IMG/VR virus record: IMGVR_UViG_3300031785_000018 | Span: 1 to 36,771 of that record | Direction: 5' to 3' (one strand) | Origin: a virus | DNA length: 36,771 nucleotides | Made by a program: the position numbers and the translations under genes | The notes under the pieces: model-generated | What the model saw: the letters and a program-made list of their open reading frames with translations, nothing else | What the model was told of the DNA's origin: nothing | Database searches by the model: none | In this document: positions 1-36,771 of the stretch, piece by piece | How positions within the stretch are numbered: position 1 is the stretch's first letter | Layout of the letters: each line of letters starts with the position of its first letter

Positions 1-54
1 GATTTAACTTACCGTGGTGTAAGACAAGAAAAAGAACTTACAAGTCTTAAGTGA
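1..54 (+). CDS. C-terminal fragment of a small protein, possibly DUF4278-like
   Basis: The window opens inside a reading frame that stays open from base 1 and stops with TGA at 52-54, giving 17 residues. It contains LTYRGVR, which resembles the (K)LxYRGVxY signature of DUF4278, a small family common in cyanobacteria and their phages. The start lies outside the window, so length and identity are unknown. The stop overlaps the GTG start of the next small ORF, the coupling seen throughout this region. The family name rests on one short motif and is tentative. Confidence 0.45.
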   Translation, partial: DLTYRGVRQEKELTSLK

Positions 55-137
55 TTGAAACATTAGAGATATGTTTAGCATCTGCTATCTTTCTCACAAT
101 CATAACTGCTGAAGTTCAGTTCCTATATGGAAAATAA
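51..137 (+). CDS. Tiny predicted single-span membrane protein (28 aa)
   Basis: The GTG at 51 overlaps the previous stop (GTGA) and opens a 28-codon frame ending TAA at 135-137. The product has a short acidic N-terminus (MIETLE), a hydrophobic core rich in Leu, Ile, Ala and Phe (about residues 7-20), and a short polar tail ending in Lys. This is the shape of a single-pass membrane micropeptide. A terminator follows five bases after the stop, so this is the last gene of its unit. It resembles the 32-aa product at 35601 in size, MIE start and hydrophobic pattern. No function is known to me. Confidence 0.45.
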   Translation: MIETLEICLASAIFLTIITAEVQFLYGK

Positions 138-141
138 ACAC

Positions 142-167
142 AGGAGGGTTGCATCCCTCCTTTTTTT
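142..167 (+). terminator. Rho-independent terminator
   Basis: AGGAGGG (142-148) pairs with CCCTCCT (155-161) around the six-base loop TTGCAT, followed by a run of seven T (161-167). This is a strong intrinsic terminator for the unit ending at 137. Its loop also fits the -35 of the promoter listed next. Confidence 0.85.
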
Positions 168-177
168 ATGCTATAGT
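149..177 (+). promoter_or_regulatory. Promoter overlapping the terminator (TTGCAT-17-TATAGT, extended -10)
   Basis: The -10 TATAGT (172-177) is preceded by TGC, an extended -10. Exactly 17 bases upstream is TTGCAT (149-154), which forms the terminator loop. Transcription would start around 184, just before the 54-aa gene at 196, and would drive the small genes and thyX. The -35 matches consensus only partly, so the extended -10 probably carries much of the strength. Confidence 0.6.
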
Positions 178-195
178 GATTGAAACAATAATATT

Positions 196-360
196 ATGGA
201 CAGAGCAAAATTAAAACTGATGGTTCGTAACCTAGAGTTATTAGTTGATGATATTAAAGCAGAAGTTTTTTCTGATGTGCAATCTTATGTTAGTCCACCT
301 CCAACCATCACACAAGATTATGATGAAATACTAGAGGACGACGATGGCTACCCAGATTAG
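196..360 (+). CDS. Small conserved phage protein of unknown function (54 aa)
   Basis: This is the first gene after the promoter at 149-177. It has a basic N-terminal helix (DRAKLKLMVRNLELLVDDIK) followed by an acidic, Pro-containing tail with clustered Asp and Glu (EILEDDDGYPD). There are no membrane segments or cysteines. Its end overlaps the next gene by 17 bases in another frame, consistent with translational coupling. I recall similar short proteins in marine T4-like phages but cannot assign a role. The coding call rests on the clean frame, promoter position and overlap. Confidence 0.7.
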   Translation: MDRAKLKLMVRNLELLVDDIKAEVFSDVQSYVSPPPTITQDYDEILEDDDGYPD

Positions 361-514
361 CAGAGCAAAACGACTAGTCAAAATGCTTGAAAGATTAGTC
401 AAACAACCTTATCTGTATGATGAGGAGCAAAATAAATTAATTCGTGAACAACTAGAAGTTGCTAAAAATGAATTAGCAAAAATTCAAGAACAATCATCTA
501 AAGGATTTAAATGA
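344..514 (+). CDS. Small helical protein of unknown function (56 aa)
   Basis: The ATG at 344 lies inside the end of the upstream gene, and the TGA at 512-514 overlaps the thyX start (ATGA). The product is Lys-, Glu- and Gln-rich and almost certainly helical, with a leucine-spaced segment (RAKRLVKMLERLVKQ, then LIREQLEVAKNELAKIQEQ) suggesting a short coiled coil or helical hairpin. It may be a small regulatory or adaptor protein. No catalytic motif is visible. The overlaps on both sides place it in one polycistronic message with thyX. Confidence 0.7.
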   Translation: MATQISRAKRLVKMLERLVKQPYLYDEEQNKLIREQLEVAKNELAKIQEQSSKGFK

Positions 515-1146
515 ACGTATCACTTATAAGTGTCTCACCTGATGCCGAAAAACATATGGCATATTGTGCTCGTGTGAGTAATCCAAATAATCAGGACAAT
601 GAAAACTATGCAGGTTTATTAAGATACTGTATCAAACATCAGCATTGGTCTATTTTTGAACAAGCATTTATGACTCTTGAAATCAACACAACAAGAGGAC
701 TTGCTGCTCAGATATTAAGACATCGTTCTTTTACTTTCCAAGAGTTTAGTCAAAGATATGCAGATACAAATTTGTTAGATGCAAATATTCCTTTACCAGA
801 TTTAAGAAGACAAGACACAAAGAATCGTCAGAATAGTATTGATGACATACCAGAGAAGCAAACTAAATTTTTACAAGAGAGAATAAGACAATATTTTAAT
901 GAAGGTATGGATTTATATAATGAATTATTGAGAGAAGGTATTGCAAAAGAGTGTGCTCGATTTGTTTTACCACTTGCAACACCAACTCGCATCTATATGT
1001 CTGGTAGTGTTCGTTCTTGGGTTCATTACATTGATCTCCGTTCTGGACACGGAACACAAAAAGAACATATGGACATAGCAAATGCTTGCAAGACCATATT
1101 TACCGAACAGTTTCCAACTGTATCGGAGGCTTTGCAATGGGTCTAA
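511..1146 (+). CDS. thyX: Flavin-dependent thymidylate synthase ThyX
   Basis: ThyX makes dTMP from dUMP using methylene-tetrahydrofolate, with FAD and NADPH as hydride carriers, and supplies thymidine for phage DNA synthesis. The signature RHRX7S is present as R70-H71-R72 with S80, inside the segment RHRSFTFQEFSQRY, which binds FAD and dUMP. The 211-aa length is normal for the family. A second conserved stretch (ECARFVLPLATPTRIYMSGSVRSW, about residues 147-170) fits the ThyX active-site C-terminal half. AAGGA at 501-505 is a suitable ribosome binding site for the start at 511, which overlaps the previous stop. Many marine T4-like phages carry thyX in place of T4 td. The TAA stop lies within a late-promoter-like CTAAATA. 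Confidence 0.95.
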   Translation: MNVSLISVSPDAEKHMAYCARVSNPNNQDNENYAGLLRYCIKHQHWSIFEQAFMTLEINTTRGLAAQILRHRSFTFQEFSQRYADTNLLDANIPLPDLRRQDTKNRQNSIDDIPEKQTKFLQERIRQYFNEGMDLYNELLREGIAKECARFVLPLATPTRIYMSGSVRSWVHYIDLRSGHGTQKEHMDIANACKTIFTEQFPTVSEALQWV

Positions 1147-1149
1147 ATA
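1143..1149 (+). promoter_or_regulatory. Late-promoter-like element CTAAATA
   Basis: CTAAATA resembles the T4 late -10 element TATAAATA. It sits 22 bases upstream of the ATG at 1172 and includes the thyX stop codon. The near-identical spacing at 8321 and 8349 supports a real element serving the 82-aa gene. Confidence 0.5.
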
Positions 1150-1171
1150 GTACACATAACTTTATAATTAT

Positions 1172-1420
1172 ATGGCAACCTATCCTGTAGTAAATACAAA
1201 AACTGGTGAACAAAAAGAAGTTGTAATGAGTGTTACACAATGGGATCAGTGGTGTTCTGATAACCCTGATTGGTCAAGGGACTATTCTGATCCCTCTACA
1301 ATGCCAGGTGTTGGTGAAGTTGGAGAGTGGAAAGATAAGTTAAGAAAGAGTAAACCAGGTTGGAATGATGTTTTAAAGAAAGCATCAAAATCACCAGGTT
1401 CAAGAGTAAAGACACTTTAA
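1172..1420 (+). CDS. Conserved small phage protein of unknown function (82 aa)
   Basis: The protein begins MATYPVVNTKTGE, has tryptophans in WDQWCSDNPDW, and ends in a Lys- and Ser-rich tail (KPGWNDVLKKASKSPGSR). The N-terminal pattern TYxVxNxxTGE resembles that of phage FmdB-like zinc-ribbon proteins. Only one cysteine is present, so it cannot form that zinc site; the resemblance is a weak inference. It has its own late-type promoter (1143-1149), unlike thyX before it, suggesting expression with virion genes. There is no membrane segment. It is followed by phoH four bases after its stop. Confidence 0.8.
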   Translation: MATYPVVNTKTGEQKEVVMSVTQWDQWCSDNPDWSRDYSDPSTMPGVGEVGEWKDKLRKSKPGWNDVLKKASKSPGSRVKTL

Positions 1421-1424
1421 TCAA

Positions 1425-2183
1425 ATGCCAAGAAAAAAGAAGACTAATGGGGATCAACCCATAGGTATCGGTTTAACTACGAAACAAATGAAACGTAAAA
1501 AACCGATTGGAAATACTTACCTTCTTGATATTGAACCTATCACAGATAATCAAAAGAAACTTTTTGATTCATATGCAGAGGGAAAGCATCTAGTTGCATA
1601 TGGTACAGCAGGGACAGGAAAAACATTTATTTCCTTATATAATGCTCTTGCTGATGTATTAGATGAAACAACACCATACGAAAGAATCTACCTTGTGCGT
1701 TCTTTAGTATCAACTCGTGAAATTGGTTTTTTACCAGGCGATCACGAGGATAAAGCAGATATTTACCAAATACCATACAAAAATATGGTAAAATATATGT
1801 TTCAAATGCCAACTGATGCTGACTTTGAAATGTTATATGGTAATCTAAAAGCACAAGAAACAATTAAATTTTGGAGTACATCCTTTATTAGAGGAACTAC
1901 TTTAGATAATGCAATCGTAATAGTAGATGAATTTCAGAATCTTAATTTTCACGAATTAGATTCAATTATCACTCGTATCGGAGAAAATAGTCGAATTATT
2001 TTCTGTGGTGATGCTAGTCAAAGTGATTTGGTAAAAACAAATGACAGGAATGGCATACACGACTTTCTCAACATATTGCGTAAAATGCCATCTTTTGATA
2101 TAATAGAGTATGGCATTGATGATATAGTTCGTTCTGGACTTGTCAAAGAATATATTATTTCAAAACTTGAAGTTGGTCTTTAA
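1425..2183 (+). CDS. phoH: PhoH-like P-loop ATPase
   Basis: PhoH-family proteins are cytoplasmic P-loop NTPases related to the N-terminal helicase domain. Their phage role is unsettled, with proposals including RNA metabolism and phosphate response. Walker A is GTAGTGKT at residues 60-67 and Walker B is VIVDEFQN at about 165-172. A further conserved segment, IIFCGDASQSD, lies about 20 residues later. The 252-aa length is typical of phage PhoH. A basic N-terminus (PRKKKT, QMKRKK) precedes the ATPase core. The stop overlaps the start of the nuclease gene (TAATG), so the two are probably co-translated. PhoH is among the commonest auxiliary genes of marine phages. Confidence 0.95.
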   Translation: MPRKKKTNGDQPIGIGLTTKQMKRKKPIGNTYLLDIEPITDNQKKLFDSYAEGKHLVAYGTAGTGKTFISLYNALADVLDETTPYERIYLVRSLVSTREIGFLPGDHEDKADIYQIPYKNMVKYMFQMPTDADFEMLYGNLKAQETIKFWSTSFIRGTTLDNAIVIVDEFQNLNFHELDSIITRIGENSRIIFCGDASQSDLVKTNDRNGIHDFLNILRKMPSFDIIEYGIDDIVRSGLVKEYIISKLEVGL

Positions 2184-2866
2184 TGTTTAATCATGTAGAA
2201 CTGAATCTTCCCAAACTTTCCAGAGAAACTATTGACGGTGTTCGATACTACTCTGTACCTGATGAAGATGAATTAATTAAATTAGTTTCGATTACATCTG
2301 TTACTAGTCACTATAATAAAGAAATTTTTATTAACTGGCGAAAAAAAGTAGGTGATGAAGAAGCAAATCGTATTACCAAAGCAGCGACCACCCGTGGCAC
2401 TGACTTTCACACACTTACAGAGCATCATTTATTGAATGATGAGAAACTTCCAAAAGTTCCTCCAATATCTAATTTTCTGTTTAATGTAGCGAAGCAAAAA
2501 ATTGGTAATATAAATAATATTTACGCTTTAGAGGGTTCTCTCTACAGTAGGCAACTAGGAATTGCTGGAACAGTCGATTGTATTGCGGAATACGAAGACG
2601 AGTTAGCGATAATAGATTTTAAGACTTCAAAAAAACCAAAACCCAGAGACTGGATTGAACATTACTTTGTCCAGTGTATGGCATACGGTTGTATGTTATA
2701 TGAATTAACAGGTATATCTGTTAAAAAATTAGTAATTATTATGTCCTGTGAAAATGGAGAATGCATCGTCTATGAAGAATACAACAAAGCAAAGTATATC
2801 AAACTCCTCGGAGAATACATTAACAAATTTATTCAAGATAAACTGGAACTCTATGGAACCGAATAA
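2183..2866 (+). CDS. RecB/Cas4-like PD-(D/E)XK exonuclease
   Basis: The 227-aa product has the core of a PD-(D/E)XK nuclease: GIAGTVDCIAEYEDELAIIDFKTSKKPK (about residues 128-155), supplying the catalytic Asp, a second acidic residue and the D-x-K element. The Gln and Tyr residues in the following FVQCMAYGCMLYE helix match the QxxxY motif of RecB/Cas4-type enzymes. An upstream RGTDFHTLTEHHLL supplies the His and Glu often found in that family. It probably acts on DNA ends during recombination-dependent replication or host DNA breakdown. It overlaps phoH by one base and gp33 by 14 bases. Confidence 0.85.
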   Translation: MFNHVELNLPKLSRETIDGVRYYSVPDEDELIKLVSITSVTSHYNKEIFINWRKKVGDEEANRITKAATTRGTDFHTLTEHHLLNDEKLPKVPPISNFLFNVAKQKIGNINNIYALEGSLYSRQLGIAGTVDCIAEYEDELAIIDFKTSKKPKPRDWIEHYFVQCMAYGCMLYELTGISVKKLVIIMSCENGECIVYEEYNKAKYIKLLGEYINKFIQDKLELYGTE

Positions 2867-3116
2867 AGAACTAGAACAGGCAATCGAGAATAAATTCTTG
2901 ACACCTTCAAAATTTGCAATGGAAATCGAAAAGATTGTAGCAGAAGAGGAAGACTTCAATTATATTGATGCAATCTGTTACTATTGCGAAACTAACAATA
3001 TTGAGGTAGAATCAGTATCGAAGTTAATATCCAAACCTTTAAAAGAAAGATTAAAATGGGATGCAACCCGTCTTAATTTTATGAAACCTACATCAAGAGC
3101 AAAACTGCCTTTATAA
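2853..3116 (+). CDS. 33: gp33-like late-promoter transcription accessory protein
   Basis: T4 gp33 binds the beta flap of host RNA polymerase and links it to the sliding clamp for late transcription. The frame extends further upstream, but the ATG at 2853 (MEPNKELEQAIENKF) is the sensible start: it gives 87 aa and limits overlap with the nuclease gene to 14 bases. The conserved C-terminus FMKPTSRAKLPL and the core (KIVAEEEDFNYIDAICYYCE) fit cyanophage gp33. T4 gp33 is somewhat longer (112 aa). Its presence agrees with the TATAAATA and CTAAATA late elements in this window. Confidence 0.85.
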   Translation: MEPNKELEQAIENKFLTPSKFAMEIEKIVAEEEDFNYIDAICYYCETNNIEVESVSKLISKPLKERLKWDATRLNFMKPTSRAKLPL

Positions 3117-3319
3117 TGAAAAAATCAGAATTAATTCATTGGAGATTGCAAGCGATGCTTCGTGAGCATACTTTCCGTGATTTACAATACTTGGGTGTCA
3201 GACCTGATAGTATTGGTGTTGACCAACATTGGTATCGAATCGGAGAAGCAGAAGTACCTGTGGACTCAATTACAGAATTAGATAGTGAAGAGGAAGATGA
3301 TGAAAGTGACTCCATTTGA
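3116..3319 (+). CDS. Small phage protein of unknown function (67 aa)
   Basis: The start overlaps the gp33 stop (TAATG) and the end overlaps gp59 by 20 bases. The N-terminal half is basic and helical (KKSELIHWRLQAMLREHTFRDLQYLG). The C-terminus is a run of acidic residues and serines (ELDSEEEDDESDS), which may make it a DNA-mimic-like or flexible tail. No motif identifies it. Its position between gp33 and gp59 suggests a role in late transcription or replication, but that is context only. Confidence 0.75.
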   Translation: MKKSELIHWRLQAMLREHTFRDLQYLGVRPDSIGVDQHWYRIGEAEVPVDSITELDSEEEDDESDSI

Positions 3320-3896
3320 AACCTACCAGTCATATCTATCAATGAAAAGTCATTTTACAAACCGTAAGTATGACTTTTTTAGATATGGTGGTAAATCTCG
3401 TGCGACTATGGCATCTTTTAATAAAAGAAAAGATAAGTATTGGTTTGAGAAAACATCGAGAAAATATTCTGATAGTGAGATAGTTGACTTTCTTCTTGCA
3501 AACTTTGTGACCACAGATAATCCAAATAATCTGTGGATTGGTGAGATTATTAATTCTGGTGAGAGAACCTATGCAGATTGGATGAGAAGAAAACAGAGTA
3601 TCTCTTACTTATTCAAAGAAGAATCGGAAAAGCTATTAGAAGAGAATGAGTTAGTAGAATTATTTGAATGTGGTAAAGGACACCCTATTATATTGAAGAG
3701 ATTTTTAGGTGGTGATATCTCCCTTGAAACATTTGTGATTTATGATATAATATTCTCATTCTCAGAAAAATTTGACGAGAAACTGTTCGATCCCGTATGG
3801 GAAACCGTCAGTTTAAAAATAAGGAAGTATAAACCTTTCCTAAATATTAATGTATTCAACTTTAAAAAAATACTACGGGAAATCGTAAATGAGTGA
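3300..3896 (+). CDS. 59: gp59-like helicase loader
   Basis: T4 gp59 loads the gp41 replicative helicase onto gp32-coated forks. Alignment from memory shows shared patterns: an early K(Y)D(F/V) segment, a KRRDKYFF-like stretch (KRKDKYWFEKTSRKY), WIGEI near the middle, and ISLETFVIYDIIFSF matching T4 ISFETFILLDSF. The frame opens with GTG at 3285 and has ATG ATG at 3297 and 3300. I choose 3300 because the AGAGGAAG just upstream (3288-3295) is then at usable ribosome-binding distance. The result is 198 aa against 217 in T4. It lies directly upstream of gp32, its functional partner, with one short gene between. Confidence 0.85.
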   Translation: MKVTPFETYQSYLSMKSHFTNRKYDFFRYGGKSRATMASFNKRKDKYWFEKTSRKYSDSEIVDFLLANFVTTDNPNNLWIGEIINSGERTYADWMRRKQSISYLFKEESEKLLEENELVELFECGKGHPIILKRFLGGDISLETFVIYDIIFSFSEKFDEKLFDPVWETVSLKIRKYKPFLNINVFNFKKILREIVNE

Positions 3897-4221
3897 TTTT
3901 TTTGATTCCGATATAGTTCGTGAAGAACTACAAGAGATAAACGAATTGCAGATGTCTATTTACAAGAATGCAATGAAGTTTGGAACTTTTAGTCGTGAAG
4001 ATAAAGTTGACCACATTGAAAGACTTACTGAATTATTAGAAAGACAAAGAGTAATGTATACTCGTATCAGTCTTTCTGATGACCCAGAAGCAATTGACCT
4101 TAAGAATCACTTGCAAAAATCTGTTGAGCTGATGGGATTCCCAGAAGGAACAGATATGTTGTTATTATTCTCTGGTATGTCAAATACTATTGAGAACCTT
4201 AAGAAGTCTATTGACAATTGA
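3889..4221 (+). CDS. DUF1825-like protein
   Basis: The 110-aa product starts MSDFFDSDIVREELQEINELQ and continues with FSREDKVDHIERLTELLERQRVMYTRISLSDDPEA. This matches the layout I know for DUF1825, a short helical family of cyanobacteria (FFDSxIVxxE at the N-terminus, then a ...LxERxRxxxxRxxLSDD core). The function is unknown. The gene overlaps gp59 by eight bases and the gp32 promoter begins within its last codons. A family otherwise cyanobacterial, sitting between two replication genes, suggests host-derived DNA kept for replication or regulation; this also supports a cyanobacterial host. Confidence 0.75.
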   Translation: MSDFFDSDIVREELQEINELQMSIYKNAMKFGTFSREDKVDHIERLTELLERQRVMYTRISLSDDPEAIDLKNHLQKSVELMGFPEGTDMLLLFSGMSNTIENLKKSIDN

Positions 4222-4239
4222 TTATTAATCTGTTATAAT
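4211..4239 (+). promoter_or_regulatory. Consensus sigma70 promoter for gp32 (TTGACA-17-TATAAT)
   Basis: TTGACA (4211-4216), a 17-base spacer and TATAAT (4234-4239) are a perfect host-type promoter, with TGT directly before the -10. It overlaps the end of the DUF1825-like gene. The predicted start near 4246 gives gp32 a short leader of about 33 bases consisting almost entirely of the repeat below. Confidence 0.9.
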
Positions 4240-4278
4240 CCAAATATCCAAAATATCCAATTTATCCGAGGTATCCAA
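4238..4278 (+). repeat. ATCC repeat array in the gp32 leader, around the RBS
   Basis: Five short direct repeats beginning ATCC run into the start codon, at 4238, 4246, 4255, 4264 and 4273, with a period of eight then nine bases. The core is ATCCAA(A/T). The fourth copy is altered to ATCCGAGGT, so the ribosome binding site GAGG (4268-4271) lies inside the array. T4 gp32 represses its own translation by binding cooperatively to an unstructured leader; this array is a plausible equivalent operator. Confidence 0.7.
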
Positions 4279-5166
4279 ATGTCTTTTAAAGACCTAAAAA
4301 AACAGTCTAAACTTGGCTCACTTACTGCAAAGTTAGTAAAAGAAGTCGAGAAGATGAACAACACGGGCGGTAACGCTGATGACCGTATCTGGAAGTTAGA
4401 TGTAGACAAAGGAGGTAACGGTTATGCTGTTATCAGATTCCTACCTGCACCCGAAGGTGAAGATTTACCATTTGTAAAACTATATTCACATGCATTCCAA
4501 GGTCCTGGTGGATGGTTCATTGAGAACTCACTCACTACTCTTGGACAGAAAGACCCTGTTTCTGAGTATAACTCATTACTCTGGAACAATGGCACTGACG
4601 CAGGAAAAGAAACTGCAAGAAAGCAGAAGCGTAAGTTAACTTACGTATCTAACATCTATGTTGTGAAAGACCCTGCTAATCCTGAGAACGAAGGTAAAGT
4701 ATTTCTATACAAGTATGGAAAGAAAATCTTTGACAAACTTACTGCAGCAATGCAACCTGAGTTTGAAGATGAGGAAGCAATCGATCCATTCGATTTCTGG
4801 CAAGGTGCTAACTTCAAGTTAAAAGCAAAGAATGTTGCAGGATACAGAAACTATGATAGTTCTGAATTTGCAGCACCAAGTCCTTTACTTGATGATGACG
4901 ATGCAATGGAATCACTCTGGAAGAAACAGTTCTCACTTGCTGAGATTGTTGCACCAGACCAGTTCAAAACATATGATGAGTTAAGAACTCGTCTAGACTA
5001 TGTTCTTGGAAACAAAAAGTCCGCTGCACCACAGTTTGAAGAAGAGGATATTGATCGTGGAGAAGCAGAAGAGTTAGTAACTGCTGCTGTATCAAAACCA
5101 ACTCCTGCGGTAGCAGAAGAAGAGGATGACGCACTATCATACTTTGCGAAACTCGCAGAAGAATAA
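4279..5166 (+). CDS. 32: gp32 single-stranded DNA-binding protein
   Basis: gp32 coats single-stranded DNA at forks and recombination intermediates. The basic N-terminus (SFKDLKKQSKLGSLTAKLVKE) is the cooperativity domain. The core includes NIYVVKDPANPENEGKVF and YKYGKKIFDKL (about residues 123-155), nearly identical in pattern to T4. The C-terminal third is strongly acidic (EEEDIDRGEAEEL, EEEDDALSYFAKLAEE), the domain that recruits partner proteins. Length is 295 aa (T4 301). The protein has no cysteine at all, so the zinc site of T4 gp32 is absent. The gene has its own sigma70-type promoter and repeat leader upstream and a terminator 48 bases past its stop. Confidence 0.95.
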   Translation: MSFKDLKKQSKLGSLTAKLVKEVEKMNNTGGNADDRIWKLDVDKGGNGYAVIRFLPAPEGEDLPFVKLYSHAFQGPGGWFIENSLTTLGQKDPVSEYNSLLWNNGTDAGKETARKQKRKLTYVSNIYVVKDPANPENEGKVFLYKYGKKIFDKLTAAMQPEFEDEEAIDPFDFWQGANFKLKAKNVAGYRNYDSSEFAAPSPLLDDDDAMESLWKKQFSLAEIVAPDQFKTYDELRTRLDYVLGNKKSAAPQFEEEDIDRGEAEELVTAAVSKPTPAVAEEEDDALSYFAKLAEE

Positions 5167-5316
5167 TTACATATATTTGTGTAATTTTAATCCTTTTTTA
5201 AATCCTAATTTTTTAGAGAGTTGTTTATATAACTCTCTATTTTTTTTGTTTTCTTTTATGATGCGATGTGCGTCATAATCATCATCAGGAAATTCTAATG
5301 TAGTTATGTAAGACAT
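5167..5316 (-). CDS. Small basic protein of unknown function (49 aa)
   Basis: On the minus strand, ATG at 5316-5314 overlaps the TAA of the 70-aa gene (TAATG) and a 49-codon frame ends TAA at 5169-5167, directly against the gp32 stop. The product starts MSYITTLEFPDDDYDAHRII and becomes Lys-rich (KENKKNRELYKQLSKKLGFK). The overlap with the upstream gene and the exact abutment with gp32 argue for a real gene. It contains the gp32 terminator hairpin within its coding sequence, on the other strand. Confidence 0.6.
   Translation of the reverse strand: MSYITTLEFPDDDYDAHRIIKENKKNRELYKQLSKKLGFKKGLKLHKYM
5215..5247 (+). terminator. Rho-independent terminator of gp32
   Basis: AGAGAGTT (5215-5222) pairs with AACTCTCT (5231-5238) around an eight-base loop, followed by AT and seven T. 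It would end rightward transcription from gp32. No T-run follows the hairpin in the minus direction, so it should not block the small leftward gene it lies within. Confidence 0.8.
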
Positions 5317-5528
5317 TATCTTTCTCCTGACATAGATCTTATTAATCTATCAGCTAAGTTTTCAATTTCATCATCAGTTGGATAATTAGGATAATTTGAC
5401 ATATCAATGTCAAAACCTAATTTATCTGAATATTCAAATTTTGTTTTTGCTTCTTGAAAACGTTCACGAAGTCTATTCTCCGCAATTTGGATACACTCCA
5501 TGCGAAGTTCGTACGGGTTTCTTGCCAT
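5316..5528 (-). CDS. Small phage protein of unknown function (70 aa)
   Basis: The product starts MARNPYELRMECIQIAENRLRERF and continues with acidic and Tyr/Pro-rich segments (DMSNYPNYPTDDEIENLADRLIRSM). It is predicted to be two helices linked by a Pro-rich turn, with no membrane segment. A canonical late element TATAAATA (minus strand, 5610-5603) lies 75 bases upstream, so it and the 49-aa gene may form a late two-gene unit. I cannot assign a function. Confidence 0.75.
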   Translation of the reverse strand: MARNPYELRMECIQIAENRLRERFQEAKTKFEYSDKLGFDIDMSNYPNYPTDDEIENLADRLIRSMSGER

Positions 5529-5602
5529 AATAGTAAATCTGTATGTTTATGAGTGTTTGTTAGGTGTGTGTCGGTATATCCGATTCTAACTAAACGTGAT
5601 TT

Positions 5603-5610
5603 TATTTATA
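5603..5610 (-). promoter_or_regulatory. T4-type late promoter TATAAATA (leftward)
   Basis: On the minus strand this reads TATAAATA, the T4 late consensus, in the 88-base gap between gp53 and the 70-aa gene. Transcripts would have a leader of roughly 65 bases. That leader contains a small dyad: TCGG (5571-5574)/CCGA (5580-5583), inside GTTAG (5559-5563)/CTAAC (5586-5590). Confidence 0.65.
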
Positions 5611-5616
5611 AAAGTT

Positions 5617-6342
5617 TTATGGATTAACAGCTTCAGTATTTTCTGTTATTGCTAAATCTGAATTTATATAATTTGAACTTTTGTCGTATCTAACAATATC
5701 CCTTAAATCATTTATAAAAGTAAATAAATATCCACCTTTTAATACGTTTATTTCTCTTTTTCTTTCATTCTCTTTATATTCAAATTCTAAATTTGTTACT
5801 GGACTAGCGATTTTGTCAGTTAACACTGAAAATTCATCTTTATCATCAAGTTGTCTATATCCTGCTTCAGATCTTAATGTATACCTTATACTAGGAAATT
5901 TATGTACTGTCCCATCGATTTTAAAATTAGCATCAACAATTAAGTTTGGTGGTAAAATTTGTCTATCTTGATCATCTCTTATTTCTGAAGTTTCATAATG
6001 ATGAATTTGATTCATCGTGGTCTCATTTCCATATTTATTTAAAGCGTAATCATATACTTGATAATCTTGTAATGGCCATTGATGATTTATATTCGTGATA
6101 CCAGCAACCAATATGACAACATAATCTAATCTTGCATCTCCATATAGTGCCTCTGCAATCGTGTCAGGACGATCACCGTCTCCAATAACAAATTTATCAA
6201 ACACGGAAGCAGCATTTTTTACATAATCTGCTAGTTTTGTTCTACGAAATAAATTTTTTATAACAATATAATCACCTGATGAATTTTTATGTGATAATGG
6301 TGATTGATAAACTATATTTGGTAGTTCATTAAAATATCCCAT
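5617..6342 (-). CDS. 53: gp53-like baseplate wedge protein
   Basis: T4 gp53 is a baseplate wedge component that joins neighbouring wedges around the hub. The diagnostic segment RPDTIAEALYGDARLDYVVILVAG (about residues 58-81) matches T4 RPEELANAIYGNPQLYWVLLMCN in order and spacing, and NELPNIVYQSPL near the N-terminus resembles structural equivalents. Length is 241 aa (T4 196), with extra C-terminal sequence before INVLKGGYLFTFINDLRDI, which matches the T4 KIIAKSDINSFMNDLIRI ending. The ATG overlaps the gp48 stop (TAATG), so the two are translationally coupled. Confidence 0.85.
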   Translation of the reverse strand: MGYFNELPNIVYQSPLSHKNSSGDYIVIKNLFRRTKLADYVKNAASVFDKFVIGDGDRPDTIAEALYGDARLDYVVILVAGITNINHQWPLQDYQVYDYALNKYGNETTMNQIHHYETSEIRDDQDRQILPPNLIVDANFKIDGTVHKFPSIRYTLRSEAGYRQLDDKDEFSVLTDKIASPVTNLEFEYKENERKREINVLKGGYLFTFINDLRDIVRYDKSSNYINSDLAITENTEAVNP

Positions 6343-7532
6343 TAGAAACCAACACCTCCATCTCCACCATTTCCAGGCAAGTAATCCTCAAAGTATATTG
6401 GATTAATTTCTTTAAATGTAAGATCCATTCTTAAGTTTACTGGTGTACCATCCTCATAAGATGTGTAAGTTCCAGAATTTGTATAATTAACTGCCATACC
6501 AGTTAAAGCTGCTAATTTAAATTTATTCAAAAATGGGTGAGGTGCACCATCTTTTAAATATTCTAATTGAAACAAATCAGGAGATTTGAGAAAAATACCT
6601 TGTGCACTTCCATTATATTCTCCAGCTTTTGGAGCCATTGATTGCTTTAATGAACGAATAATTGCTTTAACGACCTTTGCTTCATCTATTGACCTTGGAG
6701 AAAATGTTATGCTATATGGAAATGATCTCAAGTTAACACCTTGAAATAGTAACTCTAGATTACTATTCAGAATTTGTCCTGTTGAACGTGCTATAACACT
6801 TTTTGCACTTACGTTTGAACCCAGTGCACCAATAGCAGCACCAGATATCGCTGCACGAATAGCATTAGTGGTTTGTGAACCTATATCACTAAATTCCATA
6901 CCAGACACCATTGCCCTAATCGCTTGTTGAGATTTTTGAATAGCATCAGCAGGACCGTCCTCCATAAATTTTTGTGCAATTGCTAATCCAGCAAGTTCAA
7001 TAGCATTTACTCTATCATCACCCCAAGTTACTTGATTGGAATCATTTAATTCTTGTGGAATTGGAAGTTCAATATTATACTTTGATTTAACATTATTTTT
7101 CATTCGAGTGTTAGCATCGGTGAATGAAGCGTTAAATTCTGGTTTTTCAATTTTTTGCCCTGTATCTTTATAAACTTTATCACGATTTTTTTTAGTATTA
7201 GATAGAATTTCCTCTCTACCATTTCCATAATTAGCAGTTATAAATGAGTTTTTTATTTTCATTCCCATAAAACCATCATCTGGTCCTCCCTCATCCATCG
7301 GAATATATTCTACACATTTAATTCTTAACGTATCACCTGTTTTTTCCTGCATTGTTCTAGCAACAGGATATGACATATAAGCTGCAATACCCGATTCATT
7401 TTTAAAATTAAGTGATTGTGCTTTTTTCTTCTTACTTGAACCTTGAATTAATTTAATACCTGAATTAGTTTCAGGATTAAATTCTCTAGCTTCAGTTTCT
7501 TTATAATCGCTAGGATAACTGGCAGTCGTCAT
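6342..7532 (-). CDS. 48: gp48-like baseplate tail-tube cap protein
   Basis: T4 gp48 sits on the baseplate hub and begins the tail tube with gp54. The signature here is NLELLFQGVNLRSFPYSITFSPRS (about residues 256-280), equivalent to the T4 VFTWDLTPRSTEDL region, then AKVVKAIIRSLKQSM. The C-terminus (MRMDLTFKE type, here NLRMDLTFKEINPIYFEDYLPG) matches the T4 LEITMRE segment. Length is 396 aa (T4 364). The N-terminus is polar and Lys-rich (SGIKLIQGSSKKKKAQS). A late element CTAAATA lies 14 bases before the start. gp53 follows with a one-base overlap. Confidence 0.8.
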   Translation of the reverse strand: MTTASYPSDYKETEAREFNPETNSGIKLIQGSSKKKKAQSLNFKNESGIAAYMSYPVARTMQEKTGDTLRIKCVEYIPMDEGGPDDGFMGMKIKNSFITANYGNGREEILSNTKKNRDKVYKDTGQKIEKPEFNASFTDANTRMKNNVKSKYNIELPIPQELNDSNQVTWGDDRVNAIELAGLAIAQKFMEDGPADAIQKSQQAIRAMVSGMEFSDIGSQTTNAIRAAISGAAIGALGSNVSAKSVIARSTGQILNSNLELLFQGVNLRSFPYSITFSPRSIDEAKVVKAIIRSLKQSMAPKAGEYNGSAQGIFLKSPDLFQLEYLKDGAPHPFLNKFKLAALTGMAVNYTNSGTYTSYEDGTPVNLRMDLTFKEINPIYFEDYLPGNGGDGGVGF

Positions 7533-7541
7533 ATTACTTTT

Positions 7542-7889
7542 TTAACTATTTAGTATGATTTTGACAAAAGGAAGAGTTCTTAAATCTCTTAACTCCATTT
7601 CATCCACTTTATATAATCCACCAACTACTTCTGAGAATGTATATTGTCTCATTTCTCCCCAGTGATAGTTCAGTCCTTTGAATCCCCATTGAAATACATC
7701 AGTTACAGCAACAAGTGGATGTGAATCATATGCAATGCCAGGTGTTTTTGCACGATATACAAAGACATAATAATTACCTGCTTCAGGAACATTACTTCCT
7801 TCAGACAATACATTTAATACTTCTGTTGCTAAATCATCGGCACTTTCGTTTCCGATTAAATTTTTCATTATGGGATCTATGCGACTCAT
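7542..7889 (-). CDS. Conserved phage structural-type protein of unknown function (115 aa)
   Basis: This lies between gp4 and gp48 and overlaps gp4 by four bases. A conserved-looking core reads NYYVFVYRAKTPGIAYDSHPLVAVTDVF followed by GFKGLNYHW and R-Q-Y. The pattern (Y-x-F-x-Y-x-x-K, then D-x-H/x-P-L-V, then G-L-N-x-H) recalls small proteins I associate with T4-like phage virion or packaging clusters, though I cannot name one. There is no membrane or catalytic motif. Placement within a head-completion/baseplate operon suggests an assembly role. Its last codons contain the late element for gp48. Confidence 0.75.
   Translation of the reverse strand: MSRIDPIMKNLIGNESADDLATEVLNVLSEGSNVPEAGNYYVFVYRAKTPGIAYDSHPLVAVTDVFQWGFKGLNYHWGEMRQYTFSEVVGGLYKVDEMELRDLRTLPFVKIILNS
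7547..7553 (-). promoter_or_regulatory. Late-promoter-like element CTAAATA (leftward, for gp48)
   Basis: Minus strand 7553-7547 reads CTAAATA, 14 bases before the gp48 ATG and inside the last codons of the 115-aa gene. The short distance would leave only a few bases of leader, so strength for gp48 is uncertain, but orientation and motif match the other late elements. Confidence 0.4.
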
Positions 7890-8320
7890 ATGTCTAACTC
7901 TTTTTCTGTGATAACTTTAAACTCCCACATTCTGTCGGCACAATATTCTCTCGCTGCCTTCCATTTTGCTTGATTTCTTGCATATTCAAATGCTTCACGG
8001 ATGTAACCTTTAGTTTGTCTTTTTGGTTTTTTAGGTTTAGTTGTTTGTTTTAGTGGTTTGACTTCAATCAGGTATCTTTTTATTTTACCTGTGTTCTCTT
8101 GAACTTTAATATAAAAATCTGGGAAGTATCTATGTACTCGACTATCGTGAGGAGATATGTAAGGTAGTGCTATTTCTTCACTTCCCCATTCTAAAATCTT
8201 TGCATTTTTATCACAATAAACCATAAACTTTCTTTCCCAAAGTGACCTGTAAATAATATTAGTTGGATCACCTTTGTACTTTCTAGGAAAGGATGGATAG
8301 TATTTTCCCCTATAAGCCAT
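7886..8320 (-). CDS. 4: gp4-like head completion protein
   Basis: T4 gp4 (gp50/gp65 group) is needed to finish packaged heads before tails attach. The segment KYKGDPTNIIYRSLWERKFMVYCDKN (about residues 14-39) closely matches T4 KYVGDPTKIIYRSNWERRFMRYCDKN as I remember it, followed by W-x-S-E-E-I. Further on, RYFPDFYIK (64-72) and YLIEVKP (83-89) form the Asp...Glu-x-Lys arrangement of a PD-(D/E)XK nuclease-like fold, a known feature of this family. Length is 144 aa (T4 150). It is the first gene after the leftward late element at 8349-8343. Confidence 0.92.
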   Translation of the reverse strand: MAYRGKYYPSFPRKYKGDPTNIIYRSLWERKFMVYCDKNAKILEWGSEEIALPYISPHDSRVHRYFPDFYIKVQENTGKIKRYLIEVKPLKQTTKPKKPKRQTKGYIREAFEYARNQAKWKAAREYCADRMWEFKVITEKELDI

Positions 8321-8327
8321 CTAAATA
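8321..8327 (+). promoter_or_regulatory. Late-promoter-like element CTAAATA (rightward, for gp54)
   Basis: CTAAATA lies 23 bases before the GTG at 8351. It is one arm of an interleaved inverted pair in a 30-base divergent gap; its partner faces left. Confidence 0.6.
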
Positions 8328-8342
8328 ACTATACTATAGAAG

Positions 8343-8349
8343 TATTTAG
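8343..8349 (-). promoter_or_regulatory. Late-promoter-like element CTAAATA (leftward, for gp4)
   Basis: Minus strand 8349-8343 reads CTAAATA (continuing AAATAC), 22 bases before the gp4 ATG. Spacing mirrors the rightward copy within one base, so both divergent operons appear to start from this gap. Confidence 0.6.
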
Positions 8350-8350
8350 A

Positions 8351-9199
8351 GTGCCAGCACCAAGACCGAGAAGAATATCAGATATAATGCCTAAGATACA
8401 GAATGTAGCTCAGACATCACAGTTTCTTGTCAAATTTGTTTTACCGAGAGGTGATAATAATAATCGAAGAAGTTTGAGAGGACATATGAGGAGGAAAGGT
8501 ATTAATGATCGTTTTATCGCTGATAATGTAGGTTTACTATGTAGTGACGCAGTTTTGCCTGGAAGTGCGATGGCAGCAGTGAACACTGCTGGAGATTCTC
8601 AGGGTTTAATCGAAAAGTTTGCACATACTCGTAATTTTACTCAAATAAACTTTGATTTTATGGTTGATAATGAGTATAAGACATTGAAATTTTTAGAGCA
8701 CTGGATGGAATATATTTCGGGACAATCATATGCAGATCCTACAATGGACTCTTACCATTTTAGAATGGCATATCCAAGCGAATATAAATCAAATGACACA
8801 AGAGTCGTCAAGTTTGAGAGAAATCATTTTCAATTTTTGGAATATAGATTTGTTGGATTATTTCCACTTTCCCTCAATTCTACAAGAGTTTCATATCAAA
8901 ATTCTCAAGTGTTAAAGGCAACTGCAACATTTTCCTATGATAGATATATCTGCGGTGAATCAACTTCACTCGCAAGGGCATTAGGATTAAATTTAAATAA
9001 TAAAGGTGGAAGAGCAGGTAACGGAAATATTGACTATAATAATACCACTGAATTAAATAATGTTTTAACTGGTTTACCATTATTAAATCAAGGAACTAGA
9101 TTTGGATTTCCTCTTGGTCGTGTGGGAACTGTTACTGGAACAGATTCAACTCTCAGCACTGGTGGAGTCAAGGATGATTTTATATATGAGATACAATAA
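8351..9199 (+). CDS. 54: gp54-like baseplate tail-tube initiator
   Basis: T4 gp54 nucleates tail-tube polymerisation on the baseplate and shares its fold with tube protein gp19. Here QTSQFLVKFVLP begins the tube-like domain, ITFDF-type strands (FTQINFDFMVDNEYKTLKFLEHWMEYI, about residues 97-125) occupy the centre, and FRFVGLFPLSLNSTRVSYQNSQ..ATATFSYDRY (about 168-202) matches the tube-family C-terminal strands. The frame begins GTG at 8351 (MPAPRPRRISDI); an ATG at 8387 is an alternative that would shorten it by 12 residues. Length is 282 aa (T4 320). gp19 itself is usually about 160-200 aa, so gp54 is the better fit, though not certain. Confidence 0.7.
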   Translation: MPAPRPRRISDIMPKIQNVAQTSQFLVKFVLPRGDNNNRRSLRGHMRRKGINDRFIADNVGLLCSDAVLPGSAMAAVNTAGDSQGLIEKFAHTRNFTQINFDFMVDNEYKTLKFLEHWMEYISGQSYADPTMDSYHFRMAYPSEYKSNDTRVVKFERNHFQFLEYRFVGLFPLSLNSTRVSYQNSQVLKATATFSYDRYICGESTSLARALGLNLNNKGGRAGNGNIDYNNTTELNNVLTGLPLLNQGTRFGFPLGRVGTVTGTDSTLSTGGVKDDFIYEIQ

Positions 9200-9216
9200 T
9201 ACGTTTTAAAAACCCC

Positions 9217-9224
9217 TATAAATA
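9217..9224 (+). promoter_or_regulatory. T4-type late promoter TATAAATA
   Basis: An exact TATAAATA lies in the 51-base gap, 26 bases before the gp26 ATG at 9251. It probably drives the long tail-assembly operon from gp26 rightward. Confidence 0.8.
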
Positions 9225-9250
9225 ATTTTAACTGAAGTGTAGTAATTATT

Positions 9251-9970
9251 ATGCCTTTACCAACCATTTCAACTCCAACATATGAGTTGATACTTCCTTC
9301 GTCGGATAGAAAAATTAAATACAGACCCTTTCTTGTAAAGGAGGAAAAGATTCTCATTATTGCAATGGAATCTCAAGACACTAAACAGATCGCAAGAGCT
9401 GTTAAAGATGTTATTTCAAAATGTATATTATCAAAAGGAATAAAAGTTGAAAGACTTTCAACATTTGATATTGAGTATTTGTTTTTAAATATTCGTGGTA
9501 AATCTGTCGGTGAACAAATTGAAGTCATGGTTACTTGTCCTGACGATGGTAAGACACAAGTACCAACATCAATTAACATTGATAGTATAAAAGTTCAAAA
9601 AGATGAAGACCATTCACCTGACATCGTATTAGATGACATTTATACATTAAGAATGAAGTATCCATCTTTAACAGAATTTATCAAGAATAATTTTGGATCT
9701 CTTGATGAAATGAGTGTTGATGATACTTTTGATTTGATTGCATCTTGTATCGATCAGGTATATTCTGAAGAAGAATCGTGGACATCGGAGGAATGTACAA
9801 AGAAAGAATTGACAACATTTGTTGAGTCATTAAACTCGAACCAATTTAAAAAAGTTGAAAAATTCTTTGAGACAATGCCTAAATTGGCTCATACAGTTAA
9901 AGTGACAAATCCAAATACAAATGTAGAGAGTGAAATTAGAATAGAGGGGCTGCAGAGTTTTTTCGGATAA
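9251..9970 (+). CDS. 26: gp26-like baseplate hub assembly protein
   Basis: The 239-aa product fits the T4 gp26/gp51 baseplate-assembly family: an N-terminal beta segment (YELILPSSDRKIKYRPFLVKEEKILIIAMES), then KDVISKCI and STFDIEYLFLNIRGKSVGE, which is characteristic, and a helical C-terminal half ending KFFETMPKLAHTVKVTNP..IRIEGLQSFFG. These proteins assist hub assembly and behave as chaperones. T4 gp26 is 208 aa. A late promoter lies just upstream. The final codons contain T TTT TTC in frame, after a GAGGGG element, and the next ORF is in the -1 frame, so an extended 300-aa form may also be made. Confidence 0.85.
   Translation: MPLPTISTPTYELILPSSDRKIKYRPFLVKEEKILIIAMESQDTKQIARAVKDVISKCILSKGIKVERLSTFDIEYLFLNIRGKSVGEQIEVMVTCPDDGKTQVPTSINIDSIKVQKDEDHSPDIVLDDIYTLRMKYPSLTEFIKNNFGSLDEMSVDDTFDLIASCIDQVYSEEESWTSEECTKKELTTFVESLNSNQFKKVEKFFETMPKLAHTVKVTNPNTNVESEIRIEGLQSFFG
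9944..9964 (+). promoter_or_regulatory. Candidate programmed -1 ribosomal frameshift signal
   Basis: In the gp26 frame the codons AGT TTT TTC give the heptamer T TTT TTC (9958-9964), a valid X XXY YYZ slip site for tRNA-Phe. GAGGGG (9944-9949) precedes it by eight bases, resembling the Shine-Dalgarno-like stimulator of E. coli dnaX. After a -1 slip, codons CGG ATA AGT lead straight into the ATG of the 59-aa ORF with no stop. Function is inferred. Confidence 0.5.
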
Positions 9971-9972
9971 GT

Positions 9973-10152
9973 ATGGCACATGAAGATTTAGTGTCATACT
10001 ATAAATTAAATTTTGCTTTGATGCAGCACCATAAATATAGTTTAACTGAACTTGAGAACATGATGCCTTGGGAGAGAGAAATTTACGTTTCACTACTCCA
10101 ACAATATGTTGAAGAGGAAAATTTAAAAGCACAACAAGAACGTAATGGATGA
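9973..10152 (+). CDS. Small tail-assembly chaperone-like protein (59 aa), possibly a gp26 extension
   Basis: The ATG at 9973 opens a 59-codon frame ending TGA at 10150-10152, overlapping the next gene by eight bases. The product is helical: LNFALMQHHKYSLTELENMMPWEREIYVSLLQQYVEEEN. The pattern, a short helix, then SL-x-E-L-E, M-P-W-E, and a long L..Y.EEE helix, resembles the C-terminal T-type part of G/GT tail-assembly chaperones encoded just before tape-measure genes. It occupies the place of gene 51 in T4. The ATG has no Shine-Dalgarno at usable distance, consistent with expression as a gp26 fusion (see 9944-9964). Confidence 0.7.
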   Translation: MAHEDLVSYYKLNFALMQHHKYSLTELENMMPWEREIYVSLLQQYVEEENLKAQQERNG

Positions 10153-11857
10153 GGAACAAGGGTTATCATCACCAATAGCAGGAGGTCTTAGAGGTATTAG
10201 AAGAAGTGTGTCTTCTAGTGTCTTTACAGGTCGTGCTGTTCCACCACCTGTTTCAGATCCACAGACAACGAGTCTACTAAATCAAAATTCTCTTACTTTA
10301 ACATCTATATCTACACAACTTAGTGGTATTAATGAGTCAGTTGGTAATCTTAATACATCATTAAATGCTATAAGAGAAAATTTATCAATAAGTGAAGATA
10401 TAGAAAAAAATAAAGAATTACAAAAAAGAAAGAGAGAAGCACAATTAGCTGAACAGGGTTTAAGAGAAGGAAAAGAAAGTGAGTTAGAGAAAAAAATTCA
10501 ATTTGCATTGCTTTCTCCAGTTAGAAGAGTATCTCAAGTTGCAAGAGGTGTTTTAGGTAGATTGACAGATTCATTATTATTTCTTGCTGGTGGTTGGTTG
10601 ACAGTTCAAGCACTTAGATTTTTAGAATTTACATCGTCAGGAAATATTGAAGCATTAAAAAAATTAAAAGATCGATTTTTAAAAGATTTATTAATAATAG
10701 GTGGAATTGTTTTATCATTAACACTTGGTATTTCAAAAGTCTTTGCTTTAATAAAGGGTTTAACAGTATTATTATTAAAAGTTACATTTGGTGGGTTGCT
10801 TACAGACGGATTTAAATTTTTAGGAGCATTAATAAGGAATAACGTAGCTAAATTTTTAAGATTTATAAAGAGTGGATTAGGTAGGATAGGATTAAAAGGT
10901 TTAGGACCAATTTTAGGAAATTTAACAATACCTGGTGCAGGAATAATCGCTTCTCTACAAAATAGGATTATTAAATCATTAAAACAGATTCCTATCATAG
11001 GAGAATTATTTAAAGGTGGTAGAAAACCTTTCGATCCAAAGACAGCTAAAGTAGCTAAAGCTGGTTGGTTAGGTAAATTTTTTAATGCTCTTATTGTAAT
11101 TGAAAAGGGTATAAAAGTATTTACTGATTATAATGAGATGAGAGATAAAGGTCTCACTAAGTTTAAATCGATAGCGATAGCACTTGGAAAACTAGCTGTT
11201 GACATTGGAGTTTATCTTGCAGTCGTTAAGGGAACAGCTTTTGCATTAGGTAAAATAGGGGGTCTTATTGGATTTGCAGCAGGGATGTTGACAGGAGGTC
11301 CAGTAGGTGCTGCTTTAGGTTCAATCGCTGGTGCTAAAATTGGTGCTGGTCTTGGTTCAATTTTAGGTACAATTGGTTATTTCTTCCCTGGTGCTATTAA
11401 GGCAGTGACTGGTGGTTTAGTTGATGTTGAAAAAATAAAGGGACAAATGCAGGATGGAGTTGAAAATGTTATTTCTGGTGCTGGATCAACAAATAAGAAA
11501 GGAGTGCCACCTGGTAAAGTTCCTATAAAAAATAAAAGAGGAAGAACGATTGGATATAAAGATGCACCAAAAGATGAGAGTGTCGTATCTGCTGACTCTA
11601 CAACAATTACTTCAGCATCAGGTTTTAGTGTTGGTGAGGTAGTTCCATTTAAGACAGCTAATAATGGAGATAATTTAGAAATGTCATCAAATGTAGCAAA
11701 TGTTGTTGATGCTACGGTTAATAATAAATCTACATCAAAATCAAATTTTGCGGGTAGTACAACTAATGGAGGTATAGATGATACTCCTGATATAGAATCA
11801 TCAAATCCAAATGATAATAGTACAATTGTCGCATCAGCAGCTTTTAACATATTATAA
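10145..11857 (+). CDS. Tape-measure-like hydrophobic tail protein (570 aa)
   Basis: Residues 1-60 are Ser/Thr-rich. Residues 80-120 form a charged coiled-coil-like helix (EDIEKNKELQKRKREAQLAEQ). Hydrophobic stretches follow at about 138-160 and 181-230. A glycine-zipper region at about 355-425 (GGLIGFAAGMLTGGPVGAALGS) resembles the membrane-active part of tape measures. The C-terminus is polar and holds the shared module VPIKNKRGRTIGYK (about 458-471). T4 gp29, the tail-length determinator, is 590 aa and lies just before or beside gp27, the position seen here. No direct sequence match to gp29 is evident to me, so this is by composition and place. Confidence 0.6.
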   Translation: MDEEQGLSSPIAGGLRGIRRSVSSSVFTGRAVPPPVSDPQTTSLLNQNSLTLTSISTQLSGINESVGNLNTSLNAIRENLSISEDIEKNKELQKRKREAQLAEQGLREGKESELEKKIQFALLSPVRRVSQVARGVLGRLTDSLLFLAGGWLTVQALRFLEFTSSGNIEALKKLKDRFLKDLLIIGGIVLSLTLGISKVFALIKGLTVLLLKVTFGGLLTDGFKFLGALIRNNVAKFLRFIKSGLGRIGLKGLGPILGNLTIPGAGIIASLQNRIIKSLKQIPIIGELFKGGRKPFDPKTAKVAKAGWLGKFFNALIVIEKGIKVFTDYNEMRDKGLTKFKSIAIALGKLAVDIGVYLAVVKGTAFALGKIGGLIGFAAGMLTGGPVGAALGSIAGAKIGAGLGSILGTIGYFFPGAIKAVTGGLVDVEKIKGQMQDGVENVISGAGSTNKKGVPPGKVPIKNKRGRTIGYKDAPKDESVVSADSTTITSASGFSVGEVVPFKTANNGDNLEMSSNVANVVDATVNNKSTSKSNFAGSTTNGGIDDTPDIESSNPNDNSTIVASAAFNIL

Positions 11858-13485
11858 TGTCTGAACAACAAAGAAAAAATTCACTCTTAAGATCTTCGAT
11901 TAGTATTAATTCTATTCGACGTTCTGCTTTGCAATTTACTAAAAGTTTAGATAGATCTAATATTATCGCCAAAGACATTATTAAAACTACAAAAGATAAA
12001 AATCTTTTTGATAGAAAAACAATATCAAAAGATAATGAATATTTTAGAAAAAGAAGAGAAAATGTCCGAAGAAAGCAAAGAGAGGATGAGTTAGAGGCAT
12101 CAAGTATAACTGGTGTTACGAAAAGAGAAGGAACTGTAGCAGCAAAAAGCACCAAAGGATTTTTAGGTAGAATATTAGATTTCTTTGGAATTATTTTAAT
12201 TGGATGGTTTGTGACTAAACTACCAGGAATTATAAAGGCGATAGGTAATGTAATAAATGTGATAAAAAAAGCAGTAGGATTTTTAACTGGTTTTGTTGAT
12301 GGTGTAAGAGATTTTTTGACTGGAATTGGTGATGGAATTAAAAGAACCATTGATGCGTTTCCTAAATTTGATTTTGTGAGTCAAAGAACCGAAGGTGATA
12401 AAACAATTAAAGAAACTGAAGGTGTATTGACTAAATTAAATCAAGACTTTATATTTGCTTCAAGAGTCGCCACTAATAGTACTGATGATGTGCTAACAGA
12501 TAATCCCGACCTTGATCCAGAAACAGGTGAACTAATATACGATGAGGAACAGGAAAGACAATTAAGTGGAGATGTTCGAGCACCACAAGAAGGGACACAA
12601 GAAGAGACTGAGACAACAGATGGCACGATGATAGCGTCAGCAGATGGATTTAGTGTTGGTACATCATCTGATGTTGAAGGAACAAATACTGCTGTAACAG
12701 AACAGGAAATAACATTAGGTGATGATGATGAAAATAAAAAAATAGAAGAAGCAATTGATAAATTAGAATTAGGTGGAAAACGATTAGAAAATACTGGAGA
12801 AGATGAAGAATCTAAGCAATTAGCATCTAAGGTTGCTGAATCAACTGCAGGTGTAGGTGCTGGTGGTGCATCTAATGATGGAGCTCAAACTGGTGGAACT
12901 GGTGGAATAACTGGTGCTAAGACTAATATTAATGAAAAGAATGTTAAACTTAGTGATAATAAGGAAGATGAGGTAGATGAAGAAGAATCTGAAGAAGAAA
13001 AAGGTGTACCAATAAAAAATAAGCGTGGAAGGATAATAGGATATAAAAAAGTTGATCCTGCTCAAGTATCAAAGAAAGATGATTCAACTATAAGTTCAAC
13101 TTCTCAAAATGTTGAGATGAGTGAGTTCGATAAGCGAAAAAAAGAGATAATACTAAAGGAAAAATATGGTGGCACTGGTAGACCAATAACTGTCGGAAAC
13201 AAAACTTACAATCCTGGTGATGAAGGTTATATTGAAGCATTTAATGTGATTCAGAACGTTACGTATAGAGATGGAGCTATCGTTCCCCTTTCTAAGAAAA
13301 ACAATAATTTAGAAATGACAAATAAAACAGATAGACCAACTATTATATTCACCGATGCAGGTGCACCAGTTTCTAGTTCTCCCTCAATGGGTGGTGGTGG
13401 AGGTCGCTCTGGTGATATAGTTCTTAAAAATTCTAATGATTCTCAAACAATGAAAAAAATTCATACTTTAATATTGGAAAGTTAA
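11857..13485 (+). CDS. Second tape-measure-like/tail structural protein (542 aa)
   Basis: It begins with a very basic helix (about residues 1-80, e.g. RKRRENVRRKQRED), then a hydrophobic, glycine-containing segment (FLGRILDFFGIILIGWFVTKLPGIIKAIGNV, about 102-132). The rest is acidic, polar and Gly/Thr-rich with low complexity. It shares with the upstream gene the module VPIKNKRGRIIGYK (about 382-397), a GFSVG motif, and an NNNLEM segment, so the two are partial paralogues. Together they may act in the tail lumen or hub. The C-terminus (SGDIVLKNSNDSQTMKKIHTLILES) is unlike the first. The start overlaps the upstream stop (TAATG). Confidence 0.6.
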   Translation: MSEQQRKNSLLRSSISINSIRRSALQFTKSLDRSNIIAKDIIKTTKDKNLFDRKTISKDNEYFRKRRENVRRKQREDELEASSITGVTKREGTVAAKSTKGFLGRILDFFGIILIGWFVTKLPGIIKAIGNVINVIKKAVGFLTGFVDGVRDFLTGIGDGIKRTIDAFPKFDFVSQRTEGDKTIKETEGVLTKLNQDFIFASRVATNSTDDVLTDNPDLDPETGELIYDEEQERQLSGDVRAPQEGTQEETETTDGTMIASADGFSVGTSSDVEGTNTAVTEQEITLGDDDENKKIEEAIDKLELGGKRLENTGEDEESKQLASKVAESTAGVGAGGASNDGAQTGGTGGITGAKTNINEKNVKLSDNKEDEVDEEESEEEKGVPIKNKRGRIIGYKKVDPAQVSKKDDSTISSTSQNVEMSEFDKRKKEIILKEKYGGTGRPITVGNKTYNPGDEGYIEAFNVIQNVTYRDGAIVPLSKKNNNLEMTNKTDRPTIIFTDAGAPVSSSPSMGGGGGRSGDIVLKNSNDSQTMKKIHTLILES

Positions 13486-13486
13486 A

Positions 13487-14818
13487 ATGGCAGCAGTAGA
13501 CGCATCAATTTATGAAAAATTTATAATAGAATCAGCAGATGGTTCTAGGACAGTTGATTTACGTCAAGGTGTCGTAGGTTTCGTGTATTATGAAAATATA
13601 TTAGCTCCCTCAGTAACAGCGACTGTTGTAGTTGTTAACACTGGAGGAACTATTAAAGGAAAAAATGGAAAGATGCAAGGAATATATAATGGATTACCTT
13701 TAAGAGGAGGAGAAAGAGTCATTATTAAAATTGCAGGTAATTCAAAAAGTAATAAAGGACTCGACTTTTCAAAGGAGTCAACACAATATTTTTATGTTGG
13801 TTCTATAAAAAATGTTTTAGTTGATGCTGAAAAAGAATTATTTACTTTAAATCTAATATCACGAGAAGCAATCACTAACCAAACAGTTAGAGTGGGTAGA
13901 AAATTTCCAACATCACAAAATATTTCTCAATCTGTAGAAGATATTATAACTGAATATTTAAAATCAGATAAAATTGGTGAAATAGATAAGACACAAAATA
14001 AATATGGATTTATTGGAAATTTAAAAAAACCCTTTTCTATTATTACTTGGTTAGCATCTAAATCTGTTGCATATAATGGACCTGGTAAGGATAGCACTGC
14101 TGGATTTTTATTTTATGAAACCCAAGATGGGTTTAATTTTAAATCAATTGATAATTTAATAAAACAAGAACCTTTCGTGGAAGATTACACATATTCACCA
14201 AGTATTGTTAAATTTGATGACCCTACTAAAGATTTTAAGATAATTAAATATACTGTTGATCGTAATGAGGATTTGTTAGGTAAATTGCAAAGGGGAGCAT
14301 ATAGTAGTGAAAGATATTATATAAATCCAGTATCTTTTAAACCAGATATAAGACATTTTAAATCCTCTGATTATATGGGTGATGATGGAATTAATAATTT
14401 AGGAGATGAAAAAATAACTTTACCGACTATAGATGAAGATAGATCCTTGGGTGATTTACCAACTCGTATATTTGTTGGAATGTTAGATGTAGGTACAATC
14501 GAACAAACAACTACTGATAAGGGATGGAATGATCCTACTGAAAGAAATGCAGATCCAGCGAAAACTCAAGCACAGTCTATGATGAGATATAATCAACTAA
14601 TGTCACAAATAGTAGAGATTACAATTCCTCTCAATACTAACTTAACTGCGGGTGGGATTATAAGATGTGTATTTCCAAGTATTGATAGAGCAAAGAAAAA
14701 AACTTCTGACCTTCAATCCAGTGGACTATATATGATAAGAGAATTAGCTCACTACTTTGACAATAAAGGTTCTTATACAAAATTAAAAATAGTTAGAGAT
14801 TCATCAGGAAGAAAATGA
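13487..14818 (+). CDS. 27: gp27-like baseplate hub protein
   Basis: T4 gp27 forms the trimeric ring that holds the gp5 spike at the baseplate centre. The 443-aa product (T4 391) begins with a beta-rich domain (YEKFIIESADGSRTVDLRQGVVGFVYYENILAPSVTATVVVVNTGG), the pattern of a gp27/VgrG-like tube domain. It continues through ELFTLNLISREAITNQTVRV and SQSVEDIITEYL, found in hub proteins of this type, and ends in a strand-rich region (QIVEITIPLNTNLTAGGIIRCVFP). The stop overlaps the start of the gp5-like gene (ATGA), the partner with which it would assemble. Confidence 0.8.
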   Translation: MAAVDASIYEKFIIESADGSRTVDLRQGVVGFVYYENILAPSVTATVVVVNTGGTIKGKNGKMQGIYNGLPLRGGERVIIKIAGNSKSNKGLDFSKESTQYFYVGSIKNVLVDAEKELFTLNLISREAITNQTVRVGRKFPTSQNISQSVEDIITEYLKSDKIGEIDKTQNKYGFIGNLKKPFSIITWLASKSVAYNGPGKDSTAGFLFYETQDGFNFKSIDNLIKQEPFVEDYTYSPSIVKFDDPTKDFKIIKYTVDRNEDLLGKLQRGAYSSERYYINPVSFKPDIRHFKSSDYMGDDGINNLGDEKITLPTIDEDRSLGDLPTRIFVGMLDVGTIEQTTTDKGWNDPTERNADPAKTQAQSMMRYNQLMSQIVEITIPLNTNLTAGGIIRCVFPSIDRAKKKTSDLQSSGLYMIRELAHYFDNKGSYTKLKIVRDSSGRK

Positions 14819-17469
14819 TAGAGAATAATTTACTGAAAACTAATTTTTTAGGGAAAGATGGATTCCGATGGTGGATTGGTCAAGTTGCACCAGAGGATGC
14901 ACAGGGAGATCAAATAAATCAGATAGGAAATACTTGGGGTAGTCGAGTAAAAGTAAGAATTTATGGTTATCACCCACCGAATGAAACTGAATTAAAAAAT
15001 ATTGATTTACCTTGGGCACAAGTTTTATTATCACCTCAAGGAGGTTCAGGAAAAGCAAATCGAGCAAGGTCACTTCGTATATCACCTGGTGATATTGTGA
15101 TGGGGTTTTTTCTGGATGGTGATGATGCACAACTGCCAGTTATTTTGGGTATGTTTGCAAACACTCCAGACTATTATGGTGGAACAAGTGAGTACACCTC
15201 ACCTTTTGAACCATTTACAGGATATACAAGTAAAATTAAACCAAATCCTGACTTCATCGCAAAAAATGAGGGAGGAGATTCAAATCAATCTAGTCAAAAA
15301 TCACCTAGATTTGTAACAAAGGAAATTATTGAAGACTTAAATGAAAAATTAGAGAAAGGTGAAACACAATTAAAACAACTTGTTGATTCTGGTGAACTGC
15401 AACAAAGTATACAGAACGCATCCGAAGAATTGAAAAACGTTATTAATTCTGGTAAAACTCAAACAGGTCTCTCAGACACACAAGAAATAGTTGAAGGACT
15501 GAAAAGAAAATACGGATTCCCTGAAGTTCAAGCATTTAAAGATATTGGTAAAGAGGTGATTTTTGGATCTGGAACTGAGGGTTCAAATAATAATTCCAAA
15601 GTAACAAATAGTTTAAAAAGTAAACTTAAAAATTCATTAGGTGATATAAAGAATGCAGTACCAAAAGATAAATTTAAGGAATTAGCTAATGCTTCAAAAT
15701 CAATAGTCGCATCATCTACACCTATAATTACAGATATGGTGAACACCGCAGTTGACGAGATGGCACCAGCATTTAATGGTGGATTAAGAAATATTTACGA
15801 TGAGAAATTTGGCGAAGTGATGGGCAAAACAGGAAATCTTGCTCTTGCAAAAAAAGCAGCGACAGCAGTACAAGTTGCAGAGATTCCAAATGTTCTAAAT
15901 GTTCAGAATGCTTTACCTTGTGTTGTTAAAAACATCACTGATAAGTTGTCAGGAGATGTGTTTAATTTACTAACACAATTTACAGATAATGTTGAAAACT
16001 TTACAGATTGTATTGGAGATCAATTTATTGGTGCGATTTTTAATGACGTAATTAAAGGTATTAACAATGAATTAGGTGATGCATTAAAAGGTGTATCAAA
16101 TATATTTGATGGTGATATAGAGGGTATACTAAGAGGAAAGGCTGAGGGTATACTTGGAATAGCAAGTATATTTGATGATTGTGATATTCCATCAGCTGAT
16201 TTAGGTTCAAAGACTAATAAATGGGTAATAGGTTTAGGACCTGCATCTGTTGGATTGGAAAATATTGCTGGAAAAATTTTAGATATTGCTAACGCAGCAC
16301 AAGAATTAAAAGAAGCAGCAGCAAGTCCTGGTGGAGTGATAGGTAATTTAGGACTATTTGATTTTATGAGACCTGATGTAAGTTCACCTGGTTTTAGTAG
16401 TACTTTGAGTGATTGTTACACAGGACCTCCACTTAATTGTTCAGGTATCAAAGTTAATTTATTCGGTGGAGGTGGACAAGGAGCACAGGTGAATCCAATT
16501 TTAGGTGCATTAGTAAGCGATACATTTGCAGTTCAAACTGCTAGTCTTATAGGTATGAGAGTTAAGAATGCTGGATCAGGTTATCAATCACCACCATTTG
16601 TTGAAATTACAGATACTTGTCGAAAAGGTTATGGTGCATCTGCACGAGCAGTTATAGATTATGATCCTAGTTCACCAACTTATCAACAAGTTACTGATGT
16701 ATACATCGTGAGTGCTGGTGAAAATTATCCTGTCATTGAACCAGATGAAGATGATAATAGTGGTGGACAATATCCTGTTGATCATGTTGTTGTGGTTAAT
16801 CCAGGCGAAAATTATAAGCAAGAAGATATTGTTATAGATAACAAAGGTAATATTTACGAAAAATTTTTGGATGAGAGAGGTAGAATATTAAATGTTATTC
16901 CACCTAATCCATCAACTAATAATGTAAAAACTTTTTCTACGCTTCCAGAATTATCAGTTTTATCCACAACTGGTCGTGGTGCAATAATAAAAGGTCAATT
17001 GCTACCAAGACCTGAGTATCAGGGAGAGATTAAACAAGTCATCGATTGTATTTCACCTCGTGATGCAGGTATAGTTGGATTTGTTAATGGAGAACCATAT
17101 TATGGTGCTTTCCATGTTATGTCAAACGGTACAAAGATGACAGGTGCAAAACACTCTGGTAGTGATATGATAATATATGATACTCCACAAGAAAGTAGAA
17201 CATCTAGAGGTATGATGTCAATGTCTACCTCCTATACCACAGTTTCTTCAGCACCAGTACAAAATGTTTCCGACACCATTACAACGAGTCAGCCTGACAC
17301 AAGTAGCACTACAACAGCTCCTCAATTGGACATCCCAGACCAAACACCAACTCAACAACCATCTCAACCAACTTATACTCCTCCTCCTAGTAGTCCTCCT
17401 AGTGGTGGTGGGTCTTCGGGATCAGGTGGTGGATCGTCAGGTGGCGGTGGATATGGAGGAGGGTACTAA
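14815..17469 (+). CDS. 5: gp5-like baseplate hub protein without a lysozyme domain
   Basis: Residues 1-125 resemble the N-terminal OB-fold of T4 gp5: FRWWIGQVAPEDAQGD..GSRVKVRIYGYHP, LPWAQVLLSPQGG and GDIVMGFFLDGDDAQLPVILGMF. After that the 884-aa protein departs from T4: helical, Lys/Glu-rich segments (about 170-250), a long hydrophobic/polar central part, and a beta domain at about 575-690 with repeats of the type V-K-N-A-G-S-G-Y. The C-terminus (about 830-884) is Pro/Thr- then Gly/Ser-rich. I see no lysozyme catalytic motif and no VxxxxGxx spike repeats; the latter occur in the next gene. It overlaps gp27 by four bases. Confidence 0.75.
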   Translation: MIENNLLKTNFLGKDGFRWWIGQVAPEDAQGDQINQIGNTWGSRVKVRIYGYHPPNETELKNIDLPWAQVLLSPQGGSGKANRARSLRISPGDIVMGFFLDGDDAQLPVILGMFANTPDYYGGTSEYTSPFEPFTGYTSKIKPNPDFIAKNEGGDSNQSSQKSPRFVTKEIIEDLNEKLEKGETQLKQLVDSGELQQSIQNASEELKNVINSGKTQTGLSDTQEIVEGLKRKYGFPEVQAFKDIGKEVIFGSGTEGSNNNSKVTNSLKSKLKNSLGDIKNAVPKDKFKELANASKSIVASSTPIITDMVNTAVDEMAPAFNGGLRNIYDEKFGEVMGKTGNLALAKKAATAVQVAEIPNVLNVQNALPCVVKNITDKLSGDVFNLLTQFTDNVENFTDCIGDQFIGAIFNDVIKGINNELGDALKGVSNIFDGDIEGILRGKAEGILGIASIFDDCDIPSADLGSKTNKWVIGLGPASVGLENIAGKILDIANAAQELKEAAASPGGVIGNLGLFDFMRPDVSSPGFSSTLSDCYTGPPLNCSGIKVNLFGGGGQGAQVNPILGALVSDTFAVQTASLIGMRVKNAGSGYQSPPFVEITDTCRKGYGASARAVIDYDPSSPTYQQVTDVYIVSAGENYPVIEPDEDDNSGGQYPVDHVVVVNPGENYKQEDIVIDNKGNIYEKFLDERGRILNVIPPNPSTNNVKTFSTLPELSVLSTTGRGAIIKGQLLPRPEYQGEIKQVIDCISPRDAGIVGFVNGEPYYGAFHVMSNGTKMTGAKHSGSDMIIYDTPQESRTSRGMMSMSTSYTTVSSAPVQNVSDTITTSQPDTSSTTTAPQLDIPDQTPTQQPSQPTYTPPPSSPPSGGGSSGSGGGSSGGGGYGGGY

Positions 17470-17476
17470 ATAAAAT

Positions 17477-18160
17477 ATGACATCAGCAGCAGAAAATCAA
17501 AATTGGCAAAAGAGACAATATGACTCTTATGGTCCTCATTTTAGGATAGAGACAGCTAATCCTGAGTTAGGGATGTGTGGAAATATTGCATATAATTTAT
17601 ACGGATATGCAGATTCTGGTGACACAGCTAATCTTGGTCTAAAAGGAAATGGATTATTTGATATATTTGCCGATCAGTGTATAACGATAGATGGTGGAGC
17701 GAAGGTAGAAGGTGGTGGAGTATGTGTCAATATAATTGGAAGTAAAGGTGATGTAGCGATTACAGCTATGGACAGTGGTGATGTAGTAATAAAGGGGAGA
17801 AATATTATACTCGATGCCGATGGTGGTAATATCGAAATGATTGCTAGAGGGGGTAAAGTCGATATTGATTCTGGTGAATTAATAGCAACTAAACAAAGAA
17901 CAACTAGAATTAATGCTAAAAAAACACATATAACTGGGGGTAAGATTGATATTGGTGGGTCAACAGGAGTCACTTTACTTACTAGTAAAGGTCCTATAAA
18001 AGTTAATAAATTTTTAGCAAATGAAGGTAGTTTTTTACAACAATGTTTTCAAGGACTCGCTGCTGCTGCATCAATAGGTAAATATGCAGGGGCACCTCAA
18101 GGTGGTTTTGGTGGTGGACAAGGTAATCCTACCAATCGAAGAGGGAGTGGAGTTAGATGA
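17477..18160 (+). CDS. Beta-helical tail spike/needle protein (separate gp5C-like domain)
   Basis: The 227-aa product is dominated by short hydrophobic-glycine-Asp repeats, such as VCVNIIGSKGDVAITAMDSGD, VVIKGRNIILDADGGNIEMIA and KVDIDSGELIATKQ (about residues 80-170), typical of a triple-stranded beta-helix like the gp5 C-terminal needle. The C-terminus has a short helix (FLQQCFQGLAAAAS) and a Gly/Arg-rich tail (GGFGGGQGNPTNRRGSGVR). It follows the gp5-like gene and precedes a fibre-like gene with a four-base overlap. In T4 the OB, lysozyme and needle are one protein; here the needle is encoded alone. Confidence 0.7.
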   Translation: MTSAAENQNWQKRQYDSYGPHFRIETANPELGMCGNIAYNLYGYADSGDTANLGLKGNGLFDIFADQCITIDGGAKVEGGGVCVNIIGSKGDVAITAMDSGDVVIKGRNIILDADGGNIEMIARGGKVDIDSGELIATKQRTTRINAKKTHITGGKIDIGGSTGVTLLTSKGPIKVNKFLANEGSFLQQCFQGLAAAASIGKYAGAPQGGFGGGQGNPTNRRGSGVR

Positions 18161-18711
18161 GTGATTATAATAGTGGAGGTATTCCGACTCCTGACTATAA
18201 TAAGGATGATGTAACTATCTTTAATGATATAACTGAGTTTACTAATGATGTTTTTGTATATGGAAAATTATATGCAGACTTAGGTGGTGATGTTCAATCA
18301 TTCAGCACAGCAGGTGTAGAGAGAGTTCGTATTGATAAAGAGGGTCAAGTTACCATGAGTGGTGATGTATTAATTAAAGATAATAAAAAACTTGATATCA
18401 ATAATGGTGCTCTTGAGTTTAGAGGAAATAATGGTGGTAATGGACATATAACAAATACTGTTGGTAATCTTTATATTTTTACACTTGATACTGGTGGTGA
18501 TATCAATAATTATGCTGCCAGTAATTTTAGCGTATTTACAAATTTTAATTCTGAAAGATTTACCATAGACTCAGGTGGTCAAGTTATTTTTAAACCAATG
18601 ACAGAGACTGAAAGAGATGCCCTTACTGCAGTAGCAGGTGGTGTAATTTATAATTCTACTACAAATAAACTACAATGTTATAATGGTACAACATGGAATA
18701 ACCTATTCTGA
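18157..18711 (+). CDS. Small fibre-like virion protein (184 aa)
   Basis: The product is Gly/Asn/Asp-rich and strand-forming, with repeats such as LDINNGALEFRGNNGGN and ERFTIDSGGQVIF, like tail-fibre shafts. The C-terminus GGVIYNSTTNKLQCYNGTTW is a short tip module seen in many phage fibre proteins and also present, altered, at the end of the 684-aa fibre (GAIVYNTATNRVMFYNGSSW). It overlaps the spike gene by four bases. It probably decorates the baseplate or forms a short fibre; a specific name cannot be supported. Confidence 0.7.
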   Translation: MSDYNSGGIPTPDYNKDDVTIFNDITEFTNDVFVYGKLYADLGGDVQSFSTAGVERVRIDKEGQVTMSGDVLIKDNKKLDINNGALEFRGNNGGNGHITNTVGNLYIFTLDTGGDINNYAASNFSVFTNFNSERFTIDSGGQVIFKPMTETERDALTAVAGGVIYNSTTNKLQCYNGTTWNNLF

Positions 18712-18739
18712 TTGACAATTTTTATACATATGCTATAAT
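18712..18739 (+). promoter_or_regulatory. Consensus sigma70 promoter (TTGACA-16-TATAAT, extended -10)
   Basis: TTGACA (18712-18717), a 16-base spacer and TATAAT (18734-18739) preceded by TGC give a near-ideal host-type promoter, placed in a 47-base gap. It would start transcription near 18746 for the small genes at 18759 and 18954, in a region otherwise fed by late elements. Confidence 0.9.
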
Positions 18740-18758
18740 AAGAAAAAAATTATTTCAT

Positions 18759-18953
18759 ATGGAAGATTTTGTATACGAAGTTATTGTAGACATCTGTGCT
18801 AGAACTTTCAAACTTAGAAGTAGTGATGGAGATAATAAGATAATTGCTTGTGAGGATTCTGCAGAGTTTATAAGAGTTTTAGAGGTATGTGATCAGATGC
18901 TTGAACCACATATGATTAAATACGCAGAATTAGCATTAACCACAGATAAATAA
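18759..18953 (+). CDS. Small phage protein of unknown function (64 aa)
   Basis: The product begins MEDFVYEVIVDICARTFKLRSSDGDNKIIACED and ends with a helical, Glu-containing stretch (AEFIRVLEVCDQMLEP). The mix of a beta-rich first half and an alpha-rich second half suggests a small folded domain. It has a strong host-type promoter 20 bases upstream, so early expression is likely. It abuts the next gene directly. No function can be assigned. Confidence 0.75.
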   Translation: MEDFVYEVIVDICARTFKLRSSDGDNKIIACEDSAEFIRVLEVCDQMLEPHMIKYAELALTTDK

Positions 18954-19250
18954 ATGAAATACAAGATAACCACCAACTTTTGTTGGTTTCGTGGCGGTAG
19001 TATGATCGTCAAGATGTACTTTATCAATGGTATGCCATTTACATTTGATGAATTGCCAGAGGGACATTTAAGAGATCAAGACCTAATTAAAGAAGCAGAT
19101 AAGCATCGTACATTTAATGATGACGAGATGTATCAATATTATGGATACCTTGTAGAAGAAGAATTACACCCGTGTTTGTTCCCAGTCGATTTAGAGAACC
19201 CAGAAGAATTGCCAGATGATATCTCAATTCATATAGACACGGAGGAGTAA
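18954..19250 (+). CDS. Small phage protein of unknown function (98 aa)
   Basis: The ATG follows the previous stop with no gap (TAAATG). The N-terminal half is mixed hydrophobic and aromatic (NFCWFRGGSMIVKMYFINGMPFTFDELP); the rest is acidic, with LVEEELHPCLFPVDLENPEELPDD near the end. Net charge is strongly negative, which with the likely early promoter would fit a small host-interacting inhibitor, but this is speculation. Two cysteines are present without a zinc-site pattern. Confidence 0.7.
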   Translation: MKYKITTNFCWFRGGSMIVKMYFINGMPFTFDELPEGHLRDQDLIKEADKHRTFNDDEMYQYYGYLVEEELHPCLFPVDLENPEELPDDISIHIDTEE

Positions 19251-19254
19251 CCAG

Positions 19255-19261
19255 CTAAATA
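19255..19261 (+). promoter_or_regulatory. Late-promoter-like element CTAAATA
   Basis: CTAAATA sits four bases after the 98-aa gene stop and 48 bases before the ATG of the 1905-aa fibre. This is the likely late start for the fibre operon. The 59-base gap holds nothing else I can name. Confidence 0.5.
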
Positions 19262-19309
19262 AACCTAGTATGTACGGTCTATTGATCTCATTTATTGTAG
19301 TTAAAAAAG

Positions 19310-22300
19310 ATGCCTCTTAATAAGTTAGAGAATTTTATAAAGAATACTGAGGGTCGTGTTCTTTATGTAAATCCAAATGATCTTGATTCCACTGATGGTA
19401 TAGAGAATCAAGGTAATTCATTAACCAAACCCTTCAAGACGATTCAGAGAGCACTGATAGAGGCTGCTAGATTCTCATATCTTCGTGGAAATGATAACGA
19501 CTTAGTAGAAAGAACAACAATATTAATATTTCCTGGCGACCATATAATTGATAATAGACCTGGTTTTGGTATTCGTAATGAGGCAGGAATCGCAAAAGCG
19601 ATTAGTCCAAGTGGTGCTGCAACAGGTGCACAAAATACTCTAACCCTTACTTTAAATTCAAATTTTGATTTAACACAAGAAGATAATATACTTTACAAGT
19701 TTAATAGTGTAAATGGTGGTATAGTTGTACCTAGAGGTACATCTATAGTTGGATTAGATTTAAGAAAAACAAGGATTAGACCATTATATGTACCAAACCC
19801 AACAGATGATAATGTTCCAACATCTGCAATTTTTAGAATCACTGGTGCTTGTTACTTCTGGCAGTTTACATTCTTTGATGGTGATGAATCAGGTTTAGTA
19901 TATACAGACCCTTCAGACTTTAGTGCAAACAATCAATCAAAACCAACATTTTCTCATCATAAAATCACTGCGTTTGAATATGCAGATGGTGTGAATACTC
20001 TTGATAATTTTAGTGATTTAACTGACTTAGACATTTATTATAGTAAACTCACTAACGCATTTAATAGAGCATCTAATCGTGAGATAGATCAAAAATACCC
20101 ATCAGCCCCTGCTGCTTTCGCACCACAAAGACCAGAATTTGAAATAGTTGGTGCATTTGCAACTGACCCACTCAATATTACGAATATCGAATCGGGTGAC
20201 GGTGCAACACCTGGTCAAGTTGTAACAGTTACAACTCAAACAAATCATAATCTCACAGGTGGAACACCAATCAAGGTTCGTGGAATAAACGTACCAGACT
20301 ACAACATATCAACGAAAGTATCAAATGTTATTGATGCAACTAGATTTCAATACTCTTTAGAATTTGTTAGACCAAACTTACCAGCAGGTTCTGCTGGAGG
20401 GTTAAGTTCTGCAAACGGGCAAGTATTAGTTGAAACTGATACAGTTACGGGTGCATCACCATACATCTTTAACTGCTCAATGCGTTCTGTATATGGTATG
20501 CAGGGTTTACATGCAGATGGTTCTAAAGCGACTGGTTTTAAATCAATGGTGACTGCACAGTTTACAGCAGTATCTCTACAGAAAGATGATAGAGCATTTG
20601 TAAAGTATGATAAGACAAATAGAAGATACAGTGGTATTGCATTCTCAAAACAGACAGGTGCACTATTATCTTCCGAATCATCATCAACAAATCCACAGAC
20701 AGTATTTCATTTAGATCAAGAAGCTAATTATAGAAAAGGATTTAGAACTACACACATTAAGGTATCAAATGACGCAGTTGTTCAGATTGTGTCAGTGTTT
20801 GCAATTGGTTTCCACGCACACTTTGAAATGATAAATGGTGCTGACGCATCTATTACAAACTCAAACTCAAACTTTGGTACATTTGCACTTTTAGCTGAAG
20901 GATTTAAGAAAGAATCATTTGCAAAGGATAATAAAGGATTCATTACATCTGTTATCACTCCTCGTTCAGTTGTAAATGAAGAGCAGCAAATAGAATTTTT
21001 ACAAATTGATGTCTCAGAAACTACAGCAACTAAATTATTCTTATTTGCTCAACCAACTTTAACATTACCACCAGCACACATAGCTCAAGGTTTCAGAATT
21101 GGTGCAAGAAATGATGAAAAATTATATATTGATAATGGAGGAAGCACATTCTCTGCAACTGTTGTTATGCCAAATGGTGCTTCTGGCACATCAAATGTGG
21201 GTGAAAAAAATTATGAAGCAACTCATTCTGATGCGAGTGCTTCTATCAAATCAGTATTTACAATCGCTGCTGGACACGAACTAGCAAACGGTGAGTCCAT
21301 TAGGATTATTGCAGATAATGGTGATTTACCTGAGAATATTGACCCACACACAGTGTATTTTGCAATTACAGCTGCTCAAGATTCTAACTTATTTGCAAAT
21401 CAAATTCGTATTGCATCATCAAAAACAAATGCTGATTTAGCAATTCCTGTTTTTGTTGCAACGGTTGCAAGTGTAACTGATAAGTTTAGAATTGTAAGTA
21501 AAGTATCAGATAAAAAACCAAATGATGCTGGACATCCAATTCAATACGATACAAGTGCAGGACAATGGTTCGTTCATACACTTGCTGCTGGCAATACAAT
21601 TCATAATGGTTCTTCAATATACGCAAATGCAACTGATGATGATATTACATATGTCCTTAGAAAGGATGACGATAGAAGTTTAGATGAGAAGATATACAAA
21701 TTAAGATATGTTGTTCCTAAAGAATTAACAAATGGAAGAGATCCAACAGACGGATTTGTTTTACAAGACTCAAGTTCAACTAATGTTTTAGCAGATACTG
21801 ATTTTAGTAAGACTACGATTGGTTCAAATGATTATGCTTTTGATCGTAATACACGATTCATATCTCAAGCAAGTTTCGATAGTACAGATCAATTAGCTAA
21901 AATTCGTTCAGATAAACCACATAACTTAGGTGTTGGTGATCAAATTATCATTACAAACGTAGTAAGTTCAACAAATTCCACCGCCTTACCTAATAAAGGT
22001 TACAACGGAACTTTTGTTGTTGCTGAAATTGTTAATGACAAAGAGTTTAGATATTCTCCGACTGATACATTAGGTGTAACTCATACAACTGGTACTTTTA
22101 CAAACAATACACAAACTCGTTCAACATTATTACCACGATTTGATCGTAACAATAATAGTGGAAACTTCTTCATCTATAGAACTGAAACTATTACACCTTA
22201 TATCGAAGGAGTACAAGATGGTGTTCATCATCTATTTGTATTGAATAGTAATAATTCTATGGATGAACCATCCAATGAATTTGTTGAAAACAAATATAAT

Positions 22301-25027
22301 CAAAATATAGTCAACCTTTTTCCAGAATATGATCGTGATAATGTTGATGCCAACCCACCAGCAGCAGTTTCTTACGCAAAGAGATTTCCAATTGGTGAGG
22401 TTATAACAAATGATCTTAAGAAAAGTATCACCAGAGAGACAACTAACCAATTCCTTAAAAACTTTGATGGTTCGATTGGTATTACTTCAGTAACAAATAA
22501 CAGCACAAATGCTGTTATCAATTTAGATAGTGAACATAGTTTTGAATCATTGAAGTTTCATAATACATTGAATGGTGGTTCAGGACATACAGATGGCACA
22601 TATTACAATGTAAGATTATTGAATACTAATGCAACTCCAGCGACTGCACCTTGGGATGGTGCGACTGCAAAAGTTGTTGTATCAGGAAATTCTGTTACTT
22701 CTGTTGAAATAACTGATGGTGGTTCTAACTATACAGATGGTGAAACATTGTTCTTTGATACTCAGTCCACTGCACTTGGTGGTATTGGTGGTGCACCAAA
22801 TGCAAGCATTACGATTGCAACTGCTGGTATATCAACAGCGACTGGTCATTATATTCAAGTAACTGGTATTACAACTGGAACTGATTCTTACCATCGTATT
22901 TCAACTATTAATAGTACAAAACAAATAACTGTAGCTAAATCCGCTGCTGATACTTTATTAGATGGACAACAGATTCATGATATGGGTCCTTGGATTTTAG
23001 TTGGTTCTGCATCCACTACATCAGGAACTACCACATTCACCACTCCTGTAGACCACGGACTTGCAGTTGGTAACAAATTTAGAATCCTGAATAGTAATGA
23101 TGTTTCACTTGGTGACTTTGTTGTTACTTCAGTTGTTGGTATTACAGAATTCTCAGCTAAAACAACAACTTCGCTGACAGATGCAAAATATATCTTGAAA
23201 CATGGTTTATCAGATAATGAATCAATTTCAGGTGTCGCAGGAGAAAATATTGATGTAAGAGGATTCAATATATTCGATCATGAGACATTAATTCTAAATG
23301 AAGCAGTGGGAACAGGTGACTCTGCATTTAAGGTTAAATTACCTGATGGAGGAACCAATGCTACATCAATTACAAAGAGATTTCCTCTAGGGTCTTACAT
23401 CCAAATTGGTGGTGAGATTATGCGTGTTGCTTCCAGCACACTATCAGGTGGAGGTGGAGATGAGATTACAGTTATTCGTGGTTCACTTGGTACTAATACT
23501 GAAACTCATCTTATCAATTCTAGAATTAAGAAAGTAAAACCATTACCAATTGAACTTCGTAGACCATCAATACTAAGGTCATCAGGACATACATTTGAAT
23601 ACGTTGGTTTTGGTCCAGGTAACTATTCAACTGCATTACCACAACTACAGAACAGATCACTGACTGAAAGAGAGGAGTTCTTAAATCAAGCACAAGAAAC
23701 ATCTTGTGGTAACGTTGTTTACACTGGTATGAATGATAAAGGTGACTTCTATATTGGAAACACCAAGATAGCATCTGCTAGTGGACAACAAACTACATTT
23801 GATATACCAGTCGCTACAGTCACAGGTGAAGATCCAAATCGTTTGAGTGCTGTATTTGATGAAGTTGTTGTTAAAGAGAGACTACTTGTTGAAGGTGGAG
23901 CATCGAAACAAATACTATCACAGTTTGATGGTCCTGTGACATTCAACAGTGACTTAAGACTATCTGATAATACTAAGCAACTTATTACTGAGGCAGAAAT
24001 TCGTGCACAAGATGCTAAATTTAGAAGCACTCTTAACTCAACTGCAGTAACAAATGGTGCAGTTGTTATAGATGGTGGTGTGGGTATTGCAAAGAGTATT
24101 ACTATCGGTGGAGATATAGTCGGTTCAGGAACTCCTGATATTGTTGGGTTTGGTTCGATTACAGCAGATACATTCTTTGGTGATGGTGCTGGATTATTAA
24201 ATACTGGTTCAACATTATCTGCTGCATCAGGAACACAAAGAGTTGTGCTTACCAGTTTAACATCTGGTCAAATGACAACTACTGCTACAGATGCAGATAT
24301 CACATTTGATGCTTCTACCAATACTTTAAATGTTGCAAATATCAGTTCGAGTGGTAATTTGAATGGTAATGCAACCACTGCAACCACTGCAACAAATGTT
24401 GTTGGTGCTGCAAACAGAGTTATATTTAATAATAACACTAATACAACAACCACATCTGCTAATTTCACATATGATGGAACACAACTAAACGTTGCTGGTG
24501 ATATAAGAGCTGATGGTATCAGACTTGGATTCACCAATGGTACTACAATTGATACTGTATCAGGTGATTTGACATTAGATTCATCAAACAATAAGGTTAT
24601 AGCAGATGCTGTATTTGAAGTTACAAATAGTACAAACGCAAGTAGTAAAGATACAGGTGCTTTAATTATTACTAATGGTGGACTTGGTGTTGAAGGTAAC
24701 ATTCATTCTGGTGGAGATATAGTTGCGTTCAGTTCATCTGATATGACACTTAAAGAAAACATATCACCAATTTCAAATGCTCTGGAAATGATTAATTCGC
24801 TTACAGGTAATACTTTTGCTTGGAGACCAGAGGCTGGCATTATGGGTAATTCTGGTATGGATACAGGTATCATCGCACAAGAGGTTGAGGCACTTGGATT
24901 ACCAGGTGTTGCTAAGAGAAGAGGTGATGGTACAATGGGTGTTCGATATGACAGATTAATACCTGTTTTAATTGAAGCAGTCAAAGAATTAACTGCAAAA
25001 GTTAAATCACTTGAATCAAATAAATAA
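19310..25027 (+). CDS. Giant tail-fibre protein with C-terminal S74 chaperone domain
   Basis: This 1905-aa virion protein opens with RVLYVNPNDLDSTDGIENQG and KPFKTIQRALIEAARFSYLRG, the start of a pectate-lyase-like right-handed beta-helix common in cyanophage tail proteins. The long shaft is strand-rich and contains at least four H-x-L-x-x-G-x-x-(I/F) modules (nucleotides about 20246, 21267, 21911 and 23047). The last 100 residues are an S74 intramolecular chaperone: SDMTLKENI (about 1809-1817), GIIAQEVEALGLPGV and YDRLIPVLIEAVKEL with a C-terminal coiled coil. Such domains drive trimerisation then cleave themselves, so the mature fibre probably ends near residue 1808. It recognises or contacts the host surface. 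A late element lies upstream. Confidence 0.85.
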   Translation: MPLNKLENFIKNTEGRVLYVNPNDLDSTDGIENQGNSLTKPFKTIQRALIEAARFSYLRGNDNDLVERTTILIFPGDHIIDNRPGFGIRNEAGIAKAISPSGAATGAQNTLTLTLNSNFDLTQEDNILYKFNSVNGGIVVPRGTSIVGLDLRKTRIRPLYVPNPTDDNVPTSAIFRITGACYFWQFTFFDGDESGLVYTDPSDFSANNQSKPTFSHHKITAFEYADGVNTLDNFSDLTDLDIYYSKLTNAFNRASNREIDQKYPSAPAAFAPQRPEFEIVGAFATDPLNITNIESGDGATPGQVVTVTTQTNHNLTGGTPIKVRGINVPDYNISTKVSNVIDATRFQYSLEFVRPNLPAGSAGGLSSANGQVLVETDTVTGASPYIFNCSMRSVYGMQGLHADGSKATGFKSMVTAQFTAVSLQKDDRAFVKYDKTNRRYSGIAFSKQTGALLSSESSSTNPQTVFHLDQEANYRKGFRTTHIKVSNDAVVQIVSVFAIGFHAHFEMINGADASITNSNSNFGTFALLAEGFKKESFAKDNKGFITSVITPRSVVNEEQQIEFLQIDVSETTATKLFLFAQPTLTLPPAHIAQGFRIGARNDEKLYIDNGGSTFSATVVMPNGASGTSNVGEKNYEATHSDASASIKSVFTIAAGHELANGESIRIIADNGDLPENIDPHTVYFAITAAQDSNLFANQIRIASSKTNADLAIPVFVATVASVTDKFRIVSKVSDKKPNDAGHPIQYDTSAGQWFVHTLAAGNTIHNGSSIYANATDDDITYVLRKDDDRSLDEKIYKLRYVVPKELTNGRDPTDGFVLQDSSSTNVLADTDFSKTTIGSNDYAFDRNTRFISQASFDSTDQLAKIRSDKPHNLGVGDQIIITNVVSSTNSTALPNKGYNGTFVVAEIVNDKEFRYSPTDTLGVTHTTGTFTNNTQTRSTLLPRFDRNNNSGNFFIYRTETITPYIEGVQDGVHHLFVLNSNNSMDEPSNEFVENKYNQNIVNLFPEYDRDNVDANPPAAVSYAKRFPIGEVITNDLKKSITRETTNQFLKNFDGSIGITSVTNNSTNAVINLDSEHSFESLKFHNTLNGGSGHTDGTYYNVRLLNTNATPATAPWDGATAKVVVSGNSVTSVEITDGGSNYTDGETLFFDTQSTALGGIGGAPNASITIATAGISTATGHYIQVTGITTGTDSYHRISTINSTKQITVAKSAADTLLDGQQIHDMGPWILVGSASTTSGTTTFTTPVDHGLAVGNKFRILNSNDVSLGDFVVTSVVGITEFSAKTTTSLTDAKYILKHGLSDNESISGVAGENIDVRGFNIFDHETLILNEAVGTGDSAFKVKLPDGGTNATSITKRFPLGSYIQIGGEIMRVASSTLSGGGGDEITVIRGSLGTNTETHLINSRIKKVKPLPIELRRPSILRSSGHTFEYVGFGPGNYSTALPQLQNRSLTEREEFLNQAQETSCGNVVYTGMNDKGDFYIGNTKIASASGQQTTFDIPVATVTGEDPNRLSAVFDEVVVKERLLVEGGASKQILSQFDGPVTFNSDLRLSDNTKQLITEAEIRAQDAKFRSTLNSTAVTNGAVVIDGGVGIAKSITIGGDIVGSGTPDIVGFGSITADTFFGDGAGLLNTGSTLSAASGTQRVVLTSLTSGQMTTTATDADITFDASTNTLNVANISSSGNLNGNATTATTATNVVGAANRVIFNNNTNTTTTSANFTYDGTQLNVAGDIRADGIRLGFTNGTTIDTVSGDLTLDSSNNKVIADAVFEVTNSTNASSKDTGALIITNGGLGVEGNIHSGGDIVAFSSSDMTLKENISPISNALEMINSLTGNTFAWRPEAGIMGNSGMDTGIIAQEVEALGLPGVAKRRGDGTMGVRYDRLIPVLIEAVKELTAKVKSLESNK

Positions 25028-25042
25028 CTAAAAAAATAACTG

Positions 25043-27097
25043 ATGGCAAATATCAAGAAGAATTTTAATTTTCGTAACGGTGTTCAGGTCGATGATGACA
25101 ACCTGTTAGTAACAGCTACTGGTCTGGTTGGTATCGGAACCACCATCCCAGTAGAAGCTCTTGATGTCAGAGGTAATGTTATTATTACTGGTTTTACCAG
25201 TGCAACATCACAAAATGTAGGATTTTTAACAGTTGCAACACTAGAACCAACAAAAATAATTGGTGCAGGTATTAGTGTTGTAAGTGGAATTGTAACAGCA
25301 TCAGGAACAGGTATTTTAACTTTCTTTGGTGATGCAAGTAATTTATTAGGAATGCCAACTTCTCAATGGGAGGATGTTGATGTAGGATTAGGATTTACAA
25401 GTATATACAATACAGGTGGAAACGTTGGTGTAGGTACTGAAGATCCCCGTTCTACAATTCAGGCAGGTGGAAATGTTGATGCTGGTGAGAGAGGTGTTGG
25501 TATCAGTTCAGTTGGTAATATAAATGCTGCTGGAATCATTACTGCTGCGTCTTTTGTTGGAGATTTGACAGGTAATATTGTTAGTGCATCTGCATTCTCA
25601 GGTAATATAGATTTAAATGCAGATCTTGATGTAGATGGACATACAAATCTTGATAATGTAAGTATATCTGGTGTAACAACTACTTCTGGAAATGTTATTA
25701 TAAACGCTGATCTAGATGTTGATGGTCATACAAACCTTGATAATGTAAACATCACTGGAGTCACAACAACTACTGGAAACGTTGACATAAACGCTGATCT
25801 AGATGTTGACGGACATACTAATCTTGATAATTTAAGTGTTGCTGGTGTCTCTACATTTTCTGGTCCGATTGTTGGAACAAGTGGAGCAACAATTAATAGT
25901 GTTACGATTGGTATAGAATCTCCCAGTGCTATTTCAGCAGTCGGTAGTAATTTAAATTTAACATCTGATGGTGGCACAACTTCAATTACAAATGACCTTG
26001 GAGTAACAGGAGTATCAACATTTAGTAATGATGTTGCAGTCGCAGGTATAACAACAACTAAAAATTTATTGGTCACAGGTGTAACTACTTTTAGTGGAGC
26101 AGTTAACGCAACTTCCATAGAAGTTCCTAACGCTACAGTCACTACAAAACTTGGAGTTGGTACTACTGATACTCCTGTAAGTGACATACAGGTTACAAAG
26201 ACTAGTCTCGCTGAAATTCAGATATGTAGTACAGGTAGTGTTGCACAACTCAATGTTGGTAAAGAAGTTGGAACATCAAAGACTCACACATCTCAAATAA
26301 GATTTGGTGGTGGTGCTGGTGCACCTTATAGTGCATCTGGTACATCATTAGATATTATTAATTATGACACAGGTAACTTTAATTATCATTTAAGTGGTAA
26401 TAATGCTGCTGCAGTAGTTGGAGATTTTCATTGGCATAAAGGCATCAACTCTGCTAGATTGATGACCTTAACTGGTATTGGAGGTTCACTTGGTATAGGT
26501 AATACACAACCAACAAAAGAATTAGATGTCACTGGTGCTGGTAATTTTAGTGGTGACGTTACTGTTGGTAATAATTTAACAGTTGGTGGAGCATTATTAG
26601 GTAATGTGCAGGGAACTTTAACAGGTAATGTTTCAGGAACTCTTCAAGGTAATTCTAATACAACTGTTGGTATATCAACTTTAAACAATCTAACAATAGC
26701 AGGTATTGTTACAGCTTCACAAGCATCAATTACTTCAATTGGTATTGGAACAAACCCTGAAGCTAACAGACCACTTAGAATTAATGATATACCAAGTGAG
26801 AGAATTTTCGTTACAAGCACTGGTTCAATAGGTATTCAAACATCTCTCGTATTTGGTGGTATTGGTATAAATGCTTCAAGTACTACATTGTCTGTTGGTG
26901 CGATAGGTGTTGGTGTGACTATACTTCATAAAGCAGCAGATTTCTCAAATGCTGGACTATCCACGAATAGAATGTTAGTATTACCAAAGGTAAATGGAAC
27001 TGGTGGTTTACAAGACCCTGTTTCTGGTGCAATAGTTTATAATACAGCTACAAATAGAGTGATGTTCTACAATGGAAGTTCTTGGGGTAACATTTAA
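25043..27097 (+). CDS. Repeat-rich tail-fibre protein (684 aa)
   Basis: The N-terminus (MANIKKNFNFRNGVQVDDDNLLVTATGLVGIGTT) is a fibre head. The shaft carries many GVST(F/T)SG and VGIGT-x-x-P segments and three in-frame 29-residue repeats at about residues 192-278. A globular insertion (AQLNVGKEVGTSKTHTSQIRFGGG to HWHKGINSARLM, about 395-475) interrupts the repeats and may be the receptor-binding part. The C-terminus GAIVYNTATNRVMFYNGSSW is the same tip module as in the 184-aa protein at 18157. Unlike the preceding fibre it has no S74 chaperone. It lies 15 bases after that gene and three before the glycine-rich one. Confidence 0.8.
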   Translation: MANIKKNFNFRNGVQVDDDNLLVTATGLVGIGTTIPVEALDVRGNVIITGFTSATSQNVGFLTVATLEPTKIIGAGISVVSGIVTASGTGILTFFGDASNLLGMPTSQWEDVDVGLGFTSIYNTGGNVGVGTEDPRSTIQAGGNVDAGERGVGISSVGNINAAGIITAASFVGDLTGNIVSASAFSGNIDLNADLDVDGHTNLDNVSISGVTTTSGNVIINADLDVDGHTNLDNVNITGVTTTTGNVDINADLDVDGHTNLDNLSVAGVSTFSGPIVGTSGATINSVTIGIESPSAISAVGSNLNLTSDGGTTSITNDLGVTGVSTFSNDVAVAGITTTKNLLVTGVTTFSGAVNATSIEVPNATVTTKLGVGTTDTPVSDIQVTKTSLAEIQICSTGSVAQLNVGKEVGTSKTHTSQIRFGGGAGAPYSASGTSLDIINYDTGNFNYHLSGNNAAAVVGDFHWHKGINSARLMTLTGIGGSLGIGNTQPTKELDVTGAGNFSGDVTVGNNLTVGGALLGNVQGTLTGNVSGTLQGNSNTTVGISTLNNLTIAGIVTASQASITSIGIGTNPEANRPLRINDIPSERIFVTSTGSIGIQTSLVFGGIGINASSTTLSVGAIGVGVTILHKAADFSNAGLSTNRMLVLPKVNGTGGLQDPVSGAIVYNTATNRVMFYNGSSWGNI
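25616..25876 (+). repeat. Three tandem 87-bp in-frame repeats in the fibre gene
   Basis: Units begin at 25616, 25703 and 25790, exactly 29 codons apart, each encoding N-A-D-L-D-V-D-G-H-T-N-L-D-N. The third unit diverges in its second half (SVAGVSTFSG). Differences are mostly synonymous, so the copies are old or selected rather than a fresh duplication. Confidence 0.9.
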
Positions 27098-27099
27098 GA

Positions 27100-28068
27100 A
27101 TGGCGATTAAAGGATCTGGAAGTTCACTCTCATTTACAGAGATAGAAGCAGAGTTTGGGCAAAATGGTTCAAGATCACTTGGTGCTTATCGTCTTTCTCA
27201 AAATATAGGTTCATTATCAAACCTACCTTTAGATTCAGGTATTCCGACATCAGGACAGATAAAGTTTAGTGATTTTTATAGTAAAAAATTAAATATTGTA
27301 GTTGATTGTCATTCAGGTGGTGAAGAAACAAGAAAAAGTGCAAAAAATGATAAGTGGAATAATAATAATTTAACTGTTGTTGGTGGATTCCGAAGTAAAA
27401 AAGAAGGTGGAAGTAAAATTATAATTAATATCAACAAAAAGTTTTGCTCTGATAAAAGTAATGTAGCACATTGTGCATTAAAAACTGGAAGTTGGGATGC
27501 AACAGCGGTTGTTCAAGTTGATGTAGGTAGTAGTGGTAGCATACTTGGATCTGGTGGAGATGGTGGAAGAGGTCAGAATGGAATAGATGGTAGTGCTCAA
27601 GCAGGATTTGATGGTTCAAGTGGTTTAGGAATTGAAGTTAATAATTGCACCGTAAATGTTGCCAGTGGTGGTGTTGTCCGTGCTGGTTTCGGAGGAGGCG
27701 GTGGTGGTGGAGGTGGCCGCCAAGTTGACAAAGGAGAAGATAGAAGAGCCTCTGGTGGTGGAGGTGGCGGTGGAGCAGGTTGCCCACCTGGTGCAGGAGG
27801 TCCAAGAGGAAGCACCCCTTCACTTGGTAGTGATGGTAGTGCAGGATCTGAAACCACTGGTGGCGGTGGTGGTAACGGTGGTAATAACGAAAACCAAGCC
27901 TATGGTCAATCTGGTGGGTCTGGTGGACAGGCACAAGGAGGTCCAGGTGGAGCACAAGGTGGAGGTGGTGCAAATGGTGCTGCCATAAGAAGAACATCAG
28001 GATTTAGTGTGACTATCAATAATAGTGGAACAATAGCAGGTAATACAACTGCTACTGGTGTTGGTTAA
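27100..28068 (+). CDS. Glycine-rich adhesin-like tail tip protein
   Basis: Residues 1-60 contain SLSFTEIEAEFG, LGAYRL and GIPTSGQIKFSDFYSKK, a module I associate with the N-terminus of virion proteins in T4-like phages. A compact domain with several cysteines follows (about 66-140). From about residue 140 the sequence is dominated by glycine, with uninterrupted Gly runs near 195-225 separated by charged or Asn-rich loops. This recalls the polyglycine sandwich of T4 gp38-type adhesins, where Gly-rich helices hold variable receptor-binding loops. Length is 322 aa. It is the last gene before the oxygenase operon. Confidence 0.7.
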   Translation: MAIKGSGSSLSFTEIEAEFGQNGSRSLGAYRLSQNIGSLSNLPLDSGIPTSGQIKFSDFYSKKLNIVVDCHSGGEETRKSAKNDKWNNNNLTVVGGFRSKKEGGSKIIININKKFCSDKSNVAHCALKTGSWDATAVVQVDVGSSGSILGSGGDGGRGQNGIDGSAQAGFDGSSGLGIEVNNCTVNVASGGVVRAGFGGGGGGGGGRQVDKGEDRRASGGGGGGGAGCPPGAGGPRGSTPSLGSDGSAGSETTGGGGGNGGNNENQAYGQSGGSGGQAQGGPGGAQGGGGANGAAIRRTSGFSVTINNSGTIAGNTTATGVG

Positions 28069-28069
28069 G

Positions 28070-28098
28070 TTTACAAACTAGATTTTTGATGTTATAAT
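28070..28098 (+). promoter_or_regulatory. sigma70-type promoter for the oxygenase operon (TTTACA-17-TATAAT)
   Basis: TTTACA (28070-28075), a 17-base spacer and TATAAT (28093-28098) preceded by TGT form a strong host-type promoter with one -35 mismatch. It starts immediately after the glycine-rich gene stop, 22 bases before the first operon ATG. Confidence 0.88.
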
Positions 28099-28120
28099 TA
28101 GGTTGTAGACTGTCTAGATT

Positions 28121-28693
28121 ATGACATTAGAATCTGAACTTATAAGAAGATATCAAGGTGCTTTTACACCCGAAGAATGTGACGAGTACATTAAATATAT
28201 TGATCAATTTGAAGAGAGAAATATATTAACATATGATACCGAAAAATTAACTCAGGTTGATAATAAATCTGTCAATGTTACTTTTGACTACGATTTTCCA
28301 CCCTACAGTTTTTTAGCAAAAGAAATAATACCAAAATTTAAACCTTGTATAGATGAGTATATCGAAGCAGTAAATATTTTAAAAAATTATAAACTTTTAA
28401 CCTACGACTTAAAAATTAAGAAGATTCCCATAGGTGGTGGTTTTCATCAATGGCACTTCGAGAATGGTGGAATAGCATATAGTCAAAGAAAATTTGTGAT
28501 TCAATTATATTTGAATGATAATTTTGAAGGTGGTGAAACTGAATTCCTGTATCAAAATCGAAGAGAACTACCTAAACAGGGTGATGTACTTCTTTTTCCT
28601 GCAGGATTTACCCACACTCATCGTGGCAATCCACCGATTGGCGGTGACAAATATTTAATTACCTCTTGGGCATTGATACAAGATGAAGAATAG
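28121..28693 (+). CDS. 2OG-Fe(II) oxygenase, prolyl-hydroxylase-like
   Basis: The enzyme would couple 2-oxoglutarate decarboxylation to hydroxylation of a substrate, which is unknown. The double-stranded beta-helix is recognisable: GGGFHQWHFENGG carries the metal pair His112-x-Glu114, FVIQLYLNDNFEGGETEFLY is the conserved P4H middle (YLND-x-x-x-GGET), and DVLLFPAGFTHTHRGNP supplies the distal His (165 or 167). Lys177 in GDKYLITSW is a candidate 2OG carboxylate ligand. Glu instead of Asp in the HxD motif is a variation I recall in cyanophage homologues. It is the first gene of the operon and overlaps the next by 11 bases. Confidence 0.88.
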   Translation: MTLESELIRRYQGAFTPEECDEYIKYIDQFEERNILTYDTEKLTQVDNKSVNVTFDYDFPPYSFLAKEIIPKFKPCIDEYIEAVNILKNYKLLTYDLKIKKIPIGGGFHQWHFENGGIAYSQRKFVIQLYLNDNFEGGETEFLYQNRRELPKQGDVLLFPAGFTHTHRGNPPIGGDKYLITSWALIQDEE

Positions 28694-29210
28694 AAACGTA
28701 GAATTAATTAATATAGCAAGGATTGATTTACTGAAAGGTAAAACAAATATTAATCTAGATTCATTGTCTCAAATTTTACTTGACAATTATGCAACCAAAT
28801 TTGATAAAAAGGATTTAAGTTTTTACTATGAGGACTCTTACTGCCCACCGAATAAATATGTGGATACTATAATTGAAGAAATGAAGACTGATTTTTTTGC
28901 TGCTACACAGGAGAAAATTGAAGTCACTAATTACTGGGGACATATTCATGAAAAAAATATGAGTACCACACTACATAATCATGATAAAGCATATGTCTCT
29001 GCTGTTGTTTACTTGAAAATACCAGAGGGGTCTGGTAAAATTGTTTTCATACCAAGAATAAATCAATATGATAATGGTGCTTACGCAACAGATATACAAC
29101 CAGAAGAAGGAGTATATTACATCTTTCCTGGTTATCTAGATCATTGTGTAACTAGAAATATGTCAGAAGAAAAAAGAATTTCTTTATCATTTAATTTTAA
29201 AAAATTATGA
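28683..29210 (+). CDS. Putative 2OG-Fe(II) oxygenase, HNH(D) type
   Basis: The C-terminal half matches the layout of a putative 2OG-Fe(II) oxygenase family (PF13759/TIGR02466 type): TTLHNHDKAYVSAVVYLKIPEGSGKIVFIPR, then GVYYIFPGYLDHCVTRNMSEEKRISLSFNF. Likely metal ligands are His98 or His100 with Asp101, and His154; Arg165 is the likely 2OG ligand. The N-terminal 80 residues are less conserved in appearance. Length is 175 aa. Overlaps with both neighbours (11 and 4 bases) indicate coupled translation. The substrate is unknown; fibre proteins encoded just upstream are one possibility. Confidence 0.75.
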   Translation: MKNRNVELINIARIDLLKGKTNINLDSLSQILLDNYATKFDKKDLSFYYEDSYCPPNKYVDTIIEEMKTDFFAATQEKIEVTNYWGHIHEKNMSTTLHNHDKAYVSAVVYLKIPEGSGKIVFIPRINQYDNGAYATDIQPEEGVYYIFPGYLDHCVTRNMSEEKRISLSFNFKKL

Positions 29211-29554
29211 AAGTTATTATTAAAATTTTAGAATACTTATCTGAGAGAGATGCTGTTGTTATTAGATCCTGCAGGTTGAATTCGCATAAACCGATTGATA
29301 ATTATCCAGAGAAAGTCATAGATTGTTTCGATTTGAATAAGACTGATACTGAAGACTTTATCAATAGTTTAGTTGACAAAGCATCAGAGAATCTAATTAG
29401 AGAACAAGATGAAAATGAAGGTATTTTGAATGAAAATATACCAATCAAACCAACTGGTGAACTAGATTTTGAAAAAATAGTTGGAAAATTATTTGAAGCA
29501 AGACCTACCACTAGAAAAAGTAGACCTTTGAAAGTAAGGAGAATAGAATTATGA
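29207..29554 (+). CDS. Unknown 115-aa protein in the oxygenase operon
   Basis: The product begins with a hydrophobic strand-helix (MKVIIKILEYLSERDAVVIRSCRL), has an acidic middle (DKASENLIREQDENEGILNENIP) and a basic, Arg-rich end (RPTTRKSRPLKVRRIEL) that may bind nucleic acid or another protein. No metal-binding HxD pattern is present, so it is not an oxygenase. It overlaps both neighbours by four bases. It could be a partner or specificity subunit, but this is only from position. Confidence 0.7.
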   Translation: MKVIIKILEYLSERDAVVIRSCRLNSHKPIDNYPEKVIDCFDLNKTDTEDFINSLVDKASENLIREQDENEGILNENIPIKPTGELDFEKIVGKLFEARPTTRKSRPLKVRRIEL

Positions 29555-30027
29555 GTAGATTTCATAGATATTTTAAAAAATGTGAAGAATTTGCACTGTG
29601 TGCAGAAGTTAGCGATGGCAATGTTGTTGAAGTTGAAGATAAATCAGAAAGATATACTCTATATCAAATTGTTGTAAAAGGTTCTGGTCGAATGGGAAAA
29701 ATTTTTGATAATGATTACATAGTGGGAGATATAAATGGAGTTTACTTTGCAGATTTAAGAGAATACTTAGGTCATCATACAATATTTGAATCATTTGAAC
29801 CAGTGCAAATGTATGGTTTTAATACACTTGATTTAAAACAGGATTGGGATGGAAAATTAGTTGAGAGTTCATTTCAAGGTGATGACAAAAGTTGGTTAAT
29901 ATGCTTCAAAGGTAATCCAATTATTAATGGAAAAGAATTAAGAGTTATGGATTATGCTAAACTAGAAAACAAACATTACGATGTTCAACTTAATGATGCC
30001 ATAGTTGGTGTATTTACAAAATTATAA
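29551..30027 (+). CDS. Unknown 158-aa protein, beta-rich, in the oxygenase operon
   Basis: The sequence is rich in alternating hydrophobic strands (NVVEVEDKSERYTLYQIVVKGSGRM, DYIVGDINGVYFADLREY, SWLICFKGNPIINGKELRVMDY), compatible with a cupin-like beta barrel. Histidines are few (H5, HH in EYLGHHTIF, one near the end) and do not form a clear HxD or cupin metal motif, so the cupin idea is weak. It overlaps the previous gene by four bases and the next by one. Function is unknown. Confidence 0.7.
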   Translation: MSRFHRYFKKCEEFALCAEVSDGNVVEVEDKSERYTLYQIVVKGSGRMGKIFDNDYIVGDINGVYFADLREYLGHHTIFESFEPVQMYGFNTLDLKQDWDGKLVESSFQGDDKSWLICFKGNPIINGKELRVMDYAKLENKHYDVQLNDAIVGVFTKL

Positions 30028-30719
30028 TGCTTAAAATAACAGATAATGTAACTAGAATTGAAAAAGAAGTACAAGATGGCGATTTTAATTTAAATTTAAA
30101 AGACCATATATTATATCTACCATCTTTTATTAGTCCTGATGTCTGTAAAGATGTGGTGAATAATTTAAAAAATGTTGGACTTGATAAATCCACACCATAT
30201 ACAGATGGTTTATTAAATGATTATACAGATTCTTATTTTGACCCTGACATTGCAACTATTACAGATATAAAGAATAAAGTAAGTGAAGAAGCTTTGAAAC
30301 TATATGCAGAAAAAGTAAGGGCATATGATTGGTCATATCACAAGTCAGATAAATTCTTTCCATCAGAAATGATTGTGAGAAGATATAATAATAAATCTGA
30401 ATTTAGTTATCATTATGATGATATTGTTGAAGAAATATTCCCACATTGGTTTGTTAGAAGAAAGAATATATTAACTTGTAATGTTTACTTAAATGATAAT
30501 AATGAATATGAGGGTGGTGATTTGCATTTTGCATCCTGTAATCTTACATTCAAACCAAAGATAGGTGATGTTATAATTTCACCATCAAACTGGATGTTCT
30601 TTCATAAAGTAAACGAGATTACATCTGGAGTAAGATATTCTGGTACATACTGGTATTATTATGGTTCAGATAAAAAAGTTGGAAAAGGTATTAGTCACAG
30701 TAAAAACTTTCCAAAATGA
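30027..30719 (+). CDS. 2OG-Fe(II) oxygenase, prolyl-hydroxylase-like
   Basis: This 230-aa protein has the full ligand set: SYHYDDIVEE gives His129-x-Asp131, VMFF-type segment NWMFFHKVNEI gives distal His193, and Arg203 in GVRYSGTYWYYYG is the likely 2-oxoglutarate ligand. Between them, LTCNVYLNDNNEYEGGDLHF is the YLN(D/N)..(E/Y)GG(D/E)L hallmark of the prolyl 4-hydroxylase fold. The N-terminal region (about 1-110) resembles the helical lid preceding the core in such enzymes (FISPDVCKDVV). Substrate is unknown. It begins at the stop of the preceding gene (TAATG). Confidence 0.9.
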   Translation: MLKITDNVTRIEKEVQDGDFNLNLKDHILYLPSFISPDVCKDVVNNLKNVGLDKSTPYTDGLLNDYTDSYFDPDIATITDIKNKVSEEALKLYAEKVRAYDWSYHKSDKFFPSEMIVRRYNNKSEFSYHYDDIVEEIFPHWFVRRKNILTCNVYLNDNNEYEGGDLHFASCNLTFKPKIGDVIISPSNWMFFHKVNEITSGVRYSGTYWYYYGSDKKVGKGISHSKNFPK

Positions 30720-31384
30720 TTAGATATACAATGTTAGAGACACAAATATCAGAAGGACAGCACACCTCTTGCCATTTTTGTGTAGATAAATTTGAAGGAT
30801 TACTTGATAAAGGACTAGATTTATCAAAGTATGAATTATCAATTACAGATCCAAGAACACATTTTCATATTCATTATTTAAATCGAGATGGTGATTATAT
30901 GGAAAAAAATGTTCTAGATGCCTATGATATAAATGTTGACTTTCCTGTAATATTTTTTGGTAGAGAACTACCATATCGAGATGGATTTAGATGTGCATAT
31001 CATCTAAACACTTTAAAAAAATTTAATTCACCTTTTCTAAAAGATGTAATCAAAGTAATCAAATTATTTAAAGGAAACTATATTGATATAATACTTGCTA
31101 GTGATTTTACACAAAATGGTAAAGTTACAAATAAAGATATTAATATTGAAATCATACCACACATAAAAAAATATAAAGAGATTGGTAAAATATTAGAAAA
31201 AAATTTTGATTTACCAAAACTAGATTACTATAAGGGAAGTTTTGATGATTACAATGAAAAAGATTTTGCGTGGCATATCAAAATAAAATTATTTCGATAC
31301 TACAAAAAACCAATAGTCAAATTTTATAAAACATATCCTAATAATCCATATCTACATTTTAAATATTATGATAAGCAAAACTGA
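30716..31384 (+). CDS. Unknown 222-aa protein in the oxygenase operon
   Basis: Notable features are an early cysteine/histidine pair region (TSCHFCVDKFEGLLDKG), a His-rich strand (DPRTHFHIHYLNRDGD), PVIFFGRELPYRDGFRCAYHL in the middle, and a Tyr/Lys-rich C-terminal part (IKLFRYYKKPIVKFYKTYPNNPYLHF). CHFC with later histidines could hold a metal, but no known zinc or iron motif is complete. It overlaps both neighbours (4 and 17 bases). I do not recognise the family; an oxygenase-associated or sugar-handling role are guesses. Confidence 0.7.
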   Translation: MIRYTMLETQISEGQHTSCHFCVDKFEGLLDKGLDLSKYELSITDPRTHFHIHYLNRDGDYMEKNVLDAYDINVDFPVIFFGRELPYRDGFRCAYHLNTLKKFNSPFLKDVIKVIKLFKGNYIDIILASDFTQNGKVTNKDINIEIIPHIKKYKEIGKILEKNFDLPKLDYYKGSFDDYNEKDFAWHIKIKLFRYYKKPIVKFYKTYPNNPYLHFKYYDKQN

Positions 31385-31853
31385 TTTAAAAAATTTATAT
31401 GAGTGGGCAAAGGACAAAGATTTTCCTGTTAGAAAAACACCCACTACAACTGGATATTGTAACAAAGAAATTTTTAGTTTTCCACTTAAGTTTGGTCGAA
31501 AAAAACTCACAGTAAGAGAAAGTATGATGCCTGTAGAAATAAGTGATATTCTTAAAGATGAAGAGATATTATATACTGTCTATTCTATTTTTCAAGGAGG
31601 AACTATTCTTAAACCACATCGTGACCCGAACTTATATCAGTTCCCATATAAAAGAATACAAATACCGATAATCATACCTGAAGTTGGTAAATGCACAATG
31701 AAATGGATTAATGGAGACAAAATTATATGGGAAGAAGGTGTACCGCAAGTGTGTAATGTAATGTATGATGTTCATGAAGCATCTAATCTCTCAAATAAAG
31801 ATATGATTATGATGTTTATAGACGTAAAAACAGATACTATTGTTGAACTATGA
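31368..31853 (+). CDS. Aspartyl/asparaginyl beta-hydroxylase-like protein
   Basis: The core reads GGTILKPHRDPN (His84-x-Asp86), then KRIQIPIIIPEVGKCTMKW, WEEGVPQVCNVMYDVHEASNLSNKD with distal His136. This is the order typical of aspartyl/asparaginyl beta-hydroxylases: metal-binding H-R-D, an R-x-x-x-P-I-x-x-P strand, an acidic W-x-x-G, and H-x-x-x-N. These 2OG enzymes hydroxylate Asp or Asn side chains in proteins. Length is 161 aa, a minimal core. The equivalent of the family's Arg after the distal His is not obvious, so activity is not certain. It overlaps the upstream gene by 17 bases. Confidence 0.8.
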   Translation: MISKTDLKNLYEWAKDKDFPVRKTPTTTGYCNKEIFSFPLKFGRKKLTVRESMMPVEISDILKDEEILYTVYSIFQGGTILKPHRDPNLYQFPYKRIQIPIIIPEVGKCTMKWINGDKIIWEEGVPQVCNVMYDVHEASNLSNKDMIMMFIDVKTDTIVEL

Positions 31854-32389
31854 CTTTTAAACCACCTTATTGGTATCACGATAATGTAGAATTTTCATAT
31901 GAAAATTTAAAAGAACTTAAGTTTGATATTGATTTTATTGGTTCTGAGAAATATGCTAAAGAAAAACAACACATAAGTACATTTTTTTTAAATGAAAACC
32001 AAAGACCTGATATAAAACACAATGACATATATTCAACTGTGGTTCGTAATATTGTGGAAAATGTAGGTGTATATCATAAGACAAAATACAGATATACTTA
32101 CTGGACACAATTATATGAAAAGGGAATGAGACACAGACCCCATCATCACGCACATGAGGATAAAAGGTTTGATTCCGAAATATCTTGGGTTCATTTTTTA
32201 GATGTACCAAAACAAAAGTGTTTTAGATTTACAGATACAAAAGGAAATATATTAATACCTAATGAACAAAATAGTGGAGATATAATATGCTTTCCGTCTT
32301 GGGTGTGGCACGAAGTGATACCAAATCAAACTAGCGTAAGAAGAATAGTCATATCGGGAAATATAACATTCACACACTATGATGATTGA
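31850..32389 (+). CDS. Putative 2OG-Fe(II) oxygenase, His-rich
   Basis: The motif RHRPHHHAHEDKRF (about residues 94-107) gives several possible metal ligands, followed by SWVHFLDVPKQKCFRFTD, then GDIICFPSWVWHEVIPN with distal His154 and RRIVISGN with Arg164/165. The scheme matches the second oxygenase in this operon (H-x-H..., FPxxLxHxVxxN, R-x-S/I-SxN). It is the last gene of the operon; the terminator follows 14 bases after its stop. Length is 179 aa. Substrate is unknown. Confidence 0.75.
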   Translation: MTFKPPYWYHDNVEFSYENLKELKFDIDFIGSEKYAKEKQHISTFFLNENQRPDIKHNDIYSTVVRNIVENVGVYHKTKYRYTYWTQLYEKGMRHRPHHHAHEDKRFDSEISWVHFLDVPKQKCFRFTDTKGNILIPNEQNSGDIICFPSWVWHEVIPNQTSVRRIVISGNITFTHYDD

Positions 32390-32403
32390 TCAACTGTCAC
32401 AAG

Positions 32404-32424
32404 CTCCTGCACAAGGGGTTTTTT
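32404..32424 (+). terminator. Rho-independent terminator of the oxygenase operon
   Basis: CTCCT (32404-32408) pairs with AGGGG (32414-32418), one G-T pair included, around the loop GCACA, followed by six T (32419-32424). The stem is short but GC-rich and the T-run is clear. Confidence 0.75.
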
Positions 32425-32435
32425 AATGCTATAAT
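32408..32435 (+). promoter_or_regulatory. Promoter overlapping the terminator (TGCACA-16-TATAAT, extended -10)
   Basis: TATAAT (32430-32435) is preceded by TGC, giving an extended -10. Sixteen bases upstream, TGCACA (32408-32413) lies on the terminator loop and matches four of six -35 positions. It would start near 32442 and serve the helicase at 32457. Confidence 0.65.
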
Positions 32436-32456
32436 AAAGACATCTAAAGAAAACTA

Positions 32457-33644
32457 ATGCAATTAAGACCCCATCAAGAGCAAGCAATTCAATCAATGTT
32501 AGACAATGACAAAGGACAAGTCATTGTTCCTACTGGTGGTGGTAAGACCATCTGTATGATTATGGATGCTGTTAAGCAGTTGGAAGATTATGGTACAGTT
32601 GTAGTCGTTGCACCACGCATACTACTTGCAGAGCAACTATGCAAAGAGTTTATGGAAATCATTGATGAGAAATACAATGATGTAGATGTGATGCACGTTC
32701 ATAGTGGTAAAATCAAAGGTATGTTCAGCACCACTAATCCACTTGAGATACAGGGATTTGTTGAGCAGAACTTAGTAAATTTTTTCAGTAGAACCATTAT
32801 ATTTACAACTTATCATTCACTACACAGGATTGAAGAAAGTGGTATTATGGTTGATACTATCTACTTTGATGAAGCACACAATTCAGTACAGAAAAACTTT
32901 TTCCCTGCTACTGATTACTTCTCACAGTATGCAGGTAGATGCTACTTCTTTACAGCAACACCAAAGCATAGTCGTTCTCCTGTCAAGGCAGGGATGAACT
33001 GGACAGAGGTGTATGGTGGTGTGATATGTCAAGTACCTGCACCAAAGTTAGTCAAGCAAGGTTACATACTACCACCTAAAGTCAAGGTATATCGTTCAAG
33101 AATACTCAAGAAAGATGAGTTGGTTGCTGATAGAGACAATGAGCAAATGATTGGTGCGATTGATAATCTTGACAAGAACAAAGTATTGATATGTGCTAAG
33201 TCAACCAGACAAATTGTTGCACTTGTATCACAGACAGATTTCGTACAGCAACTTGCGATTCGTGGTTACTCTTATATGTTCATCACAGCAAAGACAGGTG
33301 CGATGATTGATGGAGAGAAGGTTGACAGAGAGACTTTCTTCAATACACTTAATGAGTGGGGTAGAACAGACAAAAAGTTTGTTGTATTGCATCATAGCAT
33401 ACTCTCAGAGGGTATCAATGTCAATGGTCTTGAAGCAGTATTGTTTATGCGTTCGATGGACTACATAGGTATTAGTCAGACTATTGGTAGGGTCATTCGT
33501 AAGGGCGATGCTGACAAAGTATTCGGTCTTGTATGTGTACCAGTTTACTCTAATGTTGGTATTACTACCGCAAGAAAGGTTGAAGCAGTAGTCGATACTA
33601 TCTTCAACAAAGGACAAGCAGCAACAACAGTTATTACACGATGA
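32457..33644 (+). CDS. Superfamily II DEAH-box helicase
   Basis: The 395-aa product has the ordered SF2 motifs: Q-like LRPHQEQAIQ, Walker A VPTGGGKT (24-31), motif Ia VVAPRILLAEQL, Walker B FDEAHN (about 138-143), motif III FFTATP, and motif VI QTIGRVIRKG (about 340-349). It acts on DNA or RNA duplexes with ATP. T4 UvsW is 503 aa and has an N-terminal DNA-binding domain; this protein starts almost directly at the first helicase motif, so it is a core-only enzyme and I do not call it uvsW. Codons look less A/T-rich in third positions than in neighbouring genes. It overlaps the next gene by four bases. Confidence 0.85.
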   Translation: MQLRPHQEQAIQSMLDNDKGQVIVPTGGGKTICMIMDAVKQLEDYGTVVVVAPRILLAEQLCKEFMEIIDEKYNDVDVMHVHSGKIKGMFSTTNPLEIQGFVEQNLVNFFSRTIIFTTYHSLHRIEESGIMVDTIYFDEAHNSVQKNFFPATDYFSQYAGRCYFFTATPKHSRSPVKAGMNWTEVYGGVICQVPAPKLVKQGYILPPKVKVYRSRILKKDELVADRDNEQMIGAIDNLDKNKVLICAKSTRQIVALVSQTDFVQQLAIRGYSYMFITAKTGAMIDGEKVDRETFFNTLNEWGRTDKKFVVLHHSILSEGINVNGLEAVLFMRSMDYIGISQTIGRVIRKGDADKVFGLVCVPVYSNVGITTARKVEAVVDTIFNKGQAATTVITR

Positions 33645-34078
33645 GTAAAATAGTATTAGTTACAGGTGGATTTGACCCAATACATAGTGGTCATATTTCA
33701 TATTTCAAAAATGCAAAAGAATTATACCCTAATACTCCATTGTGTGTTGGTCTTAATTCTGATGAGTGGTTAATTCGTAAGAAAGGAAAGTATTTCTTAC
33801 CGATGAAAGAAAGGAGAGCAATCGTCAAAGAACTCAAACCTGTTGATTTGACGATTACTTATGATGATACAGATAACTCATCCAATATGGCAATCTACAA
33901 GTGTTTACAAATGTATGATAAAGTGATATACTGTAATGGAGGAGACAGAGTTAATACCAACGTGCCAGAATATCTTAAATTCCAACAGAATGACAGAGTT
34001 ATTTTTGAGTGGGGTGTTGGTGGCGATGACAAAATGAACAGTAGTTCTTGGATTTTGAATGAATTTTTAAAACGATGA
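33641..34078 (+). CDS. Cytidylyltransferase-like nucleotidyltransferase
   Basis: The 145-aa protein starts VLVTGGFDPIHSGHISYFKNAKEL, with the HxGH signature at His15-Ser-Gly-His18. It also shows GLNSDEWLIRKKGK and MKERRAIVKELKPVDL, both standard in small cytidylyl- and adenylyltransferases such as glycerol-3-phosphate cytidylyltransferase and the nucleotidyl domain of HldE. These activate phosphate-bearing substrates with CTP or ATP. The expected substrate, such as a lipid or sugar phosphate, cannot be read from sequence. It overlaps both neighbours by four bases, so it is co-translated with the helicase and the methyltransferase. Confidence 0.88.
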   Translation: MSKIVLVTGGFDPIHSGHISYFKNAKELYPNTPLCVGLNSDEWLIRKKGKYFLPMKERRAIVKELKPVDLTITYDDTDNSSNMAIYKCLQMYDKVIYCNGGDRVNTNVPEYLKFQQNDRVIFEWGVGGDDKMNSSSWILNEFLKR

Positions 34079-35574
34079 AAGACACAATTTTATTTGGAGA
34101 TTGTAAGGATACACTAAGTGAATTTTTACCACAGAGTGCAAGAACTTGCGTGACATCCCCACCGTATTATGGACTTAGAGATTATGGTACAGCAACGTGG
34201 GTAGGTGGCGACCCTAATTGTAATCATAGGAGAGACACTAAAGTTAATCCTAAGAATTGTATTACTGGACATAAAAATCACGATGAAATGGCAGGGGTTG
34301 GCGATGCAATATACAAAACTGTTTGCCCGAAGTGTGGTGCAATTAGACAAGATAGTCAGATAGGACTTGAAGAAACACCCGAAGAATATATTGAAAATCT
34401 TGTAAATGTATTTCGTGGTGTCTGGGATGTTTTAACTGATGATGGAACTTTGTGGGTTAATCTAGGAGATAGTTATTATAATTATCGACCAGGAAAAGGT
34501 CAATCATATCCGAAACAATCTGTATCTAAAACAAAACAAGACTTACCAGATAATTGTAATAAACGTGGCAACAAATTAGATGGACTCAAAGAAAAAGATT
34601 TAATCGGAATCCCTTGGATGTTTGCATTTGCTATGCGTAAGGATGGATGGTATCTGAGACAAGATATTATATGGCATAAACCAAATCCAATGCCAGAGAG
34701 TGTGAAAGATAGGTGTACGAAGTCACACGAATATATATTTTTGTTCAGTAAAAATAGAAAATATTACTACAACAATGAAGCAATCAAAGAACCCGCAAAA
34801 GATTGGGGAACAAGAGATAGAACCAACGGAAAATATCACAACGAAGGAACAGGACTCCAACCCCATAGCGGACTTACAAAATCATATTCAACAAAGAATA
34901 AACGATCTGTCTGGACATCAAAACATGGAAAATATGTAACACAAGAAAATGAAGCAAAACATAGACAGGGTATTCACGCAAATCGTGGGGATAATTTAAT
35001 TGCAGTACGCACTAAATTACCAACACAAAAAGAGTTAGTTGAATTTTTAAGGTCAAAAACTAAAGCAAAAATATTAGCAGAGCATACTGATATTCCATTA
35101 ACAAAAATAGAGCATTGGTTTAGATTTGATGAGTCTGGTTTTTCATATCCAAGTATCGAAGATTGGAAAAAAGTAAGAGAACATATAGATGAATATGATA
35201 TAATGGATGAGGGATTAACATATTATGAATTAAAAACAGATGAGGTTGTGACATCAAATACAAAGAATAAACGTTCTGTCTGGTCTGTTACTGTCAAACC
35301 ATACAAAGAGGCTCATTTTGCCACATACCCACCTGACTTGATAGAACCTTGCATACTTGCAGGGAGTGAGGAGGGAGATACAGTTATTGACCCATTTATG
35401 GGTGCGGGAACTACAGCTGCAGTTGCAAAGTCACTTAATCGTCATTATATTGGTTGTGAACTAAACGAAGATTATGGTAACTTAATTCAGAAAAGAATAC
35501 AAGATTATAAACCAGTTCAACCAGTTAAAGAAGTGGCACAAGAGCCTTGCATAAACATCTTTGATATTATATAA
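34075..35574 (+). CDS. SPPY-type DNA methyltransferase (beta class)
   Basis: The catalytic motif TSPPYYGLRDYG (residues 27-38) precedes the AdoMet-binding DPFMGAGTTAAVA (about 439-451), the beta-class order. SPPY suggests N4-cytosine or N6-adenine methylation. Other family segments are present: GTLWVNLGDSYYN, IPWMFAFAMRKDGWYLRQDIIWHKPNPMP and KSHEYIFLFSK. A Cys-rich area (DPNCNHRR, VCPKCG) may bind zinc. Residues about 270-400 are an extra domain flanked by a repeated TKNKRSVW, containing HTH-like sequence ILAEHTDIPLTKIEHWFRF. Length is 499 aa. A phage methyltransferase could protect DNA from restriction; no cognate endonuclease is visible. Confidence 0.9.
   Translation: MKDTILFGDCKDTLSEFLPQSARTCVTSPPYYGLRDYGTATWVGGDPNCNHRRDTKVNPKNCITGHKNHDEMAGVGDAIYKTVCPKCGAIRQDSQIGLEETPEEYIENLVNVFRGVWDVLTDDGTLWVNLGDSYYNYRPGKGQSYPKQSVSKTKQDLPDNCNKRGNKLDGLKEKDLIGIPWMFAFAMRKDGWYLRQDIIWHKPNPMPESVKDRCTKSHEYIFLFSKNRKYYYNNEAIKEPAKDWGTRDRTNGKYHNEGTGLQPHSGLTKSYSTKNKRSVWTSKHGKYVTQENEAKHRQGIHANRGDNLIAVRTKLPTQKELVEFLRSKTKAKILAEHTDIPLTKIEHWFRFDESGFSYPSIEDWKKVREHIDEYDIMDEGLTYYELKTDEVVTSNTKNKRSVWSVTVKPYKEAHFATYPPDLIEPCILAGSEEGDTVIDPFMGAGTTAAVAKSLNRHYIGCELNEDYGNLIQKRIQDYKPVQPVKEVAQEPCINIFDII
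34891..34914 (+). repeat. 24-bp direct repeat, copy 1 (in the methyltransferase gene)
   Basis: ACAAAGAATAAACG then one base then TCTGTCTGG. It matches 35260-35283 with a single mismatch (A/T at the 15th base). The copies are 369 bases apart, a whole number of codons, and both encode TKNKRSVW. Confidence 0.9.
35260..35283 (+). repeat. 24-bp direct repeat, copy 2 (in the methyltransferase gene)
   Basis: Second copy of the repeat at 34891-34914, with one mismatch. This copy precedes the family's normal SVTVKPYKEAHFATYP segment, so it appears to be the original and the other to bound an inserted domain. Confidence 0.9.
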
Positions 35575-35575
35575 T
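35547..35575 (+). promoter_or_regulatory. Possible promoter (TTGCAT-17-TATAAT)
   Basis: TATAAT (35570-35575) lies 17 bases after TTGCAT (35547-35552) at the end of the methyltransferase gene. The same -35 variant and spacing occur at 149-177. It would start near 35582 and feed the small genes from 35601 rightward. Confidence 0.55.
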
Positions 35576-35600
35576 AGAAGAGTAAACAAAAGGAGATACT

Positions 35601-35699
35601 ATGATTGAAGGATTCGTTCTCACATTTGCATTGATGACATTCTGTATTGGTTCATCATTTGCAATCGTAAACTTTGCATCTAAAGGGAGGTTTTTCTAA
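35601..35699 (+). CDS. Tiny predicted membrane protein (32 aa)
   Basis: A strong ribosome binding site AAAGGAGA precedes the ATG by a normal distance. The product is almost entirely hydrophobic from residue 4 to about 26 (GFVLTFALMTFCIGSSFAIVNF) and ends in a short basic tail (ASKGRFF), the profile of a single-span membrane peptide. The stop overlaps the next start (TAATG). It resembles the 28-aa ORF at 51-137 in size and layout. Function is unknown. Confidence 0.7.
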   Translation: MIEGFVLTFALMTFCIGSSFAIVNFASKGRFF

Positions 35700-35839
35700 T
35701 GCGTTGTAAAGTACAACTCATTGTAGCAGGTCAAGTTTTTACTGAAGAAGTAAGAGCAGTTGATTATCAGGAAGCAAGGCAAGTTGCACTTGCAAGAAAT
35801 CCTAATGCTACAGTTGTTAGTGTTACTGCTGTTTTTTAA
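35699..35839 (+). CDS. Small conserved phage protein (46 aa)
   Basis: It begins MRCKVQLIVAGQVFTEEVRA and ends ARNPNATVVSVTAVF: a beta strand, a loop, a helix (DYQEARQVALARN) and a strand, a compact beta-alpha-beta shape. I recall similar proteins in marine T4-like phages, without known function. GGGAGG (35685-35690) is a good ribosome binding site for the ATG at 35699. Both ends overlap neighbours in TAATG junctions. Confidence 0.75.
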   Translation: MRCKVQLIVAGQVFTEEVRAVDYQEARQVALARNPNATVVSVTAVF

Positions 35840-36093
35840 TGGCAAGAGGAGACAACTACCAATCTTTTTATCCAACCAAGAATCTGACTTTGCTTGATGC
35901 AAAGGTAGGACAACCAAATGGTTGGGTATCTAAAGATGGTATGTGGGCTGCTGTTCCATCAAATGGAAGAAAGTTTGCCATAGTGCATAATGGTATCATA
36001 GAACACTTCTCAAAGAACTTTGAGTGTGCTATGATATACATAAAAAAAGGTATTCAAAAGGAGAAGAAAAATGCACGATCAAAACTCAATTGA
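35839..36093 (+). CDS. Small phage protein of unknown function (84 aa)
   Basis: The ATG at 35839 shares bases with the previous stop. The sequence has an aromatic N-terminus (DNYQSFYPTKNLTLLDAK), a strand-rich middle with tryptophans (NGWVSKDGMWAAVPSNGRKFAIVHNGIIEHF) and a very basic end (KKGIQKEKKNARSKLN). It looks like a small globular domain with a Lys-rich tail. It overlaps the next gene by 23 bases. No function can be named. Confidence 0.7.
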   Translation: MARGDNYQSFYPTKNLTLLDAKVGQPNGWVSKDGMWAAVPSNGRKFAIVHNGIIEHFSKNFECAMIYIKKGIQKEKKNARSKLN

Positions 36094-36349
36094 CGCAGTT
36101 GAAACATCTGCACAAAAGTATCAGCGAGCGTTAGATTTGTTTACTGAATCAGTATTAAAACCTGACCACGATTTAAGAGGTTGTGCATATAATCAAGGAT
36201 GCTATGAAGATTTGATGGAGATAAGAGAACACGTTTTAGAATACCTTAAAACATTAAAAGAAGTTACATATCACACTAACCCAGATGAAAGTGATGACCT
36301 TGAAACTGCTAAGTTAATTGAAACAAAACCTTTATCAAAATGGCGGTAA
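36071..36349 (+). CDS. Small phage protein of unknown function (92 aa)
   Basis: AAAAGGAGAAG just upstream is a good ribosome binding site for the ATG at 36071, inside the end of the previous gene. The product is mainly helical and acidic (AVETSAQKYQRALDLFTES, YEDLMEIREHVLEYLKTLKE) with two cysteines (GCAYNQGC) and an acidic end (NPDESDDLETAKLIE). No family is recognised. Confidence 0.7.
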   Translation: MHDQNSIDAVETSAQKYQRALDLFTESVLKPDHDLRGCAYNQGCYEDLMEIREHVLEYLKTLKEVTYHTNPDESDDLETAKLIETKPLSKWR

Positions 36350-36421
36350 TGTGTTCATAACAATACATTAATATTAGGGTAAAAATATTAAAATAAATAA
36401 TGTGAACTATTAATTTACCTT

Positions 36422-36718
36422 ATGTTATCTACCCAATACCGTTTAAGATTACAAGCGATTTGCAAAGACATCGCAGCTGGAACTGAAGTTTCGTTAGAAG
36501 ATATGATATGGGCAAATAAGTTGGCAAAAGCAAATACAAGTGCCAGAGGTATGTTAAGTCAGGCAAGAAGATTAGCGACAGATGACGATGGTTCGTGCCT
36601 TAAATATTTGGACATAGGCAATCCAGACAGAAAACCTAAAAGAGGATTTTATGGTGCAGACGATATTGCTGATTGGTTTAAGCAAGAGCGTTCAGATGAT
36701 TGGCGACAACGTGACTAG
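36422..36718 (+). CDS. Conserved small phage protein of unknown function (98 aa)
   Basis: The first half is helical and cationic-amphipathic (YRLRLQAICKDIAAGTEVSLEDMIWANKLAKANTSARGMLSQARRL), the second ends in Pro/Arg/Gly and Trp/Asp-rich segments (DIGNPDRKPKRGFYGADDIADWFKQERSDDW). Proteins of this shape occur in marine T4-like phages; no activity is known to me. The 72-base gap before it is AT-rich and holds no clear promoter. The 53 bases after it (36719-36771) show nothing I can identify. Confidence 0.75.
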   Translation: MLSTQYRLRLQAICKDIAAGTEVSLEDMIWANKLAKANTSARGMLSQARRLATDDDGSCLKYLDIGNPDRKPKRGFYGADDIADWFKQERSDDWRQRD

Positions 36719-36771
36719 GTATATGTGCGTAGGCATAAATTTTTGTTAACTTATATCTGAATTTGTAGATA

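Follow-up and report, generated by a model that had tools for sequence, protein, structure and literature searches.

The 36,771-nucleotide viral sequence analyzed here (IMG/VR record IMGVR_UViG_3300031785_000018, positions 1 to 36,771; hereafter, the window) carries gene 26 directly followed by a 59-aa ORF. We estimate a probability of about 94% that the two constitute one recoded gene, in which a −1 frameshift would give short and long forms of a tail assembly chaperone (TAC). Read directly, the 3′ codons of gp26 are ATA GAG GGG CTG CAG AGT TTT TTC GGA TAA, and the overlap of the gp26 and −1 frames contains an in-phase heptamer of the X XXY YYZ type. After a −1 slip, C9964 would be re-read and translation would proceed through CGG ATA AGT ATG GCA CAT (R I S M A H) into the 59-aa ORF, yielding a predicted fusion of 238 + 62 = 300 aa with the junction ...SFF-RIS-MAHED.... 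Candidate stimulatory elements flank the heptamer at the expected spacing, with GAGGGG 8 nt on the 5′ side and a hairpin 5 nt on the 3′ side (Table 1). An earlier note on this DNA had pointed to T TTT TTC in frame within the last gp26 codons, to GAGGGG eight bases ahead of it, to a −1 frame open into the small ORF with a fusion of about 300 aa, and to an ATG at 9973 lacking a Shine-Dalgarno sequence. Direct reading bears out all four, and the coordinates given; the ATG lies 2 nt past the gp26 stop and has no good Shine-Dalgarno nearby.

Table 1. Coordinates of the gene 26 junction and of the following gene in the window.
Feature	Position	Strand	Remarks
gp26 short form (TAC-N, "G" analogue)	9251..9970	+	239 aa plus stop; PF12322, PHROG 150
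Shine-Dalgarno-like GAGGGG, likely upstream stimulator	9944..9949	+	8 nt before heptamer
Slippery heptamer T TTT TTC	9958..9964	+	in gp26 frame, direct reading; conserved in relatives
Predicted −1 extension (TAC-NC, "GT" analogue)	9964..10152	+	62 codons plus stop, open −1 frame
gp26 stop TAA	9968..9970	+	one codon past heptamer
Hairpin 5′ arm AGTATGGCAC	9970..9979	+	begins 5 nt past heptamer; holds ATG of 59-aa ORF
59-aa ORF, usual annotation "gp51" (baseplate hub assembly catalyst)	9973..10152	+	PHROG 634, E 4e-28
Hairpin 3′ arm GTGTCATACT	9991..10000	+	pairs with AGTATGGCAC
Next gene, 570 aa, tape-measure-like by position only	10145..11857	+	homologue of P-SSM2 gene 016

From the window alone, whose G+C content is 34%, a chance T run in an A+T-rich genome was plausible. 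A fortuitous heptamer is conceivable there because Phe is mostly encoded by TTT in five neighboring genes (85 of 95 codons, the other 10 being TTC) and because T TTT TT is found in phase once more, at 12313. Conservation in relatives ruled this explanation out. Our locus set comprised 268 sequences from IMG/VR and annotated phages, the window included; many are close relatives, and counts clustered at 60% protein identity are the fair ones. In 262 of the 268, the gp26 profile and the profile for the C-terminal segment both found a match. Four of these are T4-type loci with gp26 and gp51 on opposite strands, and the remaining 258 carry both on one strand. The C-terminal segment lies in the −1 frame relative to gp26 in 257 of these 258 loci. 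The single locus in another frame (L177) has one T fewer in its run (3245–3260) than the 99%-identical L176, which is probably a homopolymer sequencing error.

The slip site itself is nearly invariant, as T TTT TT(C/T/G) occurs in 190 of 192 distinct junctions (146 TTTTTTC, 40 TTTTTTT, and 4 TTTTTTG). The heptamer is separated from the gp26 stop by one codon in 152 distinct junctions, by none in 37, and by eight in one. Phages bearing the heptamer include cyanophages, KVP40-like phages, Caulobacter Cr30, Delftia W-14, and phages of Sinorhizobium/Rhizobium, Stenotrophomonas, Aeromonas, Ochrobactrum, and Methylophilales, a range that covers KVP40, Cr30, phiM9, W-14, YB07, and S-CRM01. Judged from sequence, the predicted frameshift arrangement is kept in most T4-like phages examined, except close relatives of T4. 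One locus without the heptamer (L122) has a gp26 that ends early with a different sequence. Two distant phages, Serratia phage phiMAM1 (L259, 1450–1700) and Vibrio phage D528 (L170, 3170–3420), keep a −1 ORF after gp26 and lack the T TTT TTN heptamer (AG GTT TTC ATC TGA and CA CTT TTC AAG TAA TGG, respectively), so these phages may use coupling or a different slip site.

Codon choice was compared with the expectation from gp26 codon use in 36 usable representatives obtained by clustering at 60% protein identity. The codon ahead of the Phe pair ends in T in all 36 (19.9 expected), and the first Phe codon is TTT in all 36 (20.9 expected), with a summed log10 P of −21 for the two choices. Within the 18 nt upstream, pairing to the anti-Shine-Dalgarno reaches −6.8 kcal/mol versus −4.9 kcal/mol in synonymous shuffles and is stronger in 83% of cases. 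The modal spacing of this Shine-Dalgarno-like element across relatives is 10 nt by the pairing-energy measure; counted directly, the distance in the window is 8 nt. The comparison with relatives proposed in the earlier note therefore favored the frameshift on each point it covered: the slip site is kept, the −1 frame is kept, and the upstream element exceeds the level seen in synonymous shuffles, with a preferred distance.

Folding energy relative to dinucleotide shuffles was lowest just 3′ of the slip site (mean z −1.13, s.e. 0.23), with all other scanned positions weaker (z −0.8 to +0.3). Across 60 relatives, the hairpin cells were paired in 92% of cases, versus 22–49% when the partner was slid. 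One pair, 21–35, was seen as U-A, A-U, and G-C; it accounts for 22 double changes, a number that 0 of 500 shuffles reached, and the double changes are confined to this pair. By direct reading, the partners in pair 21–35 are the third position of the Ala-2 codon and the second position of codon 7 (V, E, or A) of the 59-aa ORF, so that a substitution at residue 7 is accompanied by a synonymous change in Ala-2. Pair counting with slid controls was adopted because RNAalifold alone retained only three stem pairs, one with a compensatory change. Some relatives have another hairpin, a weaker one, or none. Neither this hairpin nor the link to T4 gp51 described below was part of the earlier reading of the window.

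The 59-aa segment also matches the C-terminal part of PHROG 150 (E 4e-6) and is most likely the C-terminal domain of a gp26 fusion. In the database records that we inspected, it is annotated as a separate gene, left unannotated, or begun far inside. The records of cyanophages ACG-2014e, ACG-2014d, and S-PRM1 (L263, L264, and L267) leave the conserved C-terminal segment 3′ of gp26 unannotated. An in-frame ATG for the small ORF is present near the stop in 152 of 192 distinct junctions, where it could be translated separately, and is absent in 40. In 38 junctions, the −1 frame offers no ATG, GTG, or TTG ahead of the conserved core, which leaves fusion as the only apparent route to the C-terminal segment; in two others, TTG is the sole start candidate.

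These start codons bear on whether some free C-terminal protein is made by re-initiation alongside the fusion, a refinement of the frameshift reading rather than an alternative to it. Most lineages retain the ATG beside the slip site, but it has been lost repeatedly and is sequestered in the hairpin in the group to which the window belongs, and we consider such a second product unlikely. A rival proposal holds that the 59-aa ORF is a separate gp51 made solely through translational coupling, with ribosomes re-initiating at the ATG just past the gp26 stop and the T run being incidental. The proximity of that ATG to the stop, its frequency among the junctions, and the listing of the ORF as its own gene in databases are what this proposal would lead one to expect. 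However, coupling requires no fixed −1 frame, no conserved heptamer, and no T-ending synonymous codons, and it does not accommodate the 38 junctions devoid of a start codon. Several records, moreover, omit the segment or start it far inside, and the ATG sits within the hairpin; we regard re-initiation as the sole route as highly improbable. Transcriptional slippage on the T run, for which the 8 T of some relatives with TTT TTT ahead of TAA might speak, strikes us as just as implausible, given that the run in most junctions is just 6 T long, ends in C, and keeps a constant codon phase, and that an upstream Shine-Dalgarno and a downstream hairpin are features of ribosomal frameshifting.

The identity of gp26 is consistent with a frameshifted chaperone gene. 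It matches PF12322 (T4_baseplate, E 1e-74) and PHROG 150 (E 2e-79), and its AlphaFold2 model has a pLDDT of 85.9. The top-ranked Foldseek match of this model was the HK97 tail assembly chaperone (2OB9), at a weak E of 0.7. VIA-align gave Z values of 7.8 for 2OB9 (84 residues), 7.8 for 3FGX, 7.0 for 3KLU, and 5.0 for 5IR0, followed by 2.8 for the next match, and all four top matches fall within gp26 residues 1–96. Values of Z under 8 are modest by themselves, and the weight lies in the consistency of the top matches; 3KLU (YqbN) and 3FGX are presumably also prophage tail chaperone relatives. The modeled N-terminal domain of gp26 thus matches the TAC fold, in support of the comparison with lambda G/GT that had been drawn from the window. 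A sequence-based search of solved structures turned up nothing relevant for either gp26 or gp51. At the sequence level, the conserved overlapping −1 frame would let a single start give rise to a short and a long form. Near its C-terminus, gp26 carries CPxCG (or CxxCG) in KVP40, W-14, YB07, and D528 (L160, L165, L169, and L170), a motif absent from the cyanophage proteins; it is a possible zinc ribbon, lost or replaced in cyanophages.

The next gene had been called tape-measure-like, a label that its position suggests. Pfam and PHROG yielded no convincing match for the 570-aa ORF, and BLASTP detected no similarity to the tape measure annotated in Cr30. This ORF and the consecutive 542-aa ORF (11857–13485), for which no family match was found, both contain VPIKNKRGR.IGYK, which suggests that their C-terminal parts are related. 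Hydrophobic segments span residues 178–220 and 342–368 of the 570-aa ORF and residues 101–130 of the 542-aa ORF.

Under the frameshift reading, most ribosomes would terminate at the TAA ending at 9970 and release the 239-aa short chaperone. A minority would pause on T TTT TTC, where GAGGGG pairing to 16S rRNA and the hairpin five bases 3′ would hold them. Both Phe-tRNAs would then slip back by one base into the −1 frame, giving the 300-aa long form, which has an additional domain at its C-terminus. If lambda gpG/gpGT is a guide, both forms may coat and recruit tail tube subunits and the tape measure protein while the tail or baseplate hub is assembled, and neither would be found in the virion. 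We infer the slipping itself, its efficiency, and the chaperone function from what the sequences provide, namely the frame, heptamer, spacing, hairpin, conservation, and similarity of the gp26 fold.

In three of the four T4-type loci, a single gp51 ORF is hit by the C-terminal profile and, weakly, by the gp26 profile; T4-type gp26 matches the gp26 profile only. Profile comparison aligned the full length of gp51 with the joined gp26 and 59-aa protein (99.3% probability, 242 columns), T4-type gp26 with the first part of the fusion (99.8%), and gp51 with gp26 (99.1%). Since gp51 aligns with the whole fusion and gp26 with its first part, T4 holds the two forms, whose proteins are homologous to those here, as two genes, gp26 being the short form and gp51 the long form. 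The forms are thus encoded on opposite strands without frameshifting in T4-type phages, whereas a single gene with a predicted frameshift would supply both here. We lean toward a joint scenario in which T4 gp26 and gp51 descend from one chaperone gene that was already frameshifted in the ancestor of the wider T4-like group and was later split, and in which the cyanophage-like hairpin is selected strongly enough that the synonymous base of Ala-2 tracks residue 7 (V/E/A). Gene duplication would have replaced the frameshift in the T4 lineage, with one copy losing the C-terminal domain and the other fixing it in frame.

Marine cyanophages, together with their relatives, rank among the most abundant of known viruses. 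Recognizing the fusion corrects their annotation, as the inspected records show two genes or miss the second, and the "gp51" of these phages would gain a defined role as a chaperone C-terminal domain. It would also connect genes 26 and 51 of T4, long assigned to hub assembly, with the mechanism of lambda G/GT, and it offers a natural set of slip sites with upstream element and hairpin for study.

Several known systems share parts of this arrangement. In lambda gpG/gpGT and other tail assembly chaperones, −1 frameshifting was reportedly described by Levin in 1993 and by Xu, Hendrix, and Duda in 2004. Lambda G/GT likewise has a short chaperone ORF followed by a −1 ORF, a slip near the 3′ end, and adjoining tail genes. 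By comparison, gp26 has an added domain and a greater length (239 aa), uses T TTT TTC with a Shine-Dalgarno-like element and a hairpin, and precedes a neighbor that is tape-measure-like by position only. The HK97 chaperone has a fold similar to the modeled N-terminal part of gp26. In Escherichia coli dnaX, a −1 frameshift involves a Shine-Dalgarno-like element about 10 nt ahead of the heptamer and then a hairpin. The gp26 junction has the same order of elements, but dnaX is a cellular gene with an A AAA AAG heptamer, and its product ends early after the shift.

The earlier statement that no description exists for gp26 of T4-like phages is not safe. Our literature search for a frameshifted gp26 in cyanophages found nothing specific; however, Vladimirov, Gautam, and Davidson (2022) identified tail assembly chaperones in T4-like phages, as relayed in two later papers (PMC10885494, PMC12846349). 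The PRFect paper (PMC10885494) cites this work for some T4-like phages having short and fused long chaperone genes without frameshifting, and the Adele paper (PMC12846349) cites it for T4-like TAC-N genes that contain poly-T slip sites. The kind is already known from lambda G/GT, and the T4-like gp26 case is possibly covered by the 2022 work, to judge from these secondhand accounts. For Vandenendeviridae and Andersonviridae, comparative evidence likewise points to a poly-T −1 frameshift in a myovirus chaperone gene, with a GTTTTT slip motif, as given in the phage Adele paper (PMC12846349); these are other families with another motif. Alongside these systems, the predicted gp26 frameshift stands as a well-supported, mostly unannotated case of a known kind.

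Follow-up and report, generated by a model that had tools for sequence, protein, structure and literature searches.

The window, a stretch of 36,771 nucleotides, comes from a marine cyanophage-like virus. Its cassette of eight tightly packed genes (28121-32389) is flanked on one side by a gp38-like adhesin gene, itself preceded by two tail-fibre genes, and on the other by a helicase gene. The features are as follows.

19310-25027, + strand: long tail-fibre protein, 1905 aa, phrog_529
25043-27097, + strand: tail-fibre protein, 684 aa, phrog_3269
27100-28068, + strand: compact gp38-like Gly-rich adhesin, 322 aa, PF05268 (GP38), phrog_11439 (tail fibre)
27718-27753, + strand: adhesin loop RQVDKGEDRRAS, residues 207-218, flanked by the two longest poly-Gly tracts
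28070-28098, + strand: predicted promoter, sigma-70-type extended -10, TTTACA-N17-TATAAT with TG ahead of the second hexamer
28121-28693, + strand: OX1, 190 aa, predicted P4H-like 2OG oxygenase, PF13640, phrog_61; H112-x-E114, H167, K177
28683-29210, + strand: OX2, 175 aa, predicted PF13759 (TIGR02466-like) 2OG oxygenase, phrog_81; H98-x-H100, H154, R165
29207-29554, + strand: U3, 115 aa, no family assigned; forms with U4 the core that follows the adhesin
29551-30027, + strand: U4, 158 aa, predicted cupin fold (HutD/pirin-like); core gene
30027-30719, + strand: OX5, 230 aa, predicted PKHD/PiuC-like oxygenase, PF13640, phrog_61; H129-x-D131, H193, R203
30716-31384, + strand: U6, 222 aa, predicted ABBA (PT-barrel) fold, in the OX5-U6-OX7 triad
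31368-31853, + strand: OX7, 161 aa, predicted Asp/Asn beta-hydroxylase family, PF05118, phrog_25655; H84-x-D86, H136, R96
31850-32389, + strand: OX8, 179 aa, predicted PF13759 2OG oxygenase, phrog_81; H98-x-H100, H154, R165
32401-32421, + strand: probable intrinsic terminator, 8-pair hairpin with its 3' arm entering a T tract
32457-33644, + strand: DEAD/ResIII-type helicase, right-hand boundary of the cassette

All eight cassette ORFs lie on the + strand and each overlaps or abuts its neighbour, in agreement with a preliminary description that read the region as eight overlapping genes running from promoter to terminator beside three fibre or adhesin genes. The strong host-type promoter which that description placed at 28070 has 11/12 matches and is the top + strand site in a promoter scan. 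Since the scan returned 49 sites overall against 37.7 +/- 6.3 by chance, a slight excess only, support for the promoter rests better on its recurrence, as nine other loci have the same 11/12 element between adhesin and cassette. At the opposite end, the intrinsic terminator described near 32404 is plausible from its hairpin and T tract; the segment 32391-32430 folds with -8.9 kcal/mol, and a simple terminator scan did not pick the hairpin up. P-SSM2 has a matching gene order, with a 1908 aa fibre 59% identical to the product of 19310-25027, a counterpart of the shorter fibre protein and a helicase that is 64% identical.

Five of the cassette ORFs exceed the Pfam gathering cutoffs as Fe(II)/2OG oxygenases: OX1 and OX5 with PF13640 (40.2 and 47.0 bits, cutoff 27), OX2 and OX8 with PF13759 (64.5 and 37.4 bits, cutoff 27) and OX7 with PF05118 (32.3 bits, cutoff 22.6). 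Profiles and ligands together support the prediction of five such enzymes from three families, which bears out the initial count of five oxygenases of at least three subtypes. The metal ligands and the basic 2OG-binding residue are conserved in 107 OX1, 12 OX2, 12 OX5, 40 OX7 and 4 OX8 sequences; in OX2 and OX8 the HxH motif is present and the exact metal triad is putative. Measured against locus L014, which has the same eight genes and one further oxygenase, dN/dS is 0.07-0.20 for the oxygenases, indicating purifying selection. Homologues of OX7 that are 43-44% identical occur in P-HM1, P-HM2 and MED4-213. Single oxygenases had been described as common in marine T4-like phages; in cyanophages it is normal to have several, with up to five annotated 2OG oxygenases per genome among 16 isolates (PMC3037559 Table 3), and only their clustering in one adhesin-side operon is unusual.

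AlkB-type repair or modification of nucleic acids has been suggested for the 2OG genes of Syn9 that adjoin uvsX/uvsY (PMC2984593), and OX1 relatives are also found near uvsY (locus L048). However, the cassette gives no AlkB-family Pfam match, its families being the three named above, and the nearest solved structures are of the prolyl 4-hydroxylase and PiuC types. For these reasons a nucleic-acid target is disfavoured, and we consider it highly improbable. Matches to a defence library were confined to generic '2OG, CRISPR-associated' models.

The remaining three genes are not oxygenases, so that the earlier picture of an oxygenase operon holds for five genes of the eight. None of U3, U4 and U6 has a Pfam match, and searches of their profiles against PDB sequences gave no meaningful match. 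The AlphaFold model of U4 (pLDDT 94.4) resembles 1yll and HutD, with VIA Z-scores of 12.6 and 12.3, respectively. Its alignment has the invariant residues C17, G44, G89, F90, W99, G121, N126, Y135, Y143 and F155, and because a metal-binding His is absent from among them we do not class U4 as an enzymatic cupin but as a predicted metal-less cupin-fold protein. U6 is a candidate prenyltransferase by its predicted fold. Its model (pLDDT 87.3) has a best Foldseek E-value of 1.2e-4 (prob 1.00), and the best 50 VIA matches are all ABBA prenyltransferases (Z 9.0-10.2, rmsd 4-5), including the ribosomal-peptide prenyltransferases KgpF, PagF and DciF. Invariant K/R residues are present in the U6 alignment, and the OX5-U6-OX7 triad recurs in relatives. 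No NCBIfam match to U6 was found. Among isolated phages, U3 and U4 were matched only by the single-cell virus AG-345-D19 and U6 by none, while a pattern search for U6 in cellular genomes found nothing with the patterns used.

The adhesin matches PF05268 over residues 81-315, the Gly-rich receptor-binding domain, with 26.7 bits against a cutoff of 25. Its alignment displays poly-Gly tracts and variable loops, and gene order would place it at the tip of the fibre. Tips of the gp38 type are reported to bind receptors by means of variable loops carried on a PGII sandwich (PMC12892980).

In a nucleotide search, no isolated phage matched the region. Relatives were surveyed by two contig scans that used the helicase as a neutral anchor, with loci deduplicated. 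Oxygenases are present in 24 of the 25 loci positive for a gp38-like adhesin as opposed to 2 of the 20 negative loci (Fisher p=2e-9), and the gp38-minus slots contain no oxygenase by Pfam. An oxygenase cassette thus accompanies this compact adhesin in almost every relative that has it and is almost never seen in relatives that lack it, so that the refuting outcome named at the outset, a cluster lost or scattered among close relatives sharing the fibres, did not arise. On the helicase tree the adhesin and oxygenase traits each change eight times; phylogenetically independent pairs are concordant in five cases and opposite in none, an underpowered comparison (p=0.0625). Cassette content follows adhesin distance when helicase distance is given (partial Mantel r=0.47, 0/2000 permutations) but not helicase distance when adhesin distance is given (r=0.00). 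The pairing has exceptions: L208/L209 and AG-345-L05 carry a gp38-like protein between the two fibre genes with no cassette behind it, and isolated cyanophages have OX1 and OX7 homologues outside fibre regions as well. In the cultured phage S-RIM2 (host WH7803), an OX1 homologue is found amid putative fibre/adhesin genes (locus L279). Nor is Gly-richness alone the link, because the large Gly-rich tips of P-SSM2-like relatives have no cassette; the broader rule that any Gly-rich tip protein pairs with oxygenases was rejected.

In P-SSM2-like myoviruses the cassette slot is hypervariable, with up to seven Pfam-confirmed oxygenases, and across relatives gene content varies beside the host-recognition genes. 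The flank of the adhesin could thus be a recombination hotspot that gathers unrelated cargo, the oxygenases having various targets and only a positional link to the adhesin. Many contigs end near the slot, and under-recruiting host-recognition islands are described in the section on such islands in a metaviromic study of marine phages (PMC3909814). Yet the same slot beside other tip proteins gathers no oxygenases (2/20 loci), content tracks the adhesin but not the helicase, although both adjoin the slot, and U3-U4 form a constant core of the cassettes. We therefore judge a hotspot of unrelated cargo to be improbable. More doubtful still is an auxiliary metabolic role, in which the enzymes shift host 2-oxoglutarate pools or nitrogen signalling, as Sullivan et al. 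2010 (PMC3037559) suggested for the 2OG oxygenases of cyanophages; a role of this kind would call for neither three subfamilies nor a protein with a prenyltransferase fold, nor for any coupling to an adhesin.

Some relatives' cassettes add a PF04820 flavoprotein, a methyltransferase or a sulfotransferase-like protein, and an S8 peptidase is found only in L044-L046. The nearest NCBIfam models to the flavoproteins, weakly matched, are QhpG/GoxB, which are protein-cofactor maturases. A role as Trp halogenase was considered for the cassette flavoprotein and withdrawn, as the WxWxIP signature is absent from the main group in spite of its strong PF04820 match.

The exchange of enzyme sets together with the tip gene in relatives suggests that the phage decorates its own host-recognition protein. 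We count this co-occurrence and co-variation in favour of the adhesin as target, and likewise the repertoire of P4H-like, AspH-family and PKHD-like enzymes, PF04820 flavoprotein, methyltransferase and U6, which amounts to side-chain tailoring chemistry. The leading explanation, that the gp38-like adhesin of the phage itself has its side chains modified by the cassette enzymes, is in our estimate evenly balanced between true and false. Activity of the enzymes, the adhesin as their substrate and an effect of modification on binding are inferred. The operon would then be one form of a tailoring cassette that is hypervariable and coupled to the adhesin, in which a host-type promoter of its own would drive five oxygenases, a PT-barrel protein, a metal-less cupin and the small U3. 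Side chains of the adhesin may be hydroxylated and possibly prenylated, and in relatives further chemistry might include flavin-dependent oxidation or halogenation, methylation and perhaps sulfation. The modified sites would probably lie in loops protruding from the poly-glycine sandwich, and receptor-binding chemistry would be diversified by exchanging enzymes as well as loop sequences. More tentatively, and with somewhat less than even confidence, we propose that phages swap cassettes of hydroxylases, prenyltransferase-like proteins, halogenase-family flavoproteins, methyltransferases and sulfotransferase-like proteins to diversify the poly-glycine adhesin loops chemically, as a second layer of host range beyond sequence.

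The amino-acid composition of the adhesin shows no visible enrichment in keeping with the enzymes of the locus, whether in Trp where a PF04820 flavoprotein is encoded or in Pro where P4H-like enzymes are. Column-by-column associations between residues and enzymes gave many matches, mostly explained by relatedness, and were set aside. In a tree-based simulation for the loop between the poly-Gly tracts, nominal association beyond the tree was confined to 2 of 13 enzyme families, OXc206 (p=0.007) and OX2 (p=0.026), uncorrected. From an exploratory association, adhesin D210 (27727-27729) is a candidate modification site only. No fusion of an oxygenase to a fibre protein was found among the loci examined, which yielded one long ORF only.

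The main rival to adhesin modification is that the enzymes act in the infected host, on a molecule of its surface (lipid A/LPS, a surface glycan or a membrane protein) or on a small molecule. The receptor might, for example, be altered to exclude superinfecting phages, and linkage to the adhesin kept because the receptor is shared. Joint swapping with the adhesin is expected here too if receptor type dictates both, and the separate host-type promoter, which fits early expression of host-directed enzymes, counts against the adhesin reading. OX7 weakly resembles the models of two lipid hydroxylases, LpxO for lipid A and OlsC for ornithine lipids (E 6e-6), but its 25.6 bits fall far under their cutoffs of 450-500, and no exporter or glycosyltransferase was recognised among the cassette genes. 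We regard host-surface modification as unlikely, though deserving of weight. Of the targets first entertained, fibres, host surface or nucleic acid, the adhesin or fibre is now favoured, the host surface is the remaining rival and nucleic acid has receded.

If the target is indeed the adhesin, sequence alone would not encode how phages bind their receptors, and a lytic virus would bring along the enzymes needed to place non-standard side chains on its host-recognition tip. This would give a concrete role to some marine-phage 2OG oxygenases, so far ascribed to DNA repair or nitrogen metabolism, and offer a source of enzymes acting on a folded poly-glycine protein.

That host-recognition islands of marine phages contain Fe(II) oxygenases and Gp38 has been noted before; the adhesin coupling, the combinatorial enzyme set and the prenyltransferase-like member appear to be new. 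In their account of under-recruiting islands, Mizuno et al. 2014 (PMC3909814) list eight genes for Fe(II)-dependent oxygenases and three for the Gp38 adhesin alongside tail fibres, as found together here, and file these under host recognition. Clustered enzymes, a coupling of enzymes to the adhesin, members with a prenyltransferase fold, flavoproteins and a mechanism of modification do not feature in that account. Among known cyanophage 2OG-Fe(II) oxygenases (phrog_61, phrog_81; T4-GC 104/240/412/611), to whose families OX1/OX5 and OX2/OX8, respectively, belong, the majority of those examined in isolates adjoin capsid/uvsY or replication/metabolic genes and do not form a group of five in an operon behind an adhesin. 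The adhesin shares poly-Gly tracts, variable loops and a PF05268 match with gp38 of the T2/S16/PP01 type, but its N-terminal part differs and it barely passes the Pfam cutoff; for enterobacterial gp38, the parts of the literature drawn on here mention no modifying enzymes. The predicted fold of U6 matches ABBA prenyltransferases (CloQ/NphB, indole prenyltransferases, cyanobactin PagF/KgpF) over ~200 of its 222 residues with Z of 9-10, whereas it is shorter than these enzymes (~280-400 aa), is only 5-12% identical to them and has no sequence-profile match. RiPP clusters, among which we do not count the cassette, differ in that the target proposed here is a folded virion adhesin instead of a leader-bearing precursor peptide, and no such precursor, processing protease or exporter was identified in the window's cassette, but they are alike in outline: a gene for a ribosomal target is followed by exchangeable enzymes that modify side chains.

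The 36.8-kb virus fragment is assigned to a T4-like cyanomyovirus because its gp32 is 81% identical to that of Prochlorococcus phage P-SSM2 and its gene order (gp59-gp32-gp53-gp48-...-gp26-...-lysozyme hub-fibres-helicase) is the P-SSM2 order. Two large products of its baseplate region (10145-13485; 570 and 542 aa) have no PHROG match; their P-SSM2 counterparts are 35-37% identical over part of their length. Downstream of the fibres, the preliminary description had claimed an operon of eight genes with five predicted 2OG-Fe(II) oxygenases (OX), and both counts hold: each of the eight ORFs overlaps or abuts the next, and five products exceed Pfam cutoffs.

27100-28068, plus strand: compact gp38-like adhesin
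27718-27753: exploratory candidate loop of the adhesin, RQVDKGEDRRAS, flanked by its two longest Gly tracts
28121-32389, plus strand: operon, in the order OX1, OX2, U3, U4, OX5, U6, OX7, OX8
OX1: PF13640, above Pfam cutoff
OX2: PF13759, above Pfam cutoff
OX5: PF13640, above Pfam cutoff
OX7: PF05118, above Pfam cutoff
OX8: PF13759, above Pfam cutoff
32457-33644, plus strand: helicase, the right-hand border
33641-34078: HldE-C/cytidylyltransferase-like gene

The last gene is kept behind the helicase in relatives and is relocated beside U3-U4 in AG-345-D19 (L005; L numbers denote loci of related viruses).

Four of the five oxygenases are members of phrog_61 or phrog_81, oxygenase families of cyanophages; the Phold paper (PMC12774648) notes a resemblance of phrog_61 proteins to the human prolyl hydroxylase EGLN3. 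The metal motifs described earlier are borne out, as the metal and co-substrate residues of all five are conserved across relatives: H112-x-E114...H167...K177 in OX1, H129-x-D131...H193...R203 in OX5, H84-x-D86...H136 plus R96 in OX7, and H98-x-H100...H154...R165 in OX2 and OX8. Compared with L014, which has the same eight genes and one further oxygenase, dN/dS is 0.07-0.20 for all eight, indicating purifying selection similar to that on the helicase (0.13). The proposed promoter (TTTACA-N17-TATAAT, extended -10) was also confirmed, and a hairpin and T tract after the last gene make the proposed terminator plausible. The same 11/12 promoter element occurs in the adhesin-cassette gap of nine other loci, in one of which it precedes U3 rather than OX1.

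Searches of Pfam, NCBIfam, the PDB and cellular genomes yielded no sequence relatives of U6 (222 aa). Its AlphaFold model (pLDDT 87, pTM 0.86) matches ABBA-fold aromatic prenyltransferases in Foldseek (E 1.2e-4, probability 1.00), and the best 50 VIA structure comparisons are all to ABBA prenyltransferases (Z 9.0-10.2, rmsd 4-5 Å, ~170-208 residues), among them three that act on ribosomal peptides (KgpF, DciF, PagF). U6 is smaller than known members, and the prenyltransferase-barrel assignment is one of predicted fold, not function. The same fold is predicted for two uncharacterised proteins of Synechococcus phages, BFVD A0A0E3HAV3 (ACG-2014e) and A0A1D8KJE1 (S-CAM3), about 284 and 325 aa long, so prenyltransferase-barrel proteins may be more widespread in cyanophages. 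U4 is modelled (pLDDT 94) as a cupin-type barrel whose nearest structural neighbours are HutD and pirins (Z 12.6 to 1yll); the U4 alignment contains no invariant histidine, so U4 is probably not a metal enzyme.

Among IMG/VR relatives, the slot between adhesin and helicase is a hypervariable cassette, usually arranged as gp38-like, OX1, (oxygenase), U3, U4, variable genes and helicase. The variable part includes 2OG oxygenases from the Pfam families already seen in the window, the OX5-U6-OX7 triad, a flavoprotein of PF04820 (E 7e-83 in L020, 2e-70 in L229), a SAM methyltransferase (L036, L273) and a protein that resembles sulfotransferases but scores under the Pfam cutoff. L273 carries seven Pfam-confirmed oxygenases in one slot, together with U6 and the methyltransferase. 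The main-group PF04820 proteins lack the halogenase signature WxWxIP, and their nearest NCBIfam models, both weak matches, are QhpG and GoxB, maturases of protein-derived cofactors. The cassettes of L020, L023, L026, L031, L149, L212 and L229-L233 share an opposite-strand PF04820 flavoprotein gene with one or two small ORFs behind it, most copies being without WxWxIP. A subtilase (S8 peptidase) occupies the slot in L044-L046 (5673-7346 in L045), where a 930-990-aa gp38-like fusion is followed by OX1. Many helicase-anchored contigs stop somewhere in the ~1 kb preceding the helicase and therefore within the variable slot, the pattern that assembly breakage at a hypervariable island would give.

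Co-occurrence was surveyed in two scans anchored on the helicase as a neutral neighbour, keeping loci with both fibre and helicase visible and dropping near-duplicates. Oxygenases were present in the slot of 24 of 25 loci with a gp38-like adhesin, vs 2 of 20 without (Fisher p=2e-9); no Pfam oxygenase was found among 27 proteins in adhesin-negative slots. The two adhesin-negative exceptions, L188 and L193, may hold a diverged adhesin, because both encode a PF04820 protein with a halogenase signature (WIWQIP, plus strand) and the L188 slot contains a 375-aa Gly-rich protein. In the reverse exception, L208/L209, the two fibre genes flank the gp38-like gene, an arrangement shared by the single-cell virus AG-345-L05. 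Gly-richness itself was rejected as the partner trait since other relatives with large Gly-rich tip proteins lack the cassette; the partner is the compact adhesin type.

The helicase tree implies eight changes of each trait, and phylogenetically independent pairs gave five agreements, no disagreement and two without difference (p=0.0625), evidence that is consistent with coupling but underpowered. Across 31 loci, cassette composition correlated with adhesin divergence when the helicase was held constant (partial r 0.47, 0/2000 permutations), whereas its correlation with helicase divergence, adhesin held constant, was 0.00. This Mantel result, like the slots beside other tip proteins that lack oxygenases, weakens the explanation that the adhesin flank is a recombination hotspot with unrelated cargo. 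Neither 2OG-pool metabolism (PMC3037559) nor DNA repair (PMC2984593) accounts for the enzyme diversity or the adhesin coupling.

Oxygenases also flank fibres elsewhere. In other P-SSM2-like viruses, PiuC-like and other 2OG oxygenase genes immediately precede the gene for the long fibre, a second such position (P-SSM2, L111, 27677-28270; L280, 8392-10086). In cultured phage S-RIM2 (L279, 2886-5569), an OX1 homologue lies between two putative adhesin genes of the fibre region, the first with a sub-threshold Fibrinogen_C match and the second fibrinogen-like by eye only.

The gp38 adhesins bind receptors via variable loops carried by a poly-glycine sandwich (PMC12892980). The cassette chemistries act on side chains. 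Read most simply, the enzymes would modify those of the adhesin, most likely in its loops, before mounting; we infer that they are active, that the adhesin is their substrate and that binding is changed. The central Asp of RQVDKGEDRRAS is present in 39 of 46 OX1-bearing vs 0 of 5 OX1-lacking loci (p=3e-4, uncorrected and ignoring relatedness). Against a tree-simulated null, only 2 of 13 families, OXc206 (a cassette enzyme family; p=0.007) and OX2 (p=0.026), were associated with the loop, which is a hint. The main rival is modification of the host surface or a small molecule: a promoter of host type fits early expression, and dependence on a common receptor would likewise couple cassette to adhesin.

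Sullivan et al. 2010 (PMC3037559) list cyanophage genomes with as many as five 2OG oxygenases, and Mizuno et al. 2014 (PMC3909814) assign the eight Fe(II) oxygenase genes and three Gp38 genes of metaviromic islands to host recognition. In the open-licence literature, the only literature searched, no publication describing an adhesin-coupled tailoring cassette in phages came up. The cassette belongs with variable host-recognition islands, a known kind; adhesin modification, if demonstrated, would make it a new kind of system.
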